64,000 nt of DNA from Plantactinospora endophytica (GTDB lineage Bacteria > Actinomycetota > Actinomycetes > Mycobacteriales > Micromonosporaceae), in NCBI RefSeq assembly GCF_016862915.1, contig NZ_BONW01000013.1, positions 434,001 to 498,000 on the forward strand. The letters run 5' to 3'. The position numbers and the translations under genes were made by a program. Shown here piece after piece: positions 1-64,000 of this stretch. Below the pieces are notes generated by a model. The model worked only from the letters and a program-made list of their open reading frames with translations, was not told where the DNA came from and did not search any database. How positions within the stretch are numbered: the stretch's first letter is position 1; each line of letters starts with the position of its first letter.

Positions 1-193
1 AGTGCGCGTAGCAGAGGACCAGGAAGTCGTGCGTGTGCGCGCCGCCGGTGGCGGGGTCGACGGCCGGCAGGTGCTGGGGGACGCGGGCCACCCCGATCGG
101 AGCGATTCCGGGCACGTGCCCGAAGCCGAAGACCGGTACGCCCTGGCCGGTCACCCCGACAGCACGGGACAGCCGAACCGAACTTTGTCGCAT
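1..193 (-). CDS. AraC-type regulator, N-terminal fragment cut by window edge
   Basis: Reading the minus strand from an ATG at 193 gives an open frame to the edge, about 64 residues. It contains a Gly/Pro-rich beta-strand stretch (VFGFGHVPGIAPIGVARVP) followed by a His-x-His segment (GGAHTHDFLVLCYAH). That layout is typical of the cupin-like ligand-binding domain at the start of AraC-family regulators; the DNA-binding part would lie outside the window. A strong Shine-Dalgarno (GGAGGAA) lies about 12 bases upstream of this ATG, which decides the start. The gene is divergent from the methyltransferase at 281. The family call rests on a short fragment and could be another cupin protein. Confidence 0.5.
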   Translation of the reverse strand, partial: MRQSSVRLSRAVGVTGQGVPVFGFGHVPGIAPIGVARVPQHLPAVDPATGGAHTHDFLVLCYAH

Positions 194-280
194 CCGGTCC
201 ACAGTTCCTCCATTGTCCGTAGCTTCGCGCCGCACGAGGCTGAGAGTACGACCGAACTTCATCGGATATTGGAGCGTGAC

Positions 281-940
281 ATGCCCGGACAGCCCGGCAC
301 CGAGCGCGAGCAGTCCTACCTGCCGGCCATGGGCAAGCACTGGCTGCTGCCCCTCTACGATCCGCTCACCCGGCTCGCCGGCGTCGGGCGGATCCACGGA
401 CAACTTCTGGACCGGGCGGACCTCCGGCACGGTCAGCGGATCCTGGAGATCGGCTGCGGCACCGGCAACCTCCTGCGGGCGCTCGGGCGTCGCCAACCCG
501 ACGTCGACGCCGTGGGCATCGATCCGGATCCGATCGCGCTGCGCCGCGCCCGCCGCAAGGCGGTCCGGGCCGGGCTGCCGATCCGGTACGAGCGCGCGTT
601 CGCCACCGACCTGCCACTGCCCGCCGACAGCTTCGACCGGGTGCTGTCCGCGTTCATGCTGCACCACCTCGCCGAGGACGGGCGTACGCCCGCGCTACGC
701 GAGGTCGGGCGGGTGCTGCGTCCCGGCGGTGAACTGCACGTGGTCGACATCGACGGCACCCCGCCCGAGCGGGGAGCGGGCCGCGTCCACCGCGACGCCC
801 GGGTGGCGGGCAGCCTTCCCGAGCGGGTACTCGCCGCACTGGCCGATGCCGGCCTGACCAACGTCACCGAGAACGGTCGCGGCAGGGCCTGGTTCGGCCG
901 GATCGTCTTCTACCGCGCCGAGGCCCGCCGAGGCGGGTAG
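281..940 (+). CDS. class I SAM-dependent methyltransferase
   Basis: A 219-residue soluble protein. Motif I (ILEIGCGTGNLL, residues 54-65) is the glycine-rich S-adenosylmethionine loop. An acidic residue after the second strand (VGIDPDP) and the post-motif segment DSFDRVLSAFMLHHL followed by VLRPGGELHVVDID are the usual Methyltransf_11/25 landmarks. The frame is open further upstream, but the ATG at 281 is preceded by GGAG at a good distance and the upstream part has no family similarity, so this start was chosen. The substrate cannot be read from sequence; the nearest relatives in architecture are small-molecule and ubiquinone/menaquinone-type methyltransferases. It is divergent from the AraC-like gene, which may regulate it (inference). 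Confidence 0.85.
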   Translation: MPGQPGTEREQSYLPAMGKHWLLPLYDPLTRLAGVGRIHGQLLDRADLRHGQRILEIGCGTGNLLRALGRRQPDVDAVGIDPDPIALRRARRKAVRAGLPIRYERAFATDLPLPADSFDRVLSAFMLHHLAEDGRTPALREVGRVLRPGGELHVVDIDGTPPERGAGRVHRDARVAGSLPERVLAALADAGLTNVTENGRGRAWFGRIVFYRAEARRGG

Positions 941-946
941 CCCGGT

Positions 947-1008
947 CCGGTATCCGTGCAGCCCTGCCGGGCATCTGTGCAGGCCGGCCGGGTATCCGTG
1001 ACGCCGGG
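947..1008. repeat. short tandem repeat, about 3 units of 20-21 bp
   Basis: Units begin at 947, 967 and 988 and share the core CCGGGTATCCGTGCAG with a few changes. The array fills most of the gap between the methyltransferase stop and the FAD oxidase start. No coding sense or regulator site was recognised. Confidence 0.55.
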
Positions 1009-1063
1009 TGGTGGGCCGCACCGAGGCGGTACCGTCGACGAGGGCGGGTAGGAAGGCCACGGG

Positions 1064-2449
1064 ATGACGTACGTGATCGACCGGCGCGACCTGGCCCGGC
1101 TGACCACGGAGGTCGCCGGCCCGGTCCTGCTCCCCGACGACGAGGGGTACGCCGGGGAGACCGCCACCTGGAACACCGCCCTGGTGCAACGCCCGGCCGT
1201 CGTGGTCGGTGCCACCTCCGCCGCCGACGTACAGGCCGCCGTACGCTTCGCCGATGCGAACGGTCTGCCGGTCGCCGTGGTCGCCACGGGACATGGTGCG
1301 GTGGTGCCCGCAGACGGCGCAGTCATGATCAACGTGCGTCGGATCGACGGCATCGATGTCGACGCCCGGTCACGTACGGCGACGATCGGCGCGGCCGTCC
1401 CAGCACAGCGACTGATCGAGGCGGCGGCCGGGGTGGGTCTGGCACCGCTGGCCGGCTCGTCGCCCAACGTCGGCGTCGTCGGCTACGTCCTCGGCGGCGG
1501 GCTCAGCCCGACCCTCGGCCGCAGCTACGGGTTCGCCGCCGACCACGTCCGGAGCGCCGAGATCGTCACCTCGGACGGCTCGCTCCGCCGGATCGACGCC
1601 GACCACGAACCGGAGCTGTTCTGGGCGATCCGGGGCGGCCAGGGGAACTTCGGCGTGGTCACCTCGCTCACCATCGACCTGGTGCCGACGACCAGCCTGT
1701 ACGGCGGCAGCCTGTACTTCGCCGCCGAGCACGTCACGCCGGTGGTCGAGGCGTACCGCCGGCTGGTCGCCGTCGGCCCGGAGGAGTCGACGGTCTCGTT
1801 CGCGTTCCTGCGGCTGCCGTCGGCGCCGACCGTGCCGGAACCGCTGCGCGACCGCTTCACCGTGCACGTGCGGATCGCCTACCTGGGGTCGGCGGCCCAG
1901 GGTGAGCGGCTCGTCGCGGATCTGCGCGGCACCGCGCCGACCCTGATCGACACGGTGGCCGAGATGCCGTACACGTCGATCGCCGGCATCCACGCCGACC
2001 CGGTCGAACCGGCTCCGACCTACGAGATGTCGGCCCTGCTCCGCGAACTTCCCGCCGAGGCCGCGCAGGCGCTGGTCGCCGCCGCCGGCCCCGACGTCGA
2101 CACCCCGGTAGGAATGATCGAGATCCGTCAGCTCGGCGGTGCGCTCGCCCGCGCACCGCGCGTGCCGAACGCCGTCGGCAACCGGGACGCCGCCTTCCAG
2201 CTCTCCGCCGCCGGGTTCGGCGCGCCGGGCAGGGCGGAGGAGTTCCGGGCGCCGTTGGCCGCGCTCGCCGACGCGATGGCGCCCTGGGCGACGGGCGGCC
2301 GGCAGGCCAACTTCCTGACCGGCTACGACACCACGGCCGAGGCGGTGGCACGAGCCTACGAACCGGACACCTACCGCCGGCTGGTGCGGCTCAAGCGTGC
2401 CTTCGACCCGCGCAACCTGTTCCGCGTCAACCACAACATCGCCCCGTAG
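1064..2449 (+). CDS. FAD-binding berberine-bridge-type oxidoreductase
   Basis: A 461-residue oxidase of the PCMH/FAD_binding_4 class with a C-terminal BBE segment. The N-terminal half carries the VxVxATGHGA loop with His77, the expected site of 8-alpha-histidyl FAD attachment, and the glycine-rich VGYVLGGGLSPTLGRSYGFAADHV stretch, where bicovalent members have a Cys; none is present, so single covalent attachment is predicted. The middle IRGGQGNFGVVT motif is diagnostic. The C terminus (DPRNLFRVNHNIAP) is the BBE signature. Such enzymes oxidise sugars, alkaloids or polyketides with O2 and give H2O2; the substrate here is unknown. No signal peptide is visible. The start is set by AGGAAGG ahead of ATG 1064. 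It appears to stand alone. Confidence 0.88.
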   Translation: MTYVIDRRDLARLTTEVAGPVLLPDDEGYAGETATWNTALVQRPAVVVGATSAADVQAAVRFADANGLPVAVVATGHGAVVPADGAVMINVRRIDGIDVDARSRTATIGAAVPAQRLIEAAAGVGLAPLAGSSPNVGVVGYVLGGGLSPTLGRSYGFAADHVRSAEIVTSDGSLRRIDADHEPELFWAIRGGQGNFGVVTSLTIDLVPTTSLYGGSLYFAAEHVTPVVEAYRRLVAVGPEESTVSFAFLRLPSAPTVPEPLRDRFTVHVRIAYLGSAAQGERLVADLRGTAPTLIDTVAEMPYTSIAGIHADPVEPAPTYEMSALLRELPAEAAQALVAAAGPDVDTPVGMIEIRQLGGALARAPRVPNAVGNRDAAFQLSAAGFGAPGRAEEFRAPLAALADAMAPWATGGRQANFLTGYDTTAEAVARAYEPDTYRRLVRLKRAFDPRNLFRVNHNIAP

Positions 2450-2483
2450 CGCTGGCCGAGAGCCCGGCACAACCGCCATCGGG

Positions 2484-2580
2484 GCGCGGGCCGGTCCGCA
2501 TCGGGGTGCCGACGCGCCCGTCGCGGTTCGAGCGCGGGCCGGCCCGCGTCGAGGTGCCGACGCACCCCCGTCGCGGTCCG
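2484..2580. repeat. tandem duplication, two 48-bp units
   Basis: Two imperfect copies start at 2484 and 2532, each running from GCGCGGGCCGG through GTGCCGACGC to GTCGCGG(T)CCGA, with one inserted base in the second. The array lies in the 229-bp gap after the FAD oxidase. The rest of the gap, up to 2678, shows no clear promoter to me. Confidence 0.6.
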
Positions 2581-2678
2581 AGTCAGCCGTGGCATGGCAT
2601 CGACGTCGGCCGACACGATCGTCGACGCCTTGTCGCCGGGAACAAAATCGATCTCGTCCCGAGGGACCCGCCGGCAGA

Positions 2679-5600
2679 ATGTACGCCGTGCTCGCCGCCA
2701 CCCGTACCCTGCTGACCTCGCTCGATCCGCTGCCGTACCGGAAGCGGCGCAACCGCCTCGTGGCATGGGCGTCGACCGCGCCCGACCGCGTGCAGGTCTG
2801 CGCCGACCTGCGCGAACAGGGTCCCTACGAGCGGCATCTCGCCCTGGTCGTCGCGTTGGCGACCCAGGACACCGACGGCATCGCCGCCGCGACGCGGGAC
2901 CCTCAGCCGTCGATCAGGGGTGCCGCGCTCACCGCGGCGCTGCGTGCCGGCATCCCGATCGGCGACGTGACCGAGCGACCGGCGGTGGAACGCCGTCGGA
3001 TCTACCGGGCCCTGCGCCGCACGCGCGCGTCGGCCGTCGCCGACGTGCTCGTCACCGAGGTCCGTGCCCGGTTCGGCGACGAGGAGGCTGCCGCGCTGCT
3101 GCCGGCCTGCGGTGCCGACACGGTACGCGATCTGCTGCCCGACCTGGAGCACGCGGTCGACCTCGAGCGGCTGGTCCGGTGGCATTCCGTCCCGCTGCTG
3201 GACCGGGTACGCGAGCGGCTGGCCGCAGCCCCGCCAGAACTGCGCGGACGGATCTGGGGTGCCGCCGCCGGTGCGGTGCTGCGGTGTGACCCGGGACAGG
3301 CGCTCGACCTGCTCGAACGGTTCGCACCCGAGGAGTCGCTGCCCGGCGCGCTGGACGCGTACGGGGTGCTCGCGGCACACGACGCCGGTCGCGTCGCCCG
3401 CCTGCTCGGCACGCCCGGCCGCGCGGCCTGGCGGAAGCGGGTCGCGCTGCCGCCGGCCGTGCTCCGCCGGCTCGCGGCGCTGCCCACCGACGAGTTGGCG
3501 CCGCTCGCCAGTCGGTTCCGTGACCACGGCCGGGCGCTGGCGGCGCTGCTCGACGCCGTACCGCCGGCCCGGCGCGGAGAACTGTACGACCGGGCCCTGG
3601 CCGAGGTCGACACGGCGGTGCTGGTCCCCGATGCGGCGATCATGGAGGTGCTGCCGGCGGCGGTCCGGATCCGCGAGGCGACCCGGGTGCTGGGCCTGGC
3701 GAGGATCCGCGAGCGGGAGGCCGAGGTGCGGGTCTGGAGCGCGTACCTGGCCTGGCCGGACGCGTCCTCGGCGCTGGATGTCGCGGTGCGTTCGGGCGAC
3801 GCCGACGAGCGGGCGCACGGCTACACGCTGCTGGTCGAGGCCGCCCGCCGCTCCCGGGATCCGCAGGCGGTGGGCGAGGTGGTCGTCCGGCTGGGCCGGC
3901 TGCGCAACGAGCAGGACCCGGTACGCGCGGCGGCGCTCACCGCGCTGGCGAAGGTGGCAGCACTGCTCACTGTGGACACGGCAGCGGGACTGACCCGGCT
4001 CACCACCGACGCGGTCGACGCCCGCGACGCGTCGGCCGCCACCACGACGGCACTGAGCACGCTCGCCGCCGACGTGCTCCGGCACCACGTCGCCGTGCCG
4101 GAGTTGCGCGACTGGGCGCTGCTCACGATCGACCTGGTGAGCACCGGCGCGAACGTGCCGGTACTGCGCCGCTTCGACAGCGTGCTGCGCCGTGGCCAGG
4201 AGACGATGGTCTTCGAGCGGCTGCGCGGCTGGGTCGAGGCCGGGATGGCCCGTGGCCGGTACGGTCCGCTCTTCGCGCTCACCCACGCGCTCGGCAGGCG
4301 GGCCTGGCGGCTGCCGGGGTTGCAGGACCTGCTGCGTCGGGCGATCGGCCCGCACACGCTCCCCTCGGTGGCCCGGACGGCGATCGGGCTCTGGCTCGAC
4401 GATCCGCGTTCGCGCCCGGAGCGCGTCGCCGAGGTGATCGAGACCGAACCGACGGCGGTGGCGCTGCACGGGGTGTGGGTGGCGGTCTGCTCGTCCCGTA
4501 CCGACCTGCTCGACCTGGTGCTCGACCGCCGTCCGCGCGGCCGGTTCGTGGAGTCGGGGACGCGGTGGGTGCCCGACTGGGCACCGCACGTCGAGCGTTG
4601 GCTGCCCCGCCAGCAGGCCCGTTTCGTGGAGTTGCAGGAACTGGTGGTCGCCGACACGGGACAGGGGGTGTGGCGGCGGGTCGCGGCGATCCGGGCCGCC
4701 GCCGGAGTTCCCGGCGCCGGCCGCGAACTGGTGCTGCGTCACCTCGACGCGCCCGAGGTGGCGATCACCGAGGCGGCGCTGGGCGCGTTGGTCTGGACCG
4801 ACCGGCCGGACGAGGCGCTGCCGGTGCTGCTCCGGTACGCCGACGGCGACCGGGCGCGGGTCGCGCTGTACGCGGCCGGTCGCGCTGCCCGGCACGTCCC
4901 GCCGTCCCGGTTGGCCGACGTGCTCGGCGAGCTGCTGACCGCTCCCGCGAAGATCACGAGTCGGAAGGAGGCGGCCCGGCTGCTGGCCCGCTACGGGCCG
5001 CCCCGGGTGATGGCGACGCTGCTCGACGCGTACACGGATCCGGATGCGCACCGGGACGTGCGGGCGGCGATCGTCTCCGCCGCGCGGCAGCGGCTGGACA
5101 CCGAAGCGAGCTGGACCATCCTGCGGACCGCTGTCGACGGGAGCCGGGAGGAGCGTCGCGCGGTCCTGGGCGCCTACCCGTACACGATTCCGGAACGGCA
5201 CCGCCCGCGCTACGGCGCGCTCCTCGTGCGGGCGTGCCGGGCCACCGACCGGGAGGTCCGGCGGGCCGCGTTCGGCCAGCTCGGGGAGTGGGCACCGTGG
5301 CTGGCCGGGATCACCGAGCTGGTCGTGGACCGGCTCTGCGACCTCGGCGAGACGATGGCGCACATCGAGGTCGCCAACCTGCTCAGGGCGGGCGGCGACG
5401 CGGTACTCGGCACCGCGCTGGCCGGGCTGGTGCAGCGCGACGCGGACGACGACCGTCCCGGCGACCCGGCTGCGGACCGTCCGGCCCGCCGCCGCGTCGA
5501 ACTCCTCGCCCGTGGCGCGGTCGTCCGGTCCACCAGCCGGCCGGCCGGTGCCGACCGGACCGGGCTGGTCGAGTCGGCGCGGTGGCTCGCCGGTCGTCCC

Positions 5601-5951
5601 GCCTTCGTCGGTACGGCCGTCGGGCTGCTGGTCGACCTCGGCCGGCTGGACAACCTGGACGAGGTCGCCGGGCTGTGTGCGGGCCGGCCGGTCCTCGCGG
5701 TCCGTGCCGCCGAACGGGTCGGCGCCCGCCTGCGGGGCCTGCGGGAGTGGCCCGATCCGGCGGTCCTCGCCGACGCCGTCGCGCGACTGGCGGGGCGCGG
5801 CGACCTCGCCGGCGGCCTGTTCGCGGTGGCGCTCGTCCGGCACGGGGCCGGCTTCGGCTGGCCGGCACCGTGGCGGGACCTGCTGGTCGGACTGCGCCGG
5901 CACCCGGACGCCGACGTGCGGGAGGAGGCGTACGCCGTCGACATGAGCTGA
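2679..5951 (+). CDS. large helical-repeat (HEAT-like) protein of unknown function
   Basis: A 1090-residue protein that is almost entirely alpha-helical by composition. Leu, Ala and Arg recur in 30-40-residue blocks with conserved-looking Asp/Arg turns, for example the repeated pattern R-x-x-A-x-x-x-L-A near residues 150-330, 480-560 and 760-900. This matches HEAT/armadillo-type solenoids used as protein-binding scaffolds. I see no catalytic motif, signal peptide or membrane helix. The ATG at 2679 is the first Met before clear repeat sequence; upstream codons encode low-complexity Arg/Ala. No canonical ribosome site directly precedes it, so a leaderless or slightly different start is possible. 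It is a single-gene unit, convergent with the sigma factor and followed by a hairpin. Confidence 0.7.
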   Translation: MYAVLAATRTLLTSLDPLPYRKRRNRLVAWASTAPDRVQVCADLREQGPYERHLALVVALATQDTDGIAAATRDPQPSIRGAALTAALRAGIPIGDVTERPAVERRRIYRALRRTRASAVADVLVTEVRARFGDEEAAALLPACGADTVRDLLPDLEHAVDLERLVRWHSVPLLDRVRERLAAAPPELRGRIWGAAAGAVLRCDPGQALDLLERFAPEESLPGALDAYGVLAAHDAGRVARLLGTPGRAAWRKRVALPPAVLRRLAALPTDELAPLASRFRDHGRALAALLDAVPPARRGELYDRALAEVDTAVLVPDAAIMEVLPAAVRIREATRVLGLARIREREAEVRVWSAYLAWPDASSALDVAVRSGDADERAHGYTLLVEAARRSRDPQAVGEVVVRLGRLRNEQDPVRAAALTALAKVAALLTVDTAAGLTRLTTDAVDARDASAATTTALSTLAADVLRHHVAVPELRDWALLTIDLVSTGANVPVLRRFDSVLRRGQETMVFERLRGWVEAGMARGRYGPLFALTHALGRRAWRLPGLQDLLRRAIGPHTLPSVARTAIGLWLDDPRSRPERVAEVIETEPTAVALHGVWVAVCSSRTDLLDLVLDRRPRGRFVESGTRWVPDWAPHVERWLPRQQARFVELQELVVADTGQGVWRRVAAIRAAAGVPGAGRELVLRHLDAPEVAITEAALGALVWTDRPDEALPVLLRYADGDRARVALYAAGRAARHVPPSRLADVLGELLTAPAKITSRKEAARLLARYGPPRVMATLLDAYTDPDAHRDVRAAIVSAARQRLDTEASWTILRTAVDGSREERRAVLGAYPYTIPERHRPRYGALLVRACRATDREVRRAAFGQLGEWAPWLAGITELVVDRLCDLGETMAHIEVANLLRAGGDAVLGTALAGLVQRDADDDRPGDPAADRPARRRVELLARGAVVRSTSRPAGADRTGLVESARWLAGRPAFVGTAVGLLVDLGRLDNLDEVAGLCAGRPVLAVRAAERVGARLRGLREWPDPAVLADAVARLAGRGDLAGGLFAVALVRHGAGFGWPAPWRDLLVGLRRHPDADVREEAYAVDMS

Positions 5952-5961
5952 CCGCCGCAGC

Positions 5962-5987
5962 GGCGCCTGGCACAGCCGCCGGGCGCC
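5962..5987. terminator. hairpin between convergent genes
   Basis: GGCGCCTGGC (5962-5971) pairs with GCCGGGCGCC (5978-5987) over 10 bp with one G-U wobble and a 6-base loop. It sits 10 bases after the helical-repeat stop codon and before the sigma gene stop on the other strand, so it could end both transcripts. There is no T-tract, as is common in high-GC actinobacteria. Confidence 0.55.
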
Positions 5988-6037
5988 GGTGACCCCGGGG
6001 CGTCAGAATCCGTTGCCCCGGTGGCGCGCGGTCGCGG

Positions 6038-7249
6038 TCACGCCTTCACCCGGCTGGCCCGGGACTCCAGATAGCGCCGCTCGGCGATGCTGGCCGTCGA
6101 CCGCGCGGCCCGCCGGTAGTCCTGGTACGCCCCGGCCGTGTCGCCGGTCTTCTCCCGCAGATGCGCCCGCACCGACAGCAGCCGGTGGTGTCCGGCCATC
6201 CGCTCGTCGTCGTCCAGCGTGCCGAGCAGGGCCAGCCCGGCCGGCGGACCCTCGATCTCGGCGAGCGCGATCGCCCGGTTGAGCGTGACCATCGGGTTGG
6301 GGGCAATCCGTTCCAGGATCAGGTAGAGGGCGTGCACCTGCGCCCAGTTGGTCTCCTCGGCCGTGGCCGCGTCGTCGTGGGTGGCGGCGATCGCGGCCTG
6401 TAGCTGGTACGGCCCCAGCGCCGGTCCGGCCAGGGCCGATCTGGTCAGCTCGATGCCCTCGTCGATCAGTTCGCGGTCCCACCTCGTGCGGTCCTGCTCG
6501 GCCAGCGGCACCAGGTCGCCGCCCGCCGTCGTACGCGCCTGCCGGCGGGCGTGGGTCAGCAGCATCAGCGCGAGCAGGCCGGTCACCTCGTCGTCCTCGG
6601 GAAGCTGCGCGTGCACCATCCTGGTCAGCCGGATCGCCTCGTGCGCGAGGTCGGCGCGGTGCAACGCATCGCCCGAGGAGGCGGTGTAGCCCTCGTTGAA
6701 GATCAGGTAGAGGACGTGCAGGACGACCCGTAGCCGCTCCTCCCGCTCCGCTCCCTCCGGCAGCCGGAACGAGCTGCCGGCGGCCCTGATGCGCTGCTTG
6801 GCCCGGCTGATCCTGGCCGCCATCGTGGCCTCCGGCACCAGGAACGCGCGGGCGATCTCGGCGGTGGTCAGGCCGCCGACCGCCCGCAGGGTGAGCGCGG
6901 TCTGCGAGGCCGCGGTCAGCGTCGGATGACAGCACAGGAACAGCAGGACGAGCGTGTCGTCGGTGTCCGGTACGTCCTCGGGTACCAGGTCGGTGGCTGC
7001 CGCCGACTCCCGCTCGCGGCGAGCGCGGTCACTGCGCAACTGGTCGATGAACCGCCGGGACGCGACGGTCACCAGCCAGCCGCGCGGGTTGTCCGGCACA
7101 CCCTCGGCCGGCCACTGCACGGTGGCGGCGAGGACGGCGTCCTGCACCGCGTCCTCACAGCCCTCGAACTGGCCGTACCGACGTACCAACGTGCCGAGGA
7201 CCTGCGGCGTGAGCTCCCGCAGCAGGTCCTCGATGGCTCGTCCCGTCAT
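6038..7249 (-). CDS. ECF42-type RNA polymerase sigma factor with C-terminal TPR-like extension
   Basis: A 403-residue sigma factor. Residues 1-170 hold sigma region 2 (EDAVQDAVLAATVQWP, NPRGWLVTVASRRFIDQLR) and region 4 (LTTAEIARAFLVPEATMAARISRAKQRI). The remaining ~230 residues form the helical extension that defines the ECF42 group, with the conserved YLIFNEGY and ARRQAR segments and a TPR-like end (NRAIALAEIEGPPAGLALL). ECF42 factors have no anti-sigma and are genetically linked to DGPF proteins, as here: the start codon at 7249 overlaps the DGPF stop (ATGA), so translation is coupled. Members are thought to control DGPF genes and stress-related genes. A candidate self-recognised promoter lies upstream of the DGPF gene. 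Confidence 0.92.
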   Translation of the reverse strand: MTGRAIEDLLRELTPQVLGTLVRRYGQFEGCEDAVQDAVLAATVQWPAEGVPDNPRGWLVTVASRRFIDQLRSDRARRERESAAATDLVPEDVPDTDDTLVLLFLCCHPTLTAASQTALTLRAVGGLTTAEIARAFLVPEATMAARISRAKQRIRAAGSSFRLPEGAEREERLRVVLHVLYLIFNEGYTASSGDALHRADLAHEAIRLTRMVHAQLPEDDEVTGLLALMLLTHARRQARTTAGGDLVPLAEQDRTRWDRELIDEGIELTRSALAGPALGPYQLQAAIAATHDDAATAEETNWAQVHALYLILERIAPNPMVTLNRAIALAEIEGPPAGLALLGTLDDDERMAGHHRLLSVRAHLREKTGDTAGAYQDYRRAARSTASIAERRYLESRASRVKA

Positions 7250-7617
7250 GCCTCCAATTGTCCGTCGGCGAACATCACCTGCCGGACCTCGACACCCAGC
7301 CCGTCGATCGCGGCGTCCGGGATCTGCGCCGCCAGCTCGATCGCCCGTTCCCGGCTCTCGCAGTCGAGCAGGTAGAAACCGCCCAGGTACTCCTTCGACT
7401 CCAGGAACGGGCCGTCGGTCACCACCGGCTGGCCGTTGCGTACCCGCACCACGGCGGCCTGCGACGGGTCCACCAGCGCCTGCGTGCTGATCAGTTCGCC
7501 GGACTCCTTCAGCGCCTCGATGAACCTGCCGTGGCCTTCGCCGATCGCCGCCTTCTCCTCGTCGGTCAGCGCGTCCAGCACCGCCGGGTTGAGGTGCAGG
7601 CTGATCAGGAACTGCAT
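7246..7617 (-). CDS. DGPF (YCII-like) protein, partner of ECF42 sigma factor
   Basis: A 123-residue protein of the YCII/DGPF family. The signature TDGPF occurs near residue 70, followed by ESKEYLGGFYLLDCES, a conserved strand-helix of the alpha-beta ferredoxin-like fold. The start ATG at 7617 has GAGGAG eight bases upstream; the frame open beyond it is Gln/Gly-rich and unlikely to be translated. It is the first gene of a two-gene operon with the sigma factor, overlapping it by 4 bp. DGPF proteins are the regular genomic partners and targets of ECF42 factors, and may act as the sensor or an enzyme; the biochemical activity is not established. Confidence 0.92.
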   Translation of the reverse strand: MQFLISLHLNPAVLDALTDEEKAAIGEGHGRFIEALKESGELISTQALVDPSQAAVVRVRNGQPVVTDGPFLESKEYLGGFYLLDCESRERAIELAAQIPDAAIDGLGVEVRQVMFADGQLEA

Positions 7618-7665
7618 CTGGTACTCCTCGTGGTTCGTGGGCCCTGGCTGGCCCTCCGCCGTCCA

Positions 7666-7692
7666 GTCGGAGCCGCCGCCGTCGTCTTGACA
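7666..7692 (-). promoter_or_regulatory. candidate ECF42-type promoter for DGPF-sigma operon
   Basis: On the minus strand, TGTCAA (7687-7692) is followed after exactly 17 bases by CGAC (7666-7669). The described ECF42 promoter has TGTCGA at -35 and a CGA/TC-type -10, so the match is 5 of 6 plus the -10. The transcript would start about 40 bases before the DGPF ATG. Confidence 0.5.
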
Positions 7693-7807
7693 TCCCGGCC
7701 AGGACTTTCGCACGCGACTTTCTGCCGTCGCAGCACCCGGACCGCGAGGTCGTCAGTTCGGGTGACGCCGGCCGGGCCAGGTGCGAGAGATTTTTCCTCC
7801 GTACCCG

Positions 7808-7834
7808 TGTCAAGAAGCTCTCGACCGCTCCGAC
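7808..7834 (+). promoter_or_regulatory. candidate ECF42-type promoter for the MFS gene
   Basis: TGTCAA (7808-7813), then 17 bases, then CGAC (7831-7834), the same two elements at the same spacing as the divergent DGPF promoter. It ends 37 bases before the MFS ATG, a sensible leader length. Confidence 0.5.
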
Positions 7835-7854
7835 CAACAGGCGGACATCGAGAG
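7818..7854. repeat. inverted repeat overlapping the MFS promoter
   Basis: CTCTCGA (7818-7824) and TCGAGAG (7848-7854) are perfect 7-bp inverted arms with a 23-bp spacer that contains the -10-like CGAC. It could be a regulator operator or a leader stem-loop; no matching regulator gene is adjacent. Confidence 0.35.
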
Positions 7855-7871
7855 AACAGGAAATTTCGGAT

Positions 7872-9365
7872 ATGAGAGTCAACCGGGCATGGCTGGGACT
7901 AGCCCTCCTCATGTTGCCGACATCGCTCGTCGCGATCGACACCACGGCGTTGCTCCTCGCGCTGCCACGGCTGAGCGCCGACCTGGGCGCCACCAACGTC
8001 CAGCAGCTCTGGATCAGTGACAGCTACGGCTTCATGGTGGCCGGTCTGGTCATCACGATGGGTACGCTCGGCGACCGGATCGGCCGACGGCGGCTGCTGA
8101 CGATCGGTGCGGGGGCGTTCGGGGTGCTGTCGATCGTGGCCGCCTTCGCGGACGACCCGCTGGTGCTGATCGTCGCGCGGGCACTGCTGGGCGTGGCCGG
8201 CGCGACCCTGGCGCCGTGCACGCTCGCCCTGATCACCAACATGTTCAACGACGAACGGCAGCGCGGGCGGGCCATCGCGATCTGGGCGACCTGCCAGTTC
8301 ACCGGTGGTGCGCTCGGCCCCGTACTCGCCGGGCTGCTGCTCCAGCACTTCTGGTGGGGGTCGGTGTTCCTGGCCGCCGTGCCGGCGATGGCGTTGCTGC
8401 TGCTCGCCGGCCCGGCCCTGCTGCCGGAGTACCGCAGCGAGCACGCCGGCAGGCTGGACCTGGCGAGCGTCGGACTGTCGCTGGTGGCCGTGCTCCCGAT
8501 GATCTACGGCGTCAAGCAACTCGCCGTCGGGAGTGACCCGCTCGTGCCGGCGGTCGCCCTCGTCGTCGGCGCGGTCACCGCCGCAGTGTTCGTACGCCGG
8601 CAACTGCGGCTGGAGACGCCGCTGCTGGACCTGCGGCTGCTCCGCAACCGCCCGTTCACGGCCGTACTCGTCGCGCTGGTCTTCGCCGGCATCGCCATGG
8701 CGGGTACGGGCCTGCTGGTGACCCAGTATCTGCAGAGCGTACTGGGATTCTCGCCGGTCGCCTCGGCGATGCTGTTCGCACCGATGGGGCTCGGCACCGC
8801 GGTCGGCACCATCCTCGCCCCGGCGTTGGCCCGGCGGACGGGGCGGACGGCCGCGATCGCCGGTGGGCTGGTGTGCTCGGCAGCGGGCAGCCTGCTGCTG
8901 GTCGGTGTGGACGGTGCACTCGCCCTGCCGATGGCGATGGTCGGCATCACGGTGCTGGCGCTGGGTACCGGTCCGCTGTTCGCGCTGGGCACCGGTCTGG
9001 TCGTCGGGTCCGTACCGGCCGAGCGCGCCGGGTCGGCGGCGTCGATGTCCGAGACCGGCAACTACTTCGGCGGGTCGCTCGGCTTCGCGCTGCTGGGTGC
9101 GCTGGCCGCAGTGGTCTACCACAGTCGGATGGACGGCACGTCGGACTCACTGGCCGGCGCTGTCGCCGCGAGCCGGCAACTGCCGGCCGACCAGGGTACG
9201 GAGTTGCTGCACGACGCGCGGGAGGCGTTCACCGCCAGCCTGCACGTCACCGGCGTCGCCGCCACGGTCATCTTCGCCGGGCTGGCCGTGCTGGTCCTGG
9301 CCATGCGTCCGGCGCCCCGGACTCCCACGGCCGCGCTTCCCGACTACGAGACGACACCCGCGTAG
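7872..9365 (+). CDS. MFS drug exporter, DHA2 (14-TM) family
   Basis: A 497-residue membrane protein with about 14 hydrophobic segments. The family motifs are visible: DTTALLLALPRLSADL in TM1, motif A (GTLGDRIGRRRLL, residues ~64-76) in the loop between TM2 and TM3, and GPVLAGLLLQHFWWGSVFL in the TM5 region. Length and topology fit the EmrB/QacA/SmvA group of proton-coupled multidrug exporters acting at the cytoplasmic membrane. The substrate is unknown. The start ATG 7872 follows ACAGGAAA. The gene is divergent from the DGPF-sigma operon and shares its promoter pattern, so it may be part of the ECF42 regulon. A hairpin follows the stop. Confidence 0.9.
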   Translation: MRVNRAWLGLALLMLPTSLVAIDTTALLLALPRLSADLGATNVQQLWISDSYGFMVAGLVITMGTLGDRIGRRRLLTIGAGAFGVLSIVAAFADDPLVLIVARALLGVAGATLAPCTLALITNMFNDERQRGRAIAIWATCQFTGGALGPVLAGLLLQHFWWGSVFLAAVPAMALLLLAGPALLPEYRSEHAGRLDLASVGLSLVAVLPMIYGVKQLAVGSDPLVPAVALVVGAVTAAVFVRRQLRLETPLLDLRLLRNRPFTAVLVALVFAGIAMAGTGLLVTQYLQSVLGFSPVASAMLFAPMGLGTAVGTILAPALARRTGRTAAIAGGLVCSAAGSLLLVGVDGALALPMAMVGITVLALGTGPLFALGTGLVVGSVPAERAGSAASMSETGNYFGGSLGFALLGALAAVVYHSRMDGTSDSLAGAVAASRQLPADQGTELLHDAREAFTASLHVTGVAATVIFAGLAVLVLAMRPAPRTPTAALPDYETTPA

Positions 9366-9367
9366 CA

Positions 9368-9382
9368 CCGGCCCAAGGCCGG
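9368..9382. terminator. short GC hairpin after MFS gene
   Basis: CCGGCC-CAA-GGCCGG forms a 6-bp stem with a 3-base loop 2 bases after the stop codon, between convergent genes. It is short and lacks a T-tract. Confidence 0.4.
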
Positions 9383-9410
9383 ATCGTCGCCGCCACCGGG
9401 GCAGGATCGC

Positions 9411-10085
9411 CTATTCGCCGCAGACGTCCTGGAACTCTGCCAGGTACTCGTCCAGCGGTTGCAGGCCGACCCTGGCGCGCCGGTCGTGCACTCCGGCCTC
9501 GTCGGCGAGCGGCGCCGGCACCGGGCGTCCGTCCCGGCATCCACCGAACTGGGTACCGTAGATCTGTGGCCGCCCGGAGTTCGCCGCCACCCGATCCTCC
9601 AGATAGGCCAACTCGGTCGGGTCGGCGGCCCCGGCGGCCACGGCCACGCACATCAGTTCCAGCGCCCGGCGCTGCAACTCGACATCGTTGTCGGCGTGCT
9701 GGGCGATCAGCCAGGCCGCGCTGGCACCGTCGGTGCCCACCAGGTTCGCGTCCGGCCAGCCGTGCTCGGCCATGACCTCGCGGAGCCGGTCCGTCCGGCG
9801 GGCGTCGGTGTTGGCATTCACCTTGCCGGTACGTTCGGCCTGGTCAGCCTCGGCCATCTCCAGGAACTCCCGGCGCAGATCCGGCGCGGTCGGGGGGTCC
9901 CGCCGCCGCTCCTGCGCAGGGTCGCCCACCTCGCAGAGCACCTCGGCGACGCGCGCCGCGCCATCGGTCGACGCACCACGATCCGGCGTCGCCCCGCGGC
10001 GTTGATCGCCTCCGGACGCGGCCACTGCGGCGACGAGAAGACACGCCGCCGCGCGGCACCACGTCGCTGCTGAGGCCCTCCCCAT
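9411..10085 (-). CDS. DUF6624-like exported protein
   Basis: A 224-residue protein. The first ~25 residues (RAAACLLVAAVAAS) resemble an export signal; a lipobox is not convincing. The body carries the recurrent DUF6624 features: LRREFLEMAEADQAER, then RLREVMAEHGWPDANLVG, then GASAAWLIAQHADND and a C-terminal PQIYGTQFGGC segment. The function of this family is unknown, though it is widespread in bacteria. The ATG at 10085 has no strong ribosome site; the frame stays open to 10226, but that part is Arg/Pro-rich. It lies alone between the convergent MFS gene and the CHAT operon. Confidence 0.7.
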   Translation of the reverse strand: MGRASAATWCRAAACLLVAAVAASGGDQRRGATPDRGASTDGAARVAEVLCEVGDPAQERRRDPPTAPDLRREFLEMAEADQAERTGKVNANTDARRTDRLREVMAEHGWPDANLVGTDGASAAWLIAQHADNDVELQRRALELMCVAVAAGAADPTELAYLEDRVAANSGRPQIYGTQFGGCRDGRPVPAPLADEAGVHDRRARVGLQPLDEYLAEFQDVCGE

Positions 10086-10274
10086 CACCGGAGTATGGCC
10101 GAGGTGAGGTCCGGAGGTGTCCCCGAACGCCGTCCACACCTGGCCGCCGTGCCGCCTGGGGAGGAGCCGTGTCCGGCCCGGATCCGGTGTCGCCGCCGTC
10201 CCCGAAACCGGCGGCGGTCCGCGCACCGTACCCGAGCGGCGCCGCCGGGTGGTCCGCCCGGCGGTTGTCGGGCG

Positions 10275-10976
10275 TCATCGCACGTCGAACATAACGGCGC
10301 CGGCTTCCGGTGTGTGGTTGCCGTCGGCGGCCAGCACGGTGTACGGGATGGCCTTGAAGCGCTTGCGGCGGATCACGGCGACCATGCGGAGCGCACCCCG
10401 GACCGGACTGCCGACGGCGGAGCGGACCATCAGCGCCATCCGCAGTGCGCCGACGATCTCGGCGCTGCTGGTGCGGGAGAACTCCCACGTCGGATCGGCC
10501 CGGAGCGGATTCAGCGCCTGGAGGAAGGTGTCCTGCCGGGTGACGGCGCGGGAGGTCTTGGCACCGAGAGAGAGGATCTTCAGGTCGGTCCTGACCTCGA
10601 TCTCCGTCGTCAGGAGGTCGGGCGAGGCGAGCCGTTCCGGGGTCATCGACCAGGCGATGGCCGGCTCGATACCGGCCGGCACGCTCAGCATCACCTGTAC
10701 CCAGGCATTCTGGATCCGTTCCCCGTCGGCCGGATTGAACGTGACGCCGAGGTCGACCATCGTGTAGTCGCTGGCGTCCCGCTCGGTGGTCAGCGTCGCC
10801 GCCACGCCCGGATCGTCGACGGCGTCGGCGTGCAGGGGGCGGCAGACCGGCCCGCCGAGCAGGATGCGGGTGGCGAGGGGCTCGTCCGGTGTCGCCTCGG
10901 GAACCCCCTTGGTGGCCCGACTCTCCGGGGCCAGCACGGTTTCGGTCCAGTCCAGGCCGGCCTCGGGCAGCAACAT
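10275..10976 (-). CDS. unknown partner of the upstream CHAT protein
   Basis: A 233-residue protein I do not recognise. It is mixed alpha/beta with no signal peptide or membrane segment. The central part (NAWVQVMLSVPAG, TEIEVRTDLKILSLGAK) and the end (WEFSRTSSAEIVGALRMALMVR, MVAVIRRKRF) look like a beta-sandwich with one amphipathic helix. Its ATG at 10976 lies 2 bases beyond the CHAT stop codon, so it is the second gene of a coupled pair and probably works with the protease as substrate, regulator or effector. About 190 bp without a recognisable gene separate its stop from DUF6624. Confidence 0.6.
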   Translation of the reverse strand: MLLPEAGLDWTETVLAPESRATKGVPEATPDEPLATRILLGGPVCRPLHADAVDDPGVAATLTTERDASDYTMVDLGVTFNPADGERIQNAWVQVMLSVPAGIEPAIAWSMTPERLASPDLLTTEIEVRTDLKILSLGAKTSRAVTRQDTFLQALNPLRADPTWEFSRTSSAEIVGALRMALMVRSAVGSPVRGALRMVAVIRRKRFKAIPYTVLAADGNHTPEAGAVMFDVR

Positions 10977-10978
10977 GC

Positions 10979-13900
10979 TCAGCTCGCTCCCATCAGGTAG
11001 AAGGCACCCCAGTCCCGGTACGCCGGGTGCCGTTGTCGGGTGACGTCGCGGGCGGAGCGGAAGGCCGCCGCCACGTCGTCGGGGTCGGTACGCAGATGCG
11101 CGTAGAACGATGTGAAGAAGGTGCTCGACGCGTCCACCTCGGCCTCCCAGAGCGTGCCGATCAGGGTGCGTACGCCGCGAAGGAGCAGGGATGCCGGCAG
11201 TCCGCGCAGGTTGTCGAGCAGATCGAAGCGGCCGAGTGCCGTCTCACACGCCGAAAGCGACACGACTTCGAGACCGTGCAGGTCGAGGTCCAGCAGCTCG
11301 AACGCGTGCAGTCGGCCGTCGGAGTCGCCGGCCGGCCAGAGGTAGAGCAGTTGGAAGGCCGCGCCGGCCGTGCTGTTCCGGCCGTGCGTCGACAGGTGTA
11401 CGTACCGGCTGCTCCGCAGGGCGGCCACGAACGCCTGCTCGGTGGCGGCGCTGTCGAGTACGGGGCCGGTGCCGAAGCAATCGGCCACCTCGCGTACCTC
11501 CCGCTCGGAGGCGGTCAACGGCGGCAGCCCGAACGGTTCGCCGGCACCGAACGACAGGCCGAGCGAGGTCGCCGACCGCTCGGCGGGCGGCGCCGGTGCC
11601 GCGTGCAGGAGTTCCCGGTTCGGCAGGATGCTGACGGTGAAGACGTCCGCGAGCAGCAGGTCCCCGAGCGGCAGCAGGTGGAACGGGAGGAAGTGCAGCG
11701 GCCCGTGCGGCACCACTATCAACCGGTCCCGTCCGGCGGCCGCGAGGTCGAGTAGCTCCCCACCGTCCCCGAACAGCTGGTCGGCCATCGCGCGGAGCGC
11801 TTCCGCCCCCTCCGACGAGACCGGCCGCCCCAGGCCGGGATAGTCCTGAATCGACTGTCGCACCGCACGGACCTCGGCGGCAAGCGGATGGACGAGCAAC
11901 TCGCGGTTGTCCCCGTGCCAAACCGGTGCGCCGGGCAGATCGGCACTGCGCCGGGCCAGCAGGTGCGTGCCCGCACTGGTGTGGAACCAGGTGTACACCA
12001 CCAACTGTCCGTCGACGTCGAGACCGAGTAGCAGGTCCAGCACGGCCGTACGGTCGTCGAGCTGGTCGAGGGCGAGACCCGGTACCCGTACGCCGTGTCC
12101 GCCATCTCCACCGCCCACGAGCCGCTCGAACACCCGCTCGTCGAAGGCGCGCTGGAGGTTGGCCAGTCGCTCCTCCGGGTTGGCGCCGGGACGCACCTCG
12201 CGACTGTTGACGTACGTGGTGAGCAACGTGTCCTGGTCGAACAGCGGGTGACCGGCGGCCGGGTCCGTGACCTCCAGCCCCTCGATCTCGGCCAGCAACC
12301 GACGCCCGTCCGGGTCGTCCACGGGCGAATAACGGGCGTCTCGCCGCAGGGCCACCGCGAAGGAGAGTCCCTTGACCATCTGTCGCAGTACGTCGGCCGT
12401 CCGGGCGTCGATGTCGCTGCGGGCACCGGCGGCGAACGCCAGCAGGCAGGTGTGCTGGAACTCGTACCGGATCTGCGGGTTCGCGCGGATGAGCGGCAGC
12501 GCGACCGGAAGCAGGGCAACGCAGATCTCGAACGCCACCGCAGCACCCGGGGCGTCCCGGGCCAGCCAGCCCATCCGCCGGAGCAGGTCGGCGACCGTGC
12601 CCGCCAGGCGCAGCCCACCGGCGTGCTCGAGAGCCTTCGCGTACCTGCGGACGGCGGCGGCAGGATCGACGGGTACGGCGTTCACGGCGGCGCCGACCGA
12701 CAGGCCCATGGCGCAGAACCGGAGCGGCTCGGACAGCTTCTGCCACTCGGTGCCGAGATCGGCAACCGACGGCGCGCCGGCCAGCTCGTCGAGCGCCTCC
12801 TGCTCCCGGTCGTCCCGCTGTAGGCGGAGCGCGCGGTCCACGGCTCCGGCCAGTCTGGTCAACGGTCTGCGGTCGTGCCGGGCCAGCGGGCCGCGCCGGA
12901 CCCGAGGGCTCCCGTGTCGCACGATGTTCGCCAACTGCGACACTTCCTCGCGCCATAGACGCTCCCGGTACACGTCACCCAGCGTGTCCGCGTACGTGTG
13001 CAGCCCGACGAGTATCCACAGTGCTTTCTCCCGCTGTTCGGCTCCGACCTGACGCGCCCGCTGCAAGCCGAGTTCCAGCTCCCGGAAGTGTGCCTCGCTC
13101 GAATCGGGGCCGGACGCATCGGGCACACCACCGTCCGGCGGCAGCGCTGCGGCGGATTCTCCGACGGCCAGCCCGGCTTCCCGCAACATCGTGTGGATCG
13201 ACAGGATGTGCTGCTCCGACCTGTCCGGGTCGAGCTTGGCCAGAGCCGTCCGCGCGGTGGTCAGCAGCTCCTCGTCGGCGACCTCCCGGCCCAGCGAGCG
13301 CAGCCCGTACAACGTCTCCAGATGTCCCTTCGCGGACAGGCCGCTCTCGTGGCCGACCCGCAGCGCGGTGGCTTCCCGGTACTGCCGCTCCGCCACGGTC
13401 AGCGCCTCCAGCGGCGGTGGCATGTCGGCTTCCGCCCAGTCCAGTTCCCGTGCCTCGGCGGCATCGAGCGCACCGGTCAGCCGGCGGCGCAGCTCCCGAC
13501 GTACGACCTCCTCGTCGACGGGCAGGCCGTTGTACGGGTCGACGCCCAGGCTGGCGACCCGGTGCAGTGCCCGCCCGGCACGTTGCCGTTCGCCCCTGGC
13601 CTGGAACCGCTGGACCAGGTTCGCGGCGATCGCCTGACCCCGCCGGTAGATCCGGCCGTCGGGCACGGCGCCGAGCTGGACCAACGTGGTCAGCAGCCAG
13701 TCGCCGGCGGTCTCGTCGTACATGTAGGCGAAGTCGGCGGCGGCCATCCGGCCCACTTCTCCGGAGTCGTCCACAGTGGGCAGCGCCTGCACGGTGGCGA
13801 GCACCAGTTCCTGCAGATCCCAGCCGTCGGCACGCCGCGCCTCGTCCTGCACCAGCCGGGTCACGGTCCGACACAGCGCGCGCAGATAGGCACCTGACAC

Positions 13901-14296
13901 CCGCCACACCACGTCGGGGGTGGCGGCGTGGCGGGCCGCCTCCGGGCGGCTCATGTACCGCTGCGTCACCGCAGTCCAGATCGGCTCGATCGGTCCGTGA
14001 CCGAGCGGGTAGCGTTCCGGGTTGCTTTCGAGGAGGTTCCGGCCACGATCGAGCAGGGCGACGACCCGGAAGGCTTGGTTCTCCAGGATCCGCTCCGGCT
14101 CGGGGATCCGGTCGAGTTCCTGCCGAAGCACGTACGCGTTCAGCAACTGGGGATGCCGGGACACCAGTTCGGTGAGCACCTCGGTGTCGGAGAGCGCGGC
14201 GGCCTCCGTCAGCAGCCGCCGGTTCTCGGCCTCGATCGGGCTACCCGCGTATTGCCGCACGGGCAGCGAGGGTGCGGGGTCCTCGTGCACTGCCAT
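10979..14296 (-). CDS. CHAT-domain caspase-like protease, large
   Basis: A 1105-residue cytosolic protein. The last ~300 residues form a CHAT peptidase domain with both catalytic residues: His971 in VHLSTHG and Cys1017 in SLSACETALG. The family end, LLLRGVRTLIGTLWEAEVD followed by a Phe/Tyr-rich helix and a DWGAFYLMG tail, is intact. The first ~700 residues are helical with repeated Leu/Ala/Arg blocks, probably TPR-like sensor repeats, with no nucleotide-binding motif. CHAT proteases are separase/caspase relatives used in bacterial conflict and signalling systems. GGGAGG precedes ATG 14296. The gene is followed after 2 bp by an unknown partner. What activates it is not visible. Confidence 0.85.
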   Translation of the reverse strand: MAVHEDPAPSLPVRQYAGSPIEAENRRLLTEAAALSDTEVLTELVSRHPQLLNAYVLRQELDRIPEPERILENQAFRVVALLDRGRNLLESNPERYPLGHGPIEPIWTAVTQRYMSRPEAARHAATPDVVWRVSGAYLRALCRTVTRLVQDEARRADGWDLQELVLATVQALPTVDDSGEVGRMAAADFAYMYDETAGDWLLTTLVQLGAVPDGRIYRRGQAIAANLVQRFQARGERQRAGRALHRVASLGVDPYNGLPVDEEVVRRELRRRLTGALDAAEARELDWAEADMPPPLEALTVAERQYREATALRVGHESGLSAKGHLETLYGLRSLGREVADEELLTTARTALAKLDPDRSEQHILSIHTMLREAGLAVGESAAALPPDGGVPDASGPDSSEAHFRELELGLQRARQVGAEQREKALWILVGLHTYADTLGDVYRERLWREEVSQLANIVRHGSPRVRRGPLARHDRRPLTRLAGAVDRALRLQRDDREQEALDELAGAPSVADLGTEWQKLSEPLRFCAMGLSVGAAVNAVPVDPAAAVRRYAKALEHAGGLRLAGTVADLLRRMGWLARDAPGAAVAFEICVALLPVALPLIRANPQIRYEFQHTCLLAFAAGARSDIDARTADVLRQMVKGLSFAVALRRDARYSPVDDPDGRRLLAEIEGLEVTDPAAGHPLFDQDTLLTTYVNSREVRPGANPEERLANLQRAFDERVFERLVGGGDGGHGVRVPGLALDQLDDRTAVLDLLLGLDVDGQLVVYTWFHTSAGTHLLARRSADLPGAPVWHGDNRELLVHPLAAEVRAVRQSIQDYPGLGRPVSSEGAEALRAMADQLFGDGGELLDLAAAGRDRLIVVPHGPLHFLPFHLLPLGDLLLADVFTVSILPNRELLHAAPAPPAERSATSLGLSFGAGEPFGLPPLTASEREVREVADCFGTGPVLDSAATEQAFVAALRSSRYVHLSTHGRNSTAGAAFQLLYLWPAGDSDGRLHAFELLDLDLHGLEVVSLSACETALGRFDLLDNLRGLPASLLLRGVRTLIGTLWEAEVDASSTFFTSFYAHLRTDPDDVAAAFRSARDVTRQRHPAYRDWGAFYLMGAS

Positions 14297-14398
14297 CCGG
14301 CCTCCCCTCGACCCGGCACTCCCGTCGCGTCCTCCGATCTGACCCCCTGTCGCCGGCTGAGAAGCCGTCGTGTCAGCAGTCCGACTGATGAATCGGCA

Positions 14399-14459
14399 CG
14401 GCGGACGACCGTCGGGGGTGGGTCCAGCGGTGCTGGACGTCGCCCACGGTCGTCCGCCG
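14399..14459 (-). terminator. long nested hairpin downstream of the importer operon
   Basis: Perfect 14-bp arms CGGCGGACGACCGT (14399-14412) and its complement at 14446-14459 enclose a second perfect 7-bp stem, GTCCAGC (14422-14428) with GCTGGAC (14432-14438) and a 3-base loop. It lies 26 bases past the UgpB-like stop on the minus strand and ahead of the CHAT promoter region, so termination of the importer transcript is the likely role. Confidence 0.6.
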
Positions 14460-14485
14460 GGCTATGGCTTCGGTCGCCGCTGGGG

Positions 14486-15895
14486 TCAGCCGACGGACTT
14501 GTTGTAGCTGTCGATCTCCGGCTGGACGCTCGCGGCGGCGTCCTTCAACGCCTGTTCGGCCGGCTTGGCGCCGACGATCGCGGCTTCCAGGCCGTCCTCG
14601 GCGGCCTTCCGCGCCTGTGGCATCACGCCGAGCAGGCAGCCGGCCGACGCGACCGACGGCGGGAGCGCGTGCAACTGGTCGACCGCCGTCCGGAACTGCG
14701 GGTACTGGGCCACCCAGTCCTTGTCGATCTGTTCCTCCAGGGCCTTCGGGTTGATCGGCACGTAGCCGGTACCGGTGTGCCACTGCGCCTGTTGGGCGGC
14801 GCCGGAGGCGAACTTGACGAACTCCCAGGCACCCCGCTTCTCGGCGTCGCTGTGCCCGACGCCGTTGATCCAGAGCGAGGCGCCACCGATGATCGGTCCA
14901 CCGGCGGAGGCGTCGGTCACCTTCGGGTACGGCGCGGTCAGCACCGTGAACCTGCCCTTGGCGGCGTCGACGTACCCGCGCAGCACGCTCGTGGATTCGA
15001 GGTGCATCGCGACCGTACCGGCCTTGAACGCCGCCTGGGCGTCGTCGGTCTTCCGCCCGGTGTTCGTCGCGTACCCGTTGCGCACCAGGTCCGCCCACCA
15101 CTGCGCCACCTGCACGCCGGTGGCCTGGTCGAACTGGACCTTCGTCGCGAGCTTGTCCCGCCCGTTGCCGTTGTCGCAGTACTCCTTGCCGTCGGTGGCG
15201 AGGAGCTGTTCGAGCAGCCAGCCGTAGATCGCGGCGCCGAAGCCGTACTGGGTGGTCTTGCCGCTGCCGTCCTTGACGGTGAGCCGCTTGGCCAGTTCGC
15301 CGATCTCGGCGAGGGTCTTCGGCGGCTTGGTCGGGTCGAGCCGGGCCCGCTCGAACGCCTCCTTGTTGAGGTAGAGCAGCGGGGTCGAGGAGTTGAACGG
15401 CATCGACCAGAGCTTGCCCTCGACCGAGTAGTAGCTGGCGATGTTCGGCTCGATCTCGGCGGTGTCGAAGGCGTCCTTCTCGATGAACCGGTGCATCGGC
15501 ACGACCTGCCGGGAGTCCACCATGAACCGGCTGCCGATGTCGTAGACCTGGATCAGCGCCGGGGTGTTCTTCTGCTGCACCGACGCCTTGTACTTGGCGA
15601 TCGTCTCGTCGTAGCTGCCCTGGAAGACCGGTTTGACCTCGACCTTGCCACCGCTGCGGGCGTTGAAGTCGGCGACCAGCTTGTCGACCGCCGTGGCGTT
15701 CGCGCCCTTCATCGCGTGCCAGAACTCGACGGTCGTCGTGCCGTCTGCGCTGTCCAGCACCTCGGCACCCGGCGCGTCCAGAGCCCCGGCGGAGTCGCCG
15801 TCGTCGGCACCCGAGCCGCACCCGCCGACCAGCGCGGTGGCGACGAGCAGGGCGACGGCCGCCACACCCGTCCGACGTAGCCGCGAAGTTGCCAT
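14486..15895 (-). CDS. UgpB-like ABC importer substrate-binding lipoprotein
   Basis: A 469-residue solute-binding lipoprotein. The signal ends in a lipobox LVGGC with Cys26 as lipid anchor. The mature part follows E. coli UgpB closely in its landmarks: VEFWHAMKG, VFQGSYDETI, ALIQVYDIG, PFNSSTPLLYLNKEAF, PPKTLAEIGELA, GGASLWI and WHTGTGYVPI. UgpB binds glycerol-3-phosphate and glycerophosphodiesters; actinobacterial homologues favour glycerophosphocholine, and other sugars are possible. It is distal to two permease genes in the same direction, although it is usually first. No ATPase gene is in the window, so a shared MsiK/UgpC-type ATPase elsewhere is implied. Confidence 0.88.
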   Translation of the reverse strand: MATSRLRRTGVAAVALLVATALVGGCGSGADDGDSAGALDAPGAEVLDSADGTTTVEFWHAMKGANATAVDKLVADFNARSGGKVEVKPVFQGSYDETIAKYKASVQQKNTPALIQVYDIGSRFMVDSRQVVPMHRFIEKDAFDTAEIEPNIASYYSVEGKLWSMPFNSSTPLLYLNKEAFERARLDPTKPPKTLAEIGELAKRLTVKDGSGKTTQYGFGAAIYGWLLEQLLATDGKEYCDNGNGRDKLATKVQFDQATGVQVAQWWADLVRNGYATNTGRKTDDAQAAFKAGTVAMHLESTSVLRGYVDAAKGRFTVLTAPYPKVTDASAGGPIIGGASLWINGVGHSDAEKRGAWEFVKFASGAAQQAQWHTGTGYVPINPKALEEQIDKDWVAQYPQFRTAVDQLHALPPSVASAGCLLGVMPQARKAAEDGLEAAIVGAKPAEQALKDAAASVQPEIDSYNKSVG

Positions 15896-15935
15896 TGCTA
15901 CTCCTTTCCAGAGGTTCGTTGGTCCTCGGCAGGGG

Positions 15936-16766
15936 TTACCGCAGCGCGCCGGCGGTGAGCCCGCGCACGATGTACCGCTGGCCGAAGAGGACCACGGCCA
16001 ACGTGGGGAGCAGGGAGAGCGCCACGCCGGCCAGGACCAGGCCGGGTTGGGCCGCCTCGGCGTCGTTGAGCTGCGAGATGCCGATCTGGAGGGTCTGGTA
16101 CTCGGCGTCCCGGATCAGGATCAACGGCCAGAAGTACTGGTTCCACGCGGAGAGGAAGACGTAGACCGCAACCGCCGCGATCGACGGCTTGGACAGCGGT
16201 ACGACCACCCGCCACAGCAGCCGCCAGTGGCCGCAACCGTCGATCACCGCCGCGTCCCGCAGCTCGGACGGGAACTGGAGGAACGCCTGGCGCAGCAGGA
16301 AGGTGCCGAACGCCGAGGCGAGGAACGGCAGTACCAGCCCGAGATAGGTCAGTCCGCCCCGGGTCAGCCCCCAGTCCGAGATCGCCAGGTAGTTGGGGAT
16401 GATGATCGCTTCCCACGGCACCATCAGGGTGGCCAGGAAGAGACCGAAGGTCGCGGCCTTGGCCGGCATCCGCAGGAACGCGAAGGCGTACGCGGCCAGG
16501 ATGCTGGTCACCACCTGGGCGAGGGTGATCACGCCGGCCTGCACGGCGGAGTTGAGGTAGAACCGGCCCAGTGGCACCGACCGGAAGACGTCGCCGAAGT
16601 TCGCCCAGTGCAGGGCGCTCGGCACCAGCGACGGTGGATAGCTGGCCAGGTCACCGGGGCCCATCACGGCACCGGCGAACGCGTAGTAGACCGGGAAGAG
16701 CACCGGGATCAGGGCCAGCCCGAGGACGACGTAGACGACGATCCGGCCGGGGTCGGGTCTTCTCAT
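15936..16766 (-). CDS. UgpE-like ABC importer permease
   Basis: A 276-residue inner-membrane permease with six predicted helices of the MalG/UgpE type. The EAA loop that contacts the ATPase is present as ELRDAAVIDGCGHWRLLWRVVVPLSKP near residue 180. The N-terminal segment YVVLGLALIPVLFPVYYAF is the first helix. Its start overlaps the stop of the UgpA-like gene by 4 bp (ATGA), so the two permeases are made together. A 40-bp gap separates it from the UgpB-like gene. Confidence 0.9.
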   Translation of the reverse strand: MRRPDPGRIVVYVVLGLALIPVLFPVYYAFAGAVMGPGDLASYPPSLVPSALHWANFGDVFRSVPLGRFYLNSAVQAGVITLAQVVTSILAAYAFAFLRMPAKAATFGLFLATLMVPWEAIIIPNYLAISDWGLTRGGLTYLGLVLPFLASAFGTFLLRQAFLQFPSELRDAAVIDGCGHWRLLWRVVVPLSKPSIAAVAVYVFLSAWNQYFWPLILIRDAEYQTLQIGISQLNDAEAAQPGLVLAGVALSLLPTLAVVLFGQRYIVRGLTAGALR

Positions 16767-17710
16767 CGGTAGTGCACCCGCCGTTCCAGGATGCCGAACT
16801 GGACCGCCGTGCAGATCAGCATGATCGCCAGCAGTACCACCGCCTGCGCGCTCGCCCCGCCGAAGTCGGAGGACCCGAACGCGAACGCCCGCTCGTAGAT
16901 CGAGTAGACCAGGGTGGTGGTCGCGTCGTCCGGACCGCCCTTGGTCAGGATGTGGATCTGCCCGAAGCTCTGCAACGCGTGGATCGTGGAGACCACGACG
17001 AGGAAGAACAGCTGCGGGGAGAGCAGCGGAATGGTGATGCCGGTGGCCAGCCGCCAGCCGGTGGCGCCGTCGAGCCGGGCCGCCTCCACCACCTCGGGCG
17101 GGATCGCCGCCACCCCGGCGGAGAGCACCAGCACGTTGTAGCCGAGGTTCATCCAGACCGTGGCCAGGCCGACGGCGGGCAGCGCGATGGACGGGTCGGT
17201 GAGCCAGTCGACCCGGTCGATCCCGACCGCTCCGAGCAGGCCGTTCGCGATGCCGATCGCCGGGTTGTAGATGACGGCGAAGACCACCGACGCGGTCGCC
17301 ACGGAGAAGGCGAACGGCAGGGCGAAGGCGGTCCGCAGCACCCGTACGCCGCGTAGCCGCGCCTCCAGCAGCAACACCACGACGAGCGCGCCGACTATCG
17401 CGGGCAGCACGCTGACCAGCGTGAACAACGCCGTCGTCGCCAGTACTTCTCCGAACTCGCCCGACAACATCTCGGTGTAGTGGTCGAGACCGACGTACGT
17501 GCTCGGCGCACCGAAGATGTCGTTGCCGTGGGTGGAGAGATAGAACGTGCGGGCGAGGGGCCAGAAGATGAACAGGGCGAAGACCACGACCGATGGCAGA
17601 AGCAGCAGCCAGGAGAGTGGAGCTTCGCGTCGGGGCCGGTCACGCGCTGGCGCGGGAGGATCTGCGGTCGCGTCGGTCCGGGTGCGTTCGGCGGCTAGCG
17701 GGGGAGACAC
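16763..17710 (-). CDS. UgpA-like ABC importer permease
   Basis: A permease of about 315 residues with six helices and the EAA loop VVEAARLDGATGWRLATGITIPLLSP. The first helix is LSWLLLLPSVVVFALFIFWPL, preceded by a charged cytosolic tail, as in UgpA/MalF-type subunits. I chose the GTG at 17710 because TACTGT (minus strand, 17717-17722) lies exactly 6 bases upstream, the usual actinobacterial leaderless arrangement; ATGs at 17731 and 17746 are open alternatives without good ribosome sites. It is the first gene of the importer operon and is divergent from the PIG-L gene. Confidence 0.82.
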   Translation of the reverse strand: MSPPLAAERTRTDATADPPAPARDRPRREAPLSWLLLLPSVVVFALFIFWPLARTFYLSTHGNDIFGAPSTYVGLDHYTEMLSGEFGEVLATTALFTLVSVLPAIVGALVVVLLLEARLRGVRVLRTAFALPFAFSVATASVVFAVIYNPAIGIANGLLGAVGIDRVDWLTDPSIALPAVGLATVWMNLGYNVLVLSAGVAAIPPEVVEAARLDGATGWRLATGITIPLLSPQLFFLVVVSTIHALQSFGQIHILTKGGPDDATTTLVYSIYERAFAFGSSDFGGASAQAVVLLAIMLICTAVQFGILERRVHYR

Positions 17711-17776
17711 TTGCGCACAGTACCAACGCATTCGTCCCGATGGCATTGTTCTGGCTCGATCTTGATCTGGTGGTTA

Positions 17777-17786
17777 CCGGTACCGG
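17777..17786. promoter_or_regulatory. palindrome in the divergent importer/PIG-L gap
   Basis: CCGGTACCGG is a perfect 10-bp palindrome about 60 bp upstream of the UgpA-like start, in the 227-bp divergent gap. LacI/ROK-type operators of sugar importers are often of this kind, but no regulator gene is adjacent, so this is only a candidate. Confidence 0.22.
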
Positions 17787-17937
17787 ATCGTCCGGCCGGG
17801 CGGTCGGTTTCGGCCGGAACGGACCCGGTGGCCCGTCGTCCGGTCGCACCTTTCGGGACGCGGCTGACGAGGCGTCGCGCCGTACCGTGGTGTCCCTGGT
17901 CAGGGCATCGGCGGCGACGTCGAGGAAGATGGGTTCC

Positions 17938-18699
17938 ATGACTGCTGACACGCCCACCGTGCAGAACCCGCTCCAGCCCGTCGACGAGAGCTGGCAGCGC
18001 GGGCTCGCCATCGTCGCCCACCCGGACGACCTGGAGTTCGGCGCGGCGGCGGCGGTCGCCCGCTGGACCCGGCAGGGCAAGGAGCTCACCTACGTGCTGC
18101 TCACCAGCGGCGAGGCGGGCATCGACGGGATGGACCCGACCGAGGCCGGGCCGACGCGTGAGGCGGAACAGCGCGCGTCGGCGGCGATCGTCGGAGTTTC
18201 CCAGGTCGACTTCCTCGGGCTGCCCGACGGTGTCCTGGAGTACGGCGTCGCGCTGCGCCGCGACCTGAGCCGGGTGATCCGGAGGTACCGGCCGGACATC
18301 GTGATCACCAACAACTTCCGCGACAGTTGGGACGAGGGCGGCGACGCGTTGAACATGGCCGACCACATCGTCACCGGCCGGGCCGTACTCGATGCCGTCC
18401 GTGACGCGGCCAACCGCTGGGTGTTCCGTGACCAGCTCGACGAGGGGCTGGAGCGGTGGGGCGGCGTCCGGGAGGTGTGGGCGGCCGGCTCCCCGCTGTC
18501 GAAGCACGCGGTCGACGTCACCGACACCTTCGACCTGGGCGTCCGGTCGCTGGAGGCGCACGCCGCCTATCTGCGGGGTCTCGGCGCCGGGGACTTCGAC
18601 CCCGAGGAGTTCCTGGAGGGCTTCTCCCGGCAGACCGGCAGCCGCCTGGGTGTCCGGTACGCGGCCGGTTTCGAGGTCTTCCGCCTCGGCCTGCACTGA
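17938..18699 (+). CDS. PIG-L (LmbE) family zinc deacetylase
   Basis: A 253-residue deacetylase. The zinc site motif AHPDD (residues 27-31) and the later NMADHIVTG segment give the His-Asp-His set. The family includes MshB, which deacetylates GlcNAc-inositol in mycothiol synthesis, and many enzymes acting on N-acetylated sugars or lipids. The ATG at 17938 is 9 bases after GAGGAAG; an in-frame ATG at 17929 touches that site and is less likely. It faces away from the Ugp-like importer, which suggests processing of an imported N-acetylated or glycosidic compound (inference). Confidence 0.88.
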   Translation: MTADTPTVQNPLQPVDESWQRGLAIVAHPDDLEFGAAAAVARWTRQGKELTYVLLTSGEAGIDGMDPTEAGPTREAEQRASAAIVGVSQVDFLGLPDGVLEYGVALRRDLSRVIRRYRPDIVITNNFRDSWDEGGDALNMADHIVTGRAVLDAVRDAANRWVFRDQLDEGLERWGGVREVWAAGSPLSKHAVDVTDTFDLGVRSLEAHAAYLRGLGAGDFDPEEFLEGFSRQTGSRLGVRYAAGFEVFRLGLH

Positions 18700-18974
18700 G
18701 GTCGCCGCGCCGGTTCGGTGACCCCAACGCCGTGCCGGCGCTGGAGCCCACGGTGCCGGTGCTGCCACCGACCACCCACGCTCCGGTCATCGCTCCAGCG
18801 GCCCGTCGGGGACCGCCATTGCCGGCTCGCAAACCGGCGCCACCGAGGTCGGTGCGATCCGTCGTGCATCGACTGTCGTCGCACTCTGGATGCTCTATGC
18901 TTGCCGGCTGGATCAGCAGACAGGGACCGCGCCCGACCGCCGCCGGGCGGTGGAGCCGGTCAGACTGGAGCGAT

Positions 18975-19418
18975 ATGACCTGCCCGCACGCCGGACAATG
19001 CCCGCTGTTTCCGCTGCTCAAAGCCAGTCTGCGGAGCTGGCGGGAATACTACTGCGACACCGGGGACGGTTGGCGGGACTGTGCGCGGTACCGGTTGTCC
19101 CTGACCGGTGCCGTCGTGCCGATCGTCCTGTTGCCGAACGGCGCCAACGCGCAGCACCTGCGGGCCGCCGCTGCCCGTGTCGACCCGGCCGCACCGGCCC
19201 GACCGACGCCGCCAGGTGGGCCGGGGCGCGGTCTCCGGCAGCCGTCGGACCCGCCGCCGGCAGCCTTCTTCGAGCAGGCGTCGGCACCGGCCGGACCGCC
19301 GGCGCACCCGCTGTTTCCCCCCGCCGAGCAGACCCCCGCGAGCACCCCGGCGGAGTCGCCGCAACGACGGCGCCGCTGGTGGACCCGACTCACCGATTGG
19401 ATCTCAGGTCCCGCATGA
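18975..19418 (+). CDS. small protein with N-terminal four-Cys motif and Pro-rich tail
   Basis: A 147-residue protein. The first ~60 residues carry Cys3, Cys9, Cys27 and Cys36 (C-x5-C-x17-C-x8-C) within CPHAGQCPLFPLLK, YYCDTGDGWRDCARY and VVPIVLLPNG. The same Cys-rich module is found at the N terminus of other bacterial proteins and may bind a metal or iron-sulfur cluster. The rest is Pro/Ala-rich, ending in a basic WWTRLTDWI helix that could touch the membrane. GGAG precedes ATG 18975; the frame is open upstream to 18899 and beyond without similarity. Its stop overlaps the YeeE start (ATGA), so it is part of the sulfur-transporter operon, perhaps as a sulfur or redox partner. Confidence 0.6.
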   Translation: MTCPHAGQCPLFPLLKASLRSWREYYCDTGDGWRDCARYRLSLTGAVVPIVLLPNGANAQHLRAAAARVDPAAPARPTPPGGPGRGLRQPSDPPPAAFFEQASAPAGPPAHPLFPPAEQTPASTPAESPQRRRRWWTRLTDWISGPA

Positions 19419-20044
19419 GCAACTACTGGCCCTGGTGGGCAGGCGCCCTCGGCCTCGCCGTCGTCACCATCAACTACACCGTGAGCACCGACCGGTCGTT
19501 CGGGGTGTCGTCGGCGTGGGATCGCGTCCTGCACTGGCGCGAGGAGCGTCGTGCCGAACGGCTGGAGGCCCAGTTCACCGACGAGCGTGCCCTCACCGAG
19601 GCGCTCGCGGCGGCCACCGCCGAGCACTTCGGCACCCGCCCCGGCCCGACCGCCCCGCCGTACGCCGTCGACACGCAGGCGCCCGACCGGGCGGTGGAAC
19701 CGACCACGGCTACCCGCCCGGCGCCACTGGTCACCCAGGCCGCCCTGCTGCTGTCGATCCTCGTCGGCGGTTGGCTGGCGGCGGTCACGGCCGGACGGTT
19801 CGACCTCCGCCTGGACATGGGCGACGGCTTCCGCGAGATCGTCACCGACAGCCCACCCCAGATGGTCGGCGCCCTGTTCGTCGGCGGCATCCTCGTCGGG
19901 TTCGGCACCCGGCTGGCCGGCGGATGTTCCTCGGGCCACGGGCTCAACGGCTGTGGCCGGCTCCATCCGGACAGCCTCGTGGCGACAGCCGTCTTCTTCG
20001 GCACCGCCGTACTGGTGTCGTTCCTGCTCTGGAAGGTGGTGTGA
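19415..20044 (+). CDS. YeeE/YedE (TsuA-type) sulfur transporter, N-terminal half
   Basis: A 209-residue membrane protein. It has one N-terminal helix (WWAGALGLAVVTINYTV), a ~85-residue charged cytosolic insert, then helices containing the family signature AGGCSSGHGLNGCGRL. In TsuA a Cys in this position passes thiosulfate through the membrane. Single-chain TsuA homologues are about 330-400 residues; here the second half is a separate gene that overlaps by one base (TGATG). The long insert after TM1 is unusual. It probably takes up thiosulfate or another sulfur anion for Cys or mycothiol synthesis. Confidence 0.82.
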   Translation: MSNYWPWWAGALGLAVVTINYTVSTDRSFGVSSAWDRVLHWREERRAERLEAQFTDERALTEALAAATAEHFGTRPGPTAPPYAVDTQAPDRAVEPTTATRPAPLVTQAALLLSILVGGWLAAVTAGRFDLRLDMGDGFREIVTDSPPQMVGALFVGGILVGFGTRLAGGCSSGHGLNGCGRLHPDSLVATAVFFGTAVLVSFLLWKVV

Positions 20045-20460
20045 TGCGTACCCGGGGCGGACTTCTCATCGCCAACGTCATCGCCGGGCTCGCCCTCGGC
20101 TTCACCGTGGCGAACATCGGGTTCGGTGACTTCGCCGAACTGAACCGCATGTTCACGTTCCAGGACCTGCGCATGCTGGGCGCGTTCGCCGGCGGTGTCG
20201 CGCTCGTCGTCGTGGTCTTCGCCCTGATCCGGGTACGTCGTTCGCCGGGACGCATCCACAAGGGTGTGATTCCTGGTGCGGTGCTGTTCGGCGGCGGCTG
20301 GGCGCTCTCCGGCGGCTGCCCGGCGATCCCGATCGTCCAGGTGGCCAGCGGCTACGTCCCGGCGCTCGTCACGATCGGGGGCATCGTGGTCGGCACCTGG
20401 CTCTGCCGCTGGGTCAACGCCAGATACCTCCGCGTCGACGTGGGGTCCTGCGGCCGCTGA
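20044..20460 (+). CDS. DUF6691 / YeeE-type transporter, C-terminal half
   Basis: A 138-residue membrane protein with four predicted helices. ALSGGCPAIPIVQVASG carries the second conserved Cys of the YeeE fold, and ALGFTVANIGFGDFAELNRMF is the family's N-terminal signature. It completes the split transporter begun by the previous gene; their overlap of one base implies equal production. The last 47 bp overlap the 3' end of the histidine kinase gene on the other strand, so the two transcripts collide head-on. Confidence 0.82.
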   Translation: MRTRGGLLIANVIAGLALGFTVANIGFGDFAELNRMFTFQDLRMLGAFAGGVALVVVVFALIRVRRSPGRIHKGVIPGAVLFGGGWALSGGCPAIPIVQVASGYVPALVTIGGIVVGTWLCRWVNARYLRVDVGSCGR

Positions 20461-21274
20461 CGACCGCGTCCGCCGCCGACCTGTCCGGGCTGGCTGTCGC
20501 CGGCAGGGTGACCCGGACGGTGGTGCCCTGCCCGAGCGCCGAGGTGACGTCGACCGTGCCGCCGTGCGCGGTGACGATCGCCTCGACGATGGCCAGCCCC
20601 AGCCCCGACGAGCCACCGCCGTCGCGGCTGCGGCTGGGGTCGGCGCGGTAGAACCGCTCGAACACGTGCGGCAGATGCTCGGGCGCGATGCCGGCGCCCT
20701 CGTCGCGTACCGCGACCACCACCTGCCCGTCCTGACGGCTGACGGTGACCGTGACCGGGGTGCCGGGGCGGGTGTGCTGCACCGCGTTGCCGACGAGGTT
20801 GCGCAGCACCTGCTGGAGGCGTGGGCCGTCCCCGTCGACGACGGCCTCCGCCACCCCGGCCAGGGTGATGGCCCGGTCAGCGGTGACCACCCGGGCGTCG
20901 TCCACCACTTCGCCGGCCAGCGTCACCACGTCCACCGGCGTACGGTTCAGCGGCCGGGCCGCGTCGAGCTGGGCCAGCAGCGCCAGTTCGTCGACGAGCA
21001 GCCGCATCCGGCCCACCTCGGCCTGCATCCGTTCCATGGCGTGGTCGAGCTGCTCGGGGTCGCGCAGGCCACCCTGGACGTACAGGTCGATCCAGCCGTG
21101 CATGGTCGTCAGTGGGGTACGCAGTTCGTGGCTGGCGTCGGCGACGAAGCTGCGCAGTCGGTCCTCGGCCCGCCGCCGGGCATCGAACGCCTGCTTGACC
21201 GCGGCGGCGACCGCGGCCTCCGGCCCGGCGAGCAGCAGGACGAGGGTCAGCCGCCACCGGGACGACCGGTTCAC
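20414..21274 (-). CDS. sensor histidine kinase lacking its sensor domain
   Basis: A 286-residue kinase. The H-box VADASHELRTPL (His49), N-box NLVGNAVQH, G1 DEGAGI and G2 GGGSSGLGLAIV are all intact, so catalysis should be possible. What precedes the H-box is only 45 residues: a start typical of a first membrane helix (WRLTLVLLLAG) joined directly to the helix that normally follows HAMP (VKQAFDARRRAEDRLRSF). Relatives of this type have ~450 residues with two membrane helices, a periplasmic loop and HAMP, so an internal in-frame deletion is likely. The GTG start overlaps the regulator's stop (GTGA). It is the last gene of the MMPL-regulator-kinase unit. Confidence 0.85.
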   Translation of the reverse strand: MNRSSRWRLTLVLLLAGPEAAVAAAVKQAFDARRRAEDRLRSFVADASHELRTPLTTMHGWIDLYVQGGLRDPEQLDHAMERMQAEVGRMRLLVDELALLAQLDAARPLNRTPVDVVTLAGEVVDDARVVTADRAITLAGVAEAVVDGDGPRLQQVLRNLVGNAVQHTRPGTPVTVTVSRQDGQVVVAVRDEGAGIAPEHLPHVFERFYRADPSRSRDGGGSSGLGLAIVEAIVTAHGGTVDVTSALGQGTTVRVTLPATASPDRSAADAVVSGRRTPRRRGGIWR

Positions 21275-21960
21275 CGCCGCACCGGCCGCAGGCTGTAGCC
21301 GAACCCCCGCACGGTGTGGATCAGCGAGGGGCCGCCAAAGTCGATCTTGCGGCGCAGGTTGGAGACGAACCGCTCCACCACGCCCGCGTCGCCGCCGAAG
21401 TCGTACTGCCAGACGTGGTCCAGGATCTGCGCCTTGGAGACCACCCGCCCGGTGTTGGCCAGCAGGTAGCGCAGCAGTCGGAACTCGGTGGGGGAGAGGT
21501 CGACCGGACGCCCGCCCCGGGTCACCACGTGCCGCGCCTCGTCCAGCTCCAGGTCGGCGCAGCGCAGCACGCCGTCCGGCACCACCGGCGGTAGCCGGCG
21601 GGAACGCCGTAGCAGCGCCTCCAGCCGTGCGGCGACCTCCACCACGTCGAACGGCTTGCCGAGGTAGTCGTCGCCGCCCAGGCGCAGCCCGCGTACCCGG
21701 TCGTCCAGATCGTCGCGCGCGGTCAGGAACATCACCGGCACCTGTACGTCCCGTGAGCGCAACAGGTGCAGCAGGTCGAAGCCGTCCGTGCCGGGCAGCA
21801 TCACGTCCAGCACGATCGCGTCGGGCGTACGTGCCGTGATCGCGGCCAGCGCGGCCGGTACGTCGCCGACCGCCTCGACCTCGAACCCGGCGAACCGCAG
21901 CGCGGACAGCAGCAGCTCGCGCAGGCCCGGGTCGTCGTCCACCACCAGAATGCTGTCCAC
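21271..21960 (-). CDS. OmpR/PhoB-family response regulator
   Basis: A 229-residue regulator. The receiver domain has the acidic pocket VVDDDP, phospho-accepting Asp52 (IVLDVMLPGTDG), the switch Thr in FLTARDD and Lys in LGKPFD. The C-terminal winged helix shows VDLSPTEFRLLRYLLANTGRVVSKAQILDHVW and the wing HTVRGFGYSLR. The start is a GTG at 21960, 5 bases after the MMPL stop. The gene is coupled to both MMPL and the kinase, so it probably controls this transporter operon in cis. It resembles actinobacterial MprA/PrrA-like regulators. Confidence 0.92.
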   Translation of the reverse strand: MDSILVVDDDPGLRELLLSALRFAGFEVEAVGDVPAALAAITARTPDAIVLDVMLPGTDGFDLLHLLRSRDVQVPVMFLTARDDLDDRVRGLRLGGDDYLGKPFDVVEVAARLEALLRRSRRLPPVVPDGVLRCADLELDEARHVVTRGGRPVDLSPTEFRLLRYLLANTGRVVSKAQILDHVWQYDFGGDAGVVERFVSNLRRKIDFGGPSLIHTVRGFGYSLRPVRR

Positions 21961-21965
21961 GTCCC

Positions 21966-24116
21966 CTATCTCACCACCGGGACGGAAACGCGCCCGGTGA
22001 GCCGCGTGCCCTCCACGTCCAGCTTCGGCACCATCCGGTCGAGCCACCTGGGCAGCCACCAGGCGCGGTGCCGGGTCAGCGCCAGCACCGCCGGCACGAG
22101 CGTCATCCGGATCAGGAACGCGTCCAGCAGTACGCCGACCGAGAGGGCGAAGGCGATGGGCATCAGCGTGGCGTCGCCCGCCGGGACGAAGCTCGCGAAG
22201 ACCGCGATCATGATCAGGGCGGCTGCCGCGACCACCCGTGCCGAGGCCCGGAACCCGTGGGTGAGCGCGCGTTGCGGGTCGCCGCTGCGGGCGTACTCCT
22301 CGTGTATCCGGCTGACCAGGAACACCTCGTAGTCCATCGCCAGGCCGAACAGTACCGCCAGCAGGATGACCGGCATGAAGCTGATCACCGGCCCGGTGCG
22401 GGCGACCCCGACCAGATCGGCGAGCCAGCCCCACTGGAACACCGCGACCACCGTGCCGAGGGTCGCGCCGACCGACAGCAGGAAGCCCAGGGTCGCCTTC
22501 AGCGGCACCACCAGCGACCGGAAGGCCACCATCAACAGCAGGACGGCCAGACCCACGACGAGCAGGGCAAAGGGTACGAGCGAGGCGCTCAGCAGCGCGG
22601 AGATGTCGATGCCGAACGCGGTCACGCCGGTGACCCCGACGGACTTCCCGCCAACCGCTTCGAGTTCGGCGACCAGTCGTTCCGTACGTTCGTCCTGCGG
22701 CCCGGTCTCGGGGATCACCGTCAGCAGGGCGTACCGGCCGTCGGCGGAGAACTGCGGGCGTCCGGCGGCGGCCACCCCGTGCACCGCGCCGAGCCGCTCG
22801 GCCAGCGCCGTGGCGGCGCCCTGCCGGTCATCCTCGTCCGTCAGGTCGGCCAGGACCAGCAGCGGGCCGTTGAAGCCCGGCCCGAACGCGGCGGCCGTCA
22901 GGTCGTACGCCTGCCGTTGCGTGCTGTCCGCCGGCGCGGAACCGTTGTCGGTGAGCGCGAGCCGCAACCCCGGCGCCGGTACGGCCAGCACGCCGAGCGC
23001 CGCGACGACGGCGAGCGTCGTGACCAGCGGCCGGCGGGTGACCAGCCGGACCCAGCGCGCGCTCAGGGCGCGTCGGCCGTACCCGGTCTCCCGCCGGACG
23101 GCCCGCGAGCCGGGCCTCGGGCGCAGCCGGTCCCCGGCGAAGCCGAGCACGGCCGGGATCAGGGTGACCGCCACCAGCACCGCGACGACCACGGCGGCGG
23201 CTGCGGCCAGTCCCATCGCGGTCAGGAACGGTATCCGGACGACGGTCAGCCCGGCCAGCGCGATGACCACGGTGAGCCCGGCGAACACCACGGCGGTACC
23301 GGCCGTGCCGATCGCCCGGGCCACCGACTCGGCCACCGGCATCCCGGCCGCCAACTGCGACCGGTGCCGCGCGACGATGAACAGCGCATAGTCGATCCCG
23401 ACCGCCAGCCCCAGCATCAGGGCCAGGGCCGGCGCGGTCGTCGGCAGGGTCAGCAGGCCCGCTACCGTGGCCAGGCCGGCGACGGTCGCGGCCACCCCGA
23501 GCAGCGCGGTGAGCAGCGGCAGCCCGGCCGCCAGCAGCGAACCGAAGGTGATGACGAGGACGACCAGCGCGACCAGCAACCCCGCGGCCTCGGCGCCGTG
23601 GCCACCCTCACCCGAGCTGTCGCCGTACGCCGACCCGCCGACCTCCACCCGCAGCCCCGCCTCGCGGGCCGGCCGGAACACGTCCTCCAGCGCGCCGAGG
23701 GAGCCGTCCGCCAGCCGGGCCCGGCTCACGGGATAGTCCACGTACGCCAGGGCGACCCGACCGTCCGACGAGACCGTCTGCGCGGTGAACGGGTCCACCA
23801 CCGCGGCCACCTGCGGCGCCCTCGCGGCGGCGGCGAGGGTCTGCCCGATCACGGCTTCGTACTCGGCGACCCGGCCGCCGGCCGGCGCGACGAACACCAC
23901 CTGCGCGGCGGCACCCGACGAGGCGGGAAACTGCTCGGCGACGGTGTCCAGGGTCTGCTGGGCGCGCGTTCCGGGGATCGAGAAGTCGTCGGAGTACGTG
24001 CCGCCGACGGTGCCGGCGAGCGTACCGATGGCGACGAGAACGGCCAGCCAGGCCAGCAGAACGGTCCGGCGGCGCCGACAGGCCCAGGCGCCGAGCCGGT
24101 GGAGCGATGCGGCCAT
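21966..24116 (-). CDS. MMPL-family RND transporter
   Basis: A 716-residue membrane protein of the MmpL/ActII-ORF3 type: two repeats, each with an extracellular loop and a block of about five helices. TM4/TM10 motifs are visible as LMLGLAVGIDYALFIVARHRS (first repeat) and LFGLAMDYEVFLVSRIHEEYARSG (second repeat), which contain the Asp-Tyr pair used for proton relay. The C terminus FALSVGVLLDAFLIRMTLVPAVLALT is canonical. Substrates of the family are lipids, siderophores or antibiotics. The ATG at 24116 follows GGGAG, which is held in a hairpin. It heads the operon with a two-component system. Confidence 0.9.
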   Translation of the reverse strand: MAASLHRLGAWACRRRRTVLLAWLAVLVAIGTLAGTVGGTYSDDFSIPGTRAQQTLDTVAEQFPASSGAAAQVVFVAPAGGRVAEYEAVIGQTLAAAARAPQVAAVVDPFTAQTVSSDGRVALAYVDYPVSRARLADGSLGALEDVFRPAREAGLRVEVGGSAYGDSSGEGGHGAEAAGLLVALVVLVITFGSLLAAGLPLLTALLGVAATVAGLATVAGLLTLPTTAPALALMLGLAVGIDYALFIVARHRSQLAAGMPVAESVARAIGTAGTAVVFAGLTVVIALAGLTVVRIPFLTAMGLAAAAAVVVAVLVAVTLIPAVLGFAGDRLRPRPGSRAVRRETGYGRRALSARWVRLVTRRPLVTTLAVVAALGVLAVPAPGLRLALTDNGSAPADSTQRQAYDLTAAAFGPGFNGPLLVLADLTDEDDRQGAATALAERLGAVHGVAAAGRPQFSADGRYALLTVIPETGPQDERTERLVAELEAVGGKSVGVTGVTAFGIDISALLSASLVPFALLVVGLAVLLLMVAFRSLVVPLKATLGFLLSVGATLGTVVAVFQWGWLADLVGVARTGPVISFMPVILLAVLFGLAMDYEVFLVSRIHEEYARSGDPQRALTHGFRASARVVAAAALIMIAVFASFVPAGDATLMPIAFALSVGVLLDAFLIRMTLVPAVLALTRHRAWWLPRWLDRMVPKLDVEGTRLTGRVSVPVVR

Positions 24117-24122
24117 GACGGA

Positions 24123-24153
24123 GAACTCCCAGCGGTCGTGGATCAGGGAGTTC
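24123..24153 (-). promoter_or_regulatory. leader hairpin sequestering the MMPL ribosome site
   Basis: On the minus strand GAACTCCC (24146-24153) can pair perfectly with GGGAGTTC (24123-24130), with a 15-base loop. The second arm contains the GGGAG ribosome site of the MMPL gene, whose ATG starts 6 bases later. Folding would block initiation, so this may be a translational switch. Confidence 0.4.
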
Positions 24154-24218
24154 CAGCAGACCGCGCGTACCTGACGACCCGGCACCCGCGAACCTGACGG
24201 TTGCCTGACGGTCGGTCC

Positions 24219-24290
24219 CGGCGCCTTCCAGAGGGCGACGGTTGACGCCCGGCGCCTTTCCGGATGCGACGGTCGACTCCGGCGCTCCGT
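24219..24290. repeat. tandem repeat, about 2.3 units of 30-31 bp
   Basis: Units begin at 24219, 24250 and 24280 with the shared pattern CGGCGCCTT-CC-GA--GCGACGGT-GAC. The array fills the gap between the MMPL leader and the stop codon of the 772-residue gene. Confidence 0.5.
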
Positions 24291-24303
24291 TTCCGCCCGA
24301 CGG

Positions 24304-26622
24304 CTACGGCGTCAGCAGCGGCTCCACGAAGATCACCGACCGTCCGCGCGGTCCGATGGCGGGTAACCGTTCGACCGTGCCGTCGCGTACCGACAGCCGC
24401 ACCCCGCTCGCCGGCTCGCGCGGGAAGTGCCAGGGCTGGTACCCGAACAGCACGTGTTCGATGTCCTCCCAGACCGGCTCCCGGTACGTCCCCTGTGGTG
24501 AACTCCGGCTGTCCTCGGGCAACCACCACACCTGCGGCGCAACCTCCGGCCGCACCGGGAACAGCGTCAGCGCCGGCGGGTGGGAGCGCATCGTCCACAG
24601 TCCGGTGCCGCCCGGCGCGAGCCGGGCCGACAGGTCGACCGGCACGGTCACCGACGTCCCGTCCGGCCGCACCACCGTCACGCCCCGGGCCGTCCGCGCG
24701 CCGCCGGTGCCGGTGAGCGGGTCGATCTGCTGCACCGGGTGCGGGTAGGGCTCCGGCTCGGCACCGGGCGTCCAGCGCATCGTCACACCGTGGGCCTGTT
24801 GGTCGACGAAAAAGACGGTGTCCCGGTACGCGCCGAGCAGCCCGATCGCCCGGTCGTGCGGCCACGGCATCGTCTGTACCGGGCCGCCGGCCAGGTCGAT
24901 CACCCGCAGCCGGTACCGCGACACCAGCCGGCGGTGCTCGCTGTCGACCATCGCCATCCGCCGGCCGTCGCCCAGCAGCACGCCCGGCGTGCGGATGTCG
25001 GCGAACCCGGTCACCTCGCCGGCCGTGGAGACCAGTCGGGCCGGCTGTTCGTGACCCAGCACCAGCACACCGAGGGTGGTCTGCAGGGCCCGGCTCCAGC
25101 GCGCGGCCCCGAGTCGGGCGAGTTCCACCCGCGTGCCGTCGTGCCAGGCAAGCACGGTGCCGTCCGGCTCGACCACGCCGGCCCGTGGCGGCGCACCGAA
25201 CGGCGGGCCGGCCGGTTCCTTCCGGCTGCGCCGTGGATGCGCCGCGCGCACCCGACGGTCGTCCGCCGCGTTACCCGTGAACCGCACCATCGCGCCCAGC
25301 CGGAAGCTCCCCGCCCCGGGGTTTCGGTCCGGTGCCGGCCCGGGAAGCGTCGGTGCGGCGGCCGACGCGGTGCTCGGTGACGCCGGCCGAGCCGGTGCGC
25401 TGCGCGGCGCCCGCGCCTTCGGTGCTGTCGGTACTGTCGGGGCGGGCTGCGGGCGGCGGCCCGGCCACATCCGCAGCGGCTCCGCGCCGTCGGTGTGCAG
25501 CAGGCCGGCGCGCTCCGCGAAGGCCAGCCCGTCGCGGAGTTCCGCCTCGCTCACCAGCAGCCGCTCGGCCAGCTCGGCGGCCGGAACTTCCAGCGGTAAC
25601 CGGGACGTCCACCTGAGCACCGCATCGAGATCCTCGGCGAGCCGGCCGTACCGGTTGCGGGCGTCCTGCTGCTGCACGGCCCGGACCCGGTCGGGCGGCA
25701 GGGAGAGTACGGTGTCCACCCGGGCCGGCCGTCCGGCGCGGTAACCGCCTGGGCCCTCGGGCCGCAGGATGCCGGCGGCGGCCAGCAGCGGCAGCAGGTC
25801 GCGCTTGCGGCGTACCGGCGGCACGCCCAGTTCGGCGGCGATCTCGTCGAGCCGGTGCTGCTGACCGGCCAGCCGGGCCAGCACCTCCGCCCGTTGGGTG
25901 GCGTTGCGTCGGTCGAGGTCCTCGTGGCCGGTGCTGAGCGGTTCGCGGGGCGGCGGCCACACTGGAGCGTCGAGCCAGCCGGCCGGGCGCAGATGTGCAC
26001 GGCCCCAGTCGTCGAGCTGCGCCACGGTCACCGGCCCGCCGTGCTCCCGGGCCGCCGCGCCGACGATCCCCGCCAGCTCCATCGGCTCGTACCCCAGCTC
26101 GGACTGCCAGCCGTCGTAGCCCGGACCCACGGCGGGCCGGGTACGCGCCAGCCAGACCGGTGGTCCGGGTGCGGCATCGGGCCATAAACGCAACAGCCAG
26201 CGATCTCCGAACCCGTCCTCGGTGTCGCCCCGCCGGCACGCCACCCGGACCCGGTAGTCGCCGGCACCGCCCAGATCGAGGTCGACCCCGCCGACGCCAC
26301 CGGTCAGCACGGTCAGCGACAGACCGCCGGACCCGGCGCGGTAGGACGTCTCCAGCACCTCGTCGAAGTCCGCGTGGTCGGCCGGCGGGGGACCGTCGTC
26401 GTGCAGCTCCAGGCGCACCACGTGACAGCCGTCGCCGGCCTGAGCGGTGAGCCAGCCCGCACCCGCCCCGGCGAAGGTGCCGGTCGGTTCGGTGCCCTGC
26501 TCGCGCTCGCGCGGCAACCCCACCTCGTCGTCCGGCTCTTCGGATCCGTCCGGGTCGCGCACGACGAGGAGGCCGTATTCGGGGCCGTAATCGTCGTCCT
26601 CGAACACGCGTACGACTGCCAC
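24304..26622 (-). CDS. unknown 772-residue actinobacterial protein
   Basis: I do not recognise a named family. The N-terminal ~200 residues are beta-rich with acidic stretches (VFEDDDYGPEYGLLVVRD). Residues ~245-300 look like a winged-helix segment (LDEIAAELGVPPVRRKRDLLPLLAAAGIL), and a second such unit follows at ~340-385 (LAERLLVSEAELRDGLAFAERAGLLH). A low-complexity Ala/Pro linker leads to ~300 residues of repeated short strands (WHDGTRVELARLG, GDGRRMAMVD, YRDTVFFVDQQ) resembling a beta-propeller. No signal peptide or membrane helix is seen. I took GTG 26622; a TTG at 26631 is the alternative. It follows the DUF1232 gene by 27 bp on the same strand. Confidence 0.65.
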   Translation of the reverse strand: MAVVRVFEDDDYGPEYGLLVVRDPDGSEEPDDEVGLPREREQGTEPTGTFAGAGAGWLTAQAGDGCHVVRLELHDDGPPPADHADFDEVLETSYRAGSGGLSLTVLTGGVGGVDLDLGGAGDYRVRVACRRGDTEDGFGDRWLLRLWPDAAPGPPVWLARTRPAVGPGYDGWQSELGYEPMELAGIVGAAAREHGGPVTVAQLDDWGRAHLRPAGWLDAPVWPPPREPLSTGHEDLDRRNATQRAEVLARLAGQQHRLDEIAAELGVPPVRRKRDLLPLLAAAGILRPEGPGGYRAGRPARVDTVLSLPPDRVRAVQQQDARNRYGRLAEDLDAVLRWTSRLPLEVPAAELAERLLVSEAELRDGLAFAERAGLLHTDGAEPLRMWPGRRPQPAPTVPTAPKARAPRSAPARPASPSTASAAAPTLPGPAPDRNPGAGSFRLGAMVRFTGNAADDRRVRAAHPRRSRKEPAGPPFGAPPRAGVVEPDGTVLAWHDGTRVELARLGAARWSRALQTTLGVLVLGHEQPARLVSTAGEVTGFADIRTPGVLLGDGRRMAMVDSEHRRLVSRYRLRVIDLAGGPVQTMPWPHDRAIGLLGAYRDTVFFVDQQAHGVTMRWTPGAEPEPYPHPVQQIDPLTGTGGARTARGVTVVRPDGTSVTVPVDLSARLAPGGTGLWTMRSHPPALTLFPVRPEVAPQVWWLPEDSRSSPQGTYREPVWEDIEHVLFGYQPWHFPREPASGVRLSVRDGTVERLPAIGPRGRSVIFVEPLLTP

Positions 26623-26649
26623 GGCGGCCAACCTAGCAGAATCCGGCCG

Positions 26650-27015
26650 TTACCGTGGCCGGCCCGCCCTGTCCCGGGTGGCACCGCCCAGCGGTTTCGG
26701 GGCGCTGTCCCCGGAGTCACCACGTAACGAGCCGACGCGGTCCGTCCGGCGCTGGTGGACGAGCCGGGTGAGGAAGAGCAGCGCACCGGCGAGTACGCCC
26801 ATGTCGTCGAGGTAGATCGGATCGGGCAGCAGGTCGACCGGCAGCACCGTGTAGATCAGCGCACCGTAGAACGCCACCTTGCCGCCGGCACCCAACTCGC
26901 CGAGCAGTTTGCGTGTACGCAGCACCCTGACCGCGAGCATGATGGCTCCGACCAGCGTGGCGACGGCCACGATGCCACCCAGCACCAAGATCACGGTCCA
27001 CGTCTCCCGGGACAT
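26650..27015 (-). CDS. DUF1232 (YkvA-like) membrane protein
   Basis: A 121-residue protein with an N-terminal membrane helix (VILVLGGIVAVATLVGAIMLAV) and the DUF1232 signature IYTVLPVDLLPDPIYLDDMGVLAGALLFLTRLV, whose PxDLLPDxI core is strongly conserved. The tail is basic and polar. The role of this family is unknown; it is widely found as a small membrane protein. It is the first gene of a two-gene unit with the unknown 772-residue protein. In the 265-bp gap upstream there is a perfect palindrome GTCCTAGGAC at 27084-27093, which could be an operator; otherwise I see no gene there. Confidence 0.8.
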   Translation of the reverse strand: MSRETWTVILVLGGIVAVATLVGAIMLAVRVLRTRKLLGELGAGGKVAFYGALIYTVLPVDLLPDPIYLDDMGVLAGALLFLTRLVHQRRTDRVGSLRGDSGDSAPKPLGGATRDRAGRPR

Positions 27016-27280
27016 GCCGTAACGGTAACCCGGCGGACTCCGCGCCGCCCGGTACGCCCGACGCCGCCGCGACGGTCAACATTGTCCTAGGACGCTTTAC
27101 GAGCTGTGCCCCCGCTCACCGACGGGCTGTGTCGTCGCTCGTCGACAGGCAGGGCCTCCGCTGGTCCGCGACTCGGGGCAAGTCCGCTAGCCGACACGTC
27201 GGTATCAGCCCGGCCACTCGGCCCGTCTGCCCACCACGACCGTCGCCCGTACGGGGCGACAAGTATCGGGAGGGAGCATC

Positions 27281-28000
27281 ATGACGGCTGGGACGGACGA
27301 GCCGGGCTCGGTCAGTCCAGGCACCGTGCCGATCGGCGCCATCGTGGCGTACGCCGGCGGCATGGACGAGGACTGGCTGCACGATCAGGGCTGGCTCTAC
27401 TGCGACGGCACCTCGGTGCCGAAGAAGGACTACCTCGACCTGTTCCTCGCGATCGGCGCCAACTACGGCGGCGGACGCAACGACTTCAACCTGCCGGACC
27501 TGCGCGGCCGGTTCTCGCGTGGGGTCGACAACACCAGCGGGCGCGACCCGTACGTCAAGGAGCGGGAGCCGTCGGCGCCCGGCGGCCTCTCCGGCGACCA
27601 GCCCGGCTCGGTCTTCGGCAGCCGGTCGGGACGCCCGGTGACCCGGCCGCTCAAGACGGAGGAGGGCGGCGAGCACGTGCACAACGTGCCGCACGTGCCC
27701 AAGGACAACAACGCCTACGCCATCGCCGGTGACCACTACGGCATCTGGCGGGACGGCTCGACCACCACCACGGAGGCGGGCAGGCACACCCACGAGATCG
27801 TCGACGGCGGCAACAAGGAGACGCGGCCGGTCAACAAGGCGGTCTTCTTCGTCATCAAGTTCGCCGACGCCCTCGACCTCGACCGGTACGGCGACGACGA
27901 CCGGTACGACGACGACCGGTACGACGACGACAACGATCGGGATCGGAACGGCGCGGCGACGGGCCGCCCGGGGAAGGGCGGTGCGGCATGGCGGCGTTGA
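27281..28000 (+). CDS. tail-collar domain protein 1, with Asp-rich tail
   Basis: A 239-residue protein of the phage tail-collar/microcystin-dependent (MdpB) type. The start VPIGAIVAYAG, then GWLYCDGTSVPKKDYLDLFLAIG and FNLPDLRGRFSRGVD, form the collar domain. Two His clusters (GEHVHNVPH and RHTHEI) recall the metal-binding His-x-His pairs of long tail-fibre tips. The C terminus is an acidic repeat of RYDDD, encoded by a short DNA repeat around 27890-27940. GGGAGGGAG precedes ATG 27281. It is first in a row of three paralogs, overlapping the next by 13 bp. No other phage structural gene is near. Confidence 0.85.
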   Translation: MTAGTDEPGSVSPGTVPIGAIVAYAGGMDEDWLHDQGWLYCDGTSVPKKDYLDLFLAIGANYGGGRNDFNLPDLRGRFSRGVDNTSGRDPYVKEREPSAPGGLSGDQPGSVFGSRSGRPVTRPLKTEEGGEHVHNVPHVPKDNNAYAIAGDHYGIWRDGSTTTTEAGRHTHEIVDGGNKETRPVNKAVFFVIKFADALDLDRYGDDDRYDDDRYDDDNDRDRNGAATGRPGKGGAAWRR

Positions 28001-28560
28001 TCGGCTCGGTGGTGGCGTACGCGAGCGTGGTGGACCAGTCCTCGCCGCCGCCGGACGGCTGGCTGCTCTGCGACGGCCGGGCGGTCTCCCGCGAGCGGTA
28101 CTCCGTGCTGTTCAAGGTGATCGGCACCGTGCACGGTGCCGGTGACGGGGTGGTGACCTTCAACCTGCCGGACTACCGGGGTCGCTTCCAGCGTGGCGTG
28201 GACGACGGCGTCGGGGTCGACCCGGACGCGAACAACCGGTCCGCGGCGGCGGTCGGCGGGGCGACCGGCAACCGGGTCGGCTCGGTGCAGGACGACGCGA
28301 CGGCGGTGCCGGTCGGCACCGACGAGAAGTTCGTGCTCAGCAAGAGCGGCACGCACCACCACGACGTCCCGCACCTGCCGACCGGCAACTCCTGGTACCC
28401 GATCGCGGGCAGCCACTACGCCGCCTGGACCGAGGACTCCAGCCCGTCGAGCGCGGCCGGCAAGCACACCCACACCGTCACCGGCGGTGGGGACCGGGAG
28501 ACCACTCCGACCAGCATCTACGTGCACTACCTCATCGCGTGCGGCGACCTCACGCCCTGA
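27988..28560 (+). CDS. tail-collar domain protein 2
   Basis: A 190-residue paralog of its neighbours: IGSVVAYASVVD, then GWLLCDGRAVSRERYSVLFKVIG, FNLPDYRGRFQRGVDDG and two His clusters (GTHHHDVPH, KHTHTVTG). It consists of little more than the collar domain. Its start lies inside the last codons of collar protein 1 (13-bp overlap) and its stop is 16 bp before collar protein 3, so the three are co-transcribed. Collar domains form trimeric or pseudo-trimeric fibre tips; a surface-binding role with the downstream RHS protein is an inference. Confidence 0.85.
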   Translation: MAALIGSVVAYASVVDQSSPPPDGWLLCDGRAVSRERYSVLFKVIGTVHGAGDGVVTFNLPDYRGRFQRGVDDGVGVDPDANNRSAAAVGGATGNRVGSVQDDATAVPVGTDEKFVLSKSGTHHHDVPHLPTGNSWYPIAGSHYAAWTEDSSPSSAAGKHTHTVTGGGDRETTPTSIYVHYLIACGDLTP

Positions 28561-28576
28561 CCGGAAAGGAAACCCG

Positions 28577-29221
28577 ATGAAGCAGAACAAGTCCGTCCGG
28601 TCCAGGCGACCCGGACGCGGCCCGCGCACCTACGGCGCCCCGGCCAAGGCCAAGCCGCCGGTGGAGGTCGGCGACCTGGTGGTCGGCACGGTGTTGCCGT
28701 ACGCCAGCACGGTGGACGTGGCACAGCTCACCCAGCAGGGCTGGCTGTACTGCGACGGCCGGGCGCTGTCCCGGGAGACGTACGCCGAGCTGTTCACGGT
28801 GGTCGGCACCCTGCACGGCGGGGGCGACGGCATCCGTACGTTCAACCTGCCGGACTACCGGGGCTGGTTCCTGCGCGGTGTCGACGACGGCGCCGGCCGG
28901 GACCCGAACGCCGCCGACCGGACCGCCGCCGCGCCCGGCGGGCAGATCGGGGACCACTGCGGCACCGCGCAGCGGTACGCCACCGCCCGCCCGAAGGTGC
29001 CGTACGTGCTCAGCACGGACGGTGCACACACCCACGAGGTGTCGCACGTGCCGAACGACAACTCGTCGTACCCGGTCGCGGGCAGCGCCCAGGCGATCTG
29101 GAACGGCGACTCGGCGTCGACCCAGGACGCCGGTGAGCACCAGCATGAGATGGCCGGCGGCGACCCGGAGAGCCGTCCGCTGAACGCCTACGTCGGCTAC
29201 GTGATCAAGTACCGCACCTGA
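28577..29221 (+). CDS. tail-collar domain protein 3
   Basis: A 214-residue paralog with an extra basic N-terminal tail (KSVRSRRPGRG) before the collar domain: VVGTVLPYASTVD, GWLYCDGRALSRETYAELFTVVG, FNLPDYRGWFLRGVDDG, then AHTHEVSH and EHQHEM His clusters. GGAAAGGAAA precedes ATG 28577. It is the last of three collar genes and stands 119 bp before the RHS gene, with a hairpin in the gap. The basic tail could anchor it to a partner or to acidic cell-surface polymers; this is not shown by sequence. Confidence 0.85.
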   Translation: MKQNKSVRSRRPGRGPRTYGAPAKAKPPVEVGDLVVGTVLPYASTVDVAQLTQQGWLYCDGRALSRETYAELFTVVGTLHGGGDGIRTFNLPDYRGWFLRGVDDGAGRDPNAADRTAAAPGGQIGDHCGTAQRYATARPKVPYVLSTDGAHTHEVSHVPNDNSSYPVAGSAQAIWNGDSASTQDAGEHQHEMAGGDPESRPLNAYVGYVIKYRT

Positions 29222-29260
29222 CCGGTGCCGGGACATCCCCCGGCCCGTAGCGCCGGTCGA

Positions 29261-29293
29261 CCGGGGCCGTGGCGATCCGTGCCATGGCCCCGG
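29261..29293. terminator. hairpin between collar genes and RHS gene
   Basis: CCGGGGCCGTGGC (29261-29273) pairs with GCCATGGCCCCGG (29281-29293) over 13 bp with one G-U pair and a 7-base loop. It may end or attenuate the collar transcript before the RHS gene. Confidence 0.45.
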
Positions 29294-29340
29294 TGCCGTG
29301 CGCCCCCATCCGTCTTTCCGCGCGCACCAGGAGCCGCATC

Positions 29341-32300
29341 ATGAGTCAGTACTCGATGGCCGCGTCGGCACCCGACGTCCGGCTGACCCAACTCTCCACC
29401 GGTGGCGTCGGCGACGTCGCCGACAGCCTCAACCTCTTCCGCGGCGACGTGAACCTGCCGTTGCCGCTGGTCGCACTCCGTGGCCGGAACGGCCTCGACC
29501 TCGCGGTCACCGCGTTCTACGGCAGCAACGTCGAGGCGGCGACCCAACCCTCCAACCGCACCGCGCCGACCGGGGTGCTCGGGGTGGGCTGGAGCCTGCC
29601 CCGCGAGCAGGTGCTGCGCGACCCCACCACCGACGACCTGTACCTGGTCGTCGGCGGCAGCCCGCGCCAGCTCGTCCGGGCCGCCAGCGGTGCCGCCGAC
29701 GAGTACGAACTGCTCGACCACCAGTTCTGGGCGATCCGCCGGTTCCCCGACGAGGCCGACCCGGGCCGCGACCGCTGGGAGGTCGTCCGCGAGGACGGCA
29801 CGGTGCACACCTACGGCCTGACCGGGGTCGAGTGGGGCGTGCAGTGGGACAACTGGCGCGGCTCCGGCACCGCGCCCGGCGGCCGGCAGTTTCCGCTGGC
29901 CTGGAACCTCGTCCGGGTCGTCACTCCGCAGGGCGACCGCCTCGACTTCTCCTACGAGCGGGAGGACGTGCCGATCGGCGGTCCCGCCGGTGCGAAATAC
30001 ACCCGCGCCTGCTACCTGACCGGGATCAGCCACACCGACGGGCAACGGATCGACCTGCGCTACCGGGAGAAGGAGCCGTTCGAGGTCGTCCCGCCGCACC
30101 CGACCCCGCCGGGCGGCGCCCAGGCGTTCCAGGACCGGTACGAGAGCCGCTACCTGGACCGGATCGAGGTACGCACCGACGCCGGCCCCGGTCTCTACAG
30201 CGTGCGCCTGGACTACGAGTTCCTGGACGTGTCCCGCACCGACGTGCGCGGTGACCGGAGCGCGTACCGCAAGCGGTACCTGAGCGCGGTCACCGAGGTC
30301 GCCGACACCGGGGCGGCGGCCCCGCCGTTGACGATCCGCTACGACGGCGACCGGACCGGGGCGAATCCCGGCGCGATCCGGGCGCTGACCCGCCCGCAGG
30401 GCGCGACCGTCCGCTACGAGTACGCCGTCGCCGCCCTGCCGAACACGGCGACCAGCCGTTCGGTGCCGTCGCCCGGCGCCGGCTACACCCCGCAGGTCTG
30501 GCACGGCCCCGGCTACACGGTCGTCACCTGGTACAGCGCTGCCTCGGGGGAGGTGCGGCTGGAGGCGTACACCTGGAACGGGGCGTGGAACGGCTGGGGC
30601 GTCACGAACGCGTGGGCGGTCCGCGAGGACACCCTCCAGGTGCAGACCGGACCGGGCTGTTACGCGCTGTCGTTCACCGACGCCCGGACCGGCGAGTTCC
30701 GGGTCCGGCTGTACCGGCAGGACCCGTACCGGAGCGGCGAGTGGAGCCTCGACCCGTACCGGCTGGACCTGCCGGCGGGGGAGACCACCCCGCTGGTCCG
30801 GCTGGGCCGCGACTTCGTCGCCGTCACCGACCCGGCCAGCAGGACGCTGCTGGTCGTCGACCACGACCCGGTGGCCGGCTGGGTCGCGCACCGGTTCGGC
30901 ACCCTCGGCGCCGACAGGCTGGCGCTGGCCGCCACCGCCGACGCCTGCCTGCTCGGCTGCTACGACAGCGCGGGCAAGGTGCTCCGGCTGGCCCTGCAAC
31001 ACCGGGACGGGCGCGGTGGCTGGCGCCGCTCCGACGTCCTGGACGAGCCGCTGGAGGTCGACTGGCGGTTCACCACCCCGGCCGGGCTGCTCGGCACCGG
31101 AGACACCTTCGCCGCCGCCTCCTTCGTGTCCCGGGTGGACGAGCAAAACTCTACTGTGGAGTACGGTTTCCGGCTGGTCACCTGGGGGCGGGACTTCACC
31201 TTCGGGCCGGTGCTGCGGCACGACGACAGCCAGCCGCTCGACCTGGCGAACCCGATCGGCGCGGTCGGGATCAGCGGCAGCACGGTCGGCAACGCCCAGC
31301 ACCTGTTCCGGTACGACGGCCGGCAGTGGCACCGCACCGAGTTGTTGGAGCCGGTGACCGGCAACCGCTACAGCTACGCGTACGGCACCGACGTGGCGGT
31401 GGCGGCGATCAGCGACGACGACGGCACCGTGCGGTACCGGCGGATCAGCTACGACCCGTACCTCGGCGAGTGGGGTCGGGCCCTCGGCGTCGACCTCGCC
31501 GACCCCGCCGACCCGCCGCACCCGGCGCCGCAGCCCAGCGTCTCCGGGGACGTGCTCGTCACCGGCGCGGAGGTGCTGCGCCGCACCCCTACCCTGGGCT
31601 GGGAGCCGCTGCTCACCCTGCCCAACGCCGCCGACCAGCACACCGTGGCCAACCGCGCGCCGAACTACCTGGTCTGGCAGGACGCCGGCCCGGACGGCCC
31701 GCTCGCCGGCAGCCACCTGGTCACCTTCGACGCCGACGGGACGCCCCGGCCGGCGCGGGTGCTCGACGGCGAGTCCTGCCACTTGCCGGAGCCGAAGGCC
31801 GGACAGGTGCTGGCCGGGCCGGAGGTCTGCGTCACCTACCGTGGCCCGTCGCTGGACGACACGCACGCGCTGCGGCTGCACCGGATCATCGACGGCCAGG
31901 TCGACACCGAACTGCGGGACCGGGCGGTACGCCGGGCCGCCGTCGACGACGGCTACTCGGTCATCCCGGTGACCGTCGAGTACGACACCGGCACCGCCAC
32001 CTTCGACCCGTACGGCCGGGTGGCGCAGTACGTCCGGACCCGGCTGTACCGGGGCGAGCCGGCGGACGCCGACGGCTACCTGGAGAGCGTCTTCTTCAAC
32101 GGCCTCCGCCCGGACGTGCCCGGCGTGGTGTACCCGACGTCGAGCGAGTACACCAACGCCCGGCAGTTCTTCGGCAAGCTCAACGGCCAGCTCTTCACCC
32201 AGACCGCCGTCGACGTGCACGGTCGGCCGGTCCGCCGGATCCGCAACGACCTCTACACCTACGACGGCACCAACTCGGCCTACCGGGTGCGGGGCAGCTT

Positions 32301-35300
32301 CACCCGGCGCCGGCGTACCGAGACGGCCGAGTCGCTGCACCTGTTCGACGCGGATCCGGCCTTTGCCGCCGAGTTGGACGCCCGGCGGATGCCGGCCGCG
32401 CTCACCCAGCGGCTGAGCACCGCCGGTTTCCCGCTCGCAGCACCGGTCACGGTGACCGTGGACCGGCCCGGCCGACGCTTCACGATCGTCGACGCGAAGG
32501 GCGTCGAGCTGGCCGCCGTACTCGACGAGGGGCAGCTCGGGCTGTTCGGCTGGATCGGCGACGTCAGCGAGTTCGAGTACAACGGGCGGGGGCAGCAGCA
32601 CCGCACCCGCGTACGCAACGTCAACAGTGCGGGTCAGCTCACCGAGCGGCTCACCGTCACCACGTTCGCCTGGGAGGTCTATCCGGCGCTGGTCGAGCGG
32701 CACCTGTTCGACCTCGCCGCCGAGGTGCGTACCGTCGACACCCGGACCGCCACTGTGCTGGACCGGTCGGTGAGCACCTACCGGAACGACTGGCCGGACG
32801 CGCCGGGGGTGTGGAGCTGGTCGGAGACGTACCGGTGGGACGGCAGCCCGGACGTCGGCGAGTTCGACCACCGCCGCTGGTCCGGCGGGGCCGGGCCGGA
32901 GCGCGGCTGGGTGCGGACCAACCGGGTGTTGGCGGTGACGCCGCACGGACTGCCCCGGGCCACCCTCGACGCCGGGGACAACCCGGGCGGGATCGTCTAC
33001 GACCGGGCCGGGCGGTTTCCGGTCGCGGTCTGCGGTCTCGCCGACCCGTCGGCCGACGAGGTGAGCTGGTACGGCTTCGAGGAGTACGAGGACACCGACG
33101 GCTGGCGGCTCACCCCCGACGGCACCGATCCGGCCGAGCACATCACCGCCGGGGACGCCTTCACCGGCCGGCGCCGCTTGGTGCTGCCCGGTGGGTCGAA
33201 GCGGGTCGGGCTGCGCCGCTCGTTCGTCCCGGCCCGTGCCGACCAGCCGTTCCTGCTCTCCTGCTGGGTGAAGACCGAGCCCGGTTTCGTCCCGGACCCG
33301 GCCGTCGCCGGCTGGCAGGTCACGGTCGGTTCGGCCGAGCCGACGGTGGTACCGGTACCGGACACCGACGGCAGGTGGGAGTACCTGCACCACGTCGTCA
33401 CCGGCGCCGCGCCCGACGACGAGATCACCGTCGAGGTGTTCCACAGTGGAGCGGGCGGGCCGGTGCTGGTCGACGCGATCGGCTTCGGGCCGCTGCATGG
33501 CCGGCTCACCGCGACCGTCTACGACCCGGTCGACCGGCTGCCGGAGGCGATGCTGGACCAGACCGGCTCGGTGCGGCGGATCGGGTACGACCACCGGCGC
33601 CGCCCGGTGCTCAGCGTCCAGGACGGCCAGCCGGTCGACGCCGGGGTGGAGTACCGCTGGCGGGAGCACCGGCCGGACGGCGCGTTCGACCCGGCCGACC
33701 CGGACGCCGGACTCGGCATCGTCGCCCGCAGCGACGGCGGGTACGCCGACTTCCGGCACGGCGACGAGTGGACCCGGAGTTGGGCGGCGAGCCCCGGGTG
33801 GCGGTCGGCCGGCGGCCGGTTGCACTACGACGGTACGCCCGAGACCGGCACGCTGACCTTCACTGGCCCGCTCGGCCGGGACGGCTGGGCCGCCCGGGTC
33901 GCGCTGGAAGGCTCCCGGCAGACCGCCGGGACGGTCGGCTTCACCTTCGGCGGCTACACGGCGGCGTGGATCGACGGGAGCTGGCTGCTGCTCGACCCCG
34001 ACGGCACGGTGCTGGCCGAGACCCCGGCGCCGGCCTTCGCGGAGCACGACCTGTTCCTCGTCGTCGCCGGCCGCTCGGTGCTGCTGCTCGCCGACGGCCG
34101 GACCGTGCTGTCCCACACCGTCCCCCGCACCGGCCCGTCCAGCATCGGAAAGGACGGCGGCGGAGAGCCCGGCGGCGGAAGGTTCGACGGCGGCGGCAAG
34201 AACGGCGGCGGCGGAAAGTTCGACGGGCGTGGGAAGGTCGGCAGCGGGAAGCCCCGGACTGGGAAGGGCCGTGGCGGCCGACGGGGCGTCCCGGCGCTGG
34301 CCGGGCCGGTCGCCTTCCACACCGACCGGGCCGTCGCGTTGCGCTGGCTGGCGGTCTGCGGCGATCCGGTGCTCAACGTCAACTACCAGGACAACGCCGG
34401 ACAGGCCCGGCAGTCGCAGTCGGTCGGCGACGGCACCGTGCTGGTCCAGGCGTGGGGCTACGACCGGCTCGGCCGTCCCGACCTGGCGGCCAAGACGGTA
34501 CGACTCGACGGCCTGCCCGGCTACCGGCCGGACCTGCTGGCCCCGCTCGACCCGGCCACCGGCCGGATGTCCGACTGCCCGCTCACCCGGGCGTACCCGG
34601 CCGACGACGGTTACCCGTTCAGCCGGGTCCGGTTCGAGGCGTCACCGCTGGGCCGCGCCGTCGAGCGGGGCGGGCCGGGCGCGGCGCTGGCGATCAACCC
34701 GGCGATCCCGGCCACGCAACGGCACACCAGCCGGGTCAGCTACGGGCTGAACCTGGCCGACCCGGTCTTCGGGCTGCCGGCCGGGCAGTACCGGGTGACC
34801 ACCGTCGTCGACCCGGACGGCGTACCGGCGATCCAGCTCACCGACAGGACCGGCGCGGTGGTCGCCACCCGGGCCGGCCGGGACGGCACCGAGATCCGCA
34901 GCCGGATGCGCTACGACGCCCGGGGCAACCCGGTCGAGCTCCGGCAGCCGAACTCCTTCGACCCCCGACTGGCCGAACCCGACCGGTACGTCACCACGAT
35001 GCGCTACGACCCGGCCGGCAACCTGGTGGAACTGCGTGGCCCGGACCAGACCGGCCCGGCTCGGACCGTGCACGACCGCCTCGGCCGGCTGCGCTTCCAG
35101 TGCATGCCGCAGCAGGCGGACGACGGGCAGTTCAGCTACCGCCGCTACGACCGGCTCGGCCGCCTGCTCGAACAGGGCACCTGCACGGCACCGTGGAACG
35201 AACCGGAACTACGGGCCCACGTCGACGAGCCGGACTGGCTGCCCGGCCCGGCCCGCTGGCACCTGCGGTACCACTACGACGGCGACGGCGACCTGCGGCT

Positions 35301-37659
35301 GCTCGGCCGGCTCTGGCGTACCGAGGTCGCCTCGGTGGACGGCGGCGACCGGGCCGGCACCGTCACCACCTACCGGTACGACTCGCTCGGGCGGGTGGCG
35401 GGCACCGCGCTCACCGTGTCCGGCGTCGACGGCGGAGCGCCGCAGCTCGTCGAGTACGGCTACGACCTCACCGGTACCGCCACCAGCATCCGGCACCCCG
35501 ACGACGGGGTACGGGTCGACTACGCCTTCGACGGGTTCAACCGGGTGGCGGGGGTCGCGCTGACCGGCGCCGAAGGGGTACGCACCGAGGTGGCCGCGTA
35601 CTCGTACACCCCGGAGGGGCAGGTCGACACCGAGACGCTGCGCCCCGGCGACCCGCGAGAACTCGTCCGGCGCTACGGCTACACCAGCGCCGGCTGGCTG
35701 CACACCGTCGCCGACCGGCACCTCGTCGAGCGCACCGACTACCTCGGCCCGGAGTTGCCCGGCGGTGGCTCGCACACCGGGCGGGCGATGCGGGTACGCA
35801 GCACGTTCACCGGAGTCGACGACCCGGCGTTCCTCGCCGAGCACCGCTACGAGTACGCGTACGACGACTTCGGCCGGCTGCGCAGTGCCCTCGTCACCCC
35901 GAACGGGTCGGCCAGCATCGGCGACCGGCAACCGACCCGGTACGACCCGAACGGCAACGTGCTCGCGCGGCAACAGGGCGACCGGGAACAGCGGTACCTC
36001 TACTACCCGGGCAGCAACCGGCTGCGCCGCCGGGAGGACGGTACCGCCCGGACCAGGCCGGCGGCGGGGCGCTCCGGGGACGTGTCGTTCGACGCCGACG
36101 GCAACGTCACCGGGTTGCCCGGCCAGCGGGCGGAGGGTCTCCGCTACGACCCGGTCACCGGGCTGGTGACCAGTGTGGACACCGGAAACGTCCGCACGGT
36201 CGACTTCCGGTACGACGCCGCCGGCAACCGGGTGTTCCGGTCCGGACCCGACGGCGTGCGGTTGACCGTCTCCGGCGAGAACGGCCAGCCGCTGGTGCGT
36301 GGTCCGGTCGACGTGCCACGCCAGCGGCGGGCCCGGGAGTTCCTGGTGCACGGCCCGGTCGGGCTGACCGCGGTGCACCGGTCCGGCGAACTGCAACACG
36401 TGCTGGCGGGACGGCTCGGCTCGACCCGGGCGATGTGGGACGGCGACGGCCTGGTGGCCGCGTTCAACTACCAGCCGTACGGCGAACTGCTCGGCCCGGC
36501 CTACCGGGCGCCGGGGGCGGTGGACCTGCCGTACCTGTTCACCGGTCAGGAACTGGACCGGGGTACCGGCCTCTACCACCTCGGTGTGCGCTGTTACGAC
36601 CCGGTCAGCGGCCGGATGATCAGTGTCGACCCGGCCGGTCAGTACCCCAGCCCCTACCTGTACGCCGGCGCCGACCCGATCAACCTGATCGACCCGACCG
36701 GCGCCTTCGCCTGGTCCTCGGGCGCGTTCGCGGCGATCTTCGGCGGCATCGCCGCGATCATCGGCGGGCTGGCGTTGACCATCCTCACCGCCGGAGCCGC
36801 CACTCCGCTGATGATCGCCGGGGCGCTCGGCGGCGGTCTGCTCATCGGTGCCGGTGTCGCCAGCGCGGCGTACGGCATTCCCCGGGCCGATGCCGACACC
36901 GCCCGGTTCGACTGGGCACAGTGGGGAGTCACGGTCGGTCTCGGTGCCGGGTTTGGGCTGCTGTCCGCCGGGGCCGGCCTGGCACTGGCGCCGGCCGCGG
37001 CGAGTCTCGGCACGCTCGGCGGGCTCGCCCTGGAGACCGCGCTGGGCGGCGCGCTCGGCATGGCCGACAGCCTGGCCACCACGGTCACCATGAACCATCT
37101 GGCCGGGCAGGACCTGCTCGGCGGCTGGCAGACGGCGCTCTGGGCCGGTGCCGCCGCCGGTGGCGTCGCCGGATTCCTCGGCGGCATGCTCAGCCGGGGC
37201 GCGTCGCTGCGCACCAACCGGGCCCTGGCCCGGGGCCGGGGCGGCACCGGCCGGCTGTATGTGCTCGACCAGGACGTGCCGCCGATGGGCCACTCGATCC
37301 TGCTCGGCGAGGAGGCGTCCGGGGCACAGTGGACGACGCAGCTCATCCGGGGCGGCAAGAATCCGACCCCCAGTATCGGGTCGACCGGCAAGACCCTTGC
37401 CGAGCTCCAGAAGTCGAAGTCCTTCATGCCGGTACGCGGCGGCGCCTCGTTCGAGATGGCGACCGGGACGGTGAACAACCTCGGCGCCTGGGCCGCAGGA
37501 CGGGCCACGCAGAACGCCGGGACCTACCAACACCTGATCAACGACTGCACCACCTGGGCCAAGGAGGTGCTGCGCCAGGTGGACATCTACCCGCCGGCCT
37601 GGGCGTTCGACCCGCGTACCCTCGGCTGGTGGGCCCGCAGCGTCGGGCAGAGCATCTGA
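29341..37659 (+). CDS. giant SpvB/RHS-repeat polymorphic toxin
   Basis: A 2772-residue protein. The start (TQLSTGGVGDVADSLNLF, NLPLPLVALRGRNGLDLAV, GVGWSLPRE) matches the SpvB/TcaC-like region of Tc and RHS toxins. YD-type RHS repeats (YDxxGR, YDPAGNLVELRG) dominate residues ~1690-2350. The RHS core is complete: LGSTRAMW (~2360), GLYHLGVRCYDPVSGRMISVDP (~2410) and a DPTG end at ~2455. The 315-residue variable C terminus has Gly/Ala-rich hydrophobic helices, then a domain with His2651 (MGHSILL) and Cys2736 (NDCTTWAKEVL), the His-before-Cys order of permuted papain-like (LRAT/NlpC-type) folds. A 48-residue Gly/Lys-rich insert occupies ~1601-1648. AGGAG precedes ATG 29341. No signal peptide and no obvious immunity gene are seen. 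Confidence 0.88.
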   Translation: MSQYSMAASAPDVRLTQLSTGGVGDVADSLNLFRGDVNLPLPLVALRGRNGLDLAVTAFYGSNVEAATQPSNRTAPTGVLGVGWSLPREQVLRDPTTDDLYLVVGGSPRQLVRAASGAADEYELLDHQFWAIRRFPDEADPGRDRWEVVREDGTVHTYGLTGVEWGVQWDNWRGSGTAPGGRQFPLAWNLVRVVTPQGDRLDFSYEREDVPIGGPAGAKYTRACYLTGISHTDGQRIDLRYREKEPFEVVPPHPTPPGGAQAFQDRYESRYLDRIEVRTDAGPGLYSVRLDYEFLDVSRTDVRGDRSAYRKRYLSAVTEVADTGAAAPPLTIRYDGDRTGANPGAIRALTRPQGATVRYEYAVAALPNTATSRSVPSPGAGYTPQVWHGPGYTVVTWYSAASGEVRLEAYTWNGAWNGWGVTNAWAVREDTLQVQTGPGCYALSFTDARTGEFRVRLYRQDPYRSGEWSLDPYRLDLPAGETTPLVRLGRDFVAVTDPASRTLLVVDHDPVAGWVAHRFGTLGADRLALAATADACLLGCYDSAGKVLRLALQHRDGRGGWRRSDVLDEPLEVDWRFTTPAGLLGTGDTFAAASFVSRVDEQNSTVEYGFRLVTWGRDFTFGPVLRHDDSQPLDLANPIGAVGISGSTVGNAQHLFRYDGRQWHRTELLEPVTGNRYSYAYGTDVAVAAISDDDGTVRYRRISYDPYLGEWGRALGVDLADPADPPHPAPQPSVSGDVLVTGAEVLRRTPTLGWEPLLTLPNAADQHTVANRAPNYLVWQDAGPDGPLAGSHLVTFDADGTPRPARVLDGESCHLPEPKAGQVLAGPEVCVTYRGPSLDDTHALRLHRIIDGQVDTELRDRAVRRAAVDDGYSVIPVTVEYDTGTATFDPYGRVAQYVRTRLYRGEPADADGYLESVFFNGLRPDVPGVVYPTSSEYTNARQFFGKLNGQLFTQTAVDVHGRPVRRIRNDLYTYDGTNSAYRVRGSFTRRRRTETAESLHLFDADPAFAAELDARRMPAALTQRLSTAGFPLAAPVTVTVDRPGRRFTIVDAKGVELAAVLDEGQLGLFGWIGDVSEFEYNGRGQQHRTRVRNVNSAGQLTERLTVTTFAWEVYPALVERHLFDLAAEVRTVDTRTATVLDRSVSTYRNDWPDAPGVWSWSETYRWDGSPDVGEFDHRRWSGGAGPERGWVRTNRVLAVTPHGLPRATLDAGDNPGGIVYDRAGRFPVAVCGLADPSADEVSWYGFEEYEDTDGWRLTPDGTDPAEHITAGDAFTGRRRLVLPGGSKRVGLRRSFVPARADQPFLLSCWVKTEPGFVPDPAVAGWQVTVGSAEPTVVPVPDTDGRWEYLHHVVTGAAPDDEITVEVFHSGAGGPVLVDAIGFGPLHGRLTATVYDPVDRLPEAMLDQTGSVRRIGYDHRRRPVLSVQDGQPVDAGVEYRWREHRPDGAFDPADPDAGLGIVARSDGGYADFRHGDEWTRSWAASPGWRSAGGRLHYDGTPETGTLTFTGPLGRDGWAARVALEGSRQTAGTVGFTFGGYTAAWIDGSWLLLDPDGTVLAETPAPAFAEHDLFLVVAGRSVLLLADGRTVLSHTVPRTGPSSIGKDGGGEPGGGRFDGGGKNGGGGKFDGRGKVGSGKPRTGKGRGGRRGVPALAGPVAFHTDRAVALRWLAVCGDPVLNVNYQDNAGQARQSQSVGDGTVLVQAWGYDRLGRPDLAAKTVRLDGLPGYRPDLLAPLDPATGRMSDCPLTRAYPADDGYPFSRVRFEASPLGRAVERGGPGAALAINPAIPATQRHTSRVSYGLNLADPVFGLPAGQYRVTTVVDPDGVPAIQLTDRTGAVVATRAGRDGTEIRSRMRYDARGNPVELRQPNSFDPRLAEPDRYVTTMRYDPAGNLVELRGPDQTGPARTVHDRLGRLRFQCMPQQADDGQFSYRRYDRLGRLLEQGTCTAPWNEPELRAHVDEPDWLPGPARWHLRYHYDGDGDLRLLGRLWRTEVASVDGGDRAGTVTTYRYDSLGRVAGTALTVSGVDGGAPQLVEYGYDLTGTATSIRHPDDGVRVDYAFDGFNRVAGVALTGAEGVRTEVAAYSYTPEGQVDTETLRPGDPRELVRRYGYTSAGWLHTVADRHLVERTDYLGPELPGGGSHTGRAMRVRSTFTGVDDPAFLAEHRYEYAYDDFGRLRSALVTPNGSASIGDRQPTRYDPNGNVLARQQGDREQRYLYYPGSNRLRRREDGTARTRPAAGRSGDVSFDADGNVTGLPGQRAEGLRYDPVTGLVTSVDTGNVRTVDFRYDAAGNRVFRSGPDGVRLTVSGENGQPLVRGPVDVPRQRRAREFLVHGPVGLTAVHRSGELQHVLAGRLGSTRAMWDGDGLVAAFNYQPYGELLGPAYRAPGAVDLPYLFTGQELDRGTGLYHLGVRCYDPVSGRMISVDPAGQYPSPYLYAGADPINLIDPTGAFAWSSGAFAAIFGGIAAIIGGLALTILTAGAATPLMIAGALGGGLLIGAGVASAAYGIPRADADTARFDWAQWGVTVGLGAGFGLLSAGAGLALAPAAASLGTLGGLALETALGGALGMADSLATTVTMNHLAGQDLLGGWQTALWAGAAAGGVAGFLGGMLSRGASLRTNRALARGRGGTGRLYVLDQDVPPMGHSILLGEEASGAQWTTQLIRGGKNPTPSIGSTGKTLAELQKSKSFMPVRGGASFEMATGTVNNLGAWAAGRATQNAGTYQHLINDCTTWAKEVLRQVDIYPPAWAFDPRTLGWWARSVGQSI

Positions 37660-37676
37660 TCTGGAATTACCTCGGC

Positions 37677-37719
37677 GCGCCGAATCCGCGCCCGGCCGGT
37701 CCGGGCGCGGATTCGGCGC
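37677..37719 (+). terminator. strong 19-bp terminator after the RHS gene
   Basis: GCGCCGAATCCGCGCCCGG (37677-37695) and its exact complement at 37701-37719 form a perfect 19-bp stem with a 5-base loop, 17 bases past the stop codon. It separates the RHS gene from the next two genes, so they are unlikely to be read from its promoter. The following 130 bases to the next start hold nothing I can name. Confidence 0.8.
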
Positions 37720-37850
37720 TCGACCTGGTCGACGGTCGGCATACAGCAGCCTGCCGAGGCGCAGGCTTATCCGACCGGTCGGACAGTGGCTTGTGCCCCT
37801 GCCACGTGACACCCTCGGGACGTGCCGGCTCGATCGGAGGGAGCTGATGT

Positions 37851-38402
37851 GTGGATCTTCTGACGGCCGCCGCGTGGGGCTTGGTTGGCAGCGCCGTTGC
37901 GGAGGCGCTCAACAGCTATTCCATGATGCGGCCGACCACGGAGTCTCGGGGTCGGTGGCAATGGCCGTGGCGTGACCGCCGGGATCGACCAATCATCCTC
38001 TTTGCGATCTTCCTGCGGACCGCCGCTGCCACCGGAGTGGCAACCGCCGCCTTCTCCGGCAATCTGGTCGACAGTGCGTTTGCCCTCTTTGTCCTCGGGC
38101 TCGCCTCTCCTCTGCTTATTGCCAAGATGTTCGACCAGGTGCGGGTCCTCGACTCAGCATCAACGGCGCCGTCCCTGACAACACCAGCCGGATTCGATCA
38201 AGCCGAGCGTAGGGTTCTGGCTGTCATGACGGAAGGCGTCAGCTACGACGAGAGTCAGATCAGCAGCGCCGCCCTGATGTCTCCTAGCGAGTTGTCGACG
38301 GTTGTCCGCAATCTGGTCGGCAAGGGCGCTCTCCAGGAGGAGGCACAGTCCTCCGAAGAACCTCGGTATCGTCTTGCCCGACCTGGCGCGGCAGGCGAGT
38401 AG
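37851..38402 (+). CDS. membrane protein with C-terminal winged-helix domain, unknown
   Basis: A 183-residue protein. The first half has two or three hydrophobic segments (AAAWGLVGSAVAEAL, TAAATGVATAAFSG, ALFVLGLASPLLIA). The second half (QAERRVLAVMTEGVSYDESQISSAALMSPSELSTVVRNLVGKGAL) reads as a winged helix of MarR type. Membrane-tethered DNA-binding proteins of this kind are uncommon. A GTG start at 37851 follows GGAGGGA. Codon use is less GC-biased than in the RHS gene, consistent with acquired DNA. The next gene starts 6 bp after its stop. I do not recognise the family. Confidence 0.6.
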   Translation: MDLLTAAAWGLVGSAVAEALNSYSMMRPTTESRGRWQWPWRDRRDRPIILFAIFLRTAAATGVATAAFSGNLVDSAFALFVLGLASPLLIAKMFDQVRVLDSASTAPSLTTPAGFDQAERRVLAVMTEGVSYDESQISSAALMSPSELSTVVRNLVGKGALQEEAQSSEEPRYRLARPGAAGE

Positions 38403-38408
38403 CCGGAC

Positions 38409-39116
38409 ATGACAGCCGAGCTTTGGGCACCTGCCGGCGCTAGCGGTATCGCAGCCGTGATCTCCGTCATCAACCTTACGACCGCTCGGAAGAAGATGCC
38501 CTCGTGGCACGCCTTGCACTGGGTGGTTCTGCGGATCGCGGTCGACGCGCTGGCCAGCCTCGCCGTCTACCACCTGCTCGCTACACAACTTCCGGACGTC
38601 GACTGGCTGCCCCTGATGCTCGTGGCCGGGCTGTCCGGGCCTGCCCTTCTCCGTACGCAGATTTCGTTCATGGCGAACGACCAACGGCTGACCCACTACG
38701 GGCCGGCCAGCGTCTACGGACGGCTCCAGAAGGCATTGGACGCCGCCATCGACGACGTGAGCTCGACCCAACAATCCCAATGGCTGTCCAACAGCGCGCT
38801 TCCGTTGATAGAACGACTGGAGCTTGACCGCATCCGCACTCGGGTGGAGCACTACCTCAAGGGGCTCGACCGGTTGACCGAGGCGCAGCAGAGCCGGGAG
38901 CTCCGCTACCTACACGACGTGGTGAATGACAACACGGATCACCGGAGCAAGTGCCGGACGATAGTGCAACGCCTACTCGACACGGGCGGGCGTCGGCTCG
39001 TTCGCAGTCTTATGCGAGAGGGGGCACGGGCGTCGGAGGGGTCCGAAGTGGTGCCGGCGCCAGTGTTGACCAGCGATGCCGGTTCGCCAGCCGGACACGC
39101 CGAATCCGGCATTTGA
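38409..39116 (+). CDS. membrane-anchored helical protein, unknown
   Basis: A 235-residue protein. Three hydrophobic stretches occupy the first ~85 residues (ASGIAAVISVINL, WVVLRIAVDALASLAVYHLLA, WLPLMLVAGLSGPALL). The remaining ~150 residues are polar helices with Leu/Arg periodicity (LIERLELDRIRTRVEHYLKGLDRL, RTIVQRLLDTGGRRLV) that could form a coiled coil. No family recognised. It lies 6 bp after the winged-helix membrane protein, so the two form an operon and may interact. A terminator hairpin follows. Confidence 0.6.
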   Translation: MTAELWAPAGASGIAAVISVINLTTARKKMPSWHALHWVVLRIAVDALASLAVYHLLATQLPDVDWLPLMLVAGLSGPALLRTQISFMANDQRLTHYGPASVYGRLQKALDAAIDDVSSTQQSQWLSNSALPLIERLELDRIRTRVEHYLKGLDRLTEAQQSRELRYLHDVVNDNTDHRSKCRTIVQRLLDTGGRRLVRSLMREGARASEGSEVVPAPVLTSDAGSPAGHAESGI

Positions 39117-39142
39117 AGGATGGATTGGACACGACGTCGGTC

Positions 39143-39174
39143 GGAGGGGGCAGCCGCAGCAGCCTGCCCCCTCC
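39143..39174. terminator. bidirectional terminator hairpin
   Basis: GGAGGGGGCAG (39143-39153) pairs perfectly with CTGCCCCCTCC (39164-39174), 11 bp with a 10-base loop. It lies between convergent genes ending at 39116 and 39188. Confidence 0.7.
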
Positions 39175-39187
39175 TGGGTCTCACGTT

Positions 39188-39664
39188 TCAGAGCACCATC
39201 CATTCGGTCCGGATGATTCGGTCCTCGACATCACCGATACCGGGTATCCGGCAGACGAGTCTGGTCGCACCAGGTGGCAGATCAGCAACGGCGAACCGGC
39301 CCAGCGCATCGGCTCGGATCCGGACCGTACCGTCCGGTTGCTCCACGTCGATTTCTGCCGCAACCGGCGGCACCACCTGCCCGACGAGTCGCCGCGCCTC
39401 ACCAGCCTGGGCGACCTCGACCTCCACCGACCAGTCCTCGACGTCGAAGGTGAGCAGCCGGTCCCCGTCGCCGCGTACCCCGGCCAGGGCCGGCGCGACC
39501 TCCTCGGCGAGGGTGGCGAGTTCGGCGTCCAGGGTGCGCCAGTCGAGGCTGCGGCGGGCCGCGTCGACGACGGCGTCGGGTACCGAGTCGGCCGGCGCGA
39601 ACAGGGCACGCAGCCCGGCGAGCAGCTCCGCGTCGGTCCAGTCGGGTCCGTCGGCGGTGCTCAT
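39188..39664 (-). CDS. small unknown protein coupled to ECF sigma factor
   Basis: A 158-residue protein. The first ~60 residues are helical and acidic (DWTDAELLAGLRALFAPADSVPDAVVDAARRSLDWRTLDAELATL). The rest is beta-rich (LLTFDVEDWSVEVEV, RRLVGQVVPPVAAEIDVEQPDG, GRFAVADLPPGATRLVCRI) and looks like a carboxypeptidase-regulatory (transthyretin-like) sandwich. There is no membrane helix and no zinc-finger anti-sigma motif. Its ATG overlaps the sigma stop (4 bp), the position where anti-sigma factors are usually found. A role as sigma inhibitor or adaptor, possibly a protease substrate, is an inference. Confidence 0.7.
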   Translation of the reverse strand: MSTADGPDWTDAELLAGLRALFAPADSVPDAVVDAARRSLDWRTLDAELATLAEEVAPALAGVRGDGDRLLTFDVEDWSVEVEVAQAGEARRLVGQVVPPVAAEIDVEQPDGTVRIRADALGRFAVADLPPGATRLVCRIPGIGDVEDRIIRTEWMVL

Positions 39665-40224
39665 GCGCCGGCACCTCCTCCCGCCTGGCCGGGCCGTAGC
39701 TGCCGGCGCAGCGTCTCCAGGCAGCGCGACCTGGTCGGGCCGAGGCTGCCGACCGGTACCCGCAACTCCTCCGCGACCGCCGCGTAGCTGCCGGTCGGCT
39801 CGATCACCAGCAGTTGCAGCACCGTCTGGCAGCGCTCCGGCAGCCGCCCGAACGCCTGCCAGAGCTGCTCGGCGCGCTCGGCGTCGAGCAGCCCCTGCCA
39901 CGGCTCCGGCGCCCGGTCGTCGGCCACGTCGGTGCCGTCGTGCAGCGGCGCGACCGGGCGACGCTGCCGCAGCAGGGTCACCGCCTCCCGGCGTGCGGTG
40001 GTGGCGAGCCAGGCGCCGAGCGCGCCGGGATCGCGGATCCGGTCCAGGTGCTCGACCAGCCGCAGCCAGGTGACCTGGCTGACGTCGGCCGCGTCGGTGG
40101 CGTTGAGCCCGAGGCTCCGGGCGACCGCCCAGACCAGCCCGGCATGCCGGGTGACGATGGTGTCCCAGGCGCCGCGGTCGCCGGCCGCCGCCCCGGCGAG
40201 CAGCGACCCCGTCTCGGCCGTCAT
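39661..40224 (-). CDS. ECF RNA polymerase sigma factor
   Basis: A 187-residue ECF factor. Region 2 is seen as WDTIVTRHAGLVWAVARSLGL, DAADVSQVTWLRLVEHLDRIRDPGALGAWLATTARREAVTLLR; region 4 as LPERCQTVLQLLVIEPTGSYAAVAEELRVPVGSLGPTRSRCLETLRRQL. It has no C-terminal extension. The ATG at 40224 has TAGGCT 8 bases upstream and may be read from its own near-leaderless promoter, because a hairpin separates it from the subtilase gene 83 bp upstream. It is coupled to the small protein at 39188. The group is common beside CHAT proteins in actinobacteria to my recollection. Confidence 0.9.
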   Translation of the reverse strand: MTAETGSLLAGAAAGDRGAWDTIVTRHAGLVWAVARSLGLNATDAADVSQVTWLRLVEHLDRIRDPGALGAWLATTARREAVTLLRQRRPVAPLHDGTDVADDRAPEPWQGLLDAERAEQLWQAFGRLPERCQTVLQLLVIEPTGSYAAVAEELRVPVGSLGPTRSRCLETLRRQLRPGQAGGGAGA

Positions 40225-40274
40225 GACCCGACAGCCTAGTGTCCGACGGTCCTCTCTGGAGCATCCGTCGGGAG

Positions 40275-40307
40275 GCGTCCGCACCGGGCAGGCGCCGGCG
40301 CGGACGC
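40275..40307 (-). terminator. hairpin between subtilase and sigma genes
   Basis: GCGTCCGC (40275-40282) and GCGGACGC (40300-40307) form a perfect 8-bp stem directly after the subtilase stop codon. It may partly uncouple sigma expression from the subtilase. Confidence 0.4.
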
Positions 40308-41483
40308 TCACCGCAGACCCCGGTACCCGTCGAAGGTGCCGGCGGCGGACTCGACGACGTGTCGCAGCGCGGCCGGCGCGGACATCCCGGCGGCGATCTG
40401 CCGGACCACCTCGGCGGCCACCCGGGGGGTGGCGAACGAGGTGCCGCTCCACTGTGCCCAGCCCGTCGGAAAGAACTCGGGGTGGTTGATGAAGGTGCTG
40501 GCCACGTCCTGGCCGCGAGCCGCCACCGACACCCACGGACCGGCGTTGCTCCAGGTGCAGAGCCGCTCGCCGTCGTGTGCGGCGACCGCGGCGATCCGGT
40601 TGCTCCAGGGCAGCTCCGCCCCGGCGAACGCCGCCGGCCAGAACCGGTTGACCCGGTTGCCGTCGTTGCCGGCGGCGGCCACCACCACCCGGTCCGGCAC
40701 CGCCAACGCGGTCTCCAGGGCACCGCCCAGGCCGACCGGCGGCAGGTCCTGCTCGGTGAAGCCGCCGAGCGACAGGTTCACCACCCGGATGTCCGGGTCC
40801 AGTCGGCCGAGGGCCTGTACCAGGTCCGCCTCGGTGCAGATGCCGAACGTGTCGAGCACCTTCAGCACGTCGAGCCGGACCGCCCGGGTCTGCCGGACCA
40901 CCACCCCGGCGATGAAGTTGGCGTGCCCGACGTCGCCGTCGAGCAGCCCGTCGTTGTCCACGTCCGTCTCCGTCTCCACGTCGACGGTGCGGCCCCGGTA
41001 GTAGGCGTCCGGCAGCACGGTGTCGGTCCACAGGCCGGTGTCGACGATCGCCATCGGTACCGCCGCGTCCCGGATCCGCCGGGTCTCGATCGGCGCCGAG
41101 GCGACCGGTACCGGCGGGCCGAACGGTCCGCCGTGGTTGAACGGGGTACTGAGGAAGACGTGGTTCGGTGCGACGACGGCGGCACCGCTCGGCAGCCCGC
41201 CACGTACCTGGCGTACCGAGCCCGGCACGTCCAGCCCCCGGGTACGGTACCGGCGCAGCCCCGGTACGACCTCCTCGTCGCCGAGCGCGGTCACCTCGGC
41301 CCGGTGCTCGGTCAGGTACCGCTCGACGTGCCGCCGCTCGTCGTCGACGACGAGTAGTTCGTCGTTGACGTACCAGACCCTGGACCGGTCGGCCGCCGGT
41401 ACGGACCGCAGTTGCGCCAGGCCGCCCAGGCGGCGCTGCCGACGGTCGTGGTAGCTGGCGACCCGGTGCTCAGAGGGGGGCAT
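40308..41483 (-). CDS. cytosolic S8 subtilisin-like serine protease
   Basis: A 391-residue subtilase with a full triad: Asp148 (AIVDTG), His187 (GHANFIAG) and Ser349 (SGTSFATP), plus the oxyanion Asn273 (AAGND). The ~130 residues before the catalytic domain (VWYVNDELLVVDDERRHVERYL and onward) are not a secretion signal and resemble an N-terminal adaptor or prodomain. No signal peptide or C-terminal anchor exists, so it should act in the cytosol. ATG 41483 has AAGGAG 6 bases upstream; a GTG just before it is less well placed. It heads the operon with the sigma factor and is divergent from the TPR-CHAT gene 134 bp away. Confidence 0.88.
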   Translation of the reverse strand: MPPSEHRVASYHDRRQRRLGGLAQLRSVPAADRSRVWYVNDELLVVDDERRHVERYLTEHRAEVTALGDEEVVPGLRRYRTRGLDVPGSVRQVRGGLPSGAAVVAPNHVFLSTPFNHGGPFGPPVPVASAPIETRRIRDAAVPMAIVDTGLWTDTVLPDAYYRGRTVDVETETDVDNDGLLDGDVGHANFIAGVVVRQTRAVRLDVLKVLDTFGICTEADLVQALGRLDPDIRVVNLSLGGFTEQDLPPVGLGGALETALAVPDRVVVAAAGNDGNRVNRFWPAAFAGAELPWSNRIAAVAAHDGERLCTWSNAGPWVSVAARGQDVASTFINHPEFFPTGWAQWSGTSFATPRVAAEVVRQIAAGMSAPAALRHVVESAAGTFDGYRGLR

Positions 41484-41617
41484 CACAGACTCCTTCGATT
41501 CGGGATGAGATGCGCGCGGAAACGACTGCGCGAAGAACTGTCCTACGGCGGACGTCCGTCGTCGGCCCGCTGATACGACGGCTTTCCGACTGTCCCCGGC
41601 CGTGCCACGATGTTCCG

Positions 41618-44245
41618 GTGGGTGACCCGACCGGCACGCCTCGGAACGGTCCGGCGGACGAGGCGCTGCGGCTGGTCACCGCCGACCCGGTCCGGGCCCG
41701 TGCCCTGGCCGCCGCCGAGGCCCGCACCGCCCGGCGGGCCGGTGACCGGGCCGCCGAGTCGACCGCCGAACGCGCGCTCGGTCTCGCCGCCCGCGAGCTG
41801 CACGACGCCGGGGCCGCGCTGCGGCACCTGCGCCGGGCGGTCCGGGTGGCCGACACCGCCGGGCTCGCCGAGCGGGCGGCCGAGGCCCGGATGAGCCTCG
41901 CCCTGGTACTCGCCGAGGCGGGCCGGCCGACCGCCGCACTTCGCGAGATCGACCGGGCCGCCCCGGTGCTGGACGGGCTGCCGGCCGCCCGGCTGCAGAT
42001 GCAGCGGGCCCTGATCCTCGACCGGCTCAACCGGTTCGCCGAGGCGATGGCCGGTTACTCCACCGCGATCGCCGTCTTCCGGCGCGCCGACGACCAGCTC
42101 TGGCAGGCCCGGGCGCTGACCAACCGAGGGGTGTTGCACAGCTACCGGGGCAGCCTGCGGCAGGCCGAGAGCGACCTGGTGGCCGCCGAGCGGATCTACA
42201 CGGCGCTCGGGCAGGACCTCGCCGTCGCGCAGGTCCGGCACAACCTCGGGTACGTCCGTGCTGTCGGCGGCGACATCCCCGGCGCGATGCGCTGGTACGA
42301 CGTCGCCGACGAGTACTTCGCCGCGACCACCCGCCCGGCGATCGCCCTGATGGACCGGGGTGAACTGCTGCTCCGGGCGCGACTGCTGCCGGAGGCCCGC
42401 AGCGTCGCCGAGGCAGCGCTGTCGGCGGCCCGGGCCAGCCGGATGCGACTGTTCGAGGCGCAGGCACGGCTGATGCTGGCCGAGATCACGCTGGCGGTCG
42501 GCGATCGGGCGGCGGCCGACGGGTACGCGGCGACGGCGTACCGGTCGTTCCGTCGGCAGCACCGGCCGGCCTGGGCCGCCCTGGCCCGGTACGTCGCGCT
42601 GCGGGCGGCCGACGACCCGAGCCCGGCCCGGCACCGCCGTACCGCCCGACAGGTCGCCGCAGACCTCGCCATTACCGGCTGGGTCGGCCCCGCCCTGGAC
42701 GCCCGGCTCTACGCCGCCCGACTGGCACCCGGGCACGCCGAGGCGGTGGCGGAGCTGCGCGAGGTACGCCGGATCGGCCGGCACGGTACCGCCGAGTTGC
42801 GGGCCCGGGCCTGGCACGCCGAGGCGTTGCTCCGGGACGCCGCCGGCGATCCGGCCGGTGCCCGACGCGCCCTGCTGGCCGGTGCCCGGATCCTGGAGGC
42901 GCACCAGGCGGCACTCGGCGCGACCGAGCTGCGCGCCTTGGCCGGCGGTTACGCCACCGACCTCGCCACCACCGGACTGCGGCTGGCCCTGCGTACCGGG
43001 CGGGCTTCCTCGCTGCTCTGGTGGGCGGAACGGTGGAAGGGGCTGGCGCTGCGGCTGCCGCCGACCCGGCCACCGGACGAGGAGGCGCTCGCCACCGACC
43101 TGGCCGAGCTGCGCCGGCTCGGTGCCGAGGCCGGTGCCGACGTCACCGACCAGCGGCAGGCGGTGCTCCGGCGACGGCAGCGCCTCGTCGAGGAACGCAT
43201 CCGGCGGCGTAGTTGGCAGGCCCGGGGACAGGGCACCGCGCCGGCCGTCGACCGGCTCGACGGGAACCTCGACCAGCTCGGTGGGCGTACCCTCGTCGAG
43301 CTGGTCGAGATCGACGGCGACCTGCACGCGGTCGTGGTCCGGGACGGTCGCGCCCGGACCCGGCGGCTGTGCCGCACCGCCGAGGTCACGGCCGAACTCG
43401 ACGCGCTGCGGTTCGCGCTGCGCCGCGTCGTACTCCGGCACGGCCGGCCGGCGTCCCGGCAGGCCGCTGCCGACGCCGCCCGGTATGCCGCCGGCCGGCT
43501 CGACGAGCTGCTGTTCGCGCCGCTGCGGCCATGGCTCGGTGACGGCGAATGGGTTCTGGTCCCGGTCGGTGCGCTGCACGCGACGCCGTGGGCGCTGCTG
43601 CCGTCCTGTCACGGTCGGCCCGTGACGGTCGCGCCGTCGGCGGCGGCCTGGTCGGCGGCGACCCGGCGGGCCGGCCGGCACCCGGACGGTGGCCGGCCGC
43701 TGCTGGTCGCCGGCCCCGGTCTCGCACACGCCGAGACCGAGGTCCGGCAGTTGGCCGGGCTGCGGGCCCCGGCACAGCTCCTGGTCGGGACGAAGGCGAC
43801 CGCCGACGCGGTGCTGGCCGCCCTCGACGGGACGGCGTCGGCGCACATCGCCGCGCACGGCACCTTCCGGGCGGACAACCCGATGTTCTCCCACCTGCGG
43901 CTCGCCGACGGTCCGCTCACCGTCTACGACCTGGAACGGCTGACCGAACCGCCGTCCGTGGTGGTGCTCTCGGCGTGCGACGCCGGCCTGTCGGCAGTGC
44001 ATCCGGGCGAGGAACTGATGGGACTCGCCGCCGCGCTGCTCGGGCTCGGTACCGCGACCGTGGTGGCCAGCGTGCTGCCGGCCCGGGACAACACGGCGCT
44101 GACCCTGATGGCCGCCTTCTACCGCCGGCTCGCCGAGGGCGCCGGGCCGGCCGAGGCGCTCGCCGCCGCGCAGGCCGGCCTCGGCGACGGGGTCGACGAG
44201 GCGACAGCGACCGCCGCCGCCTTCGTCTGCTTCGGCTCCGGCTGA
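41618..44245 (+). CDS. TPR-CHAT caspase-like protease
   Basis: An 875-residue cytosolic protein. Residues ~20-480 are tandem helical repeats of TPR type (ALRHLRRAVRVADTAGL, ALTNRGVLHSYRGSLRQAESDL, QVRHNLGYVRAVGGDIPGAMRWYD). The C-terminal CHAT domain has His747 (HIAAHGTF) and Cys787 (VLSACDAGLS), then EELMGLAAALLGLGTATVVASVLPARD, the usual CHAT core. Start choice is weak: GTG 41618 fits the alignment, while ATG 41510 would leave only 26 bp to the divergent subtilase. A possible ECF-like promoter GGAAAC-N16-GTCC lies at 41518-41543. It faces the subtilase-sigma operon, and a joint proteolytic signalling system is proposed. Confidence 0.87.
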   Translation: MGDPTGTPRNGPADEALRLVTADPVRARALAAAEARTARRAGDRAAESTAERALGLAARELHDAGAALRHLRRAVRVADTAGLAERAAEARMSLALVLAEAGRPTAALREIDRAAPVLDGLPAARLQMQRALILDRLNRFAEAMAGYSTAIAVFRRADDQLWQARALTNRGVLHSYRGSLRQAESDLVAAERIYTALGQDLAVAQVRHNLGYVRAVGGDIPGAMRWYDVADEYFAATTRPAIALMDRGELLLRARLLPEARSVAEAALSAARASRMRLFEAQARLMLAEITLAVGDRAAADGYAATAYRSFRRQHRPAWAALARYVALRAADDPSPARHRRTARQVAADLAITGWVGPALDARLYAARLAPGHAEAVAELREVRRIGRHGTAELRARAWHAEALLRDAAGDPAGARRALLAGARILEAHQAALGATELRALAGGYATDLATTGLRLALRTGRASSLLWWAERWKGLALRLPPTRPPDEEALATDLAELRRLGAEAGADVTDQRQAVLRRRQRLVEERIRRRSWQARGQGTAPAVDRLDGNLDQLGGRTLVELVEIDGDLHAVVVRDGRARTRRLCRTAEVTAELDALRFALRRVVLRHGRPASRQAAADAARYAAGRLDELLFAPLRPWLGDGEWVLVPVGALHATPWALLPSCHGRPVTVAPSAAAWSAATRRAGRHPDGGRPLLVAGPGLAHAETEVRQLAGLRAPAQLLVGTKATADAVLAALDGTASAHIAAHGTFRADNPMFSHLRLADGPLTVYDLERLTEPPSVVVLSACDAGLSAVHPGEELMGLAAALLGLGTATVVASVLPARDNTALTLMAAFYRRLAEGAGPAEALAAAQAGLGDGVDEATATAAAFVCFGSG

Positions 44246-44270
44246 CCCGGTCGATGCCGCGGAGCTACGG

Positions 44271-44311
44271 CACGACCGTCGCCGGCCAGATGCTGGGGCT
44301 CGGCGGTCGTG
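44271..44311. terminator. imperfect hairpin between convergent genes
   Basis: CACGACCG (44271-44278) and CGGTCGTG (44304-44311) pair exactly, with further pairing inside (CGCC with GGCG) after one bulge. It lies between the CHAT and DUF4240 stop codons. Confidence 0.4.
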
Positions 44312-44315
44312 GCGG

Positions 44316-44870
44316 TCAGCCGCGGGGCCAGCCGGCCGGGTTGCTGACCGACTCGCGGGAGATACCCGAGCCGGTCTCCGGCCAGTCGCCGAAGCGCTTC
44401 TCGTGCAGGTGCGCGAACAGGTAGCAGAGTTCCTCGCACTCGGCGTCGAGCACGGCCATCGCCGGGTTCTGCCGGACCGCCTCGTAGTATTCCCGGCCCA
44501 TGGCGACGACGAAGCCGCGCGCGTACAGGAAGCCGTCGTCGGAACCGTCGGTGACCTCGTGGATGTCGGCGCGGTCGATGTCGTAGAGCTTCCGCTCGAC
44601 GACCCGGTCGAAGGCGACCAGCTCCGGCGCCGACAGCCCCGCGCCCAACTCGCGCAGTGCGGCGAGGAGCGGATCGAGCCAGGCGTCGACCGCGTACGGG
44701 TCGTCGAGGTCGACGCCCTCGGGATCGCGGTCGAGCAGGGCGCGGCGCAACGCCGCCGGCTCCGGTCCGAGTCCGGCCCACGCCTGCTCCAGCAAGGCCC
44801 AGAACCGGGCCTCCTCCTCGGCGGTCGGCAGCGTGGGGGAAGCGGCAGGGGCGGTATCAGTTCCAGTCAC
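44316..44870 (-). CDS. DUF4240 domain protein
   Basis: A 184-residue soluble protein. The DUF4240 pattern is visible: ARFWALLEQAW at the start, then APELVAFDRVVERKLYDID, and DDGFLYARGFVVAMGREYYEAVRQNPAMA, where the Gly-Arg-Glu-Tyr segment is the family hallmark. The C terminus adds ECEELCYLFAHLHEKRFG. Members are common in Streptomyces and relatives; their function is unknown. ATG 44870 was taken as the only clear start. It is separated from DUF2207 upstream by 43 bp on the same strand. Confidence 0.75.
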   Translation of the reverse strand: MTGTDTAPAASPTLPTAEEEARFWALLEQAWAGLGPEPAALRRALLDRDPEGVDLDDPYAVDAWLDPLLAALRELGAGLSAPELVAFDRVVERKLYDIDRADIHEVTDGSDDGFLYARGFVVAMGREYYEAVRQNPAMAVLDAECEELCYLFAHLHEKRFGDWPETGSGISRESVSNPAGWPRG

Positions 44871-44913
44871 GGGCGCACGGTAACCGCACCCACCGACAGC
44901 GTCGGCCGGCCAG

Positions 44914-46809
44914 TCAGCGCGGCCGGACGGTGTGCTGTTCGACGGCCCGGGCCAGCGCGATCGGCAGCAGCCCGGCCAGCCGGTCCGCCGCGACGCCCTG
45001 CCCCGGCTGGAGCATGACCACCACGTCGCCCCGGCGGCCCACCACCCGGTCCTGGGCCAGGTACGCCTCGTCGCCCTGCGGCATCGGCAGCGGTTGCCCG
45101 GTTCCCCTGCCGAGCACCATGACCACCCGGCCGGCCCGGCCGTGTACGACGCTTACCGAGACCGCCGTCCTGCCCGCCAGGTCGTTGAAGTCGGCGTGCC
45201 CGAACCGCCTGTCCTGGACCTGCCGTCCGGTCCGGTCCGGGCGCACCTGCCGGCCCACCACCGCGCCGAGTTCGTCGACGGTCAGCAGCGACTCCGCGCC
45301 GGCGCCGGCGCCGGTCGACGTCGTGGCCTCCACCGGTACGACGCTCGGCGCGGGACGCCCCGCCCGGAGTACGGTGACGTCCTTGACCCGGCGGGTCCAG
45401 CGCCGGACCCGTGCCGTCACCACGTCCCCCAGCTCGCACCTGCCCGCGATCTCCTTGGGCAGGATCCAGGCCCTCGTGCGGTCCGACCTGCCGTCGTCGA
45501 GCACCAGGTAGTAGTTGACAGGTATCCGCTCGCTGCTGTTCTCCGACGTGGTGAACCGCCACATCTGGTGCCAGACCACCTCGCCGGAGACCGTGCCCGA
45601 AGTCGACAGGTCGACGAGTACCCGGATCATCGTGTAGCCGCCGTAGCCGAGCAGCACGAGCCCGAGCAGCAGGATGCCGGCGGTGACCGGATCCAGCTCG
45701 GAGAGCTGCCGCCACGGGGTGAGCCACTGTCCGAAGAGGAATCCGAGCACGTCGTCCGGATCGGCCGGCGGTGTGCTTCCGCCCTGGACCAGCGCCGGTC
45801 CGACGACGCCGAGGAGTGACCAGCCGAACCAGACGGCGCCCAGCGCGCGTACGGCGGGCCAGCCGAGCGACTGGCCGTACCGGGGGAGGGTGTGCGGGTA
45901 GCTGACGTCGAGCTGGCGCCACCTGCCGCCGTACGCCGACCAGATGCGGGTCCGGTCGGCCAGCCCGAGGTGGACGACCTGGGAGGCGACCCGGGTGACG
46001 CCGAGCGCGGCACCGTAGGACAGGTACCGGGCCCAGACCGTCACCGCCGCCGGTGGCAGCTCGGCGAATGCCTCGTGTCCGACCAGCCAGGCGCGTACGC
46101 CGAGCCAGCGGGCGGCGACGGCCCGGCCCTGTGGCGTGTCCCGTTCGCCCATGTCCCGTCCGGCGATGCCGCCGAGGATCGTGGTCGTGACGAAGAAGGC
46201 GACGGCCACCCCGACCCACTGGTCGGCGTCCCCGACCCGGAACAGGTAGTGGTGGGCTCCGGCGGCGATGCCCAGCCCGGCGATCCCGCCGAGTACGCCG
46301 AGCGCGGTGACCAGGCTCCGGGGAAACCTGCGCCGGATCAGCCCGCGCTGGCGTGCCTCGGCGACAACCGCCCGTCCCAGCGCGGCCGACCAGTTCGCGG
46401 CACGCCGCTCGTCGGCGAAGGCCAGGGCCGTCAACGGCACCGTGCCACCGACGGCACGCTCGGTCACCCGGTCGAGGACCTGTCGCTCGTAGCTGTTGAG
46501 GCCGTCGACCCGGCCGGTCGGGTGCACGGTGCTCTCGCGCGGATCCGGTCCGGCCTGCCGCAGTTCGAGGTAGCCCCGGGCGGCGAGGTCGAGCAGCGTC
46601 GCCTCGGCCGCGTCGACGGTGATGCTCCAGCGGTTGACCAGCAGGCTGACCACCGCCGGGGACTCCGGGCCGGGCAACTCCATCGTGGCCGGCGCGGGCG
46701 GGACGGTGGCCGGCCGGGTGAGCAGCCGGGCGAGCCAGTAGACGACGGTCCAGCCGGCGAGGCTCGCCACCGGCAGTCCCAGCTCGACGGCCAGGTCGAC
46801 GGGGTTCAT
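44914..46809 (-). CDS. DUF2207-type membrane protein
   Basis: A 631-residue membrane protein. PESPAVVSLLVNRWSITVDAAEATLLDLAARGYLEL near residue 50 is the cytosolic winged-helix-like segment seen in DUF2207 proteins, followed by the helix pair (LVTALGVLGGIAGLGIAAGA, VGVAVAFFVTTTILGGIAG). Two further helices occur at ~325-350 and ~370-395. The C-terminal ~220 residues are soluble. The N-terminal extracellular domain of full-length DUF2207 proteins is missing; only one short helix precedes the cytosolic part. It follows LemA by 25 bp, and DUF2207-LemA pairs are common. The cellular role is unknown. Confidence 0.75.
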   Translation of the reverse strand: MNPVDLAVELGLPVASLAGWTVVYWLARLLTRPATVPPAPATMELPGPESPAVVSLLVNRWSITVDAAEATLLDLAARGYLELRQAGPDPRESTVHPTGRVDGLNSYERQVLDRVTERAVGGTVPLTALAFADERRAANWSAALGRAVVAEARQRGLIRRRFPRSLVTALGVLGGIAGLGIAAGAHHYLFRVGDADQWVGVAVAFFVTTTILGGIAGRDMGERDTPQGRAVAARWLGVRAWLVGHEAFAELPPAAVTVWARYLSYGAALGVTRVASQVVHLGLADRTRIWSAYGGRWRQLDVSYPHTLPRYGQSLGWPAVRALGAVWFGWSLLGVVGPALVQGGSTPPADPDDVLGFLFGQWLTPWRQLSELDPVTAGILLLGLVLLGYGGYTMIRVLVDLSTSGTVSGEVVWHQMWRFTTSENSSERIPVNYYLVLDDGRSDRTRAWILPKEIAGRCELGDVVTARVRRWTRRVKDVTVLRAGRPAPSVVPVEATTSTGAGAGAESLLTVDELGAVVGRQVRPDRTGRQVQDRRFGHADFNDLAGRTAVSVSVVHGRAGRVVMVLGRGTGQPLPMPQGDEAYLAQDRVVGRRGDVVVMLQPGQGVAADRLAGLLPIALARAVEQHTVRPR

Positions 46810-46834
46810 CGCGTCTCCGGTGCCGGTCCGGCGT

Positions 46835-47410
46835 TCAGAACCGCACCGGTACGTCGGCGCGCTCGTCGCCGACCGCCTCGAAGTACCGCTCGGCGCGGAA
46901 GCCGCCCAATCCGGCGATGACGTTGGTGGGCAGCGTCTCCACCGCGGTGTTCAGGGACTGCACGGCGGTGTTGTAGAACTGCCGGGCGTACGCGATCTTG
47001 TCTTCGGTGCCGGCGAGTTCACGCTGGAGTTCGCCGAAGTTCGCGCTGGCCCGCAGGTGCGGGTACGCCTCGGCCACCGCGAACAACCGGCCGAGCGCCT
47101 GGGTCAGCGCACCCTCGACGGCGACCCGTTCCGGCGTACTGCCCGGTGTTGCCATCGCGGCGACCCGGGCGGCGGTCACCGCCTCCAGCGTTGCCCGCTC
47201 GTGTGCGGCGTACCCGCGAACCGTCTCCACCAGGTTCGGGATCAGCGAGTGCCGCCGCCTGAGCTGGACGTCGACCTGCGCCCACGACGCCCGTACCTGC
47301 GCCCGCAGCCGTACGAGCCGGTTGTAGCCGCGCAGGGCGGCGATCAGCGGGGCGACCAACAGCAGCGTCAGCACCGCCAGCCCGCCCACCAGTACCAGGC
47401 CGGAATCCAC
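46835..47410 (-). CDS. lemA: LemA family protein
   Basis: A 191-residue protein with an N-terminal membrane helix (VLVGGLAVLTLLLVAPLIAAL) and the LemA helical domain. Signature segments are YNRLVRLRAQVRASWAQVDVQLRRRHSLIPNLVETVRGYAAHE and FNTA-type YNTAVQSLNTAVETLPTNVIAGLGGFRAERYFE. The start is GTG 47410 behind GGAGAGGG; the frame is open upstream without similarity. LemA proteins project a helical bundle from the membrane and are often paired with DUF2207 or TPM proteins; their function is not settled. It is the first gene of the LemA-DUF2207 unit. Confidence 0.9.
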   Translation of the reverse strand: MDSGLVLVGGLAVLTLLLVAPLIAALRGYNRLVRLRAQVRASWAQVDVQLRRRHSLIPNLVETVRGYAAHERATLEAVTAARVAAMATPGSTPERVAVEGALTQALGRLFAVAEAYPHLRASANFGELQRELAGTEDKIAYARQFYNTAVQSLNTAVETLPTNVIAGLGGFRAERYFEAVGDERADVPVRF

Positions 47411-47753
47411 CGGAATCACCCTCTCCGTCGTACCGGATCGACCGAGCATCCCCGGCGACTGCCACCAGGATCCGCCGTCGAGTTGTCCCAGGGCTGACGG
47501 CTGGTCATCCACCTGATGATCTCCACCCGGTAGCCCCGCACCCAGTCTGCGGAGCTGCCCCGCGGCGGCCCGGCCCGCTCGTCGAGGACGGCACGAACTG
47601 AGGAGAGACGCCGACGCCGCGCCGACACCGGCGCTGACCCAGCACGGTCGGTGCGCCCTCGGCCGGCACGTCGCTCCGGCACCACCGTCGAGGCGGCGCC
47701 CCGGCGCGCGACGAGGCAGTTCGATCCGCCCGGCGGTGGCGGCCGGGCAGGAG
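47411..47753. other. 343-bp gap with no gene recognised
   Basis: The gap lies between the LemA start and the stop of the GlxA-type regulator, both on the minus strand. It should hold the LemA promoter. Open frames through it are Arg/Pro/Ala-rich shadows. I see no hairpin, repeat or RNA gene. Confidence 0.5.
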
Positions 47754-48722
47754 CTACCCGGAGGCGTCCTGGGCGGTCCGGGCCCGCAGCCGGAAGGTGC
47801 TGCGGTACGTCTGCGGCGCCACCCCGCTGAGCCGTCTGAACTGGACGCGGAAGTGTGCCGGCGAGGCGAAACCGACCAGGTGCGCGATCCGGTCGACACC
47901 GTGGTCGGTGCCCTCCAGGAGTTCCTGCGCCCGACGGATGCGTACGGCGGTGACCCACTGCATCGGGGTCCGGCCGGTCTCCTCGTGGAACCGACGGTTG
48001 AGCGTACGCACGCTGAGCCCGGCCTGGGCGGCCACGTCGGCCAGCGTCAGTTTCTCGTAGGCGTGCACCTGTAGCCATTCGAGGACCGCGCCGAGGCCGA
48101 GCTCGGCGGTGCGGGGACCGGGCGGCACGATGAACTGGGCCTGCCCGCCGTCGCGGTGCAGTGCGGCCACGGCCTGCCGCGACGCGTCGGCGGCGATCGT
48201 GGCGCCGTAGTCGCGGCGTACCAGGTGCAGGCACATGTCCACGCCGGCGGTCGCTCCGGCCGAGGTGACGAACTGCCCGCTGTCGACGTAGAGCACCTCG
48301 GGGTCCACCCGGACGGCCGGGAACGCGGCCCGTAACCGCTCGGCGGCGGCCCAGTGCGTGGTGGCCCGCCGGCCGTCGAGCAGCCCGGCAGCGGCGAGGG
48401 TGAAGGTGCCGACGCAGATCGACGCGATGCGGGTGCCGGCGGCTGCGGCTGCCCGCAGCGCGTCCAGGGCCGCGATCGGCACCGGCGAGGTCGGGTCGTA
48501 CCGGCCGGGGACTATCACGGTGTCGGCGCCCGCGAGCGCGTCGAGGCCGTGCGTGACGGCGAGCCGCAGCGGGCCGGCGTCGACCGTCGGAGCGGTGCCG
48601 CAGACGAGTACCCGGTAGCCGGGCGTGCCGTCCGGCAGCCGTACCCGGCCGAGCACCTCGATCGGCGTGGCGAGATCGAACGCGATCGTGTCCGGCAGCG
48701 CCAGGACGAACACGGTGTGCAT
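47754..48722 (-). CDS. GlxA-type transcription regulator (DJ-1/PfpI + AraC HTH)
   Basis: A 322-residue regulator. Residues 1-190 form a DJ-1/PfpI domain with Cys103 in the nucleophile-elbow position (ASICVGTFTLAAAGLL) and TTHW after it. Residues ~225-315 carry the two AraC helix-turn-helix units: LTLADVAAQAGLSVRTLNRRFHEETG and VDRIAHLVGFASPAHFRVQFRRLSGVAPQTYR. The family is often named GATase1-like AraC regulators. ATG 48722 is used; the frame remains open upstream. It is divergent from a DJ-1-type enzyme gene (101-bp gap), which it probably controls. Confidence 0.92.
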   Translation of the reverse strand: MHTVFVLALPDTIAFDLATPIEVLGRVRLPDGTPGYRVLVCGTAPTVDAGPLRLAVTHGLDALAGADTVIVPGRYDPTSPVPIAALDALRAAAAAGTRIASICVGTFTLAAAGLLDGRRATTHWAAAERLRAAFPAVRVDPEVLYVDSGQFVTSAGATAGVDMCLHLVRRDYGATIAADASRQAVAALHRDGGQAQFIVPPGPRTAELGLGAVLEWLQVHAYEKLTLADVAAQAGLSVRTLNRRFHEETGRTPMQWVTAVRIRRAQELLEGTDHGVDRIAHLVGFASPAHFRVQFRRLSGVAPQTYRSTFRLRARTAQDASG

Positions 48723-48823
48723 GGCGACGTTCCCGAGGGTCGGAGGAGGCACGGCAAGAAACAGTCGGACGATGGCAATCCTGCCAGTGGTCGCGTCGAG
48801 CCGCGAGGCCGAGGATCGGTGGC

Positions 48824-49480
48824 ATGTTGGTACAGATCGTGTTGTTCGACGGGTTCGACCCACTCGACGTCGTCGCGCCGTTCGAGGTCCTCGCGGCCGG
48901 CAGCGACGCGGCCGGCGGAGCCATGGCCGTGGAACTCGTCCACGCGGACGGCCCGGGGGAGGTGGTCAGCGGCACCCGTGGCCTGACGCTGCGGGCGACC
49001 GGCAGGCTGGACCCGGACCGGCCGGGCTACGTCGTCGTACCCGGTGCCAGCGGGCCCACCATCGGCGACCCCGACCAGGGCGTGCTGACGATCCCCGTGC
49101 TGCTGGCCCGGTTCGCCGAGTCGGCGGCCCGACCGCTGCTGCGCGCCGCCCTACACAATCCGGAAGTGACCGTGGCGGCCGTCTGCGGCGGCTCGCTCGC
49201 CCTGGCCATGGCCGGCCTGATCGAGGGGCGCCACGCGGTGACGCACCGGCTCGGCATGGACGTGCTCGACGCGACGGGCGTACGCGCGGTACCGGCCCGG
49301 GTCGTCGACGACGGGGACCTGGTCAGCGCGGGCGGCGTCACCTCCGGACTGGACCTCGGGCTGCACATCCTGGAACGCGAGTTCGGCCCACGGGTCGCGA
49401 ACGCCGTCGAGACCCTGTTCGAGTACGAACGGCGCGGCATCGTGTGGCGCGCCGCCGGACGTACCCCCGTCACGATCTGA
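48824..49480 (+). CDS. DJ-1/PfpI family protein, isonitrile-hydratase-like
   Basis: A 218-residue single-domain DJ-1/PfpI protein. Cys121 sits in the nucleophile elbow (AAVCGGSLALAMAGLIEG), with the start LVQIVLFDGFDPLDVVAPFEVL and the ending GGVTSGLDLGLHILEREFG typical of the isonitrile hydratase (InhA) group. That enzyme hydrates isocyanides to N-formamides; related proteins have other activities, so the substrate is open. It is divergent from the GlxA-type regulator and followed after 12 bp by a small beta-barrel-like protein in the same operon. Confidence 0.88.
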   Translation: MLVQIVLFDGFDPLDVVAPFEVLAAGSDAAGGAMAVELVHADGPGEVVSGTRGLTLRATGRLDPDRPGYVVVPGASGPTIGDPDQGVLTIPVLLARFAESAARPLLRAALHNPEVTVAAVCGGSLALAMAGLIEGRHAVTHRLGMDVLDATGVRAVPARVVDDGDLVSAGGVTSGLDLGLHILEREFGPRVANAVETLFEYERRGIVWRAAGRTPVTI

Positions 49481-49492
49481 AGGGACGCCGTC

Positions 49493-49807
49493 GTGCACCT
49501 CATCCTCGGCACCTGGGATGTCAGCCTGAAAACCCCGATCGGCACGTTGAACGCCGTCTACGTCTTCCGCGACGCGGGCGGGGTGCTGGCCGGTACCGCG
49601 TCGACGACGTCGGAGACGGTGCCGCTGGCCGCGCTCGCCTGCGACGGTCCCCGGGTGACCTGGCGGCAGTCGGTGACCCGTCCGATGCGCCTGAACCTCG
49701 ACTTCGACGTGGTCGTGCACGGCGAGACGCTGACCGGCCACTCCCGCGCGGGGCGGCTGCCCCGGAGCACGGTCACCGGCGCCCGCCGCGCCGACCGGCA
49801 AAGCTGA
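49493..49807 (+). CDS. small beta-rich protein, possibly lipocalin-like
   Basis: A 104-residue protein starting with GTG 49493 after GAAGGGA. It is built of short strands: ILGTWDVSLKTPIGTLNAVYVF, VLAGTASTTSETVPLAAL, PRVTWRQSVTRPMRLNLDFDVVVHGETLTGHSRAG. The pattern of a GTWD start and alternating strands suggests a small calycin-like barrel binding a hydrophobic ligand. No family is assigned with certainty. It is co-transcribed with the DJ-1 enzyme and may bind its substrate (inference). Confidence 0.6.
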   Translation: MHLILGTWDVSLKTPIGTLNAVYVFRDAGGVLAGTASTTSETVPLAALACDGPRVTWRQSVTRPMRLNLDFDVVVHGETLTGHSRAGRLPRSTVTGARRADRQS

Positions 49808-49832
49808 GCCTCCGGCCGGGCCACCAGCCCCC

Positions 49833-49990
49833 GGATCTGGTGCCCGGCCAACGGTCGGAGTCCGTCCGGATCCGGTGCGGGGTGATTGGTCGGAGTCCGT
49901 CCGGATCTGGCGTGCGGTCGTGTTGTCGGAGTCCGCCCCGGATGTGGTGCCCGGTCGGCCGTCGCTGTCTGCTTGGACGTGGCGCGCGGT
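49833..49990. repeat. tandem repeat, about 4.5 units of 35-37 bp
   Basis: Units begin at 49833, 49868, 49903, 49940 and 49975. The consensus runs GGATCTGGTGCCCGGT, a variable GC block, then GTCGGAGTCCGTCC. The array fills the gap between the small beta protein and the O-methyltransferase stop codon, both of which end here. Confidence 0.7.
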
Positions 49991-51081
49991 CAGCCCTCGG
50001 GGCTCGCCCGGTCGGCGGGCTCGGCGACGATGAGCCCGGCCGGCGGCGACAGTGGCTGGTGACCGACGAACCGCCAGCCGGTGGCGGTCAGCCAGTCCGC
50101 CACCTCGTCCGGCCGGTAGGTGTCGCCGCCGCTGATCATCAGGAACTCCCCGGCGGCGAACCGGGCCGACGGGTGCGGAGTCGGGCCGTCCCGCCACCAG
50201 TCCACAAGCAGTAGCCGGCCGTCCGGCGGGGCGACCTCGCGCAGCCGGGTCAGCAGGGTGAGGTTGCGTTCCGGCGGGAACAGGTGCAGGAAGTTGGCCA
50301 CCACGATCGCGTCGTGGCCGTCCGGCAGCCGGTCGGTGAAGACGTCGGCGCCGCGTACGTCGAGCCGCTCGGCGAACTCGCCGGACGAGACATCCGGGCC
50401 GACGATCGACGCCACCTCGGGCAACTCGAGCAGGGTGCCGGTCAGTTGCGGGTGTCCGCGCAGGATCGGCCGGGCGAAGGTGCCGATCCCGCCGCCCACG
50501 TCGAGCAGCCTGCGGTGCCGGCCGAAGTCGTACGCCCGGGCGAGGTCGACGGCCGTCTCGGTGGTCACCGCCGCCACCGCCGACTCGTACGCCTCGGTCT
50601 GTTCACGGGTCAGTTCGCCGCGTACGGGCTGGCGGGTGCGGAACGCCGTGCCCGCCCGGCTCCAACTGGCATAGCTCACCGTGTCCCAGTAGCGCAGGAT
50701 CGGGCGCAGGTCGAGCGGACCGCGACCGCTGAGGAATGCCTCGGTGTCGGGGGCGTTGCGGTAGCGGTCGCCGTCGCGTTCGAGCAGCCCGGCGGCGGCG
50801 AGCAGGTAGGGCAGGGTCGCCGCGCTGCGCTCCGGCAGTCGGCAGCGTTCGGCGATCGTCTGCGGGGTCGCGCCCTCCGGCGGGATGGCGGCGAACAGGT
50901 CCACCTCGGTGGCGACGAAGAGCAGCTTCGACAGCATGAATCCGGCCGCCGCCTCGGTGATCCGGGCCGGCGTCGGCGGTCCGGCCGGTGTTGGCAACGG
51001 CGCGTCACCGGGAGCCGTGCCGGCGTCCGCCGACGGCTGTCCGGGTACGGCGAACACTCGGGGTACGGGTTGCTCGGTCAT
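49990..51081 (-). CDS. O-methyltransferase of the dimerising wHTH type
   Basis: A 363-residue enzyme of Methyltransf_2 type. The N-terminal winged-helix dimerisation domain spans ~40-125 (GFMLSKLLFVATEVDLFAAI, TPQTIAERCRLPERSAATLPYLLAAAGLL). The SAM loop LLDVGGGIGTFA is at residues ~192-203, followed by the acidic LLELPEVASIVG strand and the NFLHLFPPERN catalytic-region helix. Such enzymes methylate hydroxyls on polyketides, flavonoids and carminomycin-type aglycones; the substrate cannot be inferred without cluster context. A Pro/Ala-rich N-terminal tail of ~35 residues is extra. It is divergent from a small membrane protein. Confidence 0.85.
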   Translation of the reverse strand: MTEQPVPRVFAVPGQPSADAGTAPGDAPLPTPAGPPTPARITEAAAGFMLSKLLFVATEVDLFAAIPPEGATPQTIAERCRLPERSAATLPYLLAAAGLLERDGDRYRNAPDTEAFLSGRGPLDLRPILRYWDTVSYASWSRAGTAFRTRQPVRGELTREQTEAYESAVAAVTTETAVDLARAYDFGRHRRLLDVGGGIGTFARPILRGHPQLTGTLLELPEVASIVGPDVSSGEFAERLDVRGADVFTDRLPDGHDAIVVANFLHLFPPERNLTLLTRLREVAPPDGRLLLVDWWRDGPTPHPSARFAAGEFLMISGGDTYRPDEVADWLTATGWRFVGHQPLSPPAGLIVAEPADRASPEG

Positions 51082-51191
51082 CGAACCTCCGCCGATCCAC
51101 GGGCATCATCCGCGTCGATGTGATCGTACGTCCACGAGATGCTACCGAGGGCTACTCCGGGAAGTTGGATGGCGGGTGCCATGATCGGCCC

Positions 51192-51533
51192 ATGTCGCCG
51201 TGGGATGCCGTCTGGAACGTCGGAGTACCACTGGTTGTCGTGATCGGTGCCGTGTTCGCCGTCGTCCTCGCGTTCTCCGATCCGCCCGAGCAGTTCTCCC
51301 GGCCACGCGGCTGGGAGTGGGCCTGGGTCGGACCGTGGCTGATCACGGCGTGTACAGCGGCGTTCGGGGAAGACAGATCGTGGTTCGAGCGTGCGTGGCG
51401 GGGCGCCGTCGCGCTGCTGTTCGCGGTGGCGGTCGTCGTCGCGGTGTGGCGGCACTACCGGTGGCGCTGGCAGGCCCGGCGCGCGAACAACGTCCCTCCG
51501 CCGCCCGACCCGTCGGCTCAGCCGGATTCGTAG
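51192..51533 (+). CDS. small two-helix membrane protein
   Basis: A 113-residue protein with two or three hydrophobic segments (VGVPLVVVIGAVFAVVLAF, WVGPWLITACTAAF, GAVALLFAVAVVVAVW) and a polar tail rich in Arg then Pro. No family recognised. The ATG at 51192 is in the right frame and position, though the ribosome site is weak. Its last codons and stop are part of a 58-bp direct duplication, and a 15-bp hairpin follows. Confidence 0.55.
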   Translation: MSPWDAVWNVGVPLVVVIGAVFAVVLAFSDPPEQFSRPRGWEWAWVGPWLITACTAAFGEDRSWFERAWRGAVALLFAVAVVVAVWRHYRWRWQARRANNVPPPPDPSAQPDS

Positions 51534-51605
51534 CCGTGGTCGGGCGGACAGCCTCCCGTTGGCCGACGCGCCGGCTCGGCCGGACTCGTAGCCGTGGTCA
51601 CTCGG
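51514..51605. repeat. direct duplication of the gene end, 58-bp period
   Basis: CGGCTCAGCCGGATTCGTAG starting at 51514 and CGGCTCGGCCGGACTCGTAG starting at 51572, each followed by CCGTGGTC. The first copy encodes the last residues and stop of the small membrane protein; the second is downstream and out of frame. Confidence 0.55.
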
Positions 51606-51627
51606 TGGCAGGCCGAGTGACCACGGC
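51591..51627. terminator. 15-bp terminator hairpin
   Basis: GCCGTGGTCACTCGG (51591-51605) and its exact complement at 51613-51627 form a perfect stem with a 7-base loop, about 60 bases past the small membrane protein. The left arm is built from the duplicated gene end. The stretch from here to 51763 shows no gene to me. Confidence 0.7.
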
Positions 51628-51763
51628 CGCGAGCGGCGCGCCCCGCAGGTCGGTTCCGGCCGGTACGGGTGCATTTCGTCCGCTACGTCGGAATCCGGCC
51701 GGCGTCCCGCCGACGCCCCGGACTTTCCTCCCAGGACGTTGCGGTGGGCCGTGGGTGCGGGGG

Positions 51764-52030
51764 TCAGCGTCGGCGGCCGTACGCCCCGGCGGCGACGCTG
51801 ACGCCGACGGCGGCGAACGCGACCTGGAGGACGAGTTCGATCCAGTCGGGTCCGCTGGTTTCGGCGACCCCGAAGGCTCCGGCGACGATGGTGCCGAGCA
51901 GGGCGGCGAGGATGCCGATGACGAGGGTGAGCCAGATCGGGATGCTCTGCTTGCCGGGTACGACGAGCCGGCCGAGGGCGCCGATGACGAGGCCGATGAC
52001 GAGGGCGGTGAAGATGCCGCTGATCTCCAT
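51764..52030 (-). CDS. GlsB/YeaQ/YmgE family membrane protein
   Basis: An 88-residue protein with three membrane helices: IFTALVIGLVIGALGRLVVPG, WLTLVIGILAALLGTIVAGAFG and LVLQVAFAAVGVSVAAGAYG. The family (once called transglycosylase-associated) is defined by the GxxARxxxPG-type turn, seen here as GALGRLVVPGKQSIP. It is a common stress-related membrane protein without known activity. ATG 52030 has a GGAGA site upstream. Single-gene unit, downstream of helR on the same strand but separated from it by a hairpin. Confidence 0.88.
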   Translation of the reverse strand: MEISGIFTALVIGLVIGALGRLVVPGKQSIPIWLTLVIGILAALLGTIVAGAFGVAETSGPDWIELVLQVAFAAVGVSVAAGAYGRRR

Positions 52031-52159
52031 GCTGGGTCTCCTTCGGGGTGCTGTTCGACCGGGGCAGTGCCCAGTGCCTGACGTGCGGAAACCTTCACGT
52101 CCACCGGAAGACTCCGCCCGCGCGTGTCACCCGTCCGCCGGCCCGCCGCGCCGGGATCG

Positions 52160-52177
52160 CCGGGCCGGGAGGCCCGG
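52160..52177 (-). terminator. hairpin downstream of helR
   Basis: CCGGGCC-GGGA-GGCCCGG forms a perfect 7-bp stem with a 4-base loop about 50 bases past the helR stop codon. Confidence 0.45.
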
Positions 52178-52227
52178 ACGTCGGTGTCGCGGAACTGCGC
52201 CGGCCTCGTCGCCGTCGGACGGCCCGC

Positions 52228-54381
52228 TCAGGTGGTGAGGATCACGAGTTGCCGGGTGGCCCGGGTCATCGCGACGTAGCGGTCGACCGCCCCCTCGACG
52301 CCCGCGCCGAACCGCTCCGGATCGACCAGGACGACCAGGTCGAACTCGAGGCCCTTGGCCAGTTCCGGGGTCAGCGACCGGACGCGGGGCGTCGCACGGA
52401 ACGCCGGGTCGCCGATGACGCAGGCGATCCCTTCGGCGTGTGCGGCGAGCCAGGTGTCGAGGACCGAGGTCAGCTCCGAGACGGCGCCGTGCCCGACCGG
52501 GATGCCGCTGCTCCGGATGGAGGTCGGCACGTTGGCGTCCGGGAGTACGGCCCGGATGACCGGTTCCGCCTCCGCCATGACCTCCGCCGGTGTCCGGTAG
52601 TTGATGCCCAGCGAGGCCAGCTCGATCCGGTCGAGGCCGGCCCGCCGGAGGCGGTCCTGCCACGACCCGGTGAACCCGTGCCGGGCCTGGGCGCGGTCGC
52701 CGACGACGGTGAAGCTGCGCGACGGGCAGCGGGACAGCAGCATCTGCCACTCCGCGTCGGTGAGTTCCTGGGCCTCGTCCACCACGATGTGCGCGAACGG
52801 GCCGGCGAGCAGGTCCGGGTCGTCGGCGGGCGGCGGTGCGACGCCGTCGGCCAGGGCGTCCCGCAGGTCCCCCTGGCGCAGCATGGTCATCAGGCCCTCG
52901 CCGTCGTCGTAGGCGGCGGAGGCGATCAGGTCGTCGACGACCCGGGTCATCTGCTCCCGGCCGGCGGCGACTGCGGCGTCGTGCCGACGGCGACGCTCGG
53001 CGGCCCCGGCGTCGCCGAGCCGCTGCCGCGCGGCGTCCAGCAGCGGCAGGTCGGACAGCGTCCATGCCCGGGCGTCCGCGCGCTGTAGCGTGCGGATCTC
53101 GTCGGTACTCAGCCACGGAGCGCATCTGTGCAGGTAGGCGGGGACCGACCAGAGGTCGGCGACGAGATCGGGGGCGTCGAGCAGCGGCCAGGCGCGGTGC
53201 AGTACGGCACGCAGTTCCCGGTTCCGCTCCATCGACGCGCGGAACCGGGCCTCCGGCTCGTCGCCGTCGTACCGCTCCAGCAGGATCGTCAGCAACGCGT
53301 CCCAGATCTGCTCGCGCGCCTCGTTGTGCGGCGTACCCGGATCCGGCGCCTGGAACGCCTCGGCCCAGTCCTCGGCACTCAACCGGATGTCGGACCACTC
53401 GGTCGCGACCGTCGTGCCCTTCGCGGGCGGCTCCTCGTAGAACCGTACGGCCGCCTCGACCGCCCGCACCATGTCCGCCGACGACTTCAGCGCGGCCACC
53501 TCCGGGGAGGTTTCGGCGACCGCCCCGGCGCCCTCGGGTACGAGGTCCCGCAGCGTGCACGTCTGCACGTCCTCCTCGCCCAGGCTCGGCAGCACGTCGG
53601 CGACGTACGCCAGGTACGGCTCGTGCGGTCCGACGAACAGCACGCCGCCCCGCCGCTGACCGAGATGCGGGTCGGAGTAGAGCAGGTACGCGGTGCGGTG
53701 CAGGGCGACGACCGTCTTGCCGGTACCCGGACCGCCGTCGACGACGAGCGCGCCCTGGGAGCCGGCCCGGATGATCGCGTCCTGGTCGGCCTGGATGGTG
53801 CCGAGCACGTCCCGCATCCGGGTCGACCGGTTGGCGCCCAGGCTGGCTATGAAGGCGGACTGGTCGTCGAGCGCGGCGTGTCCCCGCAGGCCCTCCGGGG
53901 TGAACACCTCGTCCCAGTAGTCGGTGATCCGGCCACGGGTCCAGCGGTACCGGCGACGGCTGACCAGTCCCATCGAATTGGCGTGGGTCGCGCCGAAGAA
54001 CGGCGCGGCGGCGGGGGAGCGCCAGTCGACCAGCAGCCGTCGGCCGCTGCGGTCGGTGAGGCCGAGGCGTCCTATGTAGATGGGTGCGCTGCCGTCCGCG
54101 CCGACCATGCGGCCGAGGCACAGGTCCAGGCTGAACCGGCGCAGCGTACGCAGCCGCGCGGTCAGCCGGCGTACCTCCTGGTCCCGGTCCACCGCCTGAC
54201 GGCCCTTGCCGGCGGGGGCCTTGCGCGCGGCGTCGAGCCGGGCGGACAGATCGGTGTACGTCTGCGCCAGGCTCTCCGCCATGGCCGCGAAGTGCGTCTC
54301 GTCGTCGGCGATCAGTGCCGGGTCGGCCTTGGCCGCGAGGTTGCCGGGCAGGTGGAAGACGGCGGTGGTCCGCTGGTCCAT
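52228..54381 (-). CDS. helR: HelR, RNA polymerase-recycling ATPase (rifamycin protection)
   Basis: A 717-residue superfamily-1 helicase-like ATPase of the HelD/HelR group. The N terminus (KADPALIADDETHFAAMAESL) and LGRMVGADGSAPIYIGRLGL followed by VDWRSPAAAPFFGATHA match HelR as I recall it. The Walker A GGPGTGKT is at 216-223, motif II is VVDEAQELTDAEW, and the end YVAMTRATRQLVILT is motif VI. HelR enters RNA polymerase, displaces rifamycin and frees stalled enzyme. Length fits HelR (HelD of Firmicutes is similar but with different insertions). It follows an MFS exporter by 43 bp, and the operon starts next to a rifamycin-associated-element-like palindrome. Confidence 0.9.
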   Translation of the reverse strand: MDQRTTAVFHLPGNLAAKADPALIADDETHFAAMAESLAQTYTDLSARLDAARKAPAGKGRQAVDRDQEVRRLTARLRTLRRFSLDLCLGRMVGADGSAPIYIGRLGLTDRSGRRLLVDWRSPAAAPFFGATHANSMGLVSRRRYRWTRGRITDYWDEVFTPEGLRGHAALDDQSAFIASLGANRSTRMRDVLGTIQADQDAIIRAGSQGALVVDGGPGTGKTVVALHRTAYLLYSDPHLGQRRGGVLFVGPHEPYLAYVADVLPSLGEEDVQTCTLRDLVPEGAGAVAETSPEVAALKSSADMVRAVEAAVRFYEEPPAKGTTVATEWSDIRLSAEDWAEAFQAPDPGTPHNEAREQIWDALLTILLERYDGDEPEARFRASMERNRELRAVLHRAWPLLDAPDLVADLWSVPAYLHRCAPWLSTDEIRTLQRADARAWTLSDLPLLDAARQRLGDAGAAERRRRHDAAVAAGREQMTRVVDDLIASAAYDDGEGLMTMLRQGDLRDALADGVAPPPADDPDLLAGPFAHIVVDEAQELTDAEWQMLLSRCPSRSFTVVGDRAQARHGFTGSWQDRLRRAGLDRIELASLGINYRTPAEVMAEAEPVIRAVLPDANVPTSIRSSGIPVGHGAVSELTSVLDTWLAAHAEGIACVIGDPAFRATPRVRSLTPELAKGLEFDLVVLVDPERFGAGVEGAVDRYVAMTRATRQLVILTT

Positions 54382-54424
54382 GTGGTGGCTCCGAGGTGGG
54401 ATCAGTGGGAACTCCGGGGTGGGG

Positions 54425-56029
54425 TCAGTTGTGGCCGCTGGCTTCCCGGGCGAGGCGCTCGTCGCCGGTGAGGGTGGAGAGCGGCTTCTCCCGGATCAGG
54501 AGCACCGCGAGCACGGCGAGGAACGCGATCGGCGCGGACACCAGGAACAGGTCGGCGGTCGCCGTGCCGTAGATGTCGCGGACCACGGCGAGGACCGGCG
54601 CGGGCAGCGTTTCGAGGTCGGGTACCTTGGCGCCGCCCCCGGTCGCGGTCGGGCCGAAGTGGTCGGCGGAGAGCGCGGTCACCCGGGCGGCGAGCACCGC
54701 GCCCAGCGCGCTCACCCCGATCGCGCCGCCCATGCTGCGGAAGAACGTGACCGCCGAGGTGGCCGCACCGAGTTCGGCGGCGGGTACGTCGTTCTGCGCG
54801 GCGAGCACGAGGTTCTGCATGAGCATGCCGACGCCGATCCCGAGCACCAGCATGTACGCCGCCAGCGGCAGCATGCCGGTCCTCGCGTCGATCGTGCTCA
54901 GCAGCAGGAATCCGCCGGTCATCACGATCGAGCCCACCACCAGGTACGCCTTCCAGCGCCCGAATCGGGTGATGAGTTGTCCGGCGACCGTCGAGGAGAC
55001 CAGCACACCGAAGATCATCGGAAGGCTCATCAGGCCGGCCACCGTCGGCGACTTGCCGAGCGCCACCTGGAAGTACTGGGACAGGAAGACCGTACCGCCG
55101 AACATCGCCACCCCGACCAGCGTGCTGGCCAGTACGGCGAGGGTGACCGTGCGGTTGCGGAACAGGCCGAGCGGGACGATCGGGTCCACGGCCCGCGACT
55201 CTGTCCACACGGCGAGGGCGAGCAGCAGCAGGCCGCCGCCGACGAACGCCACGGTCTGCCACGAGCCCCACGCGAAGTGGTGACCGGCCAGGCTCGACCA
55301 GACCAGCAGGGCGCAGACACCGGCCATGATCAGCAACGCACCCGGCCAGTCGATGGTGACCGGCCGACGGACGACCGGCAGGTGCAGCGTCCGCTGCAAC
55401 AGCGCGATCGCGGCCAGCGAGAACGGGACGCCGATGAGGAAACACCAGCGCCAGCCGAGCCACGAGGTGTCCACCAGGACGCCGCCGATCAGCGGACCGG
55501 CGATGGTGGCCACGCCGAACACCCCGCCGAAGACGCCGGAGTAGCGGCCCAGCTCGCGCGGCGGGATCATCGCGGCCATCACGATCATCGCGAGCGCGCC
55601 CATCCCGCCGGCACCCACGCCCTGCGCGACCCGGCTGACCAGCAGCAGCGTGACGTCCGGCGCGAGGCCGGCGATCAGCGAGCCGACCACGAACAGGCCC
55701 AGCGAGAGCTGGATGAGCAGCTTCTTGCTGTAGAGGTCGGCCAGCTTGCCCCAGAGCGGCACGGTCGCGGTCATCGCCAGCAGTTCGGTGGTGATCACCC
55801 AGGTGTAGACCGACTGGGTACCGCCGAGGTCGGCGACGATGCGCGGCAGCGCGTTGGAGACGATCGTCGACGCCAGGATCGTGACGAAGATGCCGAGCAT
55901 CAGGCCGGAGAGCGCCTGGATCACCTCGCGGTGCGACATCCGCGCGGTCGTCTCGGCCGGCCCGGGCGGCTCGTCCGCCGCGATCGCCGCTGGGGTTCCG
56001 GCCGAGGACAGCTCGGAATGTACGGTCAT
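54425..56029 (-). CDS. MFS drug exporter, DHA2 family, in operon with helR
   Basis: A 534-residue exporter with 14 predicted helices. TM1 reads GLMLGIFVTILASTIVSNALPRIVADL, a DHA2 signature; motif A is GKLADLYSKK; motif C in TM5 is GVFGGVFGVATIAGPLIGGVLVD. The closest functional types are EmrB/LfrA-like multidrug pumps. ATG 56029 is preceded by AGGAG. It is the first gene after the rifamycin-element-like promoter and is transcribed with helR, so a rifamycin or similar ansamycin is the likely inducer and possible substrate. The large loop near residue 485 is rich in Gly/Pro. Confidence 0.88.
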   Translation of the reverse strand: MTVHSELSSAGTPAAIAADEPPGPAETTARMSHREVIQALSGLMLGIFVTILASTIVSNALPRIVADLGGTQSVYTWVITTELLAMTATVPLWGKLADLYSKKLLIQLSLGLFVVGSLIAGLAPDVTLLLVSRVAQGVGAGGMGALAMIVMAAMIPPRELGRYSGVFGGVFGVATIAGPLIGGVLVDTSWLGWRWCFLIGVPFSLAAIALLQRTLHLPVVRRPVTIDWPGALLIMAGVCALLVWSSLAGHHFAWGSWQTVAFVGGGLLLLALAVWTESRAVDPIVPLGLFRNRTVTLAVLASTLVGVAMFGGTVFLSQYFQVALGKSPTVAGLMSLPMIFGVLVSSTVAGQLITRFGRWKAYLVVGSIVMTGGFLLLSTIDARTGMLPLAAYMLVLGIGVGMLMQNLVLAAQNDVPAAELGAATSAVTFFRSMGGAIGVSALGAVLAARVTALSADHFGPTATGGGAKVPDLETLPAPVLAVVRDIYGTATADLFLVSAPIAFLAVLAVLLIREKPLSTLTGDERLAREASGHN

Positions 56030-56144
56030 CAGTTCTCCTGTGGTAGGTGCCTCCCGGGCACGACGAAGCGCGGTCGCGCGCGGTCGCGCGGCCGGGAGGT
56101 GATTGCTGTCGGAGGCTTGGACCAGCGATTCTGCAGCACGACCC

Positions 56145-56163
56145 GGGTCTTGCGGCAAGCCCC
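56145..56163. promoter_or_regulatory. rifamycin-associated element (RAE)-like palindrome
   Basis: GGGTCTTGCGGCAAGCCCC has the perfect core CTTGC-G-GCAAG with GGG/CCC flanks. From memory this is close to the 19-bp RAE found upstream of rifamycin-inactivating genes and helR in actinobacteria. It sits between the exporter-helR operon and the TOPRIM gene. The core contains TTGCCG on the minus strand (56153-56158), 19 bases from CAGAAT (56128-56133), a possible promoter for the operon. Confidence 0.7.
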
Positions 56164-56178
56164 CGGGTGCGCTATATG
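56150..56178 (+). promoter_or_regulatory. candidate promoter toward the TOPRIM gene
   Basis: TTGCGG (56150-56155) lies inside the RAE-like core and is followed after 17 bases by TATATG (56173-56178), good spacing for a housekeeping promoter. The leader to the TOPRIM start would be about 140 bases. Confidence 0.4.
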
Positions 56179-56323
56179 TTAGAAAGGGCAAGGAGTGGGC
56201 AGTCCTCCTCACCGCCCGCCATCACCCGGACAAGTGGACGCTCCGATCCGACAGGATCCAACTCGGCAGTCGGGTGCGGTTAATCGCTTGTCGGCCGCGT
56301 CGCGGATTGTCGATGATGCGGCC

Positions 56324-56989
56324 ATGGCCACCACCGATCGCCGTGAGCTGGCTCGCAGGGCGCTCGACGGGTACGTGAGCGGCCCCACCGCTCCGATCCA
56401 GGCGACGGCCGAGGCCCTGACGAAGGTCGCCGACGCCCGCACCGTGGTACTCGTCGAGGGCATCAGCGACCAGATCGCCCTGGAAACGGCTGCGCTCTGC
56501 CGGGCCCGGAACCTCGCGGCGGAGCGGGTCGTGATCGTGCCGATCGGCGGTGCACACGCGATCGGCCGTTTCCTGACCAGGTTCGGCCCACTGGGCAGCC
56601 GGGTACGCCTTGCCGGCCTGTGCGACCTGGGTGAGGAGGAGATATTCCGGCGCGGGCTGGTCGCCGCCGAGGTCGGCGCACCCGGTACCCGTACCGGGAT
56701 GGAGGAGCTCGGGTTCTACGTCTGCGTCAGCGATCTGGAGGACGAGCTGATCCGCGCCGTGGGCAGCAGCGGAGTCGAGGCACTCTTCGACTCGCAGGGC
56801 GACCTCGGGTCGTTCCGGTCGTTGCAGAGCCAGCCCGCCTGGCGCGACCGGAAGCCGGAAGCGCAGCTACGACGCTTCCTCGGCAGCGGCTCGCGCCGCA
56901 AACTGCGCTACGCCCGGCTGCTCGTCGAGGCGGCGGTCGGCCGGGACACCCTGCCTCGACCGCTCGACGCACTGCTCGGCACCGTCTGA
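56324..56989 (+). CDS. TOPRIM-domain protein (OLD-nuclease-like, no ATPase)
   Basis: A 221-residue protein. VVLVEGISDQIALETAA gives the catalytic Glu of the TOPRIM fold, VVIVPIGGAHAIGRFLTRF the second strand, LAGLCDLGEEEIFRRGL the acidic third motif, and CVSDLEDELIRAVG the last. This matches the TOPRIM half of OLD-family nucleases, but no AAA ATPase part is present, as in standalone actinobacterial TOPRIM proteins. Metal-dependent DNA cleavage is possible but not shown. ATG 56324 was chosen for the alignment; the frame is open to 56195. It lies on the far side of the RAE-like element from helR and may share its control. Confidence 0.75.
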   Translation: MATTDRRELARRALDGYVSGPTAPIQATAEALTKVADARTVVLVEGISDQIALETAALCRARNLAAERVVIVPIGGAHAIGRFLTRFGPLGSRVRLAGLCDLGEEEIFRRGLVAAEVGAPGTRTGMEELGFYVCVSDLEDELIRAVGSSGVEALFDSQGDLGSFRSLQSQPAWRDRKPEAQLRRFLGSGSRRKLRYARLLVEAAVGRDTLPRPLDALLGTV

Positions 56990-57062
56990 CCGTTCTCCGC
57001 GACATCGCCGCCGCCGGTCCCAGCGAGGCCGGGCTACCGGTATCCGGTACTAGTCTGACGCG

Positions 57063-57620
57063 GTGACGGCTCAGGTGATCGTGCTGAACGGCGGGTCCAG
57101 CTCGGGCAAGTCCGGGATCGTCCGGTGCCTTCAGGCGGTGCTGCCGGATCCGTGGCTCGCCACCGGGGTCGACACGCTGGTCGAGGCGATGCCCGCGTCG
57201 ATGCGGACCTCGGCCGACGGGATCGAGTTCGCCGCCGACGGCACGGTGGTCGTCGGACCGGAGTTCCGGGCCCTCCAACTGGCCTGGATGGCCGGGGTCG
57301 CCGCGACGGTCCGGGCCGGTGCCCGGGTCATCATCGACGACGTGTTCCTGGGCGGGGCAGGGTCGCAGCAGCAGTGGCAGCGGGTTCTCGACGGGTTGGC
57401 CGTGCTGTGGGTCGGCGTCAGGTGCCAACGCGACGTTGCCGCCGGCCGCGAGATAGCCCGGGGCGACCGGGTGCGGGGGATGGCCGCGTCGCAGGCGGAA
57501 CTGGTGCACCAGGGCGTGGTCTACGACCTGGAGGTGGACACCACCCACACCGAGTCGCTGGCGTGCGCCCGCGCCATCGCCGCCCACCTCGGTCAGCCGG
57601 ACCAGGCGCGCAGGGCGTAG
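57063..57620 (+). CDS. chloramphenicol phosphotransferase-like kinase (CPT family)
   Basis: A 185-residue P-loop kinase. Walker A GGSSSGKS is at residues 10-17 and Asp37 (TGVDTLVE) matches the catalytic Asp of chloramphenicol 3-O-phosphotransferase from Streptomyces venezuelae. The lid region is [25 protein letters not shown] with several Arg for phosphate binding. The CPT family also includes kinases of other small alcohols, so resistance is plausible but not certain. The GTG at 57063 has TAGTCT 6 bases upstream (57051-57056), the leaderless arrangement. Its last 28 bp overlap the TauE gene on the other strand. Confidence 0.85.
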
Positions 57621-58363
57621 CCGACGGTCATCGTCACGGCGGTGGTCAGCACGACGCCGCGAAGCAGCCGGGCCGGCAGCCGGCGGGCGAGGTGGGCCCC
57701 GGCGAAGCCGCCGGCCAGCGCGCCGACCAGCATGACGCCGAGCGGCAGCGGCGTACGCAGTACGTCGGAGGCGATCACGAACAGTCCGGTCGCGGCGAGG
57801 TAGACGGCGGCCACCTGGGTCATCCGCACCGGGTTGCCGACCGAGGCGTCCAGCCCGAGGCCGACGCTCCACAGCGCCAGCAGCATTATGCCTACGGCGC
57901 CGCCGAAGTATCCGCCGTAGACCGTCAGCAGGAACTGGCCGGCGAGCACCGCCCGGGGACCCAGGCCGACCGGGCGGCCGAGCGCGGCGGCCAGCGCCCG
58001 GGACAGTCGCCGCCCGAACGCGAGGACCAGGGTGGCGAAGGCGAGCAGCCAGGGTACCGCCGCGTCGAAGGAACTGGCCGGCAGTGCCAGCAGCAGCCCG
58101 GCGCCGGTACCCCCGCCGAGCAGGCTCGTCGCGGTCAGGGCCCGGCCGGACGCGCCGCCGACCGGTACCAGTTCGTGCCGGCAGACCCACGCGCCGGCCA
58201 CCGCGCCGGGCAGCAGGGCGACCGTGGCCGAGGCGTTCGCGGTGACCGGCGGCAGGCCGGCCGCGACCAGGGCGGGCAGGGCGACGAAGGTACCCCCGCC
58301 GCCCACGGCGTTCAACGCCCCGGCGGCGACACCGGCCAGCAGTACGAGGACGATCTCGGGCAC
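57593..58363 (-). CDS. TauE/SafE-family sulfite or organosulfur exporter
   Basis: A 256-residue membrane protein with eight hydrophobic segments in two repeats. The family landmarks are [42 protein letters not shown] in the first half and [17 protein letters not shown] in the second. It is thought to export sulfite, sulfoacetate or similar anions. The GTG at 58363 was preferred; the frame is open upstream but charged. It is divergent from a LysR regulator, a common arrangement in which the regulator controls the exporter. Confidence 0.9.
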
Positions 58364-58416
58364 TCGTCGAGCATCCCGATCGGGTCGGCGGCGGCACAAT
58401 GCGCGGTTGGCGTAGT

Positions 58417-58441
58417 CAGCCTGAGGCGGAGCCATAGGCTG
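58417..58441. promoter_or_regulatory. inverted repeat over the LysR gene promoter
   Basis: CAGCCT (58417-58422) and AGGCTG (58436-58441) are perfect arms with a 13-bp spacer. The right arm overlaps TAGGCT (58435-58440), a -10-like box exactly 6 bases before ATG 58447. This fits a LysR autoregulatory site. Confidence 0.45.
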
Positions 58442-58446
58442 GCCCG

Positions 58447-59397
58447 ATGCGGTACGACCTGGACGACCTCCGGCTCTTCCTGCACGTCGTCACGGAGGGG
58501 TCGATCACCGCCGGAGCCCGCCGGATGCACCTGACCCTTCCCTCGGCGAGCGCCCGGGTACGGGCCCTGGAGCACCAGGCCGGAGTGGAGTTGCTGGTCC
58601 GGGGGCGGCGGGGCGTCCGGCCCACCCCGGCGGGGACCACGCTGGCCCGGCACGCCCGGGACGTCCTCGATCGGACGGCGCGACTGGAGAACGCCGTGAC
58701 CAGCTACGGCAGGTCCCCGCGTCCCCCGCTGACCTTGCTGGCCGGCGGGTCGGCGATGCACCGGCTGGTGCCCCGGGCACTGGTCAGCTTTCTGCGCGAG
58801 CATCCCGACGTCGACGTCACCACCACCGAGTGCCGTACCCCGACGACCGTACGGACGCTCGCCGACGGCGCGGCGGACCTCGGGGTACTGCTGGACGCCG
58901 AAGCCGGCGACTGCGGGCTGCCCACCGAACCCCTCGGGGACGACTCGCTGGTGGTCGTCGGCCAGGCCGACGGGATCCTCGCCGGCCGTACCGGGATGCC
59001 CTACCGCGAGGTCGCCGAGCACCCGCTGGTCGGGCTCGACGCCGACTCCTCGCTGCGCCGCTGGATCGAGAAGCACGCCGGCCCGCACGCCCCGGTGGCC
59101 CGTTACCGGACCACCGTCGCCGGGCTGGGCACGCTGGTCGCGCTCGCCGGCGCCGGGGTCGGGCTCGCCGTCGTGCCACGCCGGGCGGTCGATCCGGACC
59201 GCCGCATCGAGGTCTGCGACCTCGATGACTCCTGGGCCCGCCGTCGGCACCTGCTGGCCCGGGGGACCCGGGAGCACCCCGCGACCCCGGCGCTCGCCCG
59301 GCACCTGCACGCCGCAGCGGCTGGCTTGGCGGCGCCGCCGAGGGAGAGGACCGCCGGCGCCGGTGCCGGTTCCGGCGACCCGGACGACCAGCGGTGA
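58447..59397 (+). CDS. LysR-family transcription regulator
   Basis: A 316-residue LysR regulator. The N-terminal helix-turn-helix is DLRLFLHVVTEGSITAGARRMHLTLPSASARVRALEHQAGVELLVRG. The effector domain (~90-295) shows LLAGGSAMHRLVPRALVSFLREHPDVDV and the second subdomain AGAGVGLAVVPRRAV. The C-terminal tail is rich in Arg/Gly. A leaderless start is likely, with TAGGCT 6 bases before the ATG. It is divergent from the TauE/SafE gene and probably regulates it in response to a sulfur or aromatic effector. Confidence 0.92.
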   Translation: MRYDLDDLRLFLHVVTEGSITAGARRMHLTLPSASARVRALEHQAGVELLVRGRRGVRPTPAGTTLARHARDVLDRTARLENAVTSYGRSPRPPLTLLAGGSAMHRLVPRALVSFLREHPDVDVTTTECRTPTTVRTLADGAADLGVLLDAEAGDCGLPTEPLGDDSLVVVGQADGILAGRTGMPYREVAEHPLVGLDADSSLRRWIEKHAGPHAPVARYRTTVAGLGTLVALAGAGVGLAVVPRRAVDPDRRIEVCDLDDSWARRRHLLARGTREHPATPALARHLHAAAAGLAAPPRERTAGAGAGSGDPDDQR

Positions 59398-59476
59398 CCT
59401 GTCCGGGTCGGCTCGATCGGGTCGGCTGTTCCGTCTCCCGGGCGCCGGCTCGATCCCCGATGGGCGGACCACCGGC

Positions 59477-60091
59477 TCACCGGTCCGGGACTCGGCGCTG
59501 CCGGCGTACCAGGAGAAACCCGGCCGTGACGCCGACGGCGCCGAGCCCGGCGGCGCCGGCCCACCACCGTCCGGTGCCGGAACCGGCGTCCTCTGGCGCC
59601 GCCGCGACCGGCGATGCCACGTCGGCGGCGTCGGTGTTCCCAACGGCGGGAGCCGGCTCCTCGCCGGGTGGCAGCGTGACGGTGAACCGGAACTGTCCCT
59701 GGATCGGATGCCCGTCGGCGGAGACCACCCGGTACGCGACCCGGTAGCCGCCGGACCGCACCGGCTCGACCGGCAGGTGTACCTGCTTGTCGACCGCTCG
59801 TGGTTGGCCGGTGCCGTGTCGTGCGCCGTCGGGTCCGGTGACGACGACGGTGCTGAAGTTCCCCCGGACCAGTTCGTTGAAGGTGAGCGTGATCTGGTCG
59901 AGTTGCCTGGTCACGGTCGAGTCGGCCCGGGGGTCGCTGCCCACCAGTTGGGCGTGCGCCGCCGCTGGGCGGGCGCCGAGCAGCCCGCCGGACGCGGCGG
60001 CGGTGACCCCGAGTAGGGCCAGCGTCGCCAGCCTCGTTCCGATGCGGCGCACCGGCGGTCCTGCCGTGTTCCTCGGCGCTGCGCCCGTCAT
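59477..60091 (-). CDS. CopC-domain membrane-anchored copper protein
   Basis: A 204-residue exported protein. A signal peptide (LATLALLGVTAAASGGLL) ends at AAAHAQLVGSDP, where the His just after the cleavage site is the copper ligand of CopC proteins. The second signature is YRVVSADGHPIQGQFRFTV with the Asp-x-His pair. A C-terminal helix (WWAGAAGLGAVGVTAGFLLV) anchors it. Its ATG overlaps the DyP stop by 4 bp. It is the last gene of the copper operon. The 79-bp gap to the LysR stop has no clear hairpin. Confidence 0.88.
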   Translation of the reverse strand: MTGAAPRNTAGPPVRRIGTRLATLALLGVTAAASGGLLGARPAAAHAQLVGSDPRADSTVTRQLDQITLTFNELVRGNFSTVVVTGPDGARHGTGQPRAVDKQVHLPVEPVRSGGYRVAYRVVSADGHPIQGQFRFTVTLPPGEEPAPAVGNTDAADVASPVAAAPEDAGSGTGRWWAGAAGLGAVGVTAGFLLVRRQRRVPDR

Positions 60092-61368
60092 CCGAGGACC
60101 TGTTCGCCGATCCAGCCGTCGGGTCCGCAGCCGGGTGGGATGGCGAAGACGGCGGAGCCGATCGGGGTGATCCAGTCGTTGAGCAGGTCGCGTTCGGCGA
60201 GCCGGCGTTGGATCGGTAGGTACTGGCGCGTGATGTCGGCCTGGTAGGCGGCGAAGATGAGGCCGCTGTCCGCCCGCCCGGCCGGGTCCGGTGCCCCGTC
60301 GTAGTTGTAGGGCCGGCGCAGGATCTTGAGCCGGTCGTCCATCACCCTGGCCCGGGTCACGTGCGCGAAGTCCGGCATGACCGGTAGTCCGGCCTCGTCG
60401 AGGGCGGAGAAGTCGGGCTCGTCCTGCTCGTGTCGGCCGCTCAGCGGTGCGCCGGTGTCCAGCCGTCGGCCGACCGCGAGTTCCTTGTCGGTCCGGCCGA
60501 GCTTGTCCCAGGTCTCCAACTCGGCGCGGATCCGGCGTAGCACCAGGGTGCTGCCGTCGCGCAGCCAGTCCGGGCCGTCGCCGGTCCAGACGGACCGTTC
60601 GAAGGCGGCGGTGCCGGGGCGGGGGTTGGCGGTGCCGTCGAGCTGTCCCATGACGTTGCGCTGGGTGTGCCCGTCGGCCTGGGCCCCCCGGCTGCGCCGG
60701 AAGCCGCGCTGTACCCAGCGGACGGTCGCGAACGGTCGGGCGTCCTTGACCAGCATCCGCTGGGCGTGCGTGACGGTCAGCGGGTCGTCGGCGCAGATCT
60801 GGAGCAGCAGGTCACCACCGGACCAGGCCGGTTGCAGCCGGTCGATCCCGAAGACGGGAAGCTCGGTGACGGACGGTGGGCGGCGGTCGTCCCGGCCGGC
60901 CGCCGCGTACAGGTCGGGGCCGAAGCCGAAGGTGATGGTGAGCCGGGCGGGTAGTACGGCGAGTTCGGGCTCGGTGTCGGCCAGCGGGGCCCGGCCCTGG
61001 GCCAGTCGGACGGCGTCGTCGGTGAGCAGCCGCATCAGCCGGCCCAGCGCCGCCCGGTCGACTCCCCGGTGCAGGGTGAAGGCGACGAAGGCCGCGTGCG
61101 CCTGCGGGTCGGTGGCGATGCCGGCCTGCCGGGGACCGTGGAACGGCACGACGTCCGTACCGACGGTGGTCGCGGCGCCCGGATCGACGGGAGCCGGCGC
61201 CGGTGACCGGTGGCCGGCAGCGGTCGCGGCGACACCCGCCGCCGCACCGGCGACGGCGCCGCCGACGCCCAGCGCACCGCCGGTGAGCAGCCGTCGCCGG
61301 CTCACCGCGCGGGTACCTCCCGATCGACCGGCGACGCCGTCCGCAGCGGTTTCGGAGCGGTCGGTCAC
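60088..61368 (-). CDS. Tat-exported DyP-type haem peroxidase
   Basis: A 426-residue DyP peroxidase. The twin-arginine signal SRRRLLTGG (residues 23-31) precedes a hydrophobic run, so the folded holoenzyme is exported. The family motif GQLDG (241-245, Asp244 for peroxide cleavage) and proximal haem His336 (PDFAHVTRA) are intact, and YNYDGAPDP with GLIFAAYQAD follow. In Streptomyces lividans the DyP enzyme DtpA works with extracellular copper chaperones to mature the radical oxidase GlxA; the gene content here points the same way. It overlaps PCuAC upstream and CopC downstream by 4 bp each. Confidence 0.93.
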   Translation of the reverse strand: MTDRSETAADGVAGRSGGTRAVSRRRLLTGGALGVGGAVAGAAAGVAATAAGHRSPAPAPVDPGAATTVGTDVVPFHGPRQAGIATDPQAHAAFVAFTLHRGVDRAALGRLMRLLTDDAVRLAQGRAPLADTEPELAVLPARLTITFGFGPDLYAAAGRDDRRPPSVTELPVFGIDRLQPAWSGGDLLLQICADDPLTVTHAQRMLVKDARPFATVRWVQRGFRRSRGAQADGHTQRNVMGQLDGTANPRPGTAAFERSVWTGDGPDWLRDGSTLVLRRIRAELETWDKLGRTDKELAVGRRLDTGAPLSGRHEQDEPDFSALDEAGLPVMPDFAHVTRARVMDDRLKILRRPYNYDGAPDPAGRADSGLIFAAYQADITRQYLPIQRRLAERDLLNDWITPIGSAVFAIPPGCGPDGWIGEQVLG

Positions 61369-61952
61369 GGCGCCGGGCTCATCGTCATCCCGGGGCCGGG
61401 GGTCATCGGCATGCCCGAACGCGGGTCGTAGCTCTCCTCGGCGCCGGTGAACGGCTTGGCCACCGCCGTGAAGTCGATGGTCTTCCCGTCGGCGAAGGTG
61501 AGCGTGAAGGTCAGTTCGTCACCCGCCCGGACCGGCTCGCGCAGGTCCATCAGCATCAGGTGGTCGCCGCCGGGTTCCAACACGTGGCTGCCACCGGCCT
61601 TGATCGTGATCCCGCCGGTCTTCGGCTGCATCACCATCCTGCCGTCTTTCATCGTCATCTCGTGCACTTCCATCGGCGAGACGGCGGTGCTCACGCCGGT
61701 GATGGTGACCTCGGTGCCGGTGTCGTTGACCAGGGTGCCGAAGGCTGCGGTCATCCCCTTGTCGGCCGCCTTGATCCACGGGTCGCGCACCGCGAACGTG
61801 GCGCTGTCGCTGCTCGCCGACGGGGCCGGGCTGGGCGCGGCCCCCGATGTGTCGTCGGTCCCGCCGCAACCCGTCGCGGCGAATACCGCCACCACGGTGA
61901 CGCCCAACCTCACTGCCCAGCCCCGTACGCCGGGTGATGCCGACCTGCGCAT
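61365..61952 (-). CDS. PCuAC copper chaperone lipoprotein
   Basis: A 195-residue lipoprotein. The lipobox FAATGC places the lipidated Cys at residue 29. The PCu(A)C domain shows the metal-site set VHEMTMKDGRMVM and GGDHLMLMDL: His97, Met99, Met108, His131 and Met133. A Met-rich tail (SGMPMTPGPGMTM) adds possible copper ligands. The start ATG 61952 is 5 bases after GAGGAAG. Its stop overlaps the DyP start, so both are made together; it probably passes Cu(I) to an extracellular target, as ECuC-type proteins do. Confidence 0.9.
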   Translation of the reverse strand: MRRSASPGVRGWAVRLGVTVVAVFAATGCGGTDDTSGAAPSPAPSASSDSATFAVRDPWIKAADKGMTAAFGTLVNDTGTEVTITGVSTAVSPMEVHEMTMKDGRMVMQPKTGGITIKAGGSHVLEPGGDHLMLMDLREPVRAGDELTFTLTFADGKTIDFTAVAKPFTGAEESYDPRSGMPMTPGPGMTMSPAP

Positions 61953-62127
61953 GTGCACTTCCTCCGCTTCTCGCTCCACGTTCTACTACTTGTCGTCGTG
62001 GAGCGGCGGATGGTTCCGGCAGACCGTTCGGTACGCGGTGGGCTCGGGGTGCACGGCAGGAGCGCCAGGACTACTGGCGTACGGGGTGCCGGCTCGTGGT
62101 GCGGCGGTTACGGCGCTCGCCGCCGCC

Positions 62128-62167
62128 GCTACTCCGCCGCTGCTACTCCGGCGCTGCTACTCCGGTG
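62128..62167. repeat. 14-bp tandem repeat, three units
   Basis: GCTACTCCG recurs at 62128, 62142 and 62156 within 14-bp units. It lies in the 224-bp gap between the stop of the upstream CopC gene and the PCuAC start. I see no copper-regulator operator such as a CsoR site there. Confidence 0.45.
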
Positions 62168-62176
62168 CCGAGAAAC

Positions 62177-62803
62177 TCACCGTCCGCCGGGGCCGGCCGA
62201 GGCGTCGGTCGACCTGCGGCGCCGCAGCAGCAACCCGCCAAGCAGGGCGAGTACGAGTACCGCGCCCACGATCACCGCCCACCAGACGGCTGGGGCGGGT
62301 CCGTCGTCGTCGTCGGCCCCCGCTGCCGGCGACTGGGCCGGTGGCGTCGCCGGATCTGCGGTGGGTGTCGAAGCTGCCGTCGGTGTGGGGACGGGCGTCG
62401 GGGTGGGTTCGGCGGTGGGGGTGGGAGGTGCGAACCTGTTGGTGAAGGTGAAGGTGCCCTTGATCGTGTGACCGTCGGTGGAGACCGTACGCCAGACGAC
62501 CGTGATCGCACCGACGGGAAGCGGCTTCACCTTCTGTGTGATGGTCTTGTCCAGGACCTGTGCGTCGGCGTCGCTGTACGAGACGCTGTCCGGCCCGGTC
62601 ACCGCCACGCTGGTGCCGGGTTCCCTGATCAGTCCGCTGAAGGTGAGCGTCACGGCGGTCACCGCCTTGCTGACCGTGCTGCTGGCCGCCGGTGAGGAGC
62701 GGCTCAGTTCGGTGTGCGCGTGGGCCGGACTGGCCGGCGACACGACGACGAGCGCCCCGACGAGGAGGGCGGCGGCGGTGGAGAGCAGGCGGTTCCGGGT
62801 CAC
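62177..62803 (-). CDS. CopC-domain membrane-anchored copper protein 2
   Basis: A 208-residue exported protein, paralogous to the CopC gene at 59477. The signal peptide (LLSTAAALLVGALVVVSPASP) ends at AHAHTELSRSSPA with the N-terminal His ligand. VVWRTVSTDGHTIKGTFTFTN is the second CopC motif. A Pro/Thr-rich linker with short TPTP repeats leads to a C-terminal helix (VWWAVIVGAVLVLALLGGLLL) and Arg cluster. I chose GTG 62803 because it places the basic residues of the signal correctly; GTG 62842 is also open. Confidence 0.85.
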   Translation of the reverse strand: MTRNRLLSTAAALLVGALVVVSPASPAHAHTELSRSSPAASSTVSKAVTAVTLTFSGLIREPGTSVAVTGPDSVSYSDADAQVLDKTITQKVKPLPVGAITVVWRTVSTDGHTIKGTFTFTNRFAPPTPTAEPTPTPVPTPTAASTPTADPATPPAQSPAAGADDDDGPAPAVWWAVIVGAVLVLALLGGLLLRRRRSTDASAGPGGR

Positions 62804-62869
62804 CGTGCCACGGTAGCGCTCCACCGTTGCCGGCACCGCCACCCACCCCGGCGCGTCCGTGCCCCGGCC

Positions 62870-64000
62870 TCATCGCCACGGCCGCCGGGCGAGCCACCCG
62901 GCGGGCCAGACCAGCAACAGGACGAAGGGGTACGCGAAGAGCGTGTCGATCGCCACCCGGGAGAACTGTGGCCGGTACGTCCAGTCGAGGAGCCAGAGCA
63001 GCAGAAGGCTCGGCAGCATGCCGGCCGCGGTGACGAGCGCGACGGCCACGCCACGGTTGCCGAGTCGTACGGTCGCGGCGAGCACCGCTTCCAGGGCGAG
63101 TCCGGCCGCGAGGCAACCGCCGACCAGGGCCAGGAACCAGACGTCCGGATTGTGGTCCCAGTAGTAGAACTCGACCGGGGTACCCCACGGCAGGCGGAAG
63201 ATGTTCCGCCCGCTCCGTTCCACCAGCAGCCCGACGAACGCGGCGACGACACCGGCGGTCGCCTGTGCGGTGAACGCGGCTCCCCGCCGCCGGGTCCACA
63301 ACCCGGCCAGCAGGCCCGCCACCGGTAGGAGTTGCCAGGCGTACCGGTCCGACCAGTACGGCAGCGGACCGTCGTACCCGGCGAGTACCGGGTAGGCGGT
63401 CATCGTCGCGCCGACCAGCGCGCCGAGCAGTACCGCAGCGGCGAAGGCGACGGCTGCCCGGCGCGGCGACGCGGCAGGCCCGCCCACGGCAGGCCCGTCC
63501 ATGGTCGGCCCGTCCACGCTGGGCCCGCTCCCGTCCCGTTTGCCCACGGCCGGGTCGCCCACGGTTGGCTGTCCTACCGCCGGGCCGGCCGGACCCGTCG
63601 GCAACCCGGCTGGGGCCGGCATCGGTGCCGCTGCCGCTGCCGCTGGCGCTGGCAGTGGCAGTGGCGGAGCGGCCTGCGGGGGACGAGCCTCGACCGGTGG
63701 CGCCGGGGCGATCGGTGACTGGCCCTCGGCCGGCGGAGCCCAGAGGCTGCCGTGGGCGACGACCAGCTCCGGCTGGTCGATGACCGTCGGCGCCACCCCG
63801 AGCGCCCGGTGCAGCATGGTCGCGACCAGCGGGATCCGGCTGGAGCCACCGACCAGGAAGACCCCGGCCAGCCGGTCGGCGGTGACCCCGCTGGCGAACA
63901 ACGTCGACGTGGTCAGCTCTGCGGTCCGCTCCAGCAACGGCCGGGCCAACTCGTCGAACTCGGCACGGGTGAGATGGACCTCGCGGCTCGGCTCCGGCAG
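62870..64000 (-). CDS. Hsp70 (DnaK-like) ATPase fused to membrane domain, N-terminal part outside window
   Basis: The frame runs unbroken from the right edge to a stop at 62870, 376 residues of a longer protein. The first visible part (HLTRAEFDELARPLLERT, GVFLVGGSSRIPLVATML) is the end of an Hsp70 nucleotide-binding domain, including the phosphate-2 and adenosine motifs. A ~110-residue Pro/Ala linker with repeated VGxPTVGDP-type units follows. The last ~220 residues hold about six membrane helices (FAAAVLLGALVGATMTAYPVL, LLPVAGLLAGLW, FLALVGGCLAAGLALEAVLAA). Hsp70 domains joined to membrane parts occur in actinobacteria; the substrate-binding domain of DnaK is replaced. Function unknown. Confidence 0.85.
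   Translation of the reverse strand: MPEPSREVHLTRAEFDELARPLLERTAELTTSTLFASGVTADRLAGVFLVGGSSRIPLVATMLHRALGVAPTVIDQPELVVAHGSLWAPPAEGQSPIAPAPPVEARPPQAAPPLPLPAPAAAAAAPMPAPAGLPTGPAGPAVGQPTVGDPAVGKRDGSGPSVDGPTMDGPAVGGPAASPRRAAVAFAAAVLLGALVGATMTAYPVLAGYDGPLPYWSDRYAWQLLPVAGLLAGLWTRRRGAAFTAQATAGVVAAFVGLLVERSGRNIFRLPWGTPVEFYYWDHNPDVWFLALVGGCLAAGLALEAVLAATVRLGNRGVAVALVTAAGMLPSLLLLWLLDWTYRPQFSRVAIDTLFAYPFVLLLVWPAGWLARRPWR

What the first reader, a model, noticed from the sequence alone, without database searches (positions are those of the whole stretch)
39188..44245. TPR-CHAT protease facing a subtilase-ECF sigma-small protein operon: a possible CRISPR-free Craspase-like signalling system
Seen: a TPR-CHAT protease with both catalytic residues is divergent from a cytosolic S8 protease with full triad, an ECF sigma factor and a 158-residue protein whose ATG overlaps the sigma stop. 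Known: in type III-E CRISPR systems a TPR-CHAT protease cleaves Csx30, which frees an RpoE-like sigma factor. Inference: the small protein takes the Csx30/anti-sigma place and a second protease acts in the same cascade, with no CRISPR nearby. To my knowledge this exact combination has not been described as a working system.
Basis: partly seen in the sequence, partly recalled or inferred. Interest (0 to 1): 0.82.

Follow-up and report, generated by a model that had tools for sequence, protein, structure and literature searches.

The report
Protease and sigma factor gene module
A soil bacterium carries four neighbouring genes, two proteases, a gene-switching sigma factor and a small partner protein, that travel together across many actinobacteria; the set was already known as a gene neighbourhood, and in some relatives its likely switch sequence also stands in front of genes for a phage-tail-like injection machine.

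Summary
The four genes are real and travel together. In Micromonosporaceae 85 of 99 examined loci carry all four, in seven gene orders (84 of 98 after dropping a duplicate). Of the best 80 named loci found through CHAT alone, 62 carry all four. The combination is not new: a 2022 review describes carboxypeptidase-domain, subtilase and CHAT genes as the conserved context of sigma group ECF54 and reports a proposal of proteolytic control. It is not a Craspase member (Csx29 model 12.1 bits, cut-off 300), though the logic may be alike.

New here: (1) a promoter signature, GTATCA-N16/17-(C/G)TC, before the subtilase-sigma-small operon in many, not all, lineages, in the window at 41576-41551 (-); (2) the same signature before a contractile-injection-system operon beside the module in 10 of 10 linked loci examined, four genera; (3) one invariant arginine in the indel-rich linker of the small protein (59 of 59), a plausible protease site.

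Best reading: CHAT (perhaps with the subtilase) cleaves a small anti-sigma protein and frees an autoregulated sigma factor. Binding and cleavage are untested. The window has no injection-system operon beside its module.

The parts
39188..39664 (-). Small protein, 158 aa: N-terminal segment, variable linker, C-terminal CarboxypepD_reg-like domain; candidate anti-sigma protein and protease substrate
39473..39475 (-). Codon of R64, invariant linker arginine (LAGVR|GDG): candidate cleavage site (inference)
   Evidence: R in 59 of 59 rows of A3; in A1 44 of 50 at the same column, the other 6 have T there; in the two of those six that were printed the R follows next
39661..40224 (-). ECF sigma factor, 187 aa, gene context of group ECF54
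   Evidence: context description
40308..41483 (-). S8 subtilase, 391 aa, full triad, no signal sequence seen in this copy
41551..41576 (-). Predicted sigma-dependent promoter GTATCA-N17-GTC before the subtilase-sigma-small operon
41510..44245 (+). TPR-CHAT cysteine protease (start codon uncertain; H783, C823)
27202..27227 (+). Second promoter-like match GTATCA-N17-GTC, weakly supported
   Evidence: no such motif in the forward direction upstream of the six other collar loci examined
27281..28000 (+). Phage tail collar protein, 53 nt after that match; possible target (uncertain)

Best explanation
This is one copy of a four-gene signalling module, widespread in Actinomycetota, with the gene context of sigma group ECF54. 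Shown by sequence: the four genes co-occur in many gene orders, and a promoter signature GTATCA-N16/17-(C/G)TC precedes the operon that contains the sigma gene in many lineages, so the sigma factor very probably drives its own operon there. Inferred: the small protein holds the sigma factor inactive, its N-terminal part binding the sigma factor and its C-terminal domain docking on the TPR-CHAT protease. A stimulus sensed by the TPR part activates CHAT, which cuts the small protein after the invariant linker arginine (R64). Trimming or decay of the remnant, perhaps with the subtilase, frees the sigma factor. The sigma factor then raises the subtilase-sigma-small operon and lineage-specific output genes, among them a contractile injection system operon in Catellatospora and relatives. 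My estimates for the steps: functional unit 0.97; autoregulation 0.85; small protein is the sigma inhibitor 0.6; cut by CHAT at R64 0.4.
For: Unit: all four genes in 85 of 99 loci, seven orders, sigma-small adjacent in 98 of 99; 62 of the best 80 CHAT-seeded named loci and 13 of 20 phylum loci have all four. Promoter: in 98 family loci the spacing N17 gives 49 matches against 2-12 at each other spacing from 10 to 26; 20 phylum loci 23 (N16) and 7 (N17) against about 1.3; 35 other actinobacterial loci 16 and 14 against about 2.9. In Dactylosporangium the CHAT+S8 pair sits apart from the S8-sigma-small operon, and the S8 gene of each part has the signature. Targets: 10 of 10 injection-system-linked family loci have GTATCA-N17-CTC before the operon's first gene, with spacers that differ between lineages. 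Arginine; kept in remote homologues. Catalytic residues invariant. Precedents: Csx29 cleaves Csx30, which inhibits CASP-sigma; CalpL cleaves the anti-sigma protein CalpT.
Against: No binding, cleavage or expression data. The published proposal for ECF54 assumes no anti-sigma factor. GTATCA is absent upstream of the leading gene in 58 of 97 family loci, and the signature is not enriched in 22 loci of Saccharothrix, Amycolatopsis, Lentzea and kin (2 matches, one of them before an S8 gene), so it is not universal. In the own genome the motif is barely enriched: 13 against 8 control hits, 8 against 7 with a variant pattern, none of the strict form. The invariant arginine may be structural. No fused gene joins any two of the four in the loci held. 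The subtilase looks exported in some copies.
Confidence: 0.5

Rival explanations
1. The proteases degrade the sigma factor itself, as proposed in print for ECF54; the small protein is a chaperone or adaptor and no anti-sigma factor exists.
For: Published proposal for this gene context; the same review gives AntA degradation by ClpXP as a tested actinobacterial case.
Against: It leaves unexplained why the small gene is the direct downstream partner of the sigma gene (98 of 99) and why the small protein keeps an invariant arginine in a variable linker.
Confidence: 0.25
2. CHAT and subtilase are outputs, not switches: they act as killing or cell-remodelling proteases induced by the sigma factor, whose activity is controlled only by the small protein sensing a ligand.
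For: The promoter signature lies before the subtilase gene; some subtilases look exported; in linked loci the same signature leads an injection-system operon; two phylum loci (L254, L257) have a match before a frame overlapping CHAT.
Against: In the family set CHAT is not led by it (GTATCAG in CHAT orientation 0 of 85), as expected for a constitutive sensor rather than an output; in the S8-sigma-small-CHAT order (26 loci) CHAT may still be cotranscribed.
Confidence: 0.2
3. The module is a true member of the CRISPR type III-E Craspase family that lost its CRISPR part.
For: Similar logic and a CHAT domain detectably related to solved CHAT proteins including Csx29 (profile E 3e-9 to 1e-5).
Against: Csx29 model 12.1 bits against a cut-off of 300; a different solved CHAT protein (8rot) is closer; no CRISPR-like array seen in 20-64 kb; the small protein matches no NCBIfam family.
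Confidence: 0.03
4. The neighbourhood is a chance or purely inherited synteny without joint function.
For: None found.
Against: Seven gene orders and recurrence in many genera of Actinomycetota.
Confidence: 0.01

Closest known systems
ECF54 sigma group context (Casas-Pastor 2021 and Huang 2015, as cited in PMC8999054; passages of the review read, the two originals not held)
   Same: ECF sigma with carboxypeptidase-domain, subtilase and CHAT proteins in the conserved context; proteolytic control proposed
   Different: The review speaks of proteolytic enzymes without an anti-sigma factor; here the carboxypeptidase-like gene encodes a small protein with only a CarboxypepD_reg-like domain and no peptidase match, in an anti-sigma position. 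No GTATCA promoter, injection-system link or linker arginine appears in the passages read
Type III-E Craspase: Cas7-11/Csx29, Csx30, CASP-sigma (PMC10028731, passages read)
   Same: TPR-CHAT protease, ECF sigma, inhibitor protein gene, sigma motifs in its own locus
   Different: RNA-guided and CRISPR-bound there; here no CRISPR seen, an extra subtilase, a small protein with no NCBIfam match; inhibition and cleavage not shown here
CalpL/CalpT/CalpS type III CRISPR system (PMC11417357, passages read)
   Same: Protease, anti-sigma and ECF sigma logic
   Different: Lon protease with SAVED sensor and cyclic nucleotide trigger
EACC2-caspase systems with ECF sigma (PMC8195603, passages read)
   Same: Caspase-like protease genes beside ECF sigma genes outside CRISPR; transcriptional output proposed
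   Different: Different partner families (EACC2, DUF1822 TPR); the word subtilisin does not occur in the text
PADLOC defence families BovA and IetS
   Same: CHAT protein matches BovA (36.9 bits, E 4e-10) and S8 protein matches IetS (19.9 bits, E 5e-5) over part of their length
   Different: The matches cover parts of the CHAT and S8 domains only; partner genes of those systems were not looked for

Membership tests
ECF54 module | ECF-type sigma factor | tested here: met
   TIGR02937 78.7 bits, cut-off 42.9; Sigma70_r2 54.6; region 4 below Pfam cut-off
ECF54 module | Subtilase, CHAT and carboxypeptidase-domain genes in the context | tested here: met
   CarboxypepD_reg only E 0.0015, below cut-off, in the window copy
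ECF54 module | Match to the ECF54 sigma model or tree | not testable with these tools
   The defining papers are not held and no ECF54 model is among the tools
Craspase (type III-E) | Csx29 TPR-CHAT protein | tested here: not met
   NF041237 12.1 bits against cut-off 300
Craspase (type III-E) | CRISPR array or Cas7-11 nearby | tested here: inconclusive
   No CRISPR-like repeat array seen in window 20000-64000; 1-20000 not searched; Cas7-11 was not searched for; PADLOC on the four proteins gave only IetS and BovA matches
Craspase (type III-E) | Csx30-type inhibitor | tested here: inconclusive
   Small protein: 0 NCBIfam matches; whether that library holds a Csx30 model was not checked
Craspase (type III-E) | Protease cleaves the sigma inhibitor | not tested
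   Needs an experiment
Contractile injection system regulon | Sheath, tube and baseplate genes beside the module | tested here: not met
   Not met in the window: the only sheath match of this genome is on another contig. Sheath within 10 kb in 10 other family genomes; tube, gp25, baseplate genes

The most novel reading that the evidence does not exclude
A CRISPR-free protease switch, spread through Actinomycetota, in which a TPR-CHAT protease cuts a small anti-sigma protein after one invariant arginine and so releases an autoregulated ECF sigma factor that, in Catellatospora and relatives, turns on a whole contractile injection system through GTATCA-N17-CTC promoters.
Probability: 0.33. Interest if true: 0.86.

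Novelty: new member of a known kind. Interest (0 to 1): 0.6.

Why it matters
ECF54 has a published gene context and a proposed proteolytic control; in the review passages read, only AntA of another group is named as experimentally shown. The results give three concrete handles: a promoter sequence to report activity, one residue to change in the small protein, and a predicted output (an injection-system operon) in named Catellatospora species. If the reading holds, protease-to-anti-sigma switches like Craspase and Calp would have a widespread CRISPR-free counterpart, and a transcriptional controller of an actinobacterial contractile injection system would be identified.

Tried and rejected
Chance synteny: rejected by seven gene orders. 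Craspase membership: Csx29 model not met. Collar gene of the window as a sigma target: the match at 27202 is 14.3 kb from the module promoter, but of the two genomes with strong orthologs G010 has no small-protein match and G042 has no motif upstream of the gene; kept only as uncertain. A motif 7 kb from this genome's only sheath match leads no called gene on its strand, and near-identical matches recur in the sheath regions of three relatives, which would fit conserved coding sequence; not used. Gene fusions among the four: none in the loci held. Small-protein profile against solved structures: only PafC at E 0.085, not used. Full TPR-CHAT sequence against solved structures: none at E 0.01; the CHAT-domain profile does match. 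Structure prediction: switched off.

Corrections and dropped rows: an earlier count gave the control as 9; the table sums to 8, used here. L131 overlaps L076 and is dropped where said; L129 and L130 (CHAT genes of this genome without the module) have no small protein and are not among the 99. L131-L136 and the own paralogues L127, L128 were chosen by me; the other 90 are the best match of each genome. Three sheath rows below the family's cut-off were left out. The 20 phylum loci were my choice from 52 genomes with a match; the grouping of named loci is mine and leaves some out (22, 5 and 35 of the 80 were used).
Full report
What is there. The window is G000:C13:434001-498000 of a 9.68 Mb genome. 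The CHAT histidine and cysteine are invariant in 19 of 19 aligned sequences, and the S8 triad plus N273 in 26 of 26. PADLOC gives partial matches of CHAT to BovA and of S8 to IetS. Of six CHAT matches in this genome, three lie in modules and three do not.

Co-occurrence. The small protein was searched in 150 genomes of the family; 91 have a match. I fetched up to 16 kb around the best match of the 90 other genomes, two paralogues and two module-free CHAT loci of this genome, and six further paralogues, and added the window. With iterated profiles, 85 of 99 loci with a small protein have all four genes (84 of 98 without the duplicate L131), in seven gene orders; the sigma gene directly precedes the small gene on the same strand in 98 of 99. 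The 14 others: 9 have S8-sigma-small, 2 sigma-small-CHAT, 1 sigma-small-S8, 1 sigma-small, 1 small alone. In a phylum sample 52 of 396 genomes, 33 of 237 genera, have a small-protein match; of 20 such loci fetched, 13 have all four genes. The CHAT domain alone, searched in named genomes, confirmed 248 candidates, of which the best 80 were kept; they include Salinispora, Catellatospora, Saccharothrix, Actinomadura, Amycolatopsis, Nonomuraea, Kribbella, Blastococcus and Acidimicrobiia. Of these 80, 68 have the small protein and 62 all four (counted from its table). Of the 12 without it, eight lie at contig ends or on short contigs and four have CHAT with S8 (three Dactylosporangium). The own genome holds three complete modules, the window's and two others.

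Is it known? A 2022 review (PMC8999054; passages read) states that members of group ECF54 have carboxypeptidase, subtilase and CHAT domain proteins conserved in their context, and that proteolytic control without an anti-sigma factor has been proposed. The two sources it cites (Casas-Pastor 2021; Huang 2015) are not held. The string ECF54 occurs in three held papers, only one of them relevant. I found no held paper that links ECF54 or a CHAT-sigma module to a contractile injection system; the paper searches were (listings), with passages of five papers looked up. The held library lacks most subscription papers, and I could not check whether the promoter below is already printed; that Casas-Pastor predicts promoter motifs for ECF groups is recalled.

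Promoter. Upstream regions showed a recurring oriented motif: GTATCA lies upstream of the leading gene in 39 of 97 loci, and in the 39 motif-bearing upstream sequences T and C then appear at fixed positions (T 32 of 39, C 36 of 39). A spacing test over whole loci gave 49 matches of GTATCA-N17-(C/G)TC in 98 loci against 2-12 at each of the other spacings 10-26. Outside the family: 23 (N16) and 7 (N17) in 20 phylum loci against about 1.3 per other spacing; 16 and 14 in 35 other named loci against about 2.9; 4 and 5 in 5 Salinispora loci, where N19 also gives 5, so this set decides nothing; and 1 and 1 in 22 loci of Saccharothrix, Amycolatopsis, Lentzea and kin, that is no enrichment, although one of these two stands before an S8 gene. 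The signature stands before the subtilase gene when that gene leads and before the sigma gene when that one leads. In the family CHAT is not led by it: GTATCAG in CHAT orientation 0 of 85; two phylum loci (L254, L257) have a match before a frame overlapping CHAT. In the window the copy is 41576-41551 (-). Against generality: 58 of 97 leading genes lack GTATCA.

Output genes. A strict pattern gave 45 matches in 16 of 17 genomes against 8 for the reversed pattern; the own genome has none of this strict form. In ten family loci of four genera, Catellatospora, Allorhizocola and two unnamed (names by matching contig lengths), a tail-like operon follows CHAT: a first protein of 222-231 aa, then sheath and tube. 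Where the fetched DNA reaches further, gp25, baseplate J, tail protein I, a PASTA protein and two short proteins that look like membrane proteins (my reading) follow; Pfam confirms sheath, tube, gp25, baseplate J, tail protein I and PASTA in one locus each. Ten of ten such loci have GTATCA-N17-CTC upstream of the first gene, with spacers that differ between lineages. Sheath and small-protein genes lie within 10 kb in 11 pairs, 10 genomes, against 0.31 pairs expected if independent in 8.5 Mb genomes; 52 genomes have both. These ten genomes are related, so they are not ten independent events. One more genome (G115) has such an operon about 15 kb away without the motif. The first protein of the operon shares a CarboxypepD_reg-like domain with the C-terminal part of the small protein (profile comparison E 2.6e-5, probability 75). 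In Catellatospora the signature also stands before a 376-aa protein without Pfam match (three family loci), or in one species before a 303-aa protein with a subthreshold cysteine-peptidase match.

In the window itself the output is unclear. The own genome has 13 matches of GTATCA-N17-(C/G)TC against 8 control matches. One of the others, 27202 (+), lies 53 nt before a tail-collar gene followed by a second collar gene and a 2771-aa RHS-repeat protein. The collar orthologs examined do not support it. I leave it as a possibility.

Small protein. It has no NCBIfam match and a weak CarboxypepD_reg match. The alignment shows a conserved N-terminal segment, a linker full of insertions and deletions, and the C-terminal domain. 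In that linker one arginine is invariant: 59 of 59 rows in A3; in A1 44 of 50 at the same column, and 49 of 50 rows have a [VLITAM]R pair there, the exception having HR. Remote relatives keep it (VRGD, IRGT, VRSG). An invariant residue in an otherwise variable linker suits a protease site; several clan CD cysteine proteases prefer basic residues (recalled). This is inference.

Mechanism and rivals. The best reading is an inhibitor-release switch: CHAT, probably the sensor through its TPR part, cuts the small protein; the freed sigma factor drives its own operon and outputs. It parallels Csx29/Csx30/CASP-sigma and CalpL/T/S. The CHAT domain is detectably but distantly related to Csx29 and fails the Csx29 model. 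The role of the subtilase is open: 11 of 95 family subtilases carry a twin-arginine-like N-terminus by a simple rule of mine, including the copy on contig C46 of this genome, while the window copy does not. Main rivals are direct proteolysis of the sigma factor (the printed proposal) and proteases as outputs.

Verdict. A real, conserved module of an already described kind; the mechanism is untested but now has a promoter, a candidate site and, in relatives, a striking predicted output.

Noticed in passing
window 10979-14296 (-): A second CHAT protein (1105 aa, CHAT 144 bits) without the sigma module; this genome has six CHAT matches in all.
   Followed up: partly
window 27281-39116 (+): Two tail-collar proteins, a 2771-aa RHS-repeat protein and two short frames without Pfam match directly beside the module; a third collar-like match lies at 28661-29215.
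   Followed up: partly
L128 (own genome, contig C46): A paralogous module whose subtilase begins with a twin-arginine-like signal, unlike the window copy.
   Followed up: partly
L046, L049, L054, L044: Promoter-led 376-aa protein of unknown family (L046, L049, L054); in L044 a 303-aa protein with a subthreshold cysteine-peptidase match: possible payloads of the linked injection system.
   Followed up: no
L074 (178-3822): A small-protein fragment without sigma gene on a stretch that also holds what looks like a trypsin-like protease gene and a short partner frame (reading by eye).
   Followed up: no
L302, L315, L322 (Dactylosporangium): CHAT+S8 pair split from the S8-sigma-small operon; the S8 genes of both parts have the promoter signature.
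   Followed up: partly
22 loci of Saccharothrix, Amycolatopsis, Lentzea and kin (such as L274, L280, L297): The GTATCA signature is not enriched in these modules, so their sigma factors may read another sequence.
   Followed up: no
window 41510-44245 and 40308-41483: Partial PADLOC matches of the CHAT protein to BovA and of the S8 protein to IetS.
   Followed up: no
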